DNA from: Physcomitrium patens
Lineage: Eukaryota; Streptophyta; Bryopsida; Funariales; Funariaceae
Length of the DNA stretch: 64,000 nt
Reading direction: 5' to 3'
NCBI RefSeq assembly: GCF_000002425.4
Contig: NC_037264.1
Coordinates: 6,960,475-7,024,474 of the forward strand
Part shown: piece by piece, positions 1 through 64,000 of the stretch
Numbering within the stretch: position 1 is the stretch's first letter
Layout of the letters: each line of letters begins with the position of its first letter
The notes under the pieces: generated by a model
What the model saw: only the letters and a program-made list of their open reading frames with translations
Told to the model about the DNA's origin: nothing
Database searches by the model: none
Program-made: the position numbers and the translations under genes

Positions 1-615
1 CAACTCCGAAAACCAAGCCTCTATGACTCATTCCCCACCAGTACATAAAACATCACCTCGTCATCGAGAAATAAAACTCACCAATACTTCATAAAACTCC
101 TAATGCAAGATAAATATCACAGCCCAAGGGCGAATAACTGCAACGTCGACAAGAACTCCTTAAACCCCATAAACACGCCGTGGATTGCGCCAGCATCCTT
201 TAGCTGACAACAACCAGTACCCATCTCTCCCCCATTCTAACCACACCATTTCCAGCGCCCAAGGCTCCCTACACCAGCTCCTACAACCCCTGCCGTCCAT
301 GTACTCGTCTAGAGGTCATCAACTACCTCGACACAAAAACCACTGACAGTCCCGTTACAAACAAACAAAATGCAACGCACTAATCCAAGGTGCACGACGT
401 GCACGATATACAACCACAGAACACCGACAAATCATGCCAGCTACTATTCCATCCAACCACATCAATGTCATTTGTCGCCAATAAGAAAACGACCTAAAAT
501 CCCACGACAACCTTCAAAGCAGACGCACATAGAACATGACGAAGAAAAAACAGAAAACCATCCGTACCAAGGTAAGCACAAAAACAACATGCAAACAAAT
601 CACAGTGCACGTACT
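1..615. other. Left flank outside the inverted repeat, no gene recognised
   Basis: This stretch lies beyond the outer end of the left arm and does not match the right-hand flank base for base. It has a C/A-rich look on this strand. The short open frames here show no recognisable domain, no codon periodicity that convinces me and no supporting splice pattern. By position it would be the 3' flank of the left RPL8 copy. Confidence 0.5.
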
Positions 616-809
616 CCACAACCGCACGCATCATAACATCCTCCCACAACCGACCATCAACATCGCCACACCACAACCGTTGCCATTACTCGCACAACCA
701 CCCCATATGTGTCCCTCCCACGTCACACATTCCACTCTCACCTCCCGTCTGCACCGGTTCCAAATTGCCACATCAACGCAACCGGGCCACACAAATGTCC
801 ACACCCCAT

Positions 810-834
810 CCACCACCACCACCACCACCACCAA
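810..834. repeat. (CCA)n microsatellite in the RPL8 3' flank
   Basis: A short run of CAC/CCA triplets lies downstream of the left RPL8 stop codon. The mirror (GGT)n run is in the right arm near 38006-38030. It produces artificial His/Pro/Trp-rich open frames that I do not regard as genes. Confidence 0.7.
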
Positions 835-993
835 TTTACTCGAATATCGGCCTTCGCCATTCCATTGATCCACAAGTCCACACACATCACATACGCAGCA
901 TCGTCTCTCTCGTTCGCGTCTCTCCCCCGCACCACGCCCTCTCTATCGCCGCTGGGACTTCCCAACCGCTCGCCCCCTACCACCGCCATCCCT

Positions 994-1993
<1,000 letters not shown>

Positions 1994-2100
1994 CCCAGCA
2001 CAGCAGCGAGCTCCTCGCACAAACCCACACAAACCCTGCAGCAGAAGATAAAGGGGAAAAAGAGGAGACACTATGTGGGGGAGCAGGCCTTCTACCCCAA

Positions 2101-2116
2101 CCCCCCCCCCCCCCCC
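2101..2116. repeat. 16-base C run in the RPL8 5' leader/promoter
   Basis: A pure run of 16 C, equal in length to the G run at 36724-36739 in the other arm. It lies about 110 bp upstream of the RPL8 start codon. Runs like this are hard to read through, which matters for the mismatches described in the findings. Confidence 0.85.
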
Positions 2117-2139
2117 ACCCCATCGCCATCGCAGCCTCC

Positions 2140-2148
2140 AAACCCTAA
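2140..2148 (-). promoter_or_regulatory. Telo-box (AAACCCTAA) in the left RPL8 promoter
   Basis: AAACCCTAA, read as TTAGGGTTT on the coding strand, lies about 150 bp upstream of the start codon. This element is established in promoters of plant ribosomal-protein and translation genes. Its presence in both arms argues that each copy kept its promoter. Confidence 0.7.
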
Positions 2149-2379
2149 TCCCAAACCCCCGCTCCTTCGCTCTCCCCGTTCGCTCCCTCGTTCCCGTTCC
2201 CTCTTGCCCGCCCGCCCTTCTCCTTCTTCTATTTATTCTTCCATTTTATTGTCCTTAGTGCACCCATTCGGCTTTTGTAATCACCCACTTCATTGCCTTC
2301 TTCTTCTTTTGCCTTTCTGTGTCTTACATTGTGTGAGGTTTTCACATTTCTTGTTTCATTTTGATTTTATTAACAGCTT

Positions 2380-4690
2380 TCTTTAATCAAAATATTCAGC
2401 TTTTTGTTGGTTAACTATGAACCATTATCTTTTATCTTTGTTTTCTATTCACACTCCACTTGTTCTGTCACTTGTTTGGAATTTAAAAGTACAACAATGG
2501 TTACATCATTTTAAAAAGCAAACATATCTTTGGTTGTATGAAGATAATCAGTTTAGTTTGTTTCAATAGTGGCACTAAAAGTAGTGAATTTAGAATATGT
2601 TTCAATTAACATGAAAAATGTGGATATGGACATCTTAAAAAGAAAACATAGTCATTCTTGCCATCTTGACATTTTGGTTTTGAAAGGATTTAGTAAGAAA
2701 CCTTGGTTTTTTTTACCTAAATAAATCATGAGATTTTGAAATCACATTATCTTTAGGATGTTATCAAAATATTTTGAAGTTTTTTATTTCATATTTTAGA
2801 TGGTAGAAGTTATAGGTGAAGCAAATATTTTGACAGTTATACTAACGATTTTTTGATAGTGACTAGTATTGCTTTTAATTCCTCTACTTGATTGTAATGA
2901 AAAATAATGTAAATATATATTTGATTTTTTGGAATAATGAATTTGAGTAGTTATGTGATATATACAATTGGATTATATTTCAAAACATTAAAGTAGAAAG
3001 AACTTATATAGAAAGAAGATATTTGATATATGAATTGATTGAAATAACTATCTATTTAGTAAAATATATGGTTCATTCAAATATCCAATCCAAAGTTTAT
3101 ATCTTTAGGAAGAAATTTGTTGATTATAAGAATAAAATATAATAAATTATTAATAACCATAATGATTAAATTTACTACCAAAAGATATAAGAAAAAAAAT
3201 TAAAGCAAAAAAATATTTTTATAAAAAGTTTTGATTTATATTATAATATTTAATTAGATTTTTAAGATTATATAATTATTTGATATAAAAAAATACATAT
3301 ATGAAGAAATAAGCATAAGATAAAAAGAATATAAAGAATCAAGAGAGTGATTCAAGGAGCCTAAACAATAATATATATTCAACACATTACTATTACAAAA
3401 CTACAAGGTATAAATATACGGATTGAAATCCTATAGTTCTTGATCTCAACAACAAGAATATGATGTAGACCTAATTATATTTTCCATCTATAGATGGATA
3501 TTGAGAGATGATAGAATAATGATCATTATTTTAACACCCTTTCTTATTACAAACTTTGCATTGAGGTTGAGTGGCACAGAACATGTTTCAAAGTAAGATT
3601 GGATTTTTATTATGATTATTGCTAGAAACATCCATGCTTTGCTACTTTAGTCAATTTGAAAAAGAGACAGTGAAGATGTAAATTGGTATAGAAACAAGGT
3701 GAATGTTTCTTATATTTTGTCACATTGTTGACAAGGATGCAATGATGGGTGGCATTATTTTTACAAAAATACTATCTTTTTTTTAAGGAGTGATTATGTT
3801 AAGTAGTAAAAAAAAAGTGATTCTACTTGATTTGCAAATTAGCCATTGTGTTTACTAAACAAATTCATTTTTACTAAAAGAATAAATAAAATAATATTTG
3901 CATATTAGCATATTTCATATAAGAAATAAGTTTATGCCCATATTTTTAGTTTTGGAGAGTGTGGTCATATATGAATTGCTCATAGATGGAATTGTGTGAA
4001 CTCTATGTTATTGTGATTGCTTTTGTGGTGAATAATTTGTATCTATAATACTATGAATATTTTATCAAAAAAAAACAATTTTCTTAAAGCCAAAGCATTT
4101 TCATCTTTGAGCAATAAAATCAATATTGGCTATTAATTCAACCTTCTTTAAACAAGTTCATTAAAGTATGTCATCTGATCATCTTGTGTATGATTTTAAG
4201 AATAATTCTTCTAAATTATACAAGACTTTTAGATTCAAGTTCAAAAATAAATTATTCTTTTAAAAAAGACAATCAAATATTTGTAATTATTGATGTTATT
4301 TTGCTAGGATTGTACTCAAATTATTGTGATTATTTTGTGTAAAATAATGTAGATTCTTTAGAGTCTATAAGTTGATGTTATAGTTCAAATACCTTTATAT
4401 TGGAGTATACATAGATAAGTGGAGTTTATGTTTTGTAAGGTTTTAGGAATAATTCTTTCAACCAAAAATGATTTTTGAGTGGAAGATAGAAATGAAAGCA
4501 AATAGATAGAAAAGAAAATCAAAAAAGTAGTAGAGATACTATAGAGATATGTATGTTTTTGGAAGCAATTAAAGAATGGAAGATGGTAATGTAGTTTTTA
4601 AATTTATAACAAAAGATATTGATTGCAAAGGATTTAATTCCAAGGTTAATAAGAAATCCAAAGTTGATAATAGAGATAGAACATTTGTTA
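2380..4690. other. AT-rich DNA within the left arm, no gene
   Basis: About 2.3 kb of very AT-rich sequence with many stops in all frames. The only open frame of note (4519-4701, 60 aa) is low-complexity and has no recognisable domain. A short patch near 4060-4160 weakly resembles decayed gypsy pol (compare 8577-8640), so some of this may be very old retroelement sequence. The mirror region in the right arm is 34150-36460. Confidence 0.5.
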
Positions 4691-5287
4691 GAAGGTATCA
4701 AGTATTAGGTAGAAAATTAATGTAGATAGATTTGATATTATCTTATGGAAAAGATTCTCAAAAGCTTCATAGATGTCTATTTGACTTTATAGTTGATTGA
4801 TAAGTTAAAAACTTAGCCAATAAGTTAGTTACATATTATATGAGTAGATAATTAGTAGTATAAGCTAATAATGTGGCATATATATAGGAAACTTTTCTTT
4901 CAAGTTAAGACATGTATCTTGCAAATTGGATTTGTATTGGAGGTCTTATAGGATGTTGCCATGTAGTTTTTAGTTGATAGTATATATAGAGGTAAAAGTG
5001 TGGCCTTCTTTACTCTAGTCAATATCTTTTTAGTCTTTAGTCTTGTTTCAAGACTTTCTTATCTACTTATCTTTGGTAATAGCCATTCTAATTTCAATAC
5101 TTTATTAATTTTGAATGAATATTTATTCTTTTTAAGTTGTACAAGAATATATTGAATTTTTGGTTCTTTGAGATTTATATTTTTGATAGTTTAATAAGAA
5201 TGCTAGCTAATTGTTCTTGTCTTGTTTTTAGAAATGAATGAACTATGTTACTTTTATTGTTGTATTTTGAAGGTTGTAAAATACCTA
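4690..5287 (+). mobile_element. Old LTR of gypsy family A (inner end of left arm)
   Basis: Resembles the family A LTR at 9303-9895 over most of its length. Shared blocks include the 'tatagg...acatg' segment, the 'ttgtttcaagactt' segment and the 3' part leading into a gag leader. It is much more diverged than the other copies. It is in + orientation and is followed by a gag relic in the same orientation. The inverted-repeat junction falls within the leader just after it. Confidence 0.6.
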
Positions 5288-6535
5288 CCTTCAATCTAAT
5301 ATTTTAGTTCCCTTATAGTGATTTTTTTTTCTTAAAGAGAATAGATTACTCATCTTTGTAGAAATTTTTATTTGATATTAAAGGTTGTAGGTTAGACTTC
5401 TTTAATTTAATTTTTAGATTTTTTAAAATTATTTATAGAAGAATAAATTATGGATGCTACTCTTGACAAAAGTGAGAATCGATTTACAACTATTGCAAAT
5501 CTTCACAAGCTTAACAACACTCTGAGGGTGAAAATCTCACATATCTTTATCGCCAACTATGGAGGTAGTGTTTCGATACTTATAAATGAAGTTAACAATA
5601 AAATTCAAAGACTATGTTTAGAAGTTGTACTATTAAGAGAAGCAAGTAGATTTAGATCATAATTAAATTTAAGAAATGCTATGACTACAAATTTGAAAGA
5701 AACAAGAATAAGTATGCCAAAGAAATTTGATGGAATAAGATAAAAGTTCTGATGATTTTAAAAACAAGTAAAGCTCTATCTTAGGTTGGATCCTTTTCAA
5801 TATCTTGATGAATTTACTCATGTTAAATTTATAGGTGATTTTTTTTTTTTCTAAAAGTATTCTTTTTGATTTATTCTTTTGATGAAAAATAATTCATGAC
5901 TATTCTATGATTTAAATTCATTCTTAAAAGTTTTTATAACTATATTTAGAAATAGTGATCAATAAAAGAAAAAGAAATCAAAGTTATATCTTTACAACTA
6001 TAATTACTTTCAACTACTATATATGTTGCAAAATTCCAAAATCTCACTTGTGATGTAGATTGGAAAGACAAAGCCCTTATCAAGAAATTTCAAAATGAAT
6101 AAAAAGATAATATCAAAGATTTATTAATAACAATGCAAAGAATTGGCTTGTTAGAGGATTTCTTTTTCAAGCGATTGCATTATAATAATCAATTCTATGA
6201 AAGGCACTAAGAACAAATTTTAAGTTAAAAAAGTACAAATCAAGCCATGAAAAAAGCCTCTAAATTTATAAAGCTTATTCATTAAGTTCCATATCTATGT
6301 AAATTGATATGGAATATTTCAAGCTTCTTACTAAGTAAGAAGAGACTCAATGCCATCAAAAAGGTTTATGTTTACATTAAATAGAATCTAAGCACACTAC
6401 TCAATATTATCCAAAAAAACAATGGAACTACAAATTGAAGAGCACAATTAGTAAAAACATCCATGTGCCAAAAAACAAATTTATTCTATTACAATAGAGA
6501 TACTGAAGTAAATTTTTTGTATAACAACTAGTAAA
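5288..6535 (+). pseudogene. Gag relic of gypsy family A
   Basis: An open frame at 5450-5662 begins MDATLDKSENRF and is plainly the same as the gag start at 10150-10308 (MDATLNGSENRF). Downstream sequence still reads as gag in broken pieces, such as a KFDGIR-like block near 5720. Multiple stops and indels make it non-functional. It ends abruptly at a - strand LTR near 6536, so no pol follows. Confidence 0.6.
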
Positions 6536-7106
6536 GGTCATATGCTCTCCTAAAATATCAAGGATATGAATTTCAAAGAAAGAAAATCCTCAATACATTC
6601 TTGCATCACTGAAGAGAACTAGAGAGCCACTCAAAGATAATAAAATATTGAACTAGAATGGCTATTGTCAAAAACAAGAATAGAAAGTCTTGAAACAAGA
6701 CTAAAGACTAGAAAGGCATTGATAAGAGTGAAAAAGGCTTCACTCTTGCTTTTATATAAACTTTCTAATTAAGAACTATGTGGCAATATTCTATAGGACG
6801 TCCAACATGTATTGACTTTGCTATTCACATGTCTTAACTTACAAGACAAGTTAACTATACATGTGCCACGTAGTTAGTTTGTTCCACAAACTACTATACA
6901 AAGTTAACTTCTTCCACAAGCTACAAATATGTGGTTAACTTATTGGCCAAGTTTCTATCCTACAAATACATCTAAAGACAAATCGCATCTATGAAAGCTT
7001 CTAGGAAGCTTTTATAAAAGATTTTATGAAATAAATCTATATTTACTTAATTCTACCTAATCATATAAGTAACTATTGAGTAATTATATATGTCTATGAT
7101 ATTACC
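6536..7106 (-). mobile_element. LTR of gypsy family A, - orientation
   Basis: The reverse complement aligns along its length with the LTR at 9303-9895. Shared features are the 'cttgtttcaagac' block, the 'agtgaagccttcttcactct'-like block and the 5' end near 7106. In this orientation it is the 3' LTR of the pol relic to its right, because the chromodomain-coding end of pol lies directly beside it. Confidence 0.6.
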
Positions 7107-9302
7107 CTCCTTTCTAGGAATGAGTTCTATAAAGAGCAGTCATCATCTTTCATGAAACTTTACAATTCTTTATCTTGATTTTGATAGGTGTCTTGAATGA
7201 AAGGCATCAACCTTCTTTATTATATTTTCAAAATTCTTTGATGGCTTCCATGTACATTTGCTAATATCATATTTGCACTAATAAACAAGATATTCCAACC
7301 TATTTTGATGTTGCCTTAAATCTAAGACTTCTTCTATCTTGAACTTTTAATTATTATCCACTTCTATAGGAAGAGGTGGCATTCTTCTTCTTCTTGAGAT
7401 ATTCATTATCTTATATGGCTCAAGTAGGGATACTTGGAATACATGGTGGATCTTCATAGACTCCAATAGATGTAATTGATAAGTAATAAGATTGATTTAT
7501 TTATAAATAGAAAAAAGTCTTAGCCTATGATAGTTCAACTTATCACAAAGACAAGTAGTCTTGATATTGCGATAAAATAACCATACCTTATTACCTACAT
7601 TGAATTGTGGTTGTTCCTTGCAATAGGCATCTGTATTAGTCTTTTGTCATTCTTGAGCTTCCTTTTATTGTGTCTTCATTGTTGCATATAGCTCTGACAA
7701 AAAGATTTGCTAAATCTTTCATTATAGGATTATCAACTTTTGAAAAGTCAAAAGCATCAAGTCATGGATGATAACCATAATTGGCAAAAAAAAGCTATTT
7801 ATTGAATAGAAGAATGTACCAAATTATTGTATGCAAACTCTACCAATGGCAAAAAAAATTTTCAATCATCTTGACAATAATTGATGATCCACCTCAAATA
7901 CTACTCCAGAACTTGATTCATCTATTCTGTTTGTCCATTAGTTTGAGAATGAAAGCTAAAGAGAACTTTATATCCATCTTTAAAATCTTGATACAAATTG
8001 AGTCCCCCTATCTGATATGATGTCATTGGCAATCCATTATAGTGATAGATATTATCAATGAAAAGTTTAATTATTTCTTCACTTGAAATAGATTTTGTAC
8101 ATGATATAAAATATGTCATTTTGGTGAACTAATCTATGATTACAATTATAGAATCATATGAACTTGAACTTAAAAGATCTGTAATAAAATCCATAGAAAT
8201 AAAAGACCATAGTTGTTTGGATATAGGCAATGATTGAAGAAGTCCATAAGGTCAATGACGAGGAATTTTTGATCTTGAACAAACGTCATATAGCTAAACA
8301 AAGTCTTTTATTATCTTCTACAATTACGGCCACCAAAAATCTCTAAATATAAGCTCTAAAGTCTTGTTGTATCTAAAATGTCATGCTGCTAGAAAATCAT
8401 GATGTGCTTGAAGAAATTATAAATGTACTTCTTCTTCTAGAACATATAGGCATTGTTTGAAATAGAGAAGGTTGTTATTAAATTCAAACTTTGAAATATC
8501 ATGAGATCTAGAAAAAAGATTTTTGATATCATGAAGAAGAAGATTAGAGGACATATTTGATTGAATTTGTTTGACACATGTCGAATCAACAATCAATGTT
8601 GATTTCATTGCTCGAAGGTAAAAATGATCTAGCTTCAAGTGGATTATTCTTTGTTGATCAAAAGATACGTTTCCTTCTTTTAGTACAAGTTAAGAATGTC
8701 TAAAAAGAGTATTTAATAAATCTTGTTGTTTTCTAAGTCAATATGTGATTTTAAAATCAAATCTTAATAATCACATGTCTTAATGAACTTGGCGACAATT
8801 CAAAATACATGTTGACATGAAATACTTGAAGTTCTTGTAATTTGTATATACTATGATTGGACTTGAAGCACCTTCTACATAATGATACTATTCTTGAAAT
8901 GAATCCATAATTATAAGAAGTTCTTTCTTGTAGATCTCATAGTTAATCTTGGCTGATAAAAATTTCTTGAAATAAAAAGCTACTAGATGGAATTTGTTAT
9001 CTTTTCCCATTTATGACAACAATGCACCCAAGGCAAAGTCTGATGCATTTGTTTCTATAAAGAATGCCTTACAAAAGACGACGTGATATAAAGTTGGTAC
9101 AGAAGTAAATTCCTTCTTCAAAGCAACAATTGATGCTTCAGCTTCTTTATTCTACTAAAATTTGTCTTTGTTAGTCAAATATATAAGTGGAGTTGCAACT
9201 TGAAAAAAATTATTCATAAAGATTTGATAATAATAAAAAAAATCCAAAAAGTATTACACATCTCTTATTGTTCTTGAGATCTTCTAATATATGATAGTTT
9301 GG
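7107..9302 (-). pseudogene. Decayed chromovirus pol (RT end, RNase H, integrase, chromodomain)
   Basis: Reading right to left, the fragments follow normal chromovirus order. An RT tail lies near 9290-9200. RNase H-like sequence with a Y-F-M/S-T block lies near 8840-8760. The integrase zinc region and core follow at 8640-7740; the frame at 8119-7922 holds TYFISCTKSISSEE and ends in the FHSQTNGQTE motif around the catalytic Glu. A chromodomain remnant lies near 7390-7130. Stops and indels interrupt every domain. No gag lies upstream, because a + strand LTR begins at 9303. Confidence 0.7.
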
Positions 9303-9895
9303 TGTCACGGACATATATATTTACCTCAATAGTTACTTATATGATTAAGTAGAAGTAGGTGAAATAGAATAATTTTATAAAATCTTCTACAAAAGCTTCT
9401 TAGAAGCTTTATAGACGCGGTTTTGACTTTAGATGTGTTTATAGGTTAGAAACTTGGCCGAAAAGCTAACTATGTATTGGTAGCTTGTGGAATAAGTTAC
9501 CTCCGTATAATAGCTTGTAGAATAAGCCAACTATGTGGCGCAAACATAGATAACTTGCCTTACAAGATAAGACATGTGGCTAGCAAAGTCAATATATGTT
9601 GGAGGTCCTATAGGACATCGCAACGTGGCTAGCAAAGTCAATATATGTTGGAGGTCCTATAGGACATCGCCACCTGGCTCTTAGTTAGATGGTATATATG
9701 AAGGTGAGAGTGAAGCCTTCTTCACTCTTATCAATGCTTTTTTAGTCTTAGTCTTGTTTCAAGACTTTTTAGTCTTCTTGTTTTTGGAAAAAACCATTCT
9801 AGTTAATATTACATCACCTTTTGAGTGACTTTGTAGTTCTCTTCAGTGATAGAAGAGTGTATTGAGGATTCCCTTTGTTCAAGATTCATGTCCTT
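9303..9895 (+). mobile_element. LTR of gypsy family A, + orientation
   Basis: Begins TGTCACGGAC and runs to the leader before the gag start at about 10114. It contains an internal 49-nt tandem duplication (9576-9624 and 9625-9673, nearly identical). A truncated reverse-complement copy of its 3' half is at 33310-33552. It is the best-preserved full copy of this LTR in the window. Confidence 0.65.
9576..9673. repeat. 49-nt tandem duplication inside the family A LTR
   Basis: Two adjacent copies of a unit starting GTGGCTAGCAAAGTCAATAT, differing by a few bases at the end of the second copy. The old LTR at 4690 and the LTR at 6536 show only one copy, so this is a local duplication. Confidence 0.8.
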
Positions 9896-10690
9896 GACAA
9901 TTTGACAAGACTCCTAACATATTATTTTTGTCTTATTCTAGAAGTGAGTGGATTATTCCACTTCTATTATTATATTTTGAAGGTTGCGAACTATCCACCT
10001 TTAAAAAAAAAATCTTATTTTCTAATACTAATATTTTTCTTAAAGAGAGTGGATACCCTTCTTTATGGGATTTATTTTTAGAAGTTTTAGATTATCCTCC
10101 TCTAATTTAACTTTTGAATTTGTTTGAGTTGTCTATGGAAGGAAATATTATGGATGCTACTCTCAATGGAAGTGAGAATAGATTTGCAATTATAGCAAAT
10201 CTTCATGAGCTTGTCAACACTCTAAGAGTGGAAATCTTATACATTTTCAATGTGAATCATGGAAGTACTATGCCTATGCCTATGGAAGAAGTTCAAAGTC
10301 TATGGTAAAAAATTATGTAGTAGAAAGAAGCAAGTAGATTAACGTCATAACCAAATTTAGAGAATTTTGCTTCTACAAATATGACAGGGACAAGGATTAG
10401 TATGCCTTAGAAGTTTGATAGAATAAGATCAAAATTTCAAGGATTTTTGTAACAAGTCAAGCTCTATCTAAGATCGCACCCTGTCCAATATCTCGATGGA
10501 TTTATCCAAGTCGGATTTATAAGTGCACTACTATCAGGAAGTGCTCTCTCTTGATTTGTACCTTTAATGGAAAAAGATTCACGACTCTTTTATGATTTGA
10601 ATATATTTTTAGAAGTATTTACGGCTACATTTGGAGAAAGTGAACAAGAACGAGTAACACAGACCAAGCTCCAAATTATATTTGCTACAT
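9896..10690 (+). pseudogene. Gag relic of gypsy family A (second copy)
   Basis: The frame at 10114-10308 carries MDATLNGSENRFAIIANLHE, homologous to the relic at 5450 and to the - strand relic at 32500-33309. The following sequence keeps gag-like blocks in broken frames (a KFDRIRSKFQ-like block near 10410, then SQALSKIAPCPIS-like text). It is cut off near 10690, where homology to the element is lost. Confidence 0.65.
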
Positions 10691-11149
10691 ACTTCGATCT
10701 TTACCCTCTTCAAATATAGTTGATAGGTCCTCTCAACCATCTTTAGTATCCCGTACCAAGGCAAGAAGACTAACCTGTTATTTAGTCATTGTTAAGGTCT
10801 TCGTAACTTCCTTTAAATAAAACATTTGAAACATCGTCAAGAGTAGTTCTTACCTCTAATAAAATCACTAAACATAAAGATTTTCTTCTAAAGTCGTGAT
10901 ACCAAATACGTTGTATTTTGCCATCTATTGAAGAAAGGACATGTCGTTCTTGAGGATCTTCATCTCGATTTCGTCATCTTGAAGGTTGTGACAATCGCAA
11001 TGTCTCATTTGGTAAGTCCACAAATGAAAGCTCTTGAATTGAATCTGTTGGTTGTTGGTGCTCCATCTCATCACAAATATACAGAAGCTACAATGAAAGA
11101 TAGAAGGTAGAATGTTATTTTCTTTTGATCTTTTTTCTTTTATAGAAAA
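10691..11149. other. Unassigned retroelement-derived stretch
   Basis: Lies between the + strand gag relic and the - strand chromodomain relic. Open frames on both strands (10928-11110 and 10925-11242) overlap and show no domain I recognise. It is probably rearranged family A sequence. Confidence 0.35.
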
Positions 11150-11470
11150 TTTTCTATTCTTTATCTTAGTTTTGATGGATGTCGTTGATGAAAGACTCCA
11201 AATTTCTTTGCTGTATTTATAAGATTCTTTGATGACTTCCATGTGCGTTCACTAATATTGTATCCATGCCAATGAACAAGATATTCCAACCTATTTTGGT
11301 ACCACCTTGAGTCTAAGACTTCTTCCACCTCAAACTCTTGGTTATTATCCACTTCTATAAGAAGAGGTGGCATTTTTCTTCTTTCCAAGATATTCACTAT
11401 CTTATACGACTCCAAAAGAGACATGTAAAATATAAGGTGGATCTTCATAGACTTTGATAGATGTAATTGA
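11150..11470 (-). pseudogene. Chromodomain end of a family A pol
   Basis: The frame at 11448-11161 encodes a readable chromodomain: FEVEEVLDSRWYQNRLEYLV, then HWHGY, then ERTWKSSKNL, ending near HQRHPSK. These are the conserved aromatic-cage and W-x-G-Y blocks of chromovirus integrases. Such domains direct insertion to marked chromatin. It is separated from its own integrase core by an inverted segment (11471-12012). Confidence 0.75.
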
Positions 11471-12012
11471 TCCTCTTGTTCGGGATATCAAGGAGACTTC
11501 CTCTAAGTCCTATGATACTTCCAAGTTTGAATTCAAAAATAATCTATTATAATTCAAAGGACGCCCATATATTCTAGAAGATAAAGCCTGATTACGTGTT
11601 CTTCAAGCTCGGCATGACTTTCCAGTAACATGATACTTTGGGTACAATAAAACTTTGGAACTAATATTCAGGGATTTTTGGTGGCCGCAAATGTGGAAGG
11701 CAGTCAAAGATTTTGTACAATCTTGTGATGTTTTCTTAAGATCAAAAACTCCTCATCATCGACCTTATAGACTTCTTCAGCCGTTATCTATTCCAAAACA
11801 ACTATGGTTTCCTGTTTCTATAGATTTCATCATGAATCTTTCAATCTCAAGTTCTTATGACTATATATTTTTGATAGTAGATCGTATTACCAAGATGGCA
11901 CATTTTGTACCATGTACAAAATCTATCACAAGTAAAGAAAGAAATAAGCTTTTCATTAATAATATCTATCGTTATCATCGATTGCTAAAGGATATTATAT
12001 CAAATAAGGGGG
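11471..12012 (+). pseudogene. Inverted integrase fragment of family A
   Basis: The + strand frame 11655-12047 shows a zinc-region tail (FRDFWWPQMWKAVKDFVQSC), the first catalytic Asp block (SIDFIMNL), DRITKMAHFVPCTKS, and a degraded second Asp block (DIISNKG). This is the integrase core, but opposite in orientation to the sequence on both sides. The motif AGATGTAATTGAT occurs at both edges (about 11459 and 12020), which suggests a microhomology-mediated rearrangement. Confidence 0.7.
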
Positions 12013-12465
12013 CTCCGGTAGATGTAATTGATAGGCAACAGAATTGATTTGTTTATAAAAAGGAAAAGGTCTGAGCCTACGATAATTTAATTTATCTTAA
12101 AGATGAATAATCTTGATATTAAGACAAAGTAACCATAGCTTATTATCCATATTATATTGTGGTTGCTCCTTGCGATAGGCATCTATATTGGTCTTTTGTC
12201 ATTCTTGAGCTTCCTTTAATTATATCTTCATTGTTGTATGTAGCTCTGACAAGCGATTTACTAACTCTTTCGCTGTAAGATTATCAACTTTTGAAAAGTC
12301 AAAAGTATCAAGATATAGATGATGACCATAATTGGCAAAAAAAGGTGTTTATTGAGTGGAAGAAGGTACCAAATTATTATATGCAACTTCTGCCAATGCT
12401 AAAAGAGTTGTTCAATCATCTTGATGATATTTGATGGTTCATCTCAAATGCTGCTCCAAAACTTC
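12013..12465 (-). pseudogene. Family A pol fragment, - strand
   Basis: Closely parallels 7465-7900, the integrase C-terminal part of the pol relic, in the same - orientation. It is cut at 12465 by the truncated 5' LTR of element B. With the gag and LTR at 32500-33552, it probably forms the two sides of the family A copy into which element B inserted. Confidence 0.6.
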
Positions 12466-13817
12466 GGGATTCTTTTGGAGATCAGAGAGCGAGGTTTGAT
12501 AGCAGACTGAATAGGCTTTCTATGAGTAGTGATTTTGGGTGATTTGGAGTTGATATGACTTTCTAAGAGCTTTGCAAATTCAAGGTTTGTTTTGGATGAC
12601 TTGGGTTTTATGAAATAAAATAAGATTTATGTTTTGATTGATTTCAAGAGTTTTGTAATAGATCTACAGGTGAAATTTATTGAGTTTATGGTTATAGTTT
12701 TTTTTTAATATGTGTCATAAATTTGAGCTTGATCTAACGGTTGAATTGAGAAATATTGAGGTTTAAGTGGATCAAGGTTTCAAAAAGTAGAATTTTAGAT
12801 CTAGTAAAGGTTTTTAAGATTTCTTATAATATATTAGTTGGATTGGAGTAAAACTTACATGAAAGGATATTAGACTTATTTTTCTATGCGTATGAGAATT
12901 TTGAGATCAATCAAACAATGCAAAAGAGAGATATTGGCTCTGGAAGATTGGCATCAAGATTGGAGAAAGAGGCCTTCTAATATCCAAGCACATTTTTGAG
13001 GATATCATCAATTTAGTAACTCCGATCCTTATCAATTTTTTTATACTTCTTTTTAACTTATTTTTTTAGAAGTATGTAAAATTTGAGTTAAGATCGATGG
13101 TTTATTCATTAGTAATTGAGGTTTAAATTTGTTATAGGAGTTATTAGGGTTTGATTTAGGATTTGGTTAGGATTTGGTTTGAGATTTAGGATTTGGATTA
13201 GGATTTTATTTAGGATTTAGGGTTTGGTTAGGATTTGGTTTAGGATTTAGGATTTAGGATTTGGTTTAGGATTTAGGATTTGGATAGGATTTGATTTAGG
13301 ATTTAGAATTTGGTTAGGGTTTGATTTTGGGTTTAGGATTTGGTTAGGATTTAGTTTAGGCTTTGGTTAGGATTTGATTAGAATTTGATTTAGGATTTAG
13401 GATTTGGATTAAGATTTGGTTTAGGATTTGGTTTAGAATTTAGGATTTGGATTAGGATTTGATTAGGGTTTGATTTAGGGTTTAGGATTTTATTAGGATT
13501 TAAGATTCAATTAGTTTGGCTTAAAGTTTGAATAAAGTTCAATAGGATTTTAACTAGAATTAAATTAAGATTGAATTGAGATGTATTTGAATGACATTTG
13601 TGTTCTTTCTAATATTTCTTTAAAAATTCCTATTGTTTGTTTGAAATTTCTATGAGTTTTTTTTGAATTTGATTAAGCTTGCTCAACATTATTATAGTCT
13701 AATTTGAGCATTGTTAGTATTCTATTAGAATTAGGATTTTGTTATTATAATTTCCATTCTTCCTTCCACAACTAGGTGCCCAGAGCATTCTCAAGCAAGA
13801 CTTCATGTATTACAACA
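12466..13817 (+). mobile_element. 5' LTR of element B, 5'-truncated
   Basis: Matches the 3' LTR at 31138-32499 from its base 80 or so onwards and ends in the equivalent CA (ATTACAACA versus ATTACGACA). The first roughly 80 bp (beginning TGATACCCGG in the 3' copy) are missing, so the junction at 12466 is a deletion rather than an intact insertion edge. It contains a long degenerate TTTAGGATTTGG tract. Confidence 0.8.
13140..13510. repeat. Degenerate telomere-like (TTTAGG[G/A]TTTGG) tract in the 5' LTR of B
   Basis: About 370 bp made almost entirely of variants of GGATTTGGTTTAGGATTTA, related to the plant telomere unit TTTAGGG. The paired LTR has the same kind of tract at 31800-32190. The register and copy number differ between the two LTRs. 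Confidence 0.8.
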
Positions 13818-13888
13818 TATTTGGTGAATCCGATGTGAAACGCTTGAGGTGGAAGGAATTTGGTTTAATTTTTTGAATTATTTGAATT

Positions 13889-15250
13889 ATGGAGAAGGAA
13901 AGAAAAAAAATGGAAGGAAGAGCTTTTGGTGGTGCTTCACGTGGAGTTGGAAGTGGAGCTTCAATAGAAAGACAAAGTATGTATTTTGATTCCAACTCTG
14001 CAAGCATGTTTGCGGCATTGGCCTTATTCATGCAACAACAACAAGTTAAGGATTACAAAGAAGGCATGGCAGACAAAGCATTACAAGCTGTTGTAGACAA
14101 GATTGATCAATTTGAGGGGAAGGATATTACAAAATATTTAAGGTATTATGTAAAGGAAATGGAATTGAAGCATGTTTCAGAGAAGGAGATGGTTCAGCTA
14201 TTTGAATTGGCTATTGCACCAGAAATAAGAAATCATGTGAAGTCCATTATAGGATATTTTGGAGGTTCATGGGAAAAATTATCTCAAGCATTAAAGGATG
14301 AGTATTTTTTAGAAGATAGTGACTGAGTTATAAAGAAGTCATTTTTTGAATGGATTGAAAGGCCTAAAAAGGATCTACTAGCAACGGAGTTACTAAGAGA
14401 GTTTGAAAAGCAATATTCTTGTTTATTAAAGAAAGAGAGGCAATTATTAGATCCAAGTAAAGTGAAGCTTTTTCTTCAAGCAACTAATGGAGAGTTGCAA
14501 GAGAAGTTGGAAATTTTGTTGGAAGATAAAGAAGAAGTTGAAGGATTGACAACAAATTGGGAGAAAGTAGAAGAGGCGATTGGGGTGCTTGCAAAAAGTA
14601 AAAGGAGAAAAGATAGAATGGAAATTTGAAGACCATTGCAAGCATCTAAAGGAAAAATATCTGCTATATATCCTACATCTATGATTCAACCTTCAATGGC
14701 TACATCAAAGAGAGAAGAAATGGGCATTGATGAAATCATACAAGGGATGAGAGATTTGCAAATAAAGTTTGCAAAACTTGAAGAGATGGATCAATCATCA
14801 AGAATATCAACAAGAAAAAATTTAAGACCAATAGAAGGTATGATGCATAGGTGCATGTGATGTGATAGCATAAATCATTCAAATAGGGAATGTGAGGATT
14901 TTTCAGAGGTACTACGCAAAAGAGTTGTTTTTTTTAAAGATGGTATGATACACTTAAAAGAGAGTGGAGAAAAATTAGAAATAAATTTTGGTAAAAGAGG
15001 AATGAAAGTGTTTGTAGGAGATGCTTTCAAGGTGTATACAACTTCAAGCAATGAAGCATCAATATTTTGGGTGGCCGCAAATCCAAACAAATGCTTAAAT
15101 ATAAATCTTGAATATCAAGGAGAATCTAGTTCTTTATGGTCAAATGCAATGAATTATGCTGAAAAGGGAAATTTTACTGGAGATGATCTAAAACATGTTG
15201 GTAATAATATTCAGTAAATTATTGGGTGGGATGATCCAGTAGATAGATTA
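13889..15250 (+). pseudogene. Gag region of element B
   Basis: The first frame (13889-14326, 145 aa, preceded by a normal leader after the LTR) encodes a Gag-like protein: a Gly/Ser-rich N-terminus, then VDKIDQFEGKDITKYLRYY and an alpha-helical block around FELAIAPEIRNHV, typical of retrotransposon capsid. It continues in further frames at 14447-14860 and 14945-15217, broken by stops near 14325, 14627, 14859 and 15216. A cysteine/histidine-rich patch near 14850-14890 may be a decayed zinc knuckle. Not functional as it stands. Confidence 0.65.
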
Positions 15251-15382
15251 TCAGTTCATGCTCATATTGCAAGGAGTTAATATGAAGCATTAATAAAAGA
15301 AAAATGAAGGAGAGACAAAAATCATGAAGGGCCATCAAAAAGAATAACAAGGGGAGATAAAACTCGACAACAGAAGAATCCT

Positions 15383-15996
15383 ATGCATGAAGAGACAATA
15401 GAGAATATTTCTACAAAGGAGAGAGAGATTGTGAAAGAAAAAGTAAAGGATCTTGCTTATAAATTACAATCAGATATTAAAGCTGCTACAGATTTGAAGA
15501 AAGTATTGGAGGAGCGGATTTTAAGTGGAAAGGTTGAATTTACAATTGGTGAAATTCTAAGAATTATAAAACAAGAATTTTATGAAGTTATTATTGATAC
15601 AATAAAAAAAAAACGACAATCTATTGGTGATATTATGACATCAAATGTACAAGGTACAAAGGCAATAGGAAGCAATGAAGAAGAAGAAATTGAAATACAA
15701 ATTGTTGGAAATGTTTCACAAGTCAAATTTATAGGAAAAGAAGATATGATTCAAGCTTCTAGTCATTATTCTCGGGGTCATTGGGCAATGGCTACTACGA
15801 AGACTTTAATAAAATTAGGAGATTTAGAAGAATCAATTGTAGCATTGATTGATCATGGTTCTAAAATAAATTTAATGTCAACAAAATTATATAAAAGGAG
15901 AAATTGGCCTATTGATATAGAGCATGGATGGATGATAAGAACATCAAATAATTCAAAGACGGATTTGTATAGAGCTTGTGCATATATCAAAGTGAC
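15383..15996 (+). pseudogene. Protease region of element B (5' part)
   Basis: The frame contains a coiled, charged linker and then a retropepsin-like block VALIDHGSKINLMS, where the D-[T/S]-G catalytic motif reads D-H-G. The frame is interrupted at 15997 by the LTR of element C. The rest of the protease, with an FFVQD block, is found at 21963 onward in the same frame once one target-site copy is removed. Confidence 0.65.
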
Positions 15997-16795
15997 TGTG
16001 ATTACTCGTTTTACTTATTTTGGAAGAAATCTCCCAAAATAAACCCGCATAGGGGGGTCCGAACATGAGAAATGACAAGTTGCTTAAGCATTCACGTTAG
16101 GATCACACAATCAATTACCTCTTGAATGTATCATCTCTATTTCCAATATCTGAATACACAAAGAAACTATAATCTCTTCCTTCACTTTATCGGTGTCTTC
16201 CTTATAGCAATTCAGTCATACCAATATATTCACCCTCATAATTTCCAACTGTAATATTGTACCCTCACAGCTTTCAGTACACAATTATCCTCATTCCAAT
16301 CACTGGAATTCTTCACACAGAACTGCCATTCATATTATAGTGTTTCACATAAATACAGATTCATTCTCTCTACTGAACTACAATGAGATTTCAGCATTCA
16401 ATCTTTCTTCTTCTCAAATAATACCAATCACATTTCCATTCTATAATTCACTTCACAATATTCAAAAACTCTCAATTTTCTTATTCAAAGAAAATAACAA
16501 ACAAAAGAAAAGAGATAGTACCAAGCTTACCCCGGCTCACACTATCCCAGCGATGGCCCTCGGCTCATGACTATCATAGTCTGGCCCTCGGCTTACGACT
16601 CTCACAGTCTGATACCTTAATTAACTCTACAACTCTTATATACTTTCCCCTAATTCTCCAGATTCTAATCGTAATTCTGTAATTAACCGCTTTTAAGAAC
16701 TAAATCACTCATCCGTCCTTCTGAATTTCCTATTATATGGACTATTGATATATTTTACCAATATCTTTCAAAAATGAATTAATATCTATTCTACA
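15997..16795 (-). repeat. 3' LTR of element C
   Basis: About 799 bp, aligned with 21139-21957 along its whole length with scattered substitutions and small indels. It ends TCTATTCTACA where the partner has TCTATTCTATT. The visible divergence means the insertion is not recent. Confidence 0.85.
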
Positions 16796-17249
16796 TAGCT
16801 CTACTTCTATTTGTGTAGTGTCCTCGCAAATACTCAATTGATACCTATCTAAAAATTATCTAACAAATCTCTACAAAAATTGCGATCCCTCTGGCCTATC
16901 TAATTAATCAATTTGCGTAGTATCTGTTATTGGTTCCAACGATTTCAATTCAAACTACAAATCTTCTCCTTCTTCCTCCAATCCTTCCATCGGCTCCTAC
17001 TTCAACTGGTTTGATAGATCTTCATTATACTCACCCAGTTCACGAACTTGAGCTTCTAATTTCAAGATCTGGATATTCCAAAGTTCTAATTGTTGTTGCT
17101 GACTCATCTATTCTGGAATATCTTCAATCGACACTTGTGATCGGCTCCTCACTACTAACTCTTATTTGGAACTACTACTCTAAAAAATACAAGAAATACA
17201 AGAAAATGGCACTCCAGCCAATCCAAAACAACACCACAGACTGACTTTA
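16796..17249 (-). other. Residual internal region of element C before its 3' LTR
   Basis: Short stretch between the broken RT and the 3' LTR. No RNase H or integrase motif is readable on the - strand. The + strand frame 16930-17244 is a shadow without domain features. Confidence 0.4.
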
Positions 17250-17610
17250 ACTGGTGCTTCACTCCTATTCTTTTACTACCTAGTGATAATGACAACATGT
17301 TATCCATATTGTCTGTGAAAGGTAATGAGAAATAATCTTTCTTGGTGGCCACATTTAACTTTCAAAAATCTTGACATATCCTGATTTTTTCATTCTTCTT
17401 CGATACCATCACGATTGGCGACACCCATGCACTATGCGAAACAGGATAAATAAAACCCACGTTGAGAAGTTTATCCAATTCTTCTTTCACTAAAAGGGAA
17501 TATTTTGGGTTAAGCCGGTGTTGTCTTTGACGAATTGGCGTAACACCCTCATCAAGAATAATCTGATGCTCACACACATCGGTTGGAATCTCTTTCAAAT
17601 CCGCATACAA
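17250..17610 (-). pseudogene. Start of reverse transcriptase, element C
   Basis: Frame 17610-17362 has the classic gypsy RT approach: HRLNPKYSLLVKEELDKLL, then SAWVSPIVMVSKK and IRICQDF. The next readable block (17352-17290) is NVATKKDYFSLPFTDNMD, the LN-x-x-T-K-K-D-x-x-P-L-P motif. Sequence coding for the YxDD catalytic centre is not present. Confidence 0.75.
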
Positions 17611-17649
17611 CCACGCAAAGGCGGATTTGTAAAGGACGAAAAATTGTTT

Positions 17650-18783
17650 TCAAGCATCCAATTCTGTACCGATAATATCGACATATATTTTAATTAGTTG
17701 TGGCATTTCGTTGGTGCCCAGGTTAATAGATTGATACACAAGATCTTCAACAACCTTTGATTTAATTGTCTTCTCCTGATCTGAATATCTTGTATTATCC
17801 AACATATGGGAACCATCCAAATCTGGTTCCAATGTGCTGACTCTATTGACTAAGGAATTGTTCATCCATTCGACAATAACATGATCCGAGTTAGTTGCAT
17901 CCTCCTGATGCAGTAAATATTTGTCGAGACCTCCTTATTGGTAGACTCCTACCTTTGCTGTTGAAGTATTTTGTCCTACCCCAAATTCAAGTGAATCTAT
18001 AGCATCGTCATCTGCTTCAATCGATTGACTCTCGTTGTCCAATATAAATTCTGAATTTGGCAATTGAGATTCTCCATGATATTGTATCAAGTACATCCAT
18101 AGAATAATCTGATCCCAACCTTTTTCAATTGTCAATGTGCCTCGACCCCAATCGTTCTTAGCTTTGGCTAGATAAAGCCAAGGTTTGCCCAAAAAAATGG
18201 GATACGATAATGTAGAACTCTATAATCGAAATATAATATAATCGATTTTGTATGTCAATTCCATAATTACAGTAGTAATATTACGTAAGATTCCTATTGG
18301 CTTTACCCGACTATGATCTGCCATTCGCAAGATCAATGTCATAGGTAGCAATTGCTTTAGATCTAAGTCCTCCATTGTATCCGCGTTCATTAAATTTGCA
18401 CTGGAGCCACCATCGACTTGTACCCCTGGAATTAAAATACCATCGATTGATACATCGATTGTTGGTGCTCCTGGATCTAGATTTAAGCTAACTTCATGAA
18501 TTCCTTTAGTACAGGATCTTTGTCGTATTAACGCTAAATTCAATGTAGATCGACATTTCGATGCTACAGCCAAAAGTTGCTTCATTGTAATTAAAGGCTG
18601 AATAACATCCAAATCCTTCAGAATGTCATAGGATTCTATATTGAGAGTAATTCCCAATGCTCTTTTGCGTTTCATTGGTTTCGATTTTATTCTATGAGGT
18701 AAGATATTCTTCTGTTCTGGACTTGAAATTGGAACAACAGCAGAGGCTTCCTTGGAATTCTCGCCCTTGAGAGGATCTTTCAA
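17650..18783 (-). pseudogene. Protease and linker region, element C
   Basis: Frame 18783-18220 contains a retropepsin-like block GVQVDGGSSANLMNADT followed by ILRMADHSRVKPIGILRN; D-G-G-S replaces the usual D-[S/T]-G, as in several plant Tat-type elements. Downstream frames (18192-17935 and 17865-17650) continue the polyprotein linker in broken form up to the RT start. Confidence 0.65.
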
Positions 18784-19124
18784 CAGATAGGATGTTTCTC
18801 AGAATTGCGTAGAGATTGAAATTGCTTAGATTAGAACCGAAGCCTCCGTAATTGGGACCTCATTGGGTTGTTCCACCAAGTTGGGTCTCATACTAGGTAT
18901 GAAGCCCATAACAAGACTTGGATTGGATGGTCTCGGTAAATTGGCATGATGAACTGAATTGGGTTCCTCAGTCTGTTGAGGTCTCAATATTGAGATACGT
19001 CCCAATACTGATATTGGTTCATTTAGCCCCATGGATGGTGCTACTTGCTCTCTTGCGATTGGTTCATCCATGTCCTGAATTAGATTCTTGTCTTTTTGTT
19101 AGGCTCTGGTAAGCATTGCGTTCA

Positions 19125-20839
19125 CTACCTCGACACGATGTATTGGTGAGTCTCATTGAACAGGGCCTTTGTCCTCCACCGATTGGCTTGTTTGCATTTG
19201 TTGATTCCGGTTATTATAATTAAAGGGTGCATTGTACTGCTGATAAGTGTGACCAGAATGCTTACAATTTCTACATATTGGAGCATTGTCATCACTAGCC
19301 CTTGAATTAGGACATTCACTTGCATAATGTCTGATTTGTCTGCAACAATAGCAATGAAGTGGTCTCTTGCCAACTCCTGCAAGGATAATGGGTGTCTTTA
19401 CTAGTATATAACAGCTAAGGTCTGTTCCATGTCCGAAGAATAAAGGATCCTAGTTGACCCATTGTTACTGTAGAGTCTGGCATTGGCTTCAACATGGGTG
19501 GATATTGATGTTATCTTGGTTGGTTCATCGCCAATCCGTGAGTATTGGATACACCTTCTTGGTGAAATTCAGAGTTTAGAAAATTGGAATAATTCTTGTT
19601 TTGTTTATTTGCTCGATTTCCATTCCAGCCAAACCTATTATTCGTCTCTACTTCATTGACATCCCACAAAGTTGGTTGAGTCATTATGAGGTTATTGAGT
19701 TGTTGTTGCTTCTGTAAATTCCAACAGTTGGTGATAATATGCTTGCCCCCACAAAAGGTACATTGTACAGTCATTTGGGGAGGTGAAAGACATTCTGTTA
19801 CTAAATGACCTTACCCCTTAGAAATGCTGCATTAGACATTGGAATACATATTGGTTGATTTATGCATTTTTTTTTTTTTTTTTTTTATCCTTGGCCAGAT
19901 TCACAGCCAATTCATCAATTTTTTTTATTAATGTTAACAGCAATGACTCATTGGGATCCCTTGATATCAATGCATTTGGCAATTCTTTCATAGGTATTGG
20001 TTTTTGATATGCGGAATAAGGCGCATACGGGTGTGATGATGATGGTGGTACAGCTTGCAATGGAACAGAATCCACTAGTCCCTGTGGAATTGTACCATAA
20101 TCATTCCTTCCCAGATTACTTTTCGATGCATCATTCCAATTTGTCATTTGATAACCTTCTTGAGATGGAATCATCGTGGCTCCAACTATTAAGTTTTGGT
20201 CATAATGACATTCCTCCCATACTTTCGCTCACTCAAGAGATGATGCAATGGTGGCTGATTGGTTAGACATGTCGTCAAGAATTGAGACAAATATTGATCT
20301 GGATTCGTACCTGGCAAACCTCAAAAAGTAGGTAATGGAACAACACTAGTCATACAATCGCCTACTGCACCCATTTGTACTGCAATCAGAACGGCTGGTC
20401 CTCCTGATGCCATTGAATTTCTTGTTCCGCGAAACTCCATTTTAAAATAATCTCTGCTTTCTCTTATTCTAATTTCCGAGCTCTCAGTGTTCCTTGATTT
20501 ACTATTATTTTCCACAAATAATTTTATTAGTAGAATTGCAAGTGAAAACGTCGGATTTTGAAATACAATATAGTTATCTTTATTGGCAACCAATTTGTGC
20601 CAATCTGAAGAGCCACTATTGCTCGTTTCAGCGGTACCCCCTACTGAAAAAATACCCAATGGAGTACCAAATTCTTCTACACCTCCTTCTTTTTCAGTTA
20701 ACGGCCTCAAGATTTTGACTGGAATGTTAACAAAATTTCTCGCGAGTGTTCTTGGTAGTTTTTCTAATGGTACATACGATTGCAAAATTAATAGTCTCTC
20801 CTGTTTTTGATATGTTTGGATGTGCTGATAAGCTTGCAA
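19125..20839 (-). pseudogene. Gag region of element C with several zinc knuckles
   Basis: Frames at 20839-20321, 20174-19860, 19774-19511 and 19382-19125 are pieces of one Gag. Zinc-knuckle motifs can be read near 19770-19735 (CTFCGGKHIITNC, one residue short between Cys and His), near 19360-19318 (CYCCRQIRHYASEC, canonical CX2CX4HX4C) and just after it (CRNCKHSGH, last Cys lost). Such knuckles bind genomic RNA. Stops and frame changes between pieces show decay. Confidence 0.65.
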
Positions 20840-21067
20840 CCATGGTTAAATCCAATTCTATCGATGCTTCCTTTTAAGATTATGTTCTTGCTCCTCTCTA
20901 AGCAAGTTCCTTCCTTGCGCTATTCTTTGTCTTTTTCTCAATTGATTTATTTTCCTCGATGCAATACTCTCGTTCTTATTAATCATAATCTTGCTTCAAA
21001 CACTACTGAAATCGTCTTCCATTGCCAATTTTCTCACACGTTTGATAATTAATTTCTAACACTCAAA

Positions 21068-21145
21068 GCTATTATCACTCCCCTGCAGTGGTGCTAAAAT
21101 ATAATTGCTATTATCACTCCCCGACAACGGCGCCAAAATGTGATT
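21068..21145. repeat. 39-nt tandem duplication spanning the element C PBS
   Basis: 21068-21106 and 21107-21145 both begin GCTATTATCACTCCCC and end in an LTR-edge-like ATT. The first copy is diverged (CTGCAGTGGTGCTAAAATATA) and the second retains the working PBS. Confidence 0.7.
21117..21135 (-). promoter_or_regulatory. Primer-binding site of element C (tRNA-Asp type)
   Basis: On the - strand TGGCGCCGTTGTCGGGGAG lies three bases from the LTR end. It matches the PBS-Asp consensus used by many plant gypsy elements at all but one base. Confidence 0.75.
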
Positions 21146-21957
21146 GCTTGTTTTACTTATTCCAGAAGAAACCTCCCAAAGTAAAACCATACAGGGAGAT
21201 TCAAACATGGGGAATGACTAGTTGCTTAAGCGTTCATGTTAGGGTCACACAATCAATTACCTCCTGAATGTATTGTCTCTATTTCCAATATCTGAACACA
21301 CAAGGAAACTATAATCTCCTCCTTCACCTTATCGGTCTCTTCCTTACAGCAATTCAGTCATACCAATAACTACTATTTCCACCAATATATTCACCCTCAT
21401 AATCTCTAACTGTAATACTGCGCCCTCACAACTTTCAGCACACAATTATCCTTGTTCCAATCACTGAAATTCTTCACACAGAACTGCCATTCATATTACA
21501 ATGTTTCACACAAATACAGATTCATTCTCTCTACTGAACTACAATGAGATTTCAGCATTCAATCTTTCTTCTTCTCAAATAATACCAATCACATTTCCAT
21601 TCTATAATTCACTTCACAATATTCAGAAACTTTCAATCTTCTTATTCAAAGAAAATAACAAACAAAAGAAAAGAGATAGTACCAAGCTTACCCCGGCTCA
21701 CACTATCACAGCGATGGCCCTTGGCTCATGACTATCATAGTCTGGCCCTCGGCTTACGACTCTCACAGTCTGGCATCTTAATTAACTTCTACAACTCCTA
21801 TATACTTTCCCTTGATTCTCCAGATTCTAATCGTAATTCTGTAATTAACCGCTTTTAAGAATTAAATCACTCATCCATCCTCCTGAATTTCCTATTATAT
21901 AGACTATTAATATATTTTACTAATATCTTTCAAAAACGAATTAATATCTATTCTATT
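21139..21957 (-). repeat. 5' LTR of element C
   Basis: About 819 bp, the partner of 15997-16795. On the - strand it precedes the PBS. Element B sequence resumes directly after it at GTGAGAATAGG. Confidence 0.85.
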
Positions 21958-22860
21958 GTGAGAATAGGAGATGTTATTCATGAACAAAATTTCTTTGTGC
22001 AAGATATATCTACATATCCTATTATATTAGTACAACCATATGTTACTACCACACAAATGGAGTCAAAGGTTATGGATGATGGATTAGCTTATGCAAAGAT
22101 AAGAAGTCAAGACGGAAAGAGGGCAGTGTAATTTTTAATAGTTTGTGTAAATCATGGAAGAAATAGGGATAGTTTGAGGGAACATCCTTTGCGAAAGATA
22201 TATAAAGAATTTGAAGATCTTGAAGATTCAAAGGATTTTTACTAGACGCCATTGTAAAGTGGGATTGCAATGATAAAAAGAATGAAGGCTTCCCGCCTAA
22301 TAGAAAGGATGATGATATTATAGGATTATCGTGAGACGGATATATTTTATTCAAAAATATAAATAATTTTAGTAAGATAGATAAGAAAAATGTTAAGAAT
22401 GTAGAACAGGGATTAAAGAAATGTGGAGTGATTGATGAAGATGAATACATATTAAGAATGTTTGAAGAATCTTGTTTTGGTGATACTATGAATGATTTAC
22501 AAATATTATTGAATGGAGATTTTGAAAGAGGTGATAAAATAATAAATGTTCATTCTAAGTAATTTTATGATGGAATAAAAGAATATATAGATAGGTATGA
22601 AGTGAAGGTGAACACAAAATACAAGATTGTTGCAAGGAAGGTTAAACCAGTGGCATTGCCACTACCATCGAATTTTGAAGAAAGGATTTAAGGGACTTCT
22701 ATGCAACCTAACTTAAGAGATCCAAGGAAAATAGATCATGAATTCAAGGATAATTTGACGTTAGATGGTTTGAAAATTGAATGTGATAAATTTTTGACAA
22801 GAAATGAGGAGAGATGTTTTAAAGAAATCCTTTCATGACATGACAAAGCATTTGCATTTG
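21958..22860 (+). pseudogene. Element B protease tail and RT-region remnant
   Basis: Starts with GDVIHEQNFFVQD, the protease continuation. Then come scattered blocks: KIVARKVKPVALPLP near 22620-22670 and a CDKFLTRNEERCFKEIL block near 22780-22830, which normally precede RT. The RT catalytic core itself is missing, and the sequence passes straight into RNase H near 22860. Many stops interrupt it. Confidence 0.6.
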
Positions 22861-24464
22861 AATCACATGAATTATGGGGTGTAGTACTAGCTATGAAAAA
22901 TGAAAAAGTGTATTTGATTGGGACATTAGTAGTTATAGAAACAGATTGTCTACCTTTGTTAGGCATGATGACAAATTATTCAACTCTTGATATTGCTATG
23001 TTGAGGTGGATAGCATATATCAAATCTATGAATCGAGAATTTAAACATATTGCAGGGAAAGAAAATTCAATTGCAGATATGTTATCAAGAGCAAGGTATA
23101 ATTATGAAGAAAAGATGATTGATTTAGAAGATGATGTGGGTACAAATTTTTATAGCAATGTGTTATCAAAGGAAAAGGGTGTATGTTCTAATATATCATT
23201 GGAAATATTTTTAAGAGATTTATATGAAAATGAATGGAAAGATATTCAGGAGTATTTGAGCACATTAAAGCGACAAAATGGTTGGATAGATCAAGAATTT
23301 AAGAAAATCCGAAAGAAAGCCTATGGATATTTTTTATGTGACGGATATTTATGGGAGCATCCAAAAATGAGAGGAGAAGTATTACAAAGGATAATATGTG
23401 GTTTAGAACCTCAACAAAGGATTATTAAAGAATTTCATAAAAAATTTATGTGCAGGGCATCGAGGTATTTGGGCAACATTCACTAAATTAAGAGAAATAT
23501 TGGTAGAAAGGAATGTACAAAGACATAGAAAAATTTATAGAATCTTGTGAGACTTGCCAAGTATATTCAAATATTTGGCATCGAGATGGATTACATCCAA
23601 CATATCCTTTGGCTTTACATTACAAGTGGATAGTGGATTTAGTGGTAATGCCTATGGAACTTGGACAAATGAAGTATTTGGTATATGCACGAGAAGATTT
23701 ATTAAATATGGTTGAAGGACAAGCATTAAAAATAAAAGATACTAAAGGTGTATGTTGATTTCTATTTAAAGAAGTTATTTGTCGCTATGATTGTATTAGA
23801 AAAATTACGACAGATAGGAGTGAATTGGATGTAAAGGAAGCACGAGAATTCTTTGGTAGGATAGGAATTAAACTTTCTTTAATAACAGCATATAATCTAG
23901 AAGGTAATGGTAAAAGTGAGCATGGGCATTCACCTATTATTAAGGCATTAGTAAAGGCATGCAATAGCAAAGCACATAAATGGCCTAGACTACTACCATT
24001 TATACTATGGACAGATTATATAATTCATAGTTTGGTAATAGGTTATATGCCTTCTAAATTAATATATGGTCAAAAACCAGTAATGCCAATAGAAGATGTA
24101 GTACCTACATGGAGTGTATTGTCTTGGACAAATGATCTCAACATAGAAGAATTTTTAGCATTACGAATTCAACAACTAGAAAGAAGACCAAATGATATTG
24201 AAATAGCAATAGAAAAATTGAAAGAAGCAAGAGAAAAGAATAAAGAAAGATTTGATAAAAAATATCAACTACAACCCAAGGCTATTGAAGATAGTGATTG
24301 GGTATTAGTTTATGATAGTAGCTTAGACAATCAACATAGCACTATGAATCAAAGAAGTTTGCAAAGAGATGGTTTGGACCTTATATTGTCAAAAAGGCAC
24401 ACAACAATGGAACATATTCATTACAAGAACTTGATGGTACAGAATTGAAGGTACCAATAGCAGG
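22860..24464 (+). pseudogene. Element B RNase H tail and integrase
   Basis: Frame 22893-23486 holds an RNase H C-terminal block (VVIETDCLPLLGMM, then AMLRWIAYIK and HIAGKENSIADMLSRARY). It runs into the integrase zinc region, with frame breaks, and then 23513-23758 (FIESCETCQVYS, WIVDLVVMP with the first catalytic Asp). Frame 23825-24448 covers the NGKSEHGHSP block with the catalytic Glu and the RYG-like C-terminal region. The second Asp lies in ITTDRSE near 23808. The set is recognisable but frameshifted. Confidence 0.7.
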
Positions 24465-24963
24465 TGTCACAGACACAGAAATATAGGCTTGAGATCTAAC
24501 AAGAAGTTCAAGAAGAACTGACAAGAACTGGATTAATCAGATGAATATAAAAACAACACCAAAGAGGTGAACTAGAGCTCCAAGAGATGTGTTGTCGAGA
24601 TTGAAGAACTCTTTAGCCTCGATTCCAATATATACTCCTATTTAGGAAGCTTCTCAAGTAACTTCTACCAACTAAGAAGCTTCTAAAAGGTTCCAGAGAC
24701 TTGCTTCTAGAAGATTCTAGAAACTTGTCTCTAGAGGGTTCTAAGAACTATGTCCCTAACATCTTCTACCAACTAAGAAGCTTTTAGAAGGTTCCAGAGA
24801 CTTGCTTCTGGAAGGTTCTAGAAACATGTCTCTAAAAGGTTCTAAAGACTATGTCCCTAACATCTTCTACTAACTAAGAAGCTTTTAGAAGGTTCCAGAG
24901 ACTTGCTTCTGGAAGGTTCTAGAAACTTGTCTCTAGAAGGTTCTAAGAACTATGTCCCTAACA
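24465..24963 (-). repeat. 3' LTR of element D, three 101-bp units
   Basis: 499 bp. The U3-side half consists of three tandem units at 24662-24762, 24763-24863 and 24864-24963. Each carries contiguous inverted GAA/TTC modules, for example TTCTGGAAGGTTCTAGAA. The partner LTR has only two units, which accounts for the 101-bp length difference. Confidence 0.9.
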
Positions 24964-25489
24964 TCACCCCCTTCTTGAGCTTCGAGGTCTCTAAGAAGTA
25001 ATGTTGTTGTTAATCAGTACCAATGCAAGAAAATGAAGATCTGTCACATAACGTCTGCTGTGAACTCTAACTATTATTCATGAGGCAAGTGATTCATCGA
25101 CCCTTGAAGCCAATGGTAGTAGCCCATTCCTTCGACTTCTAACCAAGCATGAACTTTCGTGTCCTCATTGTGAAATTATCTTGCAAACACGCCTTCTGGC
25201 TGACCATCATAAGCAGGCTTGAATTCAAATACAATCACCAGTGATCGGTTACTCGGTATCCTCCGTCGTCATCGTGATATAGGCGGTTCTTCATCTCGGC
25301 GTCGCCTTCGTGAGCTAGTCAGTTGAGATAATGTGACTGGCATAGTATCTATCTCTTGGCTATCCATATCAGAAGACCAAACTATGGCTACTGAAAAAAT
25401 TCTACTTTATCTTGGAGAAAATAACTACATCAACTATGAATTTTGGTGGTGCTCTCCCCCTTTCTTATATTCTTAGATGAGCAAGCTTT

Positions 25490-25770
25490 AGAAGGAAGCT
25501 ATCGTCGAACCGACTTAGGTTTATGAGGATATTGTTGATGAAATTCATGTGGCGCATTGGCAAGATTTTTAGCTGGCTCCCACGTTCGCTCATTAATGTC
25601 GTAGCCGCTCTAATGAACAAGATACTCCAACTTGCCCCACCTTTGCCATGAATCCAACACCTTTTCAACCTCATATTCCTCGTGGTTCTCGATCTCAATA
25701 CTAGGTGGCAGACATTGCACTCTTCCAAGAAAAGACTACTCTTAATAAGGCTCCAACAGAGAAACATGAA
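25490..25770 (-). pseudogene. Chromodomain of element D integrase
   Basis: On the - strand the sequence reads YEVEKVLDSWQRWGKLEYLV, then HWSGYDINERTWEPAKNL and HEFHQQYPHKP: a complete chromodomain with the Y/V start, W-x-G-Y and W-E-P blocks. It is in a different frame from the longest open frame listed there. It identifies element D as a chromovirus. Confidence 0.8.
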
Positions 25771-25903
25771 AGACTTGATGTACCTTCATAGAAGCCGATA
25801 ATTCCAGACGGTATCCTATTGGATTGATTTGCTTCTGGACGATAAATGGTCCCAATCTTCGATAGTCCAACTTATCACATGGTCGCTTGGTCTTGATATT
25901 CCG

Positions 25904-26750
25904 TCAAAGAAGCCATGCTTTATCTCCAATTTTGAAAGTAAGTACTTGATTCTGAAATCTATCTGCAAATGCCTTGTAGGATTCTTGAGCAAATTGTAAT
26001 TGAAGCTTCAACGTATTTTGAAGCTCTGATAGTTGTTTCGCAAATCCTTTAGCTGCTAGATTGTTATTTGTTGATAGACTCAAGCTTTGGATGATACCCA
26101 TAGTTGAAAAAGAATGGTGTGTATTGAGTCAACGCATGGAGGGTGTTGTTATATGCAAACTCGGCTAGCAGCAGATATGCGGTCCAATCGTCGTGCTGAT
26201 AGTTGATGCTGCATCGTAAGTATTGTTCCAAGACTTGGATCACTCGTTCCGTTTGGCCATCAGTTTGAGGATGAAAAGCCGAAGAAAGTTTGATATCCAC
26301 CTTCAGTATCTCAAAGAGAGATCTCCAAAACTTTGATACGAACTGGGTTCCTCGATCTGATACAATATCATCTGGTAGTCCATGATATCGATACACATTA
26401 TCGATAAAGAGCCTTGCTGTGACTTCACTAGATGATGTCTTCTTATAGGGGACAAAGTGCGCCATCTTTGTAAGCCGATCTACCACGACAAAGATGCTGT
26501 TAAATGAGTTTGATGATGATAGGTCCGTGATGAAGTCCATGGAAACTGAAGACTATAGTCGACGTGGAATAGGTAATGGCTGTAGAAGTCCATAAGGGCG
26601 ATGCAAAGGATTCTTGGATCTTGAACAAATGTCGTAGGAGAGGACAAAATCTTTCACATCCTTCCACATTTGAGACCACCAAAAATCTCGAGAAATAAGC
26701 TCCAAGGTCTTGTTGAATCCAAAATGTCCCGTAGCTCAAAAATTGTGGCG
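25904..26750 (-). pseudogene. Integrase of element D
   Basis: Frame 26540-26064 (158 aa, uninterrupted) is the catalytic core: DFITDL (first Asp), DRLTKMAHFVPYKKTSSSE, DDIVSDRGTQFVSKFW (second Asp) and HPQTDGQTERVIQVLEQYLR (Glu). All three D-D-E residues are present. The zinc region lies at 26739-26560 with frame breaks, and the C-terminal part continues at 26101-25904. Confidence 0.85.
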
Positions 26751-26899
26751 AGATTGAAGAACTCGAAGTTGTGCTAGTCTTTTTGGAATATGCAACCGCT
26801 CCTCAAAGTATAAAAGATCTCCCTCCACCTTCAACTTGTCATTATTGGCACGCTACTTGATATCAATGGCTATTGAATCTTCAATGGTCATGGCACGTA

Positions 26900-27340
26900 C
26901 CTGATTCAGGAAGTCAGCATCAATTGGCACAGTAGTAGTGCAAAGCTAAAATTGCTCTGGCTTCAACAACATCGTACATTGTTGATCAAACTCTGCTTCT
27001 CCAACCTTTGGTACAAGATACGATCTCCTCGATAAGGCATCAGATAGTCCTTGCTGCTTTCCAAGTTGATAAGTGATAACAAAATCGAACCTAGATAGTG
27101 ACATACTCCACCGAGCTTGACGTCGATTTAGAACTTGAGCCGACATGAAATACTCCAAATTCTTGTGATTTGTGTATACGGTCACTAGGTATGCAGCTCT
27201 TTCAAGAAAGTATTGCCATTATTGGAAAGAATCCACTATAGCAAGAAGTTCCTTATCGTGGATCTCATAATTGATTTCAGCAGTAGAGAACTTTCGAGAA
27301 TAGAATGCAACCAGATGGAGCTTCTTGTCTTCTCCCATTT
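26900..27340 (-). pseudogene. RNase H of element D
   Basis: Frame 27185-26946 has TVYTNHKNLEYFMSAQVLNR, RQARWSMSLSRFDF and GKQQGLSDALSRRS, typical of gypsy RNase H, with N-T-N in place of the usual D-[H/N]. The upstream part (27340-27190) carries stops. Confidence 0.75.
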
Positions 27341-27479
27341 ATGAAAGTACAGCTCTCAAAGTAAAATCTGAAGGATCAGTTTCTAAATAGAAGGCCTTTG
27401 TAAAGTCTGGATGTATCAAGATTGGAGCCGTAATAAATGCCGTCTTCAGGTCTTGAAACGCTTTCTCCACTAGACGTCC

Positions 27480-28561
27480 TCATTCCAACTTATCCTTGCA
27501 TGTCAACCAAGTGAGAGGAGCAGCAACTTGAGAGTAATTCTTGATGAAGATCCAATAGAAGTTGGTAAAACCAAGAAAGCATTGTACATCTCTAACCGTC
27601 TTCGGAATCTCCCAAGACACGATTGCTTTCACCTTCTTGGGGTCCATCTTCAAGCCTTTCGTAGTCGCAACGAACCCCAAAAACTCCATCTCGATTTGGT
27701 AAAATAAACACTTCTCCAACTTGGCATATAGTCCTCACTCGCGTAGTTTCTCCAAGACCAAACGAACGTGTTTTTCATGCTCTTCCTCGTTTCTAGAGAA
27801 TATCAGAATATCATCCAAGTAGATGACAACAAAATCGTCAAGGTGCTCCCGAAAATGTCATTCACTATATGGTGGAAGATCGCTAGAGCATTGGTAAGAC
27901 CAGAAGGCATGACATTATACTCAAAATGGCCATACCTTGTACGGAATGCTGTCTTCCACTTATCTCCTTCCTTGATTCGTACGAGGTTGTAAGCTCTCCT
28001 TAAATCAATTTTTGTAAATATCCTTGCATGTCCAAGTTGTTCTAAGATATCAGAAATCAAGGGTAACAGATAACGATTCTTCTTTATTATCTTGTTGAGG
28101 CCTCGATAGTCCACGCACATCCGCAACAAGCCATCTTTCTTCTTCACAAATAAGATGGGTGCTCCAGTTGACGATTTTGAATGACGGATGAAGTTCTTGG
28201 CTAGATTCTTGTCGATGTACTTTCGCAACTCCGCCAACTCCGTCTGTGATAGATTGTAGATTGGGCCAAAAGGCAATTGTGCTCCTTCCTGTAAGTCTAT
28301 GGTGCAATCATATCGTCGGTGTTCCGGTAGCATGTCGGCATTCTTCTTTTCAAACACGTCTTTAAAATCCTTATATTGCTCAAGTATACTTGCTATCGAG
28401 ATCTTCTCTCTGGTAGTTGGAGCCGCATAAATGACAAACAGTGTGCCTTCCTTCAATGATCTTATAAACACTCTTGCTTCAATGAATAAGGATTTCTCTA
28501 TTCGGGATTTTCTACTAGACTTGCTTTTGGGTGGTTTTGTGGGAAAGGTCATCTTCTGCAA
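27480..28561 (-). pseudogene. Reverse transcriptase of element D
   Basis: Frame 28561-27803 encodes 252 residues with [45 protein letters not shown] and [13 protein letters not shown]. In the neighbouring frame the catalytic block [12 protein letters not shown] can be read at about 27840-27805, so one frameshift separates the two. The thumb and connection (FLGF, LDPKKV-like) continue at 27719-27480. RT copies element RNA into DNA; this copy is close to intact. Confidence 0.85.
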
Positions 28562-28690
28562 CCTCCAATCTATGGATGGGTTATGCTTTTCTAATCAGGA
28601 AAGACCAAGAATAATAGGATTTGATGGAATTCTAATAATATTGAAAATAATATGACTACTATGGCCCTTAAACGTTACTTCTATAGGTTC

Positions 28691-29062
28691 TCATTCATGG
28701 GTGACACTACCAAACAATAAAGGTCGTCCATCTATGACCTCAATGTGAACAGGTTTGGATTTTTGTACTAAAGGGATCTTATGACGCTTCGCAAATTCTT
28801 TGTCTAAGAAACAAGCAGATGCTCTTAAATCTAATAATGATAAGGTTCTCAATTTTTGAAGGCCAATAAACAAAGGGATTGTAAAGCAAAGGACCGGTTG
28901 AGTGGAAAGAAAGGAACCCGGTTGTTGTTGTGATATTTCACTGTCTAGCCCCACGATTCCTATTGTGGCTGGGCATCCTCGTTTTTCTAAACAAACGCGC
29001 CCCTGGTCTTTACAGTGCATCAATTTTACTTCTTGGGGCAGTTTCTAACTTTGTGGTCTTCT
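28691..29062 (-). pseudogene. Protease and zinc knuckle of element D
   Basis: A zinc knuckle is read as CLYYGEEDHKVRNC near 29090-29045; its second Cys is Tyr. The protease region (29023-28691) has SLLDLRASACFLDKEFAKRH, where L-D-L-R stands in place of the catalytic D-S-G. Both changes suggest loss of function. Confidence 0.7.
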
Positions 29063-29945
29063 TCACCGTAATATAAGCATAGACCTTCCTCCATACATCA
29101 CTTTTTTTTCTTCTAGAGTAAGGGATTTGACACGTATCGCATCAATTTGCATGTCTTCTACCTCTGAATGTGAATTCACGCTACTTGCCGACATAGTTGG
29201 GGCATGGCGAACCATATGTTGTCTTGAATGTTGGTCTTGGTGACGTTGGAATAGGCGGTTATAGCACTTCACAGCTTGGCTAATAGCTTCGTTGAGCGTT
29301 TGTGGATTAGAAAGAGTTAACAGCAAATCCTTCACATCTTCCCTTAAACCCCAATAGAATTGATTCATCAACGCTTCTTCGTCTCAATTGATGTCGCATA
29401 CTAATTGCCTGAAATTCGATACATAGACTGATATAGAGCGCATCCCTTGTCGTAGTGACCAGATCTTTGTTGTAGTCCATCGAACCTTCTCATGTTCACC
29501 AAATGCTTTCGCAAATGCCTCCAAAAAGGTTTCAAAGTTGTTTAGTATGGATGATCATTTCTCAAACAAAGGAGCAAACCATGATAGAGCTTGCCCTGTA
29601 AGTAAGGTTTCAACAAGCCCAATACGTGACTCCTTAGTTGGATAGCAATCGGGCTGTAAAACTGTTATCAACCTGATTTGGTTGATGAATCCTCGAAACT
29701 TGGAACGAAAGGCTAACTCGGGGCTCCTTATGTTGTAGAACCAGTGGTGCTTGTCGAACTTGAGGCAAAGTTGCTTCTCCAAGTGCAGAAGTTTGAGGCT
29801 GGTGCAACCTAGATTGTGCCATCTCAGATGCTCCATCATTATGAAGCCTTGCCACGACTCCTTCAATCTCTATATTTCTTTTTGATAACGTTGCGAGGGC
29901 ATTCATGATTGCATCTAACTTGGACTCTGAACTTTTCGTCATACT
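29063..29945 (-). pseudogene. Gag of element D
   Basis: The 5' frame (29942-29634) begins MTKSSESKLDAIMNALATLS, a coiled Gag start. The frame 29866-29555 has the capsid-type LVETLLTGQALSWFAPLFE block. Frame 29371-29063 has NQFYWGLREDVKDLLLTL and an AISQAVKCYNRLFQR block. Two frame changes separate the three pieces. Confidence 0.75.
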
Positions 29946-30204
29946 AATGTCTTAGCCTCTGACTATTCTAAGAGAACGACAGAAATGACTGTACAAGAAG
30001 ACAATATTGGTTTAGAGGAAGGTACTCCGCAACCTCTAAAATACCTTAAGAGCTTCAAAAAAAGGGGTAATCCACTCTCTCCAAGAAGAATAAGATTTCA
30101 ATATTGTAACAAAAGAAGTATCAGTTTAGAAGAGGGTAATCCACAACCTCTAAAATGCTAGTACACTTCGAAGCAGAGGGATAATCCACACTCTAAAGAG
30201 GAAG

Positions 30205-30220
30205 AAACTAGCTCTGATAT
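30205..30220 (-). promoter_or_regulatory. Possible initiator-Met tRNA primer-binding site of element D
   Basis: TATCAGAGC (- strand) is the core of the common plant PBS-Met. It lies about 27 bases inside the 5' LTR edge, farther than usual, so the assignment is tentative. Confidence 0.5.
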
Positions 30221-30246
30221 CTGAGGTGAGTGGAGTCTCGACAAAC

Positions 30247-30644
30247 TGTCACGGATATAGAAATACAGGCTCGAGATTTAATAAGAAGTTCAAGAAGAAC
30301 TAGCAAGAACTAGATTAATCAGATGAATATAAGAACAACACCAGAGAGGTGAACTAGAGCTCCAAGAGATGTGTTGTCGAGACTGAAGAACTCTTTAGCC
30401 TCGATTCCAATATATACTCCTATTTAGGAAGCTTCTCAAGCAACTTCTACCAACTAAGAAGCTTCTAGAAGGTTCCAGAGACTTACTTCTAGAAGGTTCT
30501 AGAAACTTATCTCTAGAAGGTTCTAAGGACTATGTCCCTAACATCTTCTACTAACTAAGAAGCTTTTAGAAGGTTCCAGAGACTTGCTTCTGGAAGGTTC
30601 TAGAAACTTGTCTCTAGAAGCTTCTAAGGACTATGTCCCTAACA
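30247..30644 (-). repeat. 5' LTR of element D, two 101-bp units
   Basis: 398 bp. Tandem units are 30444-30544 and 30545-30644. Unit 1 contains GAAGCTTCTAGAAGGTTC and TTCTAGAAGGTTCTAGAA, each a run of four perfectly spaced heat-shock modules. Confidence 0.9.
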
Positions 30645-31137
30645 ATAGGCAAACGAATCAAGTTATTTAGACAAAGAGATGAAGGCATTTATTTTGATGA
30701 AGAAAAAACTTCAGTACACGATATTGAGATTGGAATAGAAGAGCATATTGAAGATCAAGAATTGTACCAAGATGAAGAACATTCTACATCAACATATTGA
30801 AGAATCATTGGCGCATGCCGAAGGATGCACAGATTCAAGGGGATGGATGTCGTGATGTGACACGATTAATAGGTAAAAAAGTGTAGAGATTATTATCATT
30901 TAAGAGATCTTAGTTCAAAGTATCAGAACAAATTATCTTAGAAATATAGTTAATAGTCAAAGGGATAGAAAAATTAAAAGGTACCAATGCTGCCTTTAAG
31001 AAAGGTGACTTCTACTGACTTTGTAGCACCATAAGTAAGGCAAATCAAAGTAGATTGGAAAAATAAATGATATAGGCATTTTTAGAAGGAAATTAAGAGT
31101 AAATTCTAGAAAAAAGTTACTTAGAAAAACTAGATAT
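30645..31137 (+). pseudogene. End of element B pol and 3' untranslated part
   Basis: After element D the element B frame continues with KRIKLFRQRDEGIYFDEE and an acidic tail, ending at a stop near 30799. The remaining 340 bp to the 3' LTR contain no gene; an A/G-rich stretch near 31105-31130 could be the polypurine tract. Confidence 0.6.
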
Positions 31138-32499
31138 TGATACCCGGAGAGGGCCGGTTATGAACCAGGGTCAAAATCAAACCCTGGGCACAAAACCGAG
31201 ACTCGACGACGACTCTAGGGTTCTTTTGGAGATCAGAGAGTGAGATTTGATAGCAAATTGAATAGGTTTTCTATGAGCATTGATTTTAGGTGATTTGGAG
31301 TTGATATGACTTTGTAAGAGCTTTGCAAAGTCAAGATTTGAGTTTATGGTTATAATTGTTTTTAATATGTATCGTGAATTTGAGCTTGATCTAACCGTTG
31401 AATTGAGAAATATTGAGGTATAAGTGGGTCAAGGTCTCATAAAGTAGAGTTTTAGATCTAGTGGGGGTTTTTAAGATTTCTTGCAATATATTAGTTGGAT
31501 TGGAGTGAAACTTATGTGAGAGGATATTAGACTTATTTTTCTAAGCATATGAGAACTTTGAGATCAATCAAACGGTGCAAAAGAGAGATATTGGCTCTGG
31601 AGGATTGGCATCAGGATTGGAGAAGGTGGCCTACTAATATCCAAGCACATTTTTGAGGATATCGTCAATTTGATAACTCCGATCCTTATCAATTTTTTTG
31701 TGCTTGTTTTTAACTTAATTTCTTAGAAGTGTGCAAAATTTGAGTTAAGATCAAGGATTTATTCATTAGTTATTGAGGTTTAAATCTATTTTAGGAGTTA
31801 TTAACATTTGATTTAGGGTTTGGTAAGGACTTGGTTTGGGATTTAGGATTTCGATTAGGGTTTGATTTAGAGCTTAGGATTTGGTTAGGATTTGATTTAG
31901 AGTTTAAGATTTGGATTAGAATTTGGTTTAGGATTTAAGATTTGGATAGGATTTGATTTAGGATTTAGGATTTGATTAGGGTTTAATTTAAGGTTTAGGA
32001 TTTGAATTAGGGTTTGGTTTAAGATTTGATTAGGATTTGATTTAGGGTTTAGGATTTGATTAGGGTTTGATTGAAGATTTAGAATTTGGATAAGGGTTTG
32101 GTTTAGGGTTTGGTTTAGAGTTTAGGATTTGGATTAGGATTTGGTTAGGGTTTGATTTAGGGTTTAGGATTTTATTAGGATTTAAGATTCAATTAGTTTG
32201 GCTTAAAGTTTGAATAAAGTTCAATAGGATATTAAATAGAATTAAATTAAGATTAAATTGAGATATATTTAAATGACATTTGGATTCTTTCTAATGTTTC
32301 TTTAAAAATTCCTATTATTTGTTGGAAATTTCTAAGATGTTTTTTTGAATTTGATTAAGCTTGTTCAGTATTATTATAGTCTAATTAGAGTATAATTAGT
32401 ATTCTATTAGAATTAGGGTTATGTTATAGTAATTTCCATTCTTCCATCCATAGCCAGATGCTTGGAGCATTCTCAAGCAAGACTTTACTTATTACGACA
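31138..32499 (+). mobile_element. 3' LTR of element B
   Basis: 1362 bp, from TGATACCCGG to ATTACGACA. It aligns with the 5' LTR at 12466-13817 with many substitutions and a different arrangement in the telomere-like tract (31800-32190), indicating an old insertion. Confidence 0.8.
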
Positions 32500-33309
32500 C
32501 CGTAAGAACAGAAGCTTGATATGTATAACTCGTTCTCGATCACTTTCTCCAAATGTGGCCGTAAACACTACTAAAAATGAATTCAAAAAGTAAAATAGTG
32601 GTGAATCTTTTTCCAATAAAGGTACAAATCAAGAGAGAGCACTTCTTGATAGTAATACGCTTATAAATCCGACTTGGATAAATTCATCCGGATATTGAAA
32701 AAGGTGCAACCTTAGATAGAGCTTGACTTGTTGCTAAAATCCTCAAAATTTTGATCTTATTCTATCAAATTTCTCAGGCATACTAATCCTTGTCCCTGTC
32801 ATATTTGTAGAAGCAAAATTCTCTAAATTTGGTTATGACGTTAATCTATTTGCTTCATTCTACTATACAACTTTTTACCATAGACTTTGAACTTCTTCCA
32901 TAGGCATAGGCATAGTACTTCCATGATTCACATTGAAAATGCATAAGATTTCCAATCTTAAAGTATTGACAGCTCATGAAGATTTGTTATAATTGCAAAT
33001 CTATTCTCACTTCCATTGATAGTAGCATCCATAATATTTCCCTCCATAGACAACTCAAACAAATTCAAAAGTTAAATTAGAGGAGGGTAATCTAAAACTT
33101 CTAAAAATGAATCCCAAAAAGAGGGGTAATCCACTCTCTTTAAGGAAAAGATCAGTGTTAGAAAATAAGATTTTTTTTTCAAAAGGTGGATAGTTCGCAA
33201 CCTTCAAAATATAATAATAGAAGTGGAATAATCCACTTACTTCTAAAATAAGACAAAAATAATATGTTAGGACTCTTGTCAAATTGTCAAGGACATGAAT
33301 CTCGAACAA
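32500..33309 (-). pseudogene. Gag relic of family A, right of element B
   Basis: The - strand sequence parallels 9896-10690. It includes the gag start near 33035 and a block equal to the GGCTACATTTGGAGAAAGTG region near 10625. The open frame at 33309-33055 is the leader, not a protein. The element B 3' LTR cuts it at 32499. Confidence 0.65.
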
Positions 33310-33552
33310 AGCGAATCCTCAATACACACTTCTATCACTGAAGAGAACTACAAAGTCACTCAAAAGGTGATGTAATATTAACTAGAATGGTTGTTCCCAA
33401 AAACAAGAAGACTAAAAAGTCTTGAAACAAGAGTAAGACTAAAAAGGCATTGGTAAGAGTGAAGAAGGCTTCACTCTTACCTTCATATATACCATCTAAC
33501 TAAGAGCCATGTGGCGATGTCCTATACGACCTCCAACATGTATTGACTATGC
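33310..33552 (-). mobile_element. Truncated LTR of family A at the inverted-repeat junction
   Basis: Reverse complement of roughly 9600-9895 of the family A LTR. The LTR's 5' part is missing: its sequence stops at the junction 33552/33553, where the right arm starts in the middle of another, older LTR leader. Confidence 0.7.
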
Positions 33553-36500
33553 TAGGTATTTTACAACCTTCAAAATACAACAATAAAAGTAACATAGTTC
33601 ATTCATTTCTAAAAACAAGACAAGAACAATTAGCTAGCATTCTTATTAAACTATCAAAAATATAAATCTCAAAGAACCAAAAATTCAATATATTCTTGTA
33701 CAACTTAAAAAGAATAAATATTCATTCAAAATTAATAAAGTATTGAAATTAGAATGGCTATTACCAAAGATAAGTAGATAAGAAAGTCTTGAAACAAGAC
33801 TAAAGACTAAAAAGATATTGACTAGAGTAAAGAAGGCCACACTTTTACCTCTATATATACTATCAACTAAAAACTACATGGCAACATCCTATAAGACCTC
33901 CAATACAAATCCAATTTGCAAGATACATGTCTTAACTTGAAAGAAAAGTTTCCTATATATATGCCACATTATTAGCTTATACTACTAATTATCTACTCAT
34001 ATAATATGTAACTAACTTATTGGCTAAGTTTTTAACTTATCAATCAACTATAAAGTCAAATAGACATCTATGAAGCTTTTGAGAATCTTTTCCATAAGAT
34101 AATATCAAATCTATCTACATTAATTTTCTACCTAATACTTGATACCTTCTAACAAATGTTCTATCTCTATTATCAACTTTGGATTTCTTATTAACCTTGG
34201 AATTAAATCCTTTGCAATCAATATCTTTTGTTATAAATTTAAAAACTACATTACCATCTTCCATTCTTTAATTGCTTCCAAAAACATACATATCTCTATA
34301 GTATCTCTACTACTTTTTTGATTTTCTTTTCTATCTATTTGCTTTCATTTCTATCTTCCACTCAAAAATCATTTTTGGTTGAAAGAATTATTCCTAAAAC
34401 CTTACAAAACATAAACTCCACTTATCTATGTATACTCCAATATAAAGGTATTTGAACTATAACATCAACTTATAGACTCTAAAGAATCTACATTATTTTA
34501 CACAAAATAATCACAATAATTTGAGTACAATCCTAGCAAAATAACATCAATAATTACAAATATTTGATTGTCTTTTTTAAAAGAATAATTTATTTTTGAA
34601 CTTGAATCTAAAAGTCTTGTATAATTTAGAAGAATTATTCTTAAAATCATACACAAGATGATCAGATGACATACTTTAATGAACTTGTTTAAAGAAGGTT
34701 GAATTAATAGCCAATATTGATTTTATTGCTCAAAGATGAAAATGCTTTGGCTTTAAGAAAATTGTTTTTTTTTGATAAAATATTCATAGTATTATAGATA
34801 CAAATTATTCACCACAAAAGCAATCACAATAACATAGAGTTCACACAATTCCATCTATGAGCAATTCATATATGACCACACTCTCCAAAACTAAAAATAT
34901 GGGCATAAACTTATTTCTTATATGAAATATGCTAATATGCAAATATTATTTTATTTATTCTTTTAGTAAAAATGAATTTGTTTAGTAAACACAATGGCTA
35001 ATTTGCAAATCAAGTAGAATCACTTTTTTTTTACTACTTAACATAATCACTCCTTAAAAAAAAGATAGTATTTTTGTAAAAATAATGCCACCCATCATTG
35101 CATCCTTGTCAACAATGTGACAAAATATAAGAAACATTCACCTTGTTTCTATACCAATTTACATCTTCACTGTCTCTTTTTCAAATTGACTAAAGTAGCA
35201 AAGCATGGATGTTTCTAGCAATAATCATAATAAAAATCCAATCTTACTTTGAAACATGTTCTGTGCCACTCAACCTCAATGCAAAGTTTGTAATAAGAAA
35301 GGGTGTTAAAATAATGATCATTATTCTATCATCTCTCAATATCCATCTATAGATGGAAAATATAATTAGGTCTACATCATATTCTTGTTGTTGAGATCAA
35401 GAACTATAGGATTTCAATCCGTATATTTATACCTTGTAGTTTTGTAATAGTAATGTGTTGAATATATATTATTGTTTAGGCTCCTTGAATCACTCTCTTG
35501 ATTCTTTATATTCTTTTTATCTTATGCTTATTTCTTCATATATGTATTTTTTTATATCAAATAATTATATAATCTTAAAAATCTAATTAAATATTATAAT
35601 ATAAATCAAAACTTTTTATAAAAATATTTTTTTGCTTTAATTTTTTTTCTTATATCTTTTGGTAGTAAATTTAATCATTATGGTTATTAATAATTTATTA
35701 TATTTTATTCTTATAATCAACAAATTTCTTCCTAAAGATATAAACTTTGGATTGGATATTTGAATGAACCATATATTTTACTAAATAGATAGTTATTTCA
35801 ATCAATTCATATATCAAATATCTTCTTTCTATATAAGTTCTTTCTACTTTAATGTTTTGAAATATAATCCAATTGTATATATCACATAACTACTCAAATT
35901 CATTATTCCAAAAAATCAAATATATATTTACATTATTTTTCATTACAATCAAGTAGAGGAATTAAAAGCAATACTAGTCACTATCAAAAAATCGTTAGTA
36001 TAACTGTCAAAATATTTGCTTCACCTATAACTTCTACCATCTAAAATATGAAATAAAAAACTTCAAAATATTTTGATAACATCCTAAAGATAATGTGATT
36101 TCAAAATCTCATGATTTATTTAGGTAAAAAAAACCAAGGTTTCTTACTAAATCCTTTCAAAACCAAAATGTCAAGATGGCAAGAATGACTATGTTTTCTT
36201 TTTAAGATGTCCATATCCACATTTTTCATGTTAATTGAAACATATTCTAAATTCACTACTTTTAGTGCCACTATTGAAACAAACTAAACTGATTATCTTC
36301 ATACAACCAAAGATATGTTTGCTTTTTAAAATGATGTAACCATTGTTGTACTTTTAAATTCCAAACAAGTGACAGAACAAGTGGAGTGTGAATAGAAAAC
36401 AAAGATAAAAGATAATGGTTCATAGTTAACCAACAAAAAGCTGAATATTTTGATTAAAGAAAGCTGTTAATAAAATCAAAATGAAACAAGAAATGTGAAA

Positions 36501-36691
36501 ACCTCACACAATGTAAGACACAGAAAGGCAAAAGAAGAAGAAGGCAATGAAGTGGGTGATTACAAAAGCCGAATGGGTGCACTAAGGACAATAAAATGGA
36601 AGAATAAATAGAAGAAGGAGAAGGGCGGGCGGGCAAGAGGGAACGGGAACGAGGGAGCGAACGGGGAGAGCGAAGGAGCGGGGGTTTGGGA

Positions 36692-36700
36692 TTAGGGTTT
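36692..36700 (+). promoter_or_regulatory. Telo-box (TTAGGGTTT) in the right RPL8 promoter
   Basis: Mirror of 2140-2148, about 150 bp upstream of the start codon. A TATA-like AATAAATA lies near 36602-36609. Confidence 0.7.
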
Positions 36701-36846
36701 GGAGGCTGCGATGGCGATGGGGTGGGGGGGGGGGGGGGGTTTGGGTAAAAAGCCCGCTCCCCCACAAAAGGGCCCCCCTTTTTCCCCTTTAACTTCCGCC
36801 GCAGGGTTTGTGTGGGTTTTTGCCAAGAGCTCCCTTCTTTGCTGGG

Positions 36847-37846
<1,000 letters not shown>

Positions 37847-38224
37847 AGGGATGGCGGTGGTAGGGGGCGAGCGGTTGGGAAGTCCCAGCGGCGATAGAGA
37901 GGGCGTGGTGCGGGGGAGAGACGCGAACGAGAGAGACGATGCTGCGTATGTGATGTGTGTGGACTTGTGGATCAATGGAATGGCGAAGGCCGATATTCGA
38001 GTAAATTGGTGGTGGTGGTGGTGGTGGTGGATGGGGTGTGGACATTTGTGTGGCCCGGTTGCGTTGATGTGGCAATTTGGAACCGGTGCAGACGGGAGGT
38101 GAGAGTGGAATGTGTGACGTGGGAGGGACACATATGGGGTGGTTGTGCGAGTAATGGCAACGGTTGTGGTGTGGCGATGTTGATGGTCGGTTGTGGGAGG
38201 ATGTTATGATGCGTGCGGTTGTGG

Positions 38225-41015
38225 AGTATGTGCACGGTGGTTGGTGTGCATGATGTATGTTTGCGCTCTTGGGTATATATAGGTGTCTTTCGCGACGAAT
38301 ATGTCGTTAGGATTGTCAGCCTTGTTTGTTGGATGATTTGATGGACCCTGCGTTGGGCATTTTGGGATTGGCTTTGCTTTTGTTGGGATGGGCACGTTAT
38401 CGGTGGGCTTGACTTTGTCAGGTGATGGAATTGGTTGTGCAGTCAGGAGTTGGTGCTAGGTTTGTTTTTTGATAGAGCTTATTTATGTATCGATATGGAT
38501 AGAGTAAACTGCAGGATTTATTTCTGCTCTGAAGTTTTGTTGTTGGAAATAGGAATGGTTTATTTTTTGTTTTGATCAGTTGTTTAGCGCCGGGGTGTTT
38601 TTGATTCAGACGAGTTTTTTTATCTTGCGCTCATGAAGCAAGCGGTGATTTAGTTGTTGGTCCCAATACTTTGTGAGTGTTTGGGATTATTGAAATGTGA
38701 TATTGGGATATTGTATGGAATATTTATGTACTCTTGGGGTTGGAATCGTATTGAATGAACTCATGGTTGTTAAGTAGAGGTATGCTTTTGCGATGCTCGT
38801 TTGTGTTTGGGATTAGCTCTTTTATGAAGGAGGTGTCGCATGTCAGCGGGACTTAAGGCATGTTGTTTGTGTTTGGCTTGGTTGTTTTTGCTTTTGGGAA
38901 GATTTAGTGGTATAGGTTGTAGACGAGTACGTGCTGGTGGTGGGGACCTGGAGCAGCGGAGTGGTGTTGTCAGCATCACAATTCGCTGGTGTAGAGTACT
39001 AGATATGAATGTATGTTGAGAGGTGATCGGATAGTTATTTGTTTCAGTTAGCGATCTGGCATTTGGGTGTACGAAGAGCATGAGGACAACGTAGTACGAC
39101 CACGCAAAGTAGTGTATGATTTAGGTGTAAAAATGTTACCAAAGCTTTCTAGGGTGTCAGAGGCATGTGTGCGACTTAATGCTTGTGTTGAGATCCGAGG
39201 ATGAGATCGTGGTCCGGTTGTATACCACTTTGAGAGTCTGTGGATTGATGATTGATGCTTGGTTAGTGGTCTTTAGTTAAGATGGTTTTGTTTGAGATCG
39301 TGTTTGTGCATGAACAATTATGTGGTTTTGGGATGTATCGTGTACTCGGGAGCCATTTCTGGTGTGAAGTTGAATTCTGTGCAGAAACTTCAGTTAAGAG
39401 TTATCCAAATGTGAATTTTACAGATAATAAGTTTATAAATCTTATCTTTCGTATTGAAGTCAATAGTGTTTGTCGCTGTGCATCCATTCAATGTGCCGTC
39501 TGTTAGTTCATTCAGAATATATATAATTTTGAACATTCGTGTCATTAGAGTGTTTCAATAGTTGTGATAAGTAGGGGCTCAATATTTAATTTTGATACTG
39601 TGAGCCACTTCTTCATTATATTAACTGTGATTTGTGGAGTATATTCTTTTGGAGTCTTGTGGTGTTTTCTTATTTCATTTCTGTTTTTTTGATAGTATTA
39701 CAGAAGGACGAACTCTATGTAAGAATTAACATACCCCTCCCCAAAAGTCTTATTAGCTGCATTGTTTCAACATGCCTCTCCCATAGAAAAGGGCACCAAT
39801 GTCACTTATCATTTAGTTACAGTGATGGGTGATTGTATTGGTTGTGGCCACGTAATTTGATGTTTATGTTTTTGTGGATAATTTTGTTGTTAACCAGTTT
39901 ATGGATCAAAACTTTGTTATTTGTGCAACATACTGTGCTTCATTATAATGTAGGTTGTTTAGTACGTTTTCAAAGAGGGGCATTGTTATGGTTATGATCT
40001 TATCTCGAGACTATACAATGTAAAAAATAAAACTAGTGTATGCATATATGTTATTTATTTAGCTGCCTTTAATTCTAAACAGATAGAATCTATATATCAA
40101 ACACAATATTGCAGTTTATTGCACATAGTACTTTTTATGTATACATCTGGAATAAAACAAATGAATTGATGGTTTTAAAATTTGATTATGAAATTTTGCG
40201 GTTTATTAAACACTACTCATTTTTTACCTTCTTTGCAGTTATTTATGTAAAAGTTGGTCAATTTGTTCAAGCATAGCTGTATTTTAAAACTTAGAACCAA
40301 TATGACAGTGGTTTTCACATTGTATTGATTTTATTGTAGATCATCAAACTTATGAATTTTCATTTTGTATGCAACTACAGATTATGTGTTTACAAGGCAT
40401 TGATTTCAGTTAGTGTCCAAAAAGTAATAGAAAGTAACACAGGACTTCAATGTATTTTTTTATCACAAGAATTTTATTTTGAAAATATGTTTAGAGTATG
40501 TGAATGTTGCATGATTTAGCATACAATAATAAGAATGGGATATTCGTGTCGTGGGTTTTCTTTCTCTAATTCTTCATGAAGTTTGTTCTGTAATTTCTTA
40601 TCCAATATTAAATTTTTATTATTTAATCTACAAACAAATACATACACAAATTAACTTACCGCAATGCAATGCGTTGAGATCAATCAAACGCCAATGAATC
40701 CACGCATAGCTCACCACTACTTACAACTTATCACCAAAAAGGAACACATCACAACCAAGTGAAAAAAGAATGACACAACTTTATGAGGAAGACTAAAATC
40801 CTAGCATGAAAAGAAGTGCCACAGGCGCTGACAAGAAATGGAAACGCATTCACACCAAACCGGCATCCATAAGATCCGATTATTGAGTGCGTGTGTGTGG
40901 AAGTGCATCCCTGCTTTTGGACGACAGTTGGTGCACGAGAGTCCATACTGTGGACTGGAAGCCATGCCATGCCCTACTGAGCTTACCTAAGCTGAGCTTA
41001 GCTGAGCTTAGCCCC
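38225..41015. other. Intergenic DNA right of the inverted repeat, no gene recognised
   Basis: GT-rich then AT-rich sequence. The short open frames (for example 38770-39081 - and 39282-39506 +) show no domain, no splice logic and mutually overlapping shadows. A small repeat of AGCTTAGCTGAGCTTAGC lies at about 40985-41012. Confidence 0.5.
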
Positions 41016-42839
41016 AGCCAACAGCTCCTTCACTGCCTGAAGGTTTATCCATGCAACTGAATGTAGTTCCACTTTATGTGCTTGCCTCGCTCCTACTCCC
41101 CATTGACGGTTATGGAAACGAATGGCGCGCATTAATTCATCCATACGTATGTTTCGTTTTCTTCTGTTCATCCAGTGTGAGGAATGGTATGGGGGTGATG
41201 CCGTCCCCACCCCCGCCTGGGACGCGGCGTTTTTTGACCTCCTTTCTTCCACAGCCTTCAGAGAGCGCCGTTCCAGATGGCGTCGGGACAGTGGCTCTAC
41301 CCTGCAGACAACCTACGTGGAGGGCCCCAGCTTAGGTGGCCTGTGCCCCCCTCCTGTGCGTTTGCAGCAAACCAGGTTAGCCAATCGTTGAGACTGCCTG
41401 GGAATAATTATATAACGTAATAAAATATACTATTTGGCACACTATCTATCTGTGTACCCTCGATTCGCGAAATCGACTGTTGTTGTTGGTCTGGAAACCT
41501 AATTTTCCGTGTTCTCATTGGCTGGTTTCATAGGCTGTGACACGGATAAACTTGTCTGTGAACTTGCACGGAGTACTAAATAGGCTCTCGTTAGCTAAAG
41601 AGAGATGTGCAGAAACATTTGTTGTTATTTGTTATCGAGAGACAGTGTACTGAACTATATTTCATTAATATTGTTTATTATTTTCTACTACTTAAGTTTT
41701 GAATCTGATTTCTCAAGCAGCATTGTTCTTGTTCACGTAGAAACAGAATTGTTAACGTATTAGGTGTGAAGTGATGCTTTATAAAGACAATGTTTGGTGA
41801 AAAGAAGGTGGTTGGTTTGAATTGAAAGTCAGAAACCATTTTTGTCATAATGAAAGTACTGATTACAGTTTTTGTTTGTTCGTTTCAGGATAAAAATTGT
41901 GTAGCTCTATCTGCGTGCAGAAAGTAACTTTAGAGTCTTTATTACTTATAAATATTCTTATGATGATGGATCTGCTGGCTTATCTGTAGAAATAACATTT
42001 TGTCCGAGTTGAGAAATTTTTCGAACTAAGCATGTCATTCACATCATTTTAGTAATTGTATCCAGATCCGTATCTGATCAAAACGTAATGCACGTGAGAT
42101 TTCAACTATTAATTTATATGAATATTTCTTATTACCCATGGCAGAGGAAGAGAGAGCATGAACTTGAGCAATGTGCAGTCAATGGTTCTTCTTCATGGGA
42201 GTCTCCCATGAGTTTGTTGCATCAAATAAGAAACTCCTTCTGAAGTTTCTCCACTGATTACATCAGAAAGATATTTGGAGGAGCTTTTCAGTCCATCTAT
42301 TTAAAATCATACTCGAGAACATGGCCAAGCTTCGTTCAAAATCCTCAACAAGGAGAGAAAACATTTTTGTCACAAGTGGGCGCCCTCAAACCCCGACTCT
42401 AAAACCTTGCAAACTTTGTGTGCTTTTATGGAGGGGGTTTAGTGGTCCTGTGTGAAAGGTTAGTGTCATTCCCTGTCGAATTGCGAAGGCAGGAGAATTG
42501 ACTCTAATCTGGGGACATGGCAGTTGTCGTTGCAGCCACCTATTTCTGGGAGTCTCTTTCAGTTACCCGGGTATTGAAAGGAAATGGCTTTTAGGGCTGA
42601 TTTTGTTGAGAAACCAGCAAAATGTATAACCGCGTAGATTTCAGATACGAAATCAGCCTATTTGATACATATAGATTTTGGCATCTAGGTTCGAAGGAGT
42701 TGGCTACAGTTAGCCCTGACCTTTCCAAACTGATAACGAGGCTCGGAGCACAATTCCAATTCTGGCCCTTCATAAGCTCGTGGTTAACAATGGTGATTCA
42801 CTCGCACTTCGTAGATATTGGATGCATTGAGTTAGATTA
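41016..42839. other. GC-richer patch and spacer upstream of the ACT-PEPC gene
   Basis: 41016-41395 is noticeably richer in G+C than its surroundings and has overlapping open frames on both strands, with no protein I recognise. A TATA-like ATTATATAA lies near 41406. This could be the promoter or first leader exon of the gene to the right, but nothing proves it. Confidence 0.3.
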
Positions 42840-44456
42840 GGGAGGTTAATTGTGCAGAGGAGGAAGATTGAGCGGATGAGCGGAAGAAGAGGAAGGAGAA
42901 GAGGGGGGCTCAGATATGCCGGTGGATTTCTCTTTTGACTGAAGGCGGCGAAGGTGCTCGCTCTTGTTGCGCTGCTCTACTTCAGCTTCGTGACTTCGAA
43001 GAATGCTCGCAGCTTGTTCATTGCTTCCTGTTTCAATTTTTGGTTTTCTTTTTGGTTCAGTAACGGCGGAGTTAGGTGGCGGTGTGCGGAAGAGTGGACG
43101 ACCACCTTCTGGTTTTTGTCCGTGGAGGAGTTTTATAAATTTTTTTATTTCTTTTTAAGGAAGTAGTGCAAAGGAGAAGGATTAGACCTCCCCTGGGAAA
43201 TACGCAAAGCTTGAAGGTCAGTCCTCGTACTCAGATTCTCGGCGAGCATTTTCGTATTTCGATTACGGCATTTTGTTTTGTGTTGGTGTCGAGGAGTCGC
43301 GCTGGTCACCCCTGTGAAATTGCTTGTTCGATGTTGACATTCTGGAACGTAACCTTTTCAATCATATACCGAGTGCTCGCTTCTTGTCTCACTTTGAATT
43401 CATTTTCACCCAAGTGTTAGTAAGGCTTGGGTCGCGGAAAACGGTTCGACCGCCGCTGTTTCTTCCGCATCGTGAGTATCAAGATCGAGATGGTGTGAAT
43501 TTTAATGGTTTCCTCTTTAGTAAGCAGAATACTCTCAATGTTAAGGTGATTTAATGATTTTTTCTCGTAGTTAGAGTTGTTGGAGGTTTAGGATTTACTT
43601 CATTCCCTGCTCCCTGTTGCATCCTCGTCGAAATATCTGTCCGAATTTTTGGTTTCGGTCTTCTTGACACTTGAAGGACATATTATTGGTCGAGATCTTT
43701 CAGGCGGCGGTAGAGGAGGGTAGCTGGATTGAATCGTTTACATTTCGCAAGTTAGAGAATATTCCGGGATGAAGCGGAAGATCATTGGAACAGTACGCGA
43801 TGATTGTCTAAGAATTCTAATTTCCCCCCACCAAGCTGCTGAAGGGTCCGTAATCACAACTCTGGCTTCGAGAATGCGAAAAGCTATTTCACGTATTGTG
43901 AAGCTGAGGTCCTTGTTTGCAAAATGTAGATAAATTGTCGATAATCTACTTTCGCTACAATTGATAGGATCCAAGTGTTTTTGCAGCTTCTTACTGTGTA
44001 AGAGAGTGGGAATAACTCGTGGACGGTAATTTCTTGGAACAGAATGCACTGAACTTACATGTGCTTCTCATCGACTCTTCTTAGTGTCAATTTCTTTCCT
44101 TCCATGAACGCTTCATTGTTAATTCGACAAAGACATAGGGGAATGTTCGCTGTGTTCTATAGTCTTTTCTTCTGAACTGCTGTAGCGAAGTTTCTGATTG
44201 GTTTCGTATGCATTGTTGAGAGTCTGTAACAGACTGAATTGCGGAAAAGCTGGCGATGCTGGATTTTTTAATCCTAAAACTCATTATCAGCTCTTTGTGA
44301 TAACCTGTACGTGGTATTGCAGCACCTAGAAAAGGTTCACGGATGTTTCGAGTTGAATTTAAAATTGAAAACCTCATCGCTTAGAATTTGAATGATTTCT
44401 TCTTTGTCTTACCGTTAGTATTTCTCTTGCTGTGTCAGGTTGGTATTAGCTTTGGA
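42840..44456 (+). promoter_or_regulatory. Probable 5' leader of the ACT-PEPC gene with at least one leader intron
   Basis: A purine-rich GAGGAAGA-type stretch at 42845-42915 resembles a transcribed leader. A strong 3' splice site, pyrimidine-rich with GTGTCAG, ends at 44438, only 18 bases before the start codon at 44457, so the leader is probably spliced. The donor cannot be fixed from sequence; AAG/GTCAGT at about 43216 is one candidate. Confidence 0.4.
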
Positions 44457-47400
44457 ATGGCGCACGCTAGTCTTCATTCAGGTGTCAGGTATATTCATTT
44501 AATTTGTGAATCTGCTTTGTGAACCTGGACGTCTTGACACTGGAACTGGTTCGATCGGTATGTACGCTCTGATCTTGTACATACCTAGAGGTTATGACAA
44601 CTTCGACTGTAGTGTGCTCACAGAGTTTTATTGTTACATGAAAGAATTGAGGGAGAAAACAGTTTGGAATCAGTAGCTATTCATACCGTTGGGTTTAAGA
44701 GTATTAACAGAGTTCTGGAGGGCCCACCCCCAACTATGAAGAGGTTTTTCTGTACTTTCATTACGGATACCAGTGCTCTTTAGTCTAGGTGGTGTCTTTC
44801 GTGAACCCCTCGTATCTTGAACCTTGGAAGTGTTTTTTAAGTGGAGAACTTGACGCCGAAGCTTCTTGCATATCAAGTAAAATGTTCACGCATTTGTTTC
44901 ATACTGGAACTTTTTAGTCTATGTGGTTGAGTGTCAAGGGCACATTTCACTGGAACGGAAGTGCATAAGAGGGTTCTGTATCATGTATTGAGGGTTCTTT
45001 TACAGTTTGTAAACCGTATGATAACTGGGATTGGTATCTCTGTTGGTCGTGTTCTGGTGCAGACCTTCGCTACAGCCCATTTTTACAGCAAGGTCGAGCA
45101 AAGAGCACTCTTTGAAGCATCCACAAGTGAGCGAAATCCACACTTTATATTTCAGCATGACAATTTTGCGCTGAGCTACTCACAGCCTTTAGATTGTAGA
45201 TATTGATGAAATCATGCTGGTCAATTGAACCTTGATAAAATGGTGTTGCTTACGTATGATATAATATCGAGACTTTACCCTTGTAATGTGTATTACTGAA
45301 ATCCCTTCGCAGTACAACTTTCTGAATTGGAACATCATGAGAAAAAAATCTTTGTGCTCATACAGGCTCTGAGGACTGCACTTTGTAATAAGGTGAATCC
45401 GGTCTCAATTTCATATTCTCGAGGTATCTTAGTAGGGGCAGCACATCGATTCTCCGCGAAACTACCACCAACGACGCCCGTCAGGTGCTCCACTTAACGA
45501 ATTGCTATCTTCGTGCTTAATTTTGTTGTGATATCTGTTGGATTATTTGGAATTCTCATATGGTTCATCGTTCATCATCAACGTTTCCCGAATCCACTCC
45601 CGGATGCACATGAGAATTAATCTTGTTTCATGGAATCGGTTTGATCTTGAACGTGTCGGTAACATGTGCATGTGCGCTTCTGGACTGTAGGAGAGGCGCT
45701 TATGTAAGAAGTCCAGTCATTGCTGAGGCTTCAAGAGTACGATCCACAAGATTTGATGGCGCGATTGCGACGGAGGATGTGACAAACCTTTCTATTTCGG
45801 ATGAAGCACCTGGGTCTAGGGCCAGCTACAGCACGGACACGGATAGTGAGGGTGAAGGTGAATATAGTCTGGCGTTTGATAATGAGAGCATGCCCGGATT
45901 CACAGTGGTTGGCGTCGATGGAATGGATCAAGACAATTTGCTTATGGACGTTACTTTGAGTTTTTATGAGATGGGCATCAGGTATTTCAAAATCAACTTG
46001 TTTTGATTGTGAGGTTTTATGTTGTTGCTTATCAAGGACCGTTCGTGGAGTCTCTTGTTTCATCTACCCGGATTTTTCTCGCTTTCACCAAGTTTCTTTG
46101 CTGTTAAATCTTTTTGTAGATCTATAATTGTTTTTGAAGTTGATTTCTGTGCTTGGCGTGCATGTTCTCAACAGTGTTCAGAGTGCCCAGTTGCTTTCGG
46201 AAAACAATCGTGTAGTAGACGTGTTCATTGTTTCGGATGCTGAATCGAAGGCAGCTATACCTGAGGACAGGTGGCCTGACATCTCTGAGAAGATTTTTGC
46301 TAAATTAAAGCGGCGTAATGTTCTTAATACGGCAAGTGGTGATCCTAATCTGGCGGAACAGGTTAGCTCATTTTATATTTCTTGTTTTGGAGGTCATGCA
46401 GGTACCTCTCTTAATAATTATCTTTTTAACCAGAAGAGAGGTTCTGAGAAGAAAAATTAATAAGGCGTTCTATTTTTGTGATGTCATACTTTCTTGGTTG
46501 GCAGGACTGATAGTGTTAGAGCCTACTGGTATCGTGGAAGGTTGGAATTAGTGTTGGAACTTATTGGACCGATTACCTCAACAGGTCACCTTCTTGACAC
46601 AAACCTTGAACAAAGCAGTTCGTGGAGATGGCAGAGAAGATGTGCTCGAAGCAGTAAGTTTTTGCAGTTCGTGTTCATTGCATTCTTATTTGTGCGATAC
46701 ATGCAAGCGGTAATGTTGCTGGATTCTGAATTCATATCTGGCTTGTAAATAAACAGTAAGACATTCTATAGGACATTGGAAGCACATTGAAGTTGCATCA
46801 TAATCTTACCCGAGTGCTTTGCAAATGACTGCTTAATTCTGAAATTACGATCTCCTGCTTGGAGTAGGCTTATTTTCTGCAAAGTGGTTTTGAAGAGCTG
46901 CGTCAGAAAGAAGATCCTAGAAAGCGCGCTGACTTACTGCGTTATATTGAGAATATGGAGCCGTCTAAGGTATGACATTGGGGGTTCGATCTGCCATTTT
47001 AAAAATCCTGTTTGCAATATTTTCCGTGTATTAAATTTTCTCTTCTTTCCGTGATTAATCTTCATGGATTTTGTGTTTATCCTCAAAGAATGAGTTGATA
47101 TTTTTTGCTTGAATGTCTCACCATTATCATGATGTATTTCATCAACTATGAGGAACCTTCTGCAGATAACCGCAGTTATTCGTTTATTCTACCTATATTC
47201 ATCCCTTCTTAACGTAGCAGACGAAGCGCACAGTCATCGAGTGCGTCGCGAGCAGGTATTATTTTAAACTTTAGTCTCGTTGCGACTTTCATAAAATTTC
47301 TGGATGCAATTGCAAAAATTCGTTGAGTCGTGGTGTGAGTAAGGTCATGCCAAAAACAACCTGTCTTTCTGTAATCTTTCATAAGAGTTTTAGTTTAATC

Positions 47401-50400
47401 TTTTTGAGGGTTTTACAGGTGTGGGCCAGCAGAAATGCAACGCCACTCTGGTATGCATCTTTTGATCACACTCTAAGAGCTTTCAAGAAGGAAAACGTAG
47501 GAGCTACCGAGCTTCAAGAATTGTTCAATCGAACAGAGGTCAGGTCCTTTATTATTTTGAATCCCTTTTTGCAATTTCTTGAGCAACGTTGTAATGTTGC
47601 CATTTTATATACAAAGATTTGAGCAGTTCGAAAGCAAAGTAATTTGCCAGAATGTTATCGACCTTAGTCAAATCATCAGTTTATAGTGTAAATTGTACAA
47701 CTGTTTGTTCGAGGAACTTCCCTGAATTTATACTGAGTGTTCCTAAATCTCCTCCTTGCGTGTGATGCCAGTACAATCCAGTCTTTACCGCCCATCCAAC
47801 AGAGGCTCGGCGCAGAGAAGTTCTTACATGTTTGCATCGTATTTTTCTTCTCTGCAATGATCGCGAGGTATTTCACTTTTGTTTTAATTTAATTTTTCAA
47901 TCCACAAATTTATCTGTGTCTGCATTAAGGAAGCTAATCGTTCTACAAATTTGTATTTTCATCAGCATGTCTTGTCAATGGACTAACTAATCTAGGTTCA
48001 TATTTTGAAATATTAAAATAATAATCATAATTATATAACCGTTCTTTGACAATAGTCAATACTGTTGTGGTAGGTTGAAGTTTGGTTCTAACTTTTGTGC
48101 ATCAGAACAATGAATGATTTGTGAATCAATCATATTTCAAATTCTTACTTCATCTTTTTACGCTACAATGGATCGGTAACTGTTTCCATACAATTCACTA
48201 GTCAGCCCTAATGATTTGCACTGAATGCTTGGATCATGTGGTGAACTGGTTGTACTTTGTACTGTGTTGTATACTAATTCTACTGTGGCATGCAGGATCC
48301 AAGACTTAGTCCCGCGCAGAAAGTGGAATTGGAGGTTGAAATTGAGGCTGAGGTAAGCATGATGATTATTCGAAGTTTCATTCTTCTGTAGTAATAACTA
48401 TGAGTTGTCTTTGAAGAACCCTTGATTTGTAGTCAAAACCTTATTTATTCGTTGGTTACAGATTGAAATACTTTGGAGAACAGATGAGATGCGATCAAGG
48501 AAACCTACTGTGTTGGAAGAAATAACTACAGGACTTGATTACTTTCGTTATTCTCTTTTTGAAGCCGTGTGCACTACTTATCGATATGCTGAGAACTCCG
48601 TGAACGTAAGTGTTCATATGCAAGTTATCATGTCTTGAAATGTCCTGAGGCCTTCGAAGAGCAAGAAATGCTTGTCTTTATTTTTAACATTGCAACTGCA
48701 AATTCCGACAGGCTATATATCCTGACGAAGGTCTTGTTGTTCCAAGTTTTATTAAATTTGGATCGTGGATTGGTGGTGACCGCGATGGTAATCCCTATGG
48801 TTAGTTTCTGAACTTTCACTCCCCACACAAGCCGCACCATAACATTAGACCATGCCTGTAAAAATCCCTCTTCTGTATGTTTACAACTACCAATCATTGT
48901 CCCATATTGTTTATGGTGTACTCTTCAAAACTGTACTGATGCAGATGTCATGTGCCGTTGGATGAATCAGTCCGCCCCGAGACGACCGTGATGGCAGCGT
49001 TGCTTGCAAGCCGCCTCATCTTGGCTGAATACATCCGTCGAGTCCGTGCATGTCAGGTGAAATTACTTATCTTTGATCCTTAATCTTTTAATGTGTAAGT
49101 TACAGATTTAGCAGTTCCGGACTGATCTTCGGATACTTTTCCTTGCTTGAGATTCTTGGTCACTTTGCTTCAATTTAATTTATAATACGATTTGTCATTA
49201 GATGTATTTCTTAAACAATGTTTGATAACTGTGTTGGTATTTATGCAGGACACATTGACTCACTCGCTACTCATCTCTGAAGTCTCATCAGAGCTATTGG
49301 AGAGTTTAGAAGAGGATAAGAAAGTGATGGAGCAGATACCTGCTATTCGCTTCGATAGTGATCTTTACGAGCATGTAAGTTTGTTGCTTGACTTAGTTTT
49401 CATATTCTTGCAAGTGTGCTACATAAACTTAATATGTGGTTCTCATCTTGTGCATCTCAGTGCATTCTCCTATTTTGAAGTTTTTCTCTGGTAGCCTCTA
49501 ATTTTACCAATTGTCTTATGATTCAGGAACCATACAGACTCAAGCTTAGAGTCATGCGACACCGACTTGAGCAAAGATTGAGAGAAGTCAATGCTCGCTT
49601 GCGTGAGTTAGGAAAGGCAGGCATGCATGATGAAGTATGCCTCCAGTTTACCCATGCCCATTGCTTCTTATTTGCAAGCGCAGTAGTTTCAGCTGAATAA
49701 GCATGTGTGAGGTTTATTAGCATCAGTTGTATACACATTTTAATCTCATATTGGTTATAATGAATTGAGGTCTGAAGTGGTAATGAGACATTATGAAAGT
49801 TAGCACTAAGGGAAAACGCCCTAAAAACTTGGAATTCACAAGAAACACGCGTGGTTGGACTAAAACTGAATTATACAAGCAAAGAAACTGAACGTTGGAT
49901 TGCTCATTTATTTGTTAATGTGGTCCATCTGGTTGGAATTGCAGTTGTTGATAGACATAGAATTCAACATTGACGAGATTCCCGGGTTGGATCCAAAGAA
50001 GGATGCTTACGTCAGTGAGGACCAGTTTCTGAACGATTTGAAACTAATCGATGTGAGTACCTCCTTTACTCTGGTGAAATTATACACTTTTCAGTAAAAT
50101 CATGCTGATTGCATTGAATTGTTCAAGTTATTTCACTGCTCTGAATGCTGCCCGTATTGAATATTCGTGTGTGCTGTGGATTTCAAGCCATTATCAACTT
50201 TTCATTCATGTGTGTAACTGTCTGTCTGAAGAGTGCGTCATTTGCACTCAAAGAGCCTCAAACTAGGCAGTTCAGTAAAGTGCAATATATTTACGTTTGA
50301 CTTGTATTCAGTTCTCATTACGCAAAAGTGGAGACTTTCGCTTGGCGGATAGAAAGATAAAGGATTTGATTCGACTGGCTGAGACATTTGGCTTCTACTG

Positions 50401-53400
50401 TTGTTCTCTTGATGTCCGGCAAGAGTCAACTGTACATACTGAGGTAACGGCGATTTGTTATATTTTGATCAATGCGAGGTACTGCAGCGTTTATTTGAGA
50501 TCTTTCGCTTATAATAATGTACTCAAACTGCAACTGGGAGCCGGTTACTTGTCGCATGCGATCAGTTTTCTCACATGAAATGAGGTGGTCCTGGACGATT
50601 TTCTGATTTCAGGCAACAGATGAGATTATTCGACTCTTAGGACTACACGACAATTACAACTCACTATCAGAGGCAGAGCGCATGAATTTGCTTGCAGAAA
50701 CTATCTCAAGTCCGCCCCCTTCAGACGAAGTCGAGGTTTGTGTTTGTGCTTATTCTTTTCAACGTACGGGATTTTCTTTGGGTTTGCGTTGTAACAATTG
50801 TCGTGTTTGTTTGTATACTTGTCAATCGCGTTAAGTTTAGCCGTAGACTTGTGCTAGATATACTAGTGTACTTCGAAATCAACATGGAGTTTATCGTTAC
50901 GTGAGGATGTGCGCTATGATAAGATGACGGTTCATCTATTGTTTTCATGTTGAATACTTTTCAGGAATTATACAAAACCATGTCGGAACCATCAAGGGAG
51001 GTAGTGGAGCTCTTTTTCGCCTGTGCGGATATTATAGAAAACATCTCCGAAAAATCCATAGCCTCTTACGTTATCTCCATGACTCGTCAAGCATCTCATG
51101 TGATGGAAGTACGTTCCTTTCCGCTTTTGTTCATGATTAGTGTCTTAGCTGCTCCCACTTTGGTTTGACACCATAAGTCGTTTCTTGTGTCACCGTGCCT
51201 TAACCTTCTGCGCTCTGTTGGAAATTAAAGTTCTATTAGAACTGGAGTGAAGTTCCAATCTATTGAAATCCATATTACATTGTAACTGATGCGGAAAGGA
51301 TTCTAAACTCACATTTTTTCGTTGTATTTCCTCCTCTTCTACTTCCTCAAAAACAGGTATTATTCCTTGGGTGGTTTGCATGTAAAAATTTGCTAGAGAA
51401 AAAAGCTTCCGGAGAATGGAGCGCACGGTTGGTTGTTGCTCCTCTCTTCGAAACTATACCAGATCTGGAGGTACTACGGAGGAGCTCGAAATTGAATAAT
51501 TCTTTTGCTTGGCTTTCGAGACCTGTGTTGCAGAATAGAATATCAGCAGTAATTGTTTTGAATGATAAAAGGAGCTCAAATGACTTAGTATTTCTTTTGA
51601 CTGTTAAATTCTTGTGTTGTTTGTAGAACATGCCAGGGTCTCTAGAATCTCTTTTCAAAAATGAGACTTACAAGGCAATCTTGATGGCTTCAGGCGGTAT
51701 TCAGGTAAAGTCAACCAGATGTGTTTATAAATAATATTACACTCGCACTAAAGAGTCTTACGTGTTTTCTTGGATTGCATTCTTATGTCTTGGGTTTTGT
51801 GTGACTATCGTTAATGATACTCCTCGTAGCAAACAGAGTTGTGTCGGCAAGCTTCGAATTTGATTATGATTTTGTTTAACCCTTCAATATCTTCGAAGAG
51901 AATGTTTATATGTAGAGGATACCATGACAAATGGAGTGTTTGCAGGAAGTGATGTTAGGTTATTCAGACTCCTGTAAAGATGGAGGTATTACAGCTAGTG
52001 CATACAACCTGTACAAGGCTCAATGTGTAATTCAAAAACTCACAAGTGAGGCAGGAGTGAAGTCGTGCATCTTTCATGGTCGTGGCGGTACTGTTGGTCG
52101 TGGAGCCGGCCCGACTCATGAGAGTATTCTATCACAGGTGATTTGTGCAGATAACTACATATCTCACTTTTTCTTTTTTTGAATGTTTTAGATATGAAAT
52201 TGTGGATGCTAAATCTTAGAAGTTCTTGCTGGTCACATGCATAATGTGGTGCTGAAGTTTTTTGGTCTCAGGCAACCATGATGGCAAAGAGTTGATTTTT
52301 AAAACGCATCATTTTCCTTAAACTTGTAGCGTGATAATGTTCTTATTTATTTACTTATTTTATTACTTTTACCCGTAACAAGTACTAGAGGTCCGTGTTC
52401 TTCTCGAGCAGTAGTATCAAGCGCTTGCCTCTTTGATTGACTTCTCTTTCACTTGTTGGCAGCCACCAGGCAGTGTGGATGGACAAATAAAATTCACAGA
52501 GCAAGGAGAAGTTATTACTTATCGTTATGGAAATGCTCAAACGGCTGCATACGAGTTGACTGTAAGTTTTCCATCACTTCTATTTCTGGCTAGTTGCCCT
52601 GTCTATCATGACAAGATCCCTGTCTTGATTTTTAATTGAAAATACTGTTGCATGTCCAATTGGTCTTGATCAGACTTCACGACTAAAACGCTCGGGATTG
52701 TTATAGGGACTTTGCTTACTGAATTTCAAAAAAAATCTTTGAAATTGCACCCAAAGGCTTCGGCCCATCAAAAATAACTGAGTTTTAACTAATATTTTTG
52801 GCCATGGTGTTGAATTAATAGGTTGGCATTACTGGGCTTTTAAAAGCTAGTCATCCCGCAACTCGACTTGGTGGTGACTATGAAAGGGTGAGCAGACATC
52901 GAGTTATTAATTCTATCGTTTTCTGGGAAAAAAATATACATTTGATAGCACTCTTCTTGGCATGAGGAATCTACGAGACTAATGTTGTAATAGTTGTGGT
53001 ATTTTATCTTCATTGCGGTATCTAATACCACCCTGCAGCGTATTGTATCATGTTATGTTAATCTGAGAAGTCAAGGCATCTTTTTTTTTTATTATGAAAT
53101 TCTACGAAGTCATAATAATACAACAGTATCTGTTCGGTAACATGGTGTGATGTGCTGGAACAGTACTTCTCTATTATGGAGCAGCTTGCGTCAGCTGCAG
53201 AGAAGTCGTACCGTGAACTGACTGACGATACGGAAGGATTTTATGATTATTTCTATGAATCAACCGTTGTCAACGAGATTGGACTGATCAACATTGGGAG
53301 TCGGCCTGCTCGTCGTAAGGCTGCTGTTCGTGACAAGTCTTCATTGCGTGCTATCCCTTGGGTCTTCGGGTGGGCACAGGTACGGCATAGCTTGTGCAAA

Positions 53401-55773
53401 CAATTCGTGTCTATCAGATTGTTTTGAAAATCCTTATTAGCTACCGCATTCGTCAAAAATGCTCTTGTTGCTGTGTTTTTCTGTACTGGTCATTTTTCAA
53501 ATACGGTAATATATGTTAAAGACTACTTTTGCGAAAATTTCCGATAATAAGATACTCGAGTTTTTCTAGTATCGCATAGAAAACCCCTATTCAGTTAACT
53601 TTTCATGTAATTGATTGTTGGGAGATAGAATCTATAGTATTAATTTTGAGTGCTCTGCCTTGGGATAAAACCCCGTCTTTTTGGACCTTAGAGAGCACTA
53701 AGTTTAGTTTCATGTCATCAGTGGGCATGGTTCGAAAAGGTGAGACTGGGTGGTTCATTTCACCTCAGGGTAAACATAACCTTTTCGTTCAAATTTCCTC
53801 ACGCCATAACTCATATTAGTAACTGTTTCCTAGACAAAATCCTGGTTTTTTTAATGAAGGTAACCAGCCCGAATGCAACCTCCTCACTCTTGGTCAGATT
53901 CTCTAGTCCAGTTCATCATGCTCAAACTTGCTAACCCGAGACTACGACAGATTGCAGACGGATATCTGAGCTGACATTTGCATCAAGAAAGCTTAGTTGA
54001 AGACACATAATCAGTTGAATATCAATTATTGCATGTAATATTCTCAAGTACAACTAAAGTTGGTTATGTACGGATTTTGTGTCCGACAGTCAAGGCACAC
54101 ACTACCAGCATGGTATGGGGTTGGCAGTGGCATTGCTCATTATACACGCGATGAACCAGACAGAATTAAAGAGCTTCAGTCGATGTATCAAGAATGGCCT
54201 TTCTTTCGCACTTTTCTGTCCAATGTGCAGGTATTTACGAACCCTCAAAGTCTGAAATTCTACATTGCTAGAGCTTTATTGGCTAAATATTGAAAATGAC
54301 CTTTTTCTAACTGTATCATCTTCATCGGGTATCTTAAGGTGGATGGTCTTGTTGAGGTTTTCACTAATTTTTTTTTTTTTTTTTTTTTGCATCACAACCA
54401 CTTCCACGTTGCTTTCATACACATTTTTTTGGCTATTTGTGACGTGAGATGAAGCTTGTGATTTTTGGCAACATGACAGATGTCTCTGTTTAAAGCATCA
54501 ATGGAGATCGCTCAAGAATACGCACGATTATGCTCGTATGTGTGCTCCCCATTACTTTGCCATACATGATAAATTTGCGTAACGGAGTTCTTTTGTAAGT
54601 GTTTTGCAACTAATTTCTAACATGAGGTTTCCCTGGTAATCATGGCATTGGTTATGTGCGTCTGTGTGAGATTTCCCATCCAATATCTCCGAGCACAGTA
54701 GTCATGGTACCGACGTGTGTAACAACCAGAATACCTGTATAAAATTTGTCCACAATCCTAGTTGATGCTTAGAACCTTTAGGCTGATCCTATCTAGTAGT
54801 TTTCAAACCTGTCATATTTTTCTTTGATTAAATATTGTTCTTTAAATTATCCATGGTCCTTACATGTTGTACTTCCTCACGCTAGTCTATCCATCTGATC
54901 AAATGCAGGAACCGCATCACGCAAAAGCTGGTCTATGATCTAGTGGCGCAAGAGTACTCTCTCACGAAGGCTCAGGTTTGTTACCTTTGTTCTTTAGCAA
55001 TTATGAGTTGTGTCCGTTTGGTTCGTTCTAAACTACCCGTCTTGGTCATTTAAGTAAATAATACATGAAATGTTCAGTGGTCTTTTAAGGTAATAGATCA
55101 TCCTTCTGTGGCCTATTTTCGGGGGAATAATTCAACTCAGTAATCTGTTTCTTAAATATCAATATATTAACTCTAAATTGTGTCTGGGTTTGTCTCATGT
55201 GTTCGGAAACATGCATGAGCTGAAAGTAGTGAATTGTTAGTAGCTGTTGCCTGATCTTGTTGCAGGTGGTCATTTATTTATTCCTCAGTCATTTTCAATG
55301 CATATATGTGAACCAGCTAATCTCTGATTGTAAAAGCATGGGGGGGGGGGCGGATGGGTGTAAAGTTTCTGATGGTTTCGCAGCAAAATAAGTTGCTCCA
55401 GGACAATCCGTCTTTGGAGAGTTCATTCGACACGCGACGAAAGTACCTCGACCCACTTAACCACCTCCAGGTACTGCTAGTTTCTGTTTTCTGATACAAC
55501 TTGCAATTTACTATCTGTTTTTCACGAGTTTTCTGCTTTTTTACCCTTGAAATTAAGTTACACTATTAGCAGATTCTGCTCTGATCCAAAACCCAGAATG
55601 TTTTCATTTTATATTCTAAAACACCTTATCTTCTTGGTTATCTGGTGTGATAGATCATACTTTTGGGCCGCCAAAGAGACCCAACAGCACCTGAGGAGCA
55701 AAAACCCCTGTGGGAGAAGCCTTTGCTCAGGACCATCAAGGCCATTGCCAGTAACATGCGTAACACTGGCTAG
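44457..55773 (+). CDS. PPC: Plastid-targeted ACT domain-phosphoenolpyruvate carboxylase fusion
   Basis: Predicted to fix bicarbonate onto PEP, giving oxaloacetate. Exons, all phase-compatible: 44457-44488, 45374-45484, 45691-45981, 46175-46361, 46552 (or 46585)-46653, 46868-46969, 47166-47255, 47419-47538, 47772-47867, 48296-48352, 48462-48605, 48712-48799, 48971-49056, 49249-49374, 49527-49634, 49945-50052, 50312-50443, 50613-50735, 50965-51108, 51357-51470, 51627-51704, 51946-52137, 52463-52561, 52822-52887, 53164-53379, 54090-54230, 54480-54535, 54909-54975, 55384-55470, 55654-55773. Product about 1160 aa. Residues 1-59 ([14 protein letters not shown]...) lack acidic residues and are rich in A/S/R, like a chloroplast transit peptide. 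Residues 76-114 are acidic. Residues 118-190 form an ACT domain ([29 protein letters not shown]). From about 208 on it is PEPC: FTAHPTE (catalytic His353), [29 protein letters not shown], the [14 protein letters not shown] loop (856-869), GSRPARRK, and a final RNTG. No plant-type N-terminal phosphorylation motif is seen. No internal stop occurs. The first three exons rest on splice logic only. Confidence 0.9.
45890..46361 (+). other. ACT domain segment of the fusion gene (end of exon 3 and exon 4)
   Basis: Two exons joined in phase 2 (codon 145, AG/T) encode a beta-alpha-beta-beta-alpha-beta pattern: [20 protein letters not shown], then [29 protein letters not shown] and [12 protein letters not shown]. 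This matches the ACT fold of ACR/GlnD-type regulators. The usual D-x-x-G-L-L turn reads D-Q-D-N-L-L, with Gly replaced by Asn. ACT domains typically bind amino acids and transmit allosteric signals. The domain ends 17 residues before the first PEPC-like segment, leaving no room for another enzyme. Confidence 0.85.
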
Positions 55774-57400
55774 TTTCGTAAGCTTATGCATTTTGCATCT
55801 ATAAATTGTAACAGAAGATGAGAATCAGATTGCGAGTGCTGTGGCTGAGACAACGATCACGATTTCACAAATTTGAATTCTTAGTCTAGATCTCATGTAG
55901 GGCCTTCAAAAGCTCAGATTTCATCCTTTATGACCATCCATAGGCGCAGTGGGGGTATCCGTGATTCCTAGCTTAGTAAACTGTTAGAGGTTTGTTTGGT
56001 TTTACGTTTTATTATATGTAGAAACAAAGCATTTGTCACAAAATGTTTATTTAAGTCGATTCTGGAACATGAACTGTTGACCAACCTGGAAATTTTTCTT
56101 TCTTCCTTCCTTTTCTTTTATTCTACATTTTTTTTCTGTGATTGTTGATTTCGTATGTCAAATATATAGTCACTTTAACATATCCTCATCTATTCGCCAT
56201 CGCTACAATAGTTTTCAATATAAGGTCAGAAGTTAACCTGAGCTGCCCAGTAGAATACTAGTTCTACGTTGTGACATTACTGTATCGATGTTATTCATCT
56301 GAGGATCGCCTTTTTGAAATATGTACCGGAATCACTAATCTAATGGACAGAAGGATAAGACCACTTGTGCAATTACTGCCAATTGATGCATGCAACAAAA
56401 TTACCCTGAAGAGACGAGGAGAAATCAGGTGAAGAGGCCGGACTAAGGAGAAAGTTTCAAGCGGTCGACGTTATGGCGAAATTACTTGAGAACTAAACCT
56501 GGATACCATTAGTGGGTTAAATTTGATTCAGCAGGTGGTGTGGTTTGGTTTCAAAGGTTGACTCTGTTTGTCACCCCACATTATTCTTGTTTTTGTTTTT
56601 CCTTCCAGATACAGTGTTCTCAAATCTGCGTTTATTGAAATGTTTGATCGCTCTGCTACTCAATGACTGTTGAAGATTACCATTGGTTGCAGATTGGTGG
56701 AAGCATTGCAGGATGGCTGTTTTGGAAGTTAATTGAATCATGCTCGATCACAGTGTTTTTAGGAATTTCAAGCATGACTGGCTGACATTTCAGAACGGCA
56801 TCTTTTCTTTTCTTTTTTTTATAATTAGTTTTGTAAACTATGAGAAGAGCGATGACAATCAGTTTCCCCCTAAAAATAACTTTCAAGGAATACTCTTGAA
56901 AACACTATTTGTGCCCGGCTTGCCCAATCCCAACTGTATTTTCGGGAACTGGATCTCAGTCAGCTCCAGAATAACTGGATCATTCAAGGCACTAAGTAAC
57001 TCAGATCCTTGAGTTTGCTGTGATCCACTATTTTGAGGACAAGGAACCCACTGCGCCATTACTGGTGCTCATGACTGGGCTCGGAATGTGGGTGTCTTAT
57101 AAAAGGGGTTTGTACAGCTTCTGGGATACGTAGTATTAGTGGATGAGAAACCACTCTGAGAATGGGGGTCATACAGAACACAGCAGGTTTTTGAAATCTG
57201 CCACGGCGCTTCAACATATGGGGTCTGCACTCTTCCAGAGCATGATTGTTCCAGCACTTGCCAAGGGCGCCGTGCCTGTGCCACGTTCATAATAATGAAG
57301 CTGGGCAGCAGCTCATGATCACCATCACATGGAGCGGGTAATGTACTGCTAAGCAAAACTGATCCAAGCTCTGCCACGTTGTACTATTGAAAGATGGAGG
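55774..57400. other. 3' flank of the ACT-PEPC gene
   Basis: Begins with the probable 3' untranslated region. No convincing exon or domain is visible; open frames at 56677-56886 (-), 56740-57012 (+) and 57069-57377 (-) have no recognisable features. Confidence 0.45.
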
Positions 57401-57552
57401 ATTCCAGTACTTTCATTAGTGGATGATTTTTATTTTTATTTTTACTATCTGGAGTCAGTGGGTAGGTGGTTTGTTTCCGAATAGGGGCAGTGCATTGGTG
57501 TGACTCCGCTACCGGAATGGCCCCCTCTTCCGTGAGGAACCGATCCGTGAGT

Positions 57553-58309
57553 TCAACCCTGCAGCCTGGAGCTCGCTCTGCAGACGATTGGGATGCACTC
57601 CGTTTCTACACCCTGTGCTGTAATCATAGACTCAATAAATTTAGCACGCATGCCATTCGGACCTAAGATTTGGCCGCAGATTGTCCACGTCCATCCACGG
57701 CTTAATATAGACCACGCCAACGCACGATCGCGTGGCCCATCTGCAGATTTGCCTTGAACAGATTGTTGCAGTGCACATCGCAACCATCGCTTCCGGAGCT
57801 GCGGCGAAGCAACCTCGGGCACTGCTCCGCCACTTGTGTCTGAAGTATCTTGGGTTGCCCAAACTATTGCGACCAGATGGACACGAGAATGTAGGAAGGA
57901 TCCAGTGGAGTTACTGTTCAAGGCACCGTACTCATCGCGCGACGTCCCCCTCCTTGACTCAACCTCCTCCTCCTCCTCCTCCGTTCCTTCCTTGTGGCAA
58001 GAGGTTAGCCATTTAACAGCATTCATTTGTCCTCACCCCGCCTCCTCCATTAACTTAATATCCATCGTTTGTCTCATTTCTGTTGCTGAATGATGGAAGT
58101 CCGTTATGCAAGCTACTGGACATGCCTACGTTCCTGAACGTGATGCGTTAACCATCGTCACGGCTCATACAGTTGCGTGTCGTATTGGGCGATCCGATGG
58201 AGAGGTGCATGGTCAGTTTAACGAGTTCAAAGTCGACGGATGCATGCTTGCGAAATTAGCACAAGTTATCGACATCTGTCCCGCAGGATGTTTGGGCGAC
58301 GGTAGATAA
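57553..58309. other. GC-richer stretch with overlapping open frames, identity unknown
   Basis: Three open frames overlap at 57553-58026 (-, 157 aa, with an acidic E-run), 57732-58016 (+, 94 aa, ending in a proline run) and 57836-58093 (+). A separate ATG-started frame at 58106-58309 (+) gives 67 aa (MQATGHAYVPERDALTIVTA...). None shows a domain I recognise. The E-run and P-run both come from one CTCCTCCTC microsatellite. It may be an exon of an unrecognised gene, a decayed gene or a non-coding transcript. Confidence 0.25.
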
Positions 58310-59608
58310 GTAACCGTCGACTGCTGCATCAGTCAGGGCTCATGGTACGCCATTCAGATTGTAATAACCTAATTCTCTCAGGGTGAACTTATTTTATCAT
58401 CATTGTCATCGGGATTAGAATTTAAAAAACGTCGTGTATTGTCACAGTCTCTGTAATTTTACATTGATCTTCTTTGTACTACGTTAAAAAAAGTTACTAC
58501 CTGCACCGATCCAGGACTAAGTCTTGAGTAAGTATGACTCCAATTTCTGGAGACGTTCAGAAAATTGATGCGACTTTCAACTGCTCTCTCGTACCATTAG
58601 ACTAGGTCTAGTAGAATTCCAAAAGCATGGAAGACGAAGTAAACAAACTTTCTCTTCTGAGAGCCTACGTATGCAACTTCTATAACATTTTCCTACACCG
58701 ACAAACCCAAACGAAAAAGCGTAGGATACATCATCGACTAGTGCACTAAATTCTTCGTGATGAAAGGGCGGGCCACACCAGGGCAATGTGCTCCTGGAGC
58801 AACACTTTGACACTCTGCTGCACCGCCAGATGTACAAACCAATCCAACCTCCCCAAAAAAGGTAACAAAGAGTGAAGTACAAGTATGCATACACATAACT
58901 TTATATTTACATGTGCTTTTTTCCTACTGAAATTAGGTCACTGCAAATACGGTAGTTACACATTCAAAATCGACAAGGATACTGTGACCTTCGGTGGTAC
59001 TTGTAGAGCAACGGAATGACAAAGAATACAGACTTCTATGAGGGTTGGGGATCTAAAATCCAGAGTCCAACCCCAGAGCGTCCCATTTTATTTTTTTATT
59101 TTTTTATTTTTTTATATCTATTTCTATTTTTCTGATCTTTCTACAGAGTTCACTTGTTTCATAACCAGCGCCATCGATCCCACGGAAGGAGCTATGCATC
59201 CATTTCCTCCCCCTAACCTCTCCGTCCCTCCCCTCACTCCCAATGTGTAACGGGGTATGAGGCAAGGGTGTTGACGACATGATGCTTCCTGGAGGATATG
59301 ATTCGTGAATGGACTTTGTAGACGGAAAGGGCGTGGAATTCAAATCACTCCTAGCGTTGTCAAGCGAGGTTTGTACTAGTGGAGACAGACCACATGAGGC
59401 AGGGAGAGAAGGGGGTTGGGTGTCCAAGGAGCTCTGCCCGTGTGGCCCTACAGAGAGGAACCACTGGAAGCTGATCGTCAGTCCATCTAAGCACCCTCAC
59501 CCATCTAGCTCTGAATCGGCACCCCAAGAATTGCATTGTATTGCATTGCATTGCGTGACAGTGAGAGAGTGAGTCCTTGCAGTTGCAAAAAGGGGTAAGG
59601 ACCCAAAA
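58310..59608. other. Intergenic, no gene recognised
   Basis: Mixed-composition DNA including a T-run repeat (TTTTTTTAT) at 59088-59115 and a TTGCATTGTATTGCATTGCA repeat near 59530-59556. Open frames here are short and overlap one another. Confidence 0.4.
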
Positions 59609-59694
59609 GGGCCCACAGGAAGGGAAGGCAAGGGATCTAATCCTATAGGGCCCACAGGAAGGGAAGGCAAGGGATCTAATCCTATAGGGCCCAC
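59609..59694. repeat. 39-nt exact tandem duplication
   Basis: 59609-59647 and 59648-59686 are identical copies of a unit starting GGGCCCACAGGAAGGGAAGG, followed by eight bases of a third copy. Confidence 0.9.
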
Positions 59695-59771
59695 GGGGCT
59701 CTTCCTCCTCCTCCTCCTGCTCTTCATTAGCCTGGCCCTGTTTGCGCCCAACTACTGCTACTACTATTACG

Positions 59772-59834
59772 ACTACTACTACTAATACTGAGACTACTAC
59801 TACTAATACTGAGACTACTACTACTAATACTGAG
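59772..59834. repeat. 21-nt minisatellite, three exact copies
   Basis: Three perfect copies of ACTACTACTACTAATACTGAG (units at 59772, 59793 and 59814), embedded in a longer ACT-triplet tract from about 59750 to 59852. The Thr-rich and Val-rich open frames here are products of the repeat. Confidence 0.9.
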
Positions 59835-60013
59835 ACTACTACCACTACTCAGTTGCCCTCTTTCATTCCTGCTTTCCGGATGATGAATGGGGCTGGAAAT
59901 CCTTCGGGGTTCACACTCAACCGACACCCTTTCCTCGCTGCCCTGTCCCTTTCCCTTCCTTTCCTGCAGAACTCAGGCTTTTGTTTATTTGTTTGCCTTT
60001 TTCCCCTTCTTCT

Positions 60014-60096
60014 GCTGTTGCTTCTTCTTCATCGTCTTCTTCTTCTTCTTCATCGTCTTCTTCTTCTTCTTCATCGTCTTCTTCTTCTTCTTCATT
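60014..60096. repeat. CTT-rich minisatellite with 21-nt period
   Basis: CATCGT recurs at 60030, 60051 and 60072 within CTT triplets, giving a 21-nt period. It makes Ser-, Phe- and Lys-rich false open frames. Confidence 0.85.
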
Positions 60097-60239
60097 TCAC
60101 CGTCCTCATTATGACGACCTCCCTGAACATGAGAGAGAAACACTTTCATACAACTCCTATATATACATATATAATGTCTATATGAGTATTGAATTGGGAT
60201 TGCTATTTTGGTTGTGTGGAGCTGCATGCATTCATTAAT

Positions 60240-62033
60240 GGTGGGGGTCATGTTGCAAGGGGTGGCTTTACAGTGAAAATCAAGGCTCTCTGTGCGTAAG
60301 AGGACTTCATGTGAGTGGAAGAATGCAAGATTGTAATTTTCTTCTTCTTCTTCATCTACTTTTCAGGGCTTGGGTTCTGGAAAGATCTGAAAGTCCATTC
60401 TTGTGACACAAGAAATCAAATTTTGATAAAAATGCATCATTAACAAACTTGAGTTCATTCTAGGAGTTCGTGGATATATGGTAGCTTTGTTTCTCTTTAT
60501 TTGGGGTCTTTCTAATTATGGAAATATAATCATGACATTTGTATTTGTAGAACACGATTTTAAAAAATATATATATCTGATTTAGAGAAGAAAAAAAGAA
60601 TTGAATTCTTCACTTAACTTTTCAATTGTCAAAATCTTATTGATGTCTTCCTTTCTTGATTTGCACTTTTAGCTTGAGCAATGAGGATTCCGCACATTGT
60701 GATGCCACAAGTTTAGTTTCTTTTCTTATTGAGATATTAAAGCACAATCCTCATTTAAATTTTATAAACAAGCCGCATTTTTTTCATTTATTTTTTAGGA
60801 TTTATTCGTATACAAACTTTGTTTGTTTGTTTGAATGATTGAATGTGAAATTGCTTCAAGTTCTCCAAGCATGAGTGTATTGATTGTACCGTTAATGTAG
60901 ACAGTAATAATCTTTTAGTAAGTTTAGGCATGTTGGACAGAAGATAATATATTTCCTATTCATATTCAGTTAGATTCAATTTTAATAAAAAAAAAGAAAA
61001 AATAAAGATTGATGTGATCAAATACTTCACAAGACTAAGCAAGTAACAGCTTTCTCATCATCACCATTATACATATTACTGAAATGGACATCCATGTTAA
61101 TTACAAAAATACAACCATTTATGTAAAAAATTTACAACAATAATTTCAAAATATATTAGCCAATCATATACATCATACTACTGAGTTTATGTGTGTATAC
61201 ACACTTCATTAAACTTCATGTGCTTATGTTACAAATGTTTAAAGTTAATTTTAATATAAGTAAATGTGTATATATAAATTACATAGTATGCTTATAAGTT
61301 GGAGTTTTAATGAATCATTTATTAACTTTACATGAAAAAATCAAATTTGGATAATTAAAATAACATCGTCATTATTTTCAATAAGGAACATAATATTCTT
61401 ATTTATTTTGAAATATCTCCTTGTGATGGTAAACTACAGTTGGACACTTATTACTTGCTTTGCACTTCAATCCAGACTACAGAGTGTTTGTTAAAGTGGA
61501 ATCTATATTGCATGAGTACCTAACAACTTCCAAAACCATTCCTAGACCTTCTAACTTTTTCAACGCATCAAATTGGTACAAGTCCAACCTCTATGGACTT
61601 AATTATCATATCATCAGATTTCAAAATATGAGCCTGGTGTTGGACCCAAGTCAAGATGCTTGAATTGCATTTATTGAAAAATAATAACAAATGATCTCAC
61701 AAATAATAATTGGAGAGATGAGAAGAAGCCTTGAACTTTATGAGCACAAACATTAGAATCCCTATGCATATATTTCCATGTGCAATGGGTTAAGATAGAT
61801 GGGGAGAATGTGAGTTGAACCTACACAAACTTATGTCTTAAATTATACAAACAAATGGATTATATATATATACACCAATAAAATCCTTTCTATCTATTTT
61901 TGAAACAATGTCAACAAGGAATTTGTGGTTATGAAACCTATGAGATAGAGGGACAAGAGGTATATATATATATATATATATATATGTGGGTTTTTGTTCT
62001 GTGGATATAAACAATATTTAAGGTAGAAGTGTG

Positions 62034-62071
<38 letters not shown>

Positions 62072-62663
62072 CACATAATTTTTATATTAAATTTGAAAGC
62101 ATATTAAAGCATTGTATCCCAAGTAGCATTTTCTGATGGACATGGACACAATGTATATGATTCAAACATGTATGAAAGCATATTACCATGTGAAAATAAA
62201 ATATGTGTGATGTTTGTTTTATTACACATGTTCATAATTCATTCTGAAAAAATCTCATTGATGCATTAGATGCTACTTTTGGAATCAAATTTGGTATAAA
62301 TAATGTTGTTTTCATAGTTAGTTTCTGTAAATTGGTTGATGAAGATTCATCTCAGAGCAACTTAAATCATTTTAACTGAAAATTCTGTTCTTATTAATGA
62401 CGTCCAAGATAAAAACTTGATTTATTAATTTACATGAATTAATAATTAATTCATATAAATTAAGTTTTTTTTATCTTAGAAATATTTTGAAATAATCAGA
62501 ATTTATATGAAATAAAATCAACCTTTTTCAAACATCCACATCAATCAAATGGTTATTGCCAAAGGAAAATAATTTGGGGAAGTTACAAGAGATAAAAATG
62601 AAATGGAGATGATTTGACAAGATTAAGAATTGTCTCTATTTTTTTTTTCTTCTTGTTTCTAAT

Positions 62664-62730
<67 letters not shown>

Positions 62731-63900
62731 TTGATTATAAGCTTTTGGTCCAAGCCCCTAATATCTTACCATTAAATTTGTCATGAGAGTCTTTTGGAAG
62801 AAGTTTCCTCATAATACTATCACATCAACTACTAAAGAAAGTGTCTTACCATATCCAACTTCCTCAGAAGTTCTTAGAAAGTTTGGAAGCTCTTGGAAAG
62901 TTCCTGGAATATTTTGGAACATTCTATAAAATTAAAGAGATACAAAAGGATTACCAAAGTAAATAACAAATTGTGATCAAATAAGTTTATGGCCAAACCA
63001 ACTGGATTCAAGCCAAGATATTAATTTTATGAAAAACATTAATTTTTATTTATGTAATTATTACGCTTGTTATTATTCAGTCCAAAATTTGAAGCAGATA
63101 TATTTTGTTCAAAAAAGATATGGACATATGTAGTCAAAACAAAATAATGTGTAAGATTGATTGATTATCTTTCAAGCAGTACAGTTAATATATTTCCTTG
63201 CACCTTTTACTGGATAGGAGGGTTGATTTAGTAAATACTTGGGCCAATTTAACAATTATCCAAATAAATCATGCTTTTAATAATCCAGACATATATTTTC
63301 TTATACATACATATGAATGAGAGAGGCCTAGTGAAGCACCTACTTATTACTTCTGTTTCTTTATTTCTACTTCTTGTTTTTATTTTCATTTGCAGTTGTT
63401 CTCTGCACATATTGCTTTTTTTTTCATTTGTATTTATTTAAAATTTTATTCATTCATTTGCTTGTTTATTTCCATCATCAGGTGTGTAAGGGGGAGAAAC
63501 AAGGGGTAGCTTTGTAGATGAGTTTTTGTGTCATGATCAGCTACTCTTTCTCACCCTCACATGATGTCAAAATAGGGGAAATAAGGAACCTGGCAGTGGG
63601 TATGAGAAAAAAGAGAAAATCATGGGAACTAGCTAAAAAAATAACAACAACAAAGAAGAGAAACCCATGAGAATCATTTGTCACCCAGCAGCCACAACTG
63701 AAAAGAAACCTTCATACAAACAATAAACAGCAAACACAAAGACTGAGAGAGAGGGCCTTCCTCTGGTTCATTGCAGGGAAAGCAGATGGAGGTGCCCCAA
63801 ATGCATGGCATTCTACACACTCATGATGGCAACAACCCTACTCACAAAATGAAAAAAGAAAAAAGAAAACTAGTAGTAGACCGGAGGGTTTCGGTGATGG
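60240..63900. other. AT-rich intergenic DNA, no gene recognised
   Basis: Very AT-rich with several (TA)n runs, for example 61960-61986 and 62038-62066. A 67-codon frame at 61460-61663 lacks an ATG and any recognisable domain. Nothing here supports a gene. Confidence 0.5.
62664..62730. repeat. (CT)n(AT)n(AG)n palindromic microsatellite
   Basis: CT dinucleotides run into AT and then AG dinucleotides, so the whole 67-bp tract is its own reverse complement and could fold into a perfect hairpin. Confidence 0.9.
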
Positions 63901-63918
63901 AGAAACCCAAAAGTCAAG

Positions 63919-63945
63919 CCCTAATTTTAGGGTTTGGGCCCCAGT
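63919..63945 (+). promoter_or_regulatory. Telo-box plus site II promoter signature
   Basis: TTAGGGTTT (63927-63935) runs directly into TGGGCC (63935-63940). Adjacent telo-box and site II elements are established features of plant ribosomal-protein, mitochondrial and cell-cycle gene promoters. A gene probably starts just beyond the window; the strand is inferred, not shown. Confidence 0.5.
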
Positions 63946-64000
63946 GGGATGGGATGGCCTACGAAAAGGCGATGCAAGAGGAGGAAAGTGGGCAGGGGCT

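Follow-up and report, generated by a model that had tools for sequence, protein, structure and literature searches.

Results

Gene structure and transcript

The window, a stretch of 64,000 nucleotides of Physcomitrium patens DNA, contains on the + strand an 11.3-kb gene (44457-55773, start and end positions exact) encoding a protein of 1179 aa. The protein consists of an N-terminal extension (residues 1-126), an ACT domain (127 to about 214) and a PEPC domain (228-1179), and the features of the locus are listed in Table 1. The coding part is interrupted by 30 introns, one of which splits the ACT coding region into halves that join in phase. In the exon model derived from the window sequence, all introns are GT-AG, all joins are in phase and there are zero internal stops. 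The first-pass annotation had described thirty phase-compatible exons without internal stops; the compatibility held and the count was raised to 31 coding exons, with a 5' UTR exon in addition.

Table 1. Features of the ACT-PEPC gene, in window positions.
Feature	Position	Strand	Remark
5' UTR exon, 3' part	43169..43216	+	in P0001; donor AAG/GTCAGT after 43216
Exon 1: 5' UTR tail 44439-44456, ATG at 44457	44439..44488	+	first in-frame ATG
Exon 2, N-terminal extension	45063..45126	+	
Exon 3, N-terminal extension	45366..45484	+	
Exon 4, remainder of extension and first half of ACT	45691..45981	+	
ACT domain first half, from residue 127	45854..45981	+	profiles, model
ACT domain second half, to about residue 214	46175..46310	+	profiles, model
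Exon 5, ACT second half, linker, first PEPC codons	46175..46361	+	
PEPC domain, residues 228-1179, introns included (exons 5-31)	46350..55770	+	PF00311
Exon 6	46585..46653	+	
Exon 7	46868..46969	+	
Exon 8	47166..47255	+	
Exon 9	47419..47538	+	
Exon 10, TAHPTE, catalytic His366	47772..47867	+	
Exon 11	48296..48352	+	
Exon 12	48462..48605	+	
Exon 13, GGDRDGNP	48712..48799	+	
Exon 14	48971..49056	+	
Exon 15	49249..49374	+	
Exon 16	49527..49634	+	
Exon 17	49945..50052	+	
Exon 18	50312..50443	+	
Exon 19	50613..50735	+	
Exon 20	50965..51108	+	
Exon 21	51357..51470	+	
Exon 22	51627..51704	+	
Exon 23, active-site loop (11 letters)	51946..52137	+	
Exon 24	52463..52561	+	
Exon 25	52822..52887	+	
Exon 26	53164..53379	+	
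Exon 27	54090..54230	+	
Exon 28	54480..54535	+	
Exon 29	54909..54975	+	
Exon 30, acceptor 55366	55366..55470	+	as in P0001
Exon 31, C-terminal RNTG and stop	55654..55773	+	

The predicted protein was letter for letter the same as a public protein, P0001, from Met1 (MAHAS) to the end. P0001 represents 193 contigs, of which the longest, at 4,355 nt, is shorter than the 11.3-kb gene; the source of P0001 is therefore spliced RNA (cDNA). The 5' UTR exon is also visible in P0001, spliced from 43216 to 44439, and six more residues of P0001 at exon 30 placed the acceptor of that exon at 55366 and not at 55384. The exact match of the whole product on short contigs bore out the single gene proposed in the first-pass annotation; P0001 spans both the end of exon 4 and the start of exon 5, where two separate transcripts would have parted. 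Bacterial contamination was ruled out by the 30 introns in the coding part and the position of the gene about 7 Mb into its contig (C12).

ACT domain

The NCBIfam profile for the GlnD C-terminus matched the moss protein (E=3e-11) and all 17 family ACT stretches (best 1.4e-16). These stretches were from the window protein, P0002, P0004-P0009 and P0013-P0021; P0010 and P0012, in which gene models interrupt the ACT domain, the second Ceratodon protein (P0003) and P0011 (945 aa) were left out. Pfam ACT-type families were found among the stretches: PF24931 in 16/17, PF22754 (bHLH ACT-like) in 13/17 and PF01842 in 12/17. For the moss protein alone, the Pfam profile search did not report PF01842, and PF24931 fell under the Pfam cut-off (E=0.021 for the whole protein and 0.0012 for the fragment, in an uncorrected 1173-aa model). 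The ACT fragment by itself had 0 matches among PDB sequences. The AlphaFold model of the domain (pLDDT 78, pTM 0.64) has the ACT fold, and the domain was also folded in a 1065-residue model (pLDDT 84.9). The first five Foldseek matches of the ACT model were ACT-like domains of GL3 and maize R, the best with E=9e-4, the sole value below 0.001; SerB2, PGDH and aspartokinase stood lower in the list amid unrelated rows. Since the GlnD profile, the relatives and the predicted fold agree, the ACT identity of the moss domain is settled, and the 17/17 profile matches together with the fold rule out a chance likeness. Judged by profiles and model, the domain is GlnD/ACR-like. An ACT domain had thus been rightly recognized at first pass, and its limits of 118-190 were corrected to about 127-214.

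A glycine in the beta1-alpha1 loop is near-invariant in ACT domains (PMC3173338). The moss domain has Asn154 in this place and may therefore be structural or changed. Among the 17 stretches the residue was Gly in eight, Asn in eight and Asp in one, with the glycine changed in mosses and liverworts; because 8/17 keep it, part of the family looks to be of the ligand-binding type. In P0004, P0005, P0006, P0007 and P0008, identity was 43-66% for ACT and 74-80% for PEPC, by which measure the ACT domain evolves faster than PEPC.

N-terminal extension

The extension of about 126 residues has a basic character, with few acidic residues and an Ala/Ser-rich start. Acidic residues made up 1.7% of the first 60 positions of the moss protein versus 15% from residue 127 on. 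Among the 14 family members with at least 60 residues ahead of ACT, 13 had at most 6.7% acidic residues in the first 60, and Riccia P0008 had 11.7%; five of the 19 ACT-bearing members had fewer than 60 residues there. This means that the plastid signal varies among members or that some of the models lack sequence. Between the moss and Ceratodon, identity was 59% in the extension and 92% in ACT and PEPC. From its composition and low conservation, the extension is a probable plastid transit peptide, in agreement with the original proposal.

PEPC domain

PF00311 matched with 885 bits over profile positions 1-919 of 919 (uncorrected 1173-aa model). The PEPC is thus complete, as first claimed, starting at residue 228 rather than at about 208. 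Foldseek matches listed for the PEPC model were plant and E. coli PEPCs (E 2e-47 to 1e-44). Alignment with E. coli PEPC showed 17 identical and two conservative residues at 19 active-site positions, E. coli K620, R438 and P647 being left out of the comparison. The kept catalytic residues were H366, W476, R665, E794, D834, K837, H870, R872, R878, R992 and R1007, and R878, K1069, R1129 and N1177 equalled the E. coli aspartate-site residues. In this alignment the checked active-site and aspartate-inhibitor residues are intact.

Family and phylogeny

The search for the same domain pair in bryophytes and algae was successful: the fusion occurs in another moss (Ceratodon), liverworts, a lycophyte, streptophyte algae and further transcripts. 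An ACT stretch was carried by 19 of the 25 aligned proteins. No seed plant was present among the 11 of 21 family rows with an organism name (among the matches listed). The three protein searches covered the best 120 of 7,069, 7,285 and 537 matches, with just under 8,000 candidates scored in two of them and 4,720 in the third, all of 0.55-1.75 times the query length; no further named eukaryote was found in the best 120 of the 537. A plasmid tblastn gave only bacterial PEPCs with less than 60% identity.

Trees were built without P0003, P0011 and P0012, using 44 of the 78 bacterial loci that have an open frame above 800 aa; 80 loci had been kept of 594 confirmed. The PEPC parts of the family formed one clade (100/100), which includes P0022, a protein without ACT whose short N-terminus is perhaps truncated. 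Nearest to this clade were mostly gammaproteobacterial PEPCs (joint branch 93/95), along with a Magnetospirillum and a Burkholderiales MAG. ACT-PEPC seems to be an old green-lineage family.

Discussion

PEPC is the standard anaplerotic enzyme and the entry enzyme of C4 and CAM. For plants, two PEPC classes have been described, plant-type (PTPC) and bacterial-type (BTPC). We know of no ACT domain in PTPC, nor of one in BTPC. The novelty supposed at first pass was upheld in that no description of a fused ACT and PEPC was found in the literature searched; the family seems to be a further PEPC class of green plants, so far undescribed. Its PEPC portion probably appeared among the transfer candidates of a 2012 list. 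The gammaproteobacterial PEPCs (Thiohalomonas/Chromatiales type, PF00311) resemble the moss enzyme in the PEPC domain (about 50% identity), the RNTG end and the active site; unlike it, they have no N-terminal extension, no introns and no ACT stretch in the aligned bacterial rows. PTPCs share reaction and fold with ACT-PEPC, including Osppc4 of rice, a chloroplast PEPC tied to ammonium assimilation (PMC9358456). However, PTPCs end in QNTG (PMC4196954), whereas the moss ACT-PEPC ends in RNTG, is about 33% identical to the C16 plant-type PEPC of the same moss and stands on another branch from the two moss PTPC rows. ACR11, ACR12, other plant ACT-repeat proteins and GlnD have the same GlnD-type ACT, but the ACR proteins have no catalytic domain and GlnD has a uridylyltransferase in place of PEPC.

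We consider that ACT-PEPC is an old green-lineage enzyme from one ancestral fusion, plastidic, with an ACT domain tuning PEPC by an amino acid; this full reading has about an even chance of being right. In the doubtful but serious alternative, the same plastidic enzyme would be regulated only by aspartate or malate at the standard site, and the moss ACT would be a ligand-free module for dimerisation or assembly. Asn154, the bHLH proteins at the head of the Foldseek matches, the PF22754 matches and the kept aspartate-site residues all agree with this; the GlnD-type profiles that fit every stretch and the glycine kept in 8/17 argue against it. Import into mitochondria, or dual targeting, with the enzyme feeding the TCA cycle, is unlikely. 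A basic, acidic-poor extension also fits a mitochondrial presequence, but its length and Ala/Ser-rich start would fit a plastid signal at least equally, and ACR11/12, the GlnD-like ACT proteins of known location, are plastidic (PMC3173338).

It is very unlikely that the protein is simply a known plant BTPC with an N-terminal extension. Its RNTG end follows the (R/K)NTG rule for BTPC (PMC4196954). PMC8784020 recognizes BTPC by PRK00009, which the protein also matches, yet an 815-aa fragment scored 764 where the cut-off is 815, and that study counted 0 BTPC in P. patens. The only BTPC row, a single uncurated Arabidopsis sequence, is 33% identical to the window protein versus 50% for the bacterial PEPC L017, and it groups with E. 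coli and moss PTPC (100/100) across the tree, which tentatively disfavours a plain BTPC. Joining of neighbouring ACT-protein and PEPC genes on paper has a negligible probability: thirty coding-part introns allow error, but the identical product on short public contigs, the ACT halves joined in phase and the recurrence of the fusion in proteins of Ceratodon, liverworts, a lycophyte and algae contradict it, and transcript and relatives together rule out two separate genes.

In the plastid, the tuned ACT-PEPC would convert PEP and bicarbonate to oxaloacetate, which would supply aspartate-family amino acids and also carbon skeletons for GS/GOGAT. Besides being inhibited by aspartate and malate at their usual site, the enzyme would respond to glutamine or an amino acid related to it: its ACT domain would pair with that of another subunit and tune catalytic activity or the assembly of tetramers. 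GlnD is the bacterial glutamine sensor, and the profiles of its C-terminal ACT are the nearest to the moss ACT. With another residue in place of the loop glycine, the domain in mosses and liverworts may bind a different ligand or none; that the moss enzyme carries its own ligand sensor is what we infer, and it could fail in mosses. ACR11/12 are plastidic GlnD-like ACT proteins (PMC3173338, PMC12702975), and the finding of PMC12702975 that GS activity is unchanged in acr11 mutants makes the analogy with GlnD weaker for plants.

Physcomitrium lends itself to routine gene knock-out, which already puts the idea within reach of a test. When enzymes are called bacterial-type by their RNTG end or a PRK00009 match, two distinct plant enzymes may be grouped under one name. 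A conserved further class with ACT and a probable plastid location would be a single-polypeptide link from amino-acid level to carbon supply. On a bolder and rather improbable extension, some enzymes filed as bacterial-type in seed-free plants, for example the highly expressed one of Isoetes CAM (PMC8566536), could be ACT-PEPCs, and green plants would have begun with a third, plastidic PEPC class of gammaproteobacterial descent, in which a GlnD-type glutamine sensor would couple anaplerotic carbon supply to nitrogen status, and which would have been lost in seed plants, with the sensor rewired in mosses.

Gene structure and transcript

The window corresponds to C12:6960475-7024474 of our moss genome. 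As annotated here, the ACT-PEPC gene spans 11.3 kb and consists of 31 coding exons, all with GT-AG borders, which join into one open frame encoding 1179 aa when the exon 30 acceptor listed in the table below is used. The unbroken frame reported in the first-pass annotation was retained, and its count of thirty exons was corrected. The protein-search match P0001 (source 'lgn', representing 193 contigs) was letter-for-letter equal to the window protein from MAHAS through the C-terminal end. Because its longest contig is 4,355 nt and the gene 11.3 kb, the contigs are evidently cDNA, and P0001 agrees with the earlier proposal of a single gene over the whole interval. No in-frame ATG was found between the upstream stop and Met1, which makes MAHAS the first start.

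Features of the window and locations of further PF24931 genes in the moss genome
Feature	Position	Strand	Remark
Upstream exon of ACT-PEPC	ends 43216, spliced to 44439	+	seen in P0001
ACT-PEPC coding frame	44457-55773		31 exons
Exon 30 acceptor	55366		
Open frame of near-identical pair	637-2386	+	
Open frame of near-identical pair	36454-38203	-	
GATTTAGG-like tandem array	13153-13507		
GATTTAGG-like tandem array	31807-32183		
101-bp tandem units	24662-24965		
101-bp tandem units	30444-30671		
Open frame, retroelement-like	23759-24448	+	
Open frame, retroelement-like	27803-28594	-	
PF24931 (ACR9-like ACT) genes	C5:8141695, C6:12216825, C17:5356784, C2:11819120, C1:18458014		up to 110 bits

Elsewhere in the window, a large inverted repeat within the first 38 kb is suggested by two open frames that are almost the same in sequence, run in opposite directions and lie about 36 kb from each other. 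The two GATTTAGG-like arrays have a similar unit and are perhaps degenerate telomere-like repeats, or perhaps belong to this inverted repeat. The 101-bp units at the two sites are related to each other. Two other open frames resemble pieces of retroelement integrase and reverse transcriptase, their translations being judged by eye.

Distribution of the fusion

Among the matches listed in two protein searches, P0001-P0021 were the top 21 in both; P0022 and PEPCs of bacterial or bacteria-like type ranked below them. Ten of the 21 (P0001, P0004, P0009, P0011, P0015 and P0017-P0021) came from lgn, JGI, EukProt and MMETSP sources, and species-level statements rest on the other 11. Named relatives were from Ceratodon (two proteins), Marchantia paleacea, Riccia, Calypogeia and Diphasiastrum; Spirogloea (two), Mesotaenium, Chlorokybus and Mesostigma were read from gene-model prefixes. 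The pair of domains that the first-pass annotation had proposed to look for in bryophytes and algae was thus found in Ceratodon, liverworts, streptophyte algae and a lycophyte. The window protein was 91% identical to a Ceratodon protein.

An ACT stretch was present in 19 of 25 aligned proteins; those lacking it were P0022 and the bacterial or bacteria-like P0026, P0028, P0046, P0063 and P0078 (two of these five named). The PEPC of P0022 (1006 aa) grouped inside the ACT-PEPC clade with no ACT domain visible; its gene model may be incomplete, or the ACT domain may truly have been lost.

No row named as seed plant, fern, Selaginella, Chara or Klebsormidium was found among the best 120 matches of each of three length-filtered protein searches, in which most rows carry no species name. 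Since an orthologue as close as that of the lycophyte would outrank bacteria, this points strongly, though not conclusively, to the absence of ACT-PEPC from seed plants.

Phylogeny of the PEPC part

The main tree was built from the PEPC part (67 rows, 926 columns) by a careful IQ-TREE run under LG+G4, with the window gene, C16 and C9 representing the PEPC loci of our moss genome (those on C1, C5, C6 and C15 were left out). Its 19 family rows formed one clade (100/100). Within it, the window protein grouped with Ceratodon and P0004 (100/100), the three liverworts with one another (100/99), and the land-plant proteins as a whole (100/99), adjoined by Spirogloea, Mesotaenium and P0009. Chlorokybus was paired with Mesostigma (99/82), and the lycophyte was placed weakly beside the liverworts (91/47). 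This branching suggests that a single fusion was inherited vertically.

The closest outgroup rows were 27 bacterial ones, which joined the family at 93/95. Most of them are gammaproteobacterial (Thiohalomonas and Chromatiales, for example), but a Magnetospirillum and a Burkholderiales MAG are also among the 27. On the opposite side of a 100/100 split lay E. coli, the moss C16 and C9 PEPCs, and what we take to be an Arabidopsis BTPC, a row that serves as a lead rather than as a test. C16 and C9 are labelled plant-type because C16 closely resembles plant PEPCs in sequence and C9 pairs with C16. In a quick tree without BTPC, the ACT-PEPC rows likewise clustered together (100), separately from E. 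coli and the two PTPC rows. The window protein was 49.6% identical to Thiohalomonas PEPC (L017), whereas identity was 31.0% to E. coli PEPC, 33.4% to the moss C16 PTPC (572 columns) and 33.3% to the presumed Arabidopsis BTPC sequence.

Conserved residues and the N-terminal extension

Aligned to E. coli PEPC (L015), the window protein was identical at 17 of 19 selected substrate and active-site positions, the others being Ser to Thr and Ile to Val. All four aspartate-site residues (R878, K1069, R1129 and N1177) were identical. The protein ends in RNTG.

Acidic residues made up 1.7% of the first 60 residues of the window protein versus 15% from residue 127 onward. At least 60 residues precede ACT in 14 of the 19 ACT-bearing members, and the first-60 acidic share was at most 6.7% in 13 of these 14 (Riccia, 11.7%). 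Compared with Ceratodon, residues 1-126 were 59% identical, and ACT and PEPC 92% each. In its composition and low conservation, the extension resembles a transit peptide and may direct the protein to the plastid; it is also possible that it is a mitochondrial signal.

The ACT domain

Residue 154 of the window protein is Asn, at an ACT position where PMC3173338 describes a near-invariant Gly, located at the Ser site of PGDH. Across 17 ACT stretches this loop position was Gly in eight (Mesostigma, Mesotaenium, Diphasiastrum and P0017-P0021), Asn in eight (the window, Ceratodon, P0004, three liverworts, Chlorokybus and P0015) and Asp in P0009. Spirogloea, outside the 17, has Asn too. Within the family the ACT domain evolved faster than the PEPC part. 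Some members of the family may plausibly sense amino acids through ACT; in the moss this is doubtful, given Asn154 at the near-invariant Gly site and the fast evolution of the domain.

Our moss genome holds further PF24931 genes, which are possible donors or partners of this ACT domain. In 14 control genomes, PF24931 had a match in Caulobacter only.

Relation to described PEPCs

ACT-PEPC was not found in the titles and abstract openings of the open-licence papers, preprints aside, that were retrieved on ACT domains and PEPC, in line with the novelty inferred in the first-pass annotation. In the parts of PMC3521007 covered, six P. patens PEPCs are listed, plus a separate entry, A9SLH0, among apparent transfer-candidate rows. 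As our genome holds six other PEPC loci and the window gene, A9SLH0 is probably the latter; no mention of an ACT domain was found in those parts, nor A9SLH0 elsewhere in the open-licence papers searched. By the PRK00009 match used in PMC8784020 and the C-terminal tetrapeptide rule in PMC4196954, the window gene would count as BTPC. PMC8784020 itself gives 22 PTPC, 0 BTPC and 10 'PEPCase superfamily' for P. patens; with 0 BTPC, the gene seems to be filed elsewhere there. Strong expression of a 'bacterial-type' PEPC in Isoetes is described in PMC8566536. The Isoetes enzyme might itself be an ACT-PEPC. ACT-PEPC is real, conserved and, in the literature covered, undescribed as a fusion.

Possible role

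PMC3173338 describes GlnD as a glutamine sensor that may act through the two ACT domains at its C-terminus, and ACR11 and ACR12 as plastidic proteins with ACT of the GlnD kind. PMC12702975 and PMC4944146 state that ACR11 was reportedly linked by earlier work to plastidic GS and Fd-GOGAT, and that its loss shifted C/N balance with GS activity unchanged. A rice chloroplast PEPC aids ammonium assimilation, as stated in PMC9358456. We infer a regulatory role and a plastid location for ACT-PEPC; a plastidic enzyme of this kind would place a carbon-supplying step under direct amino-acid control.
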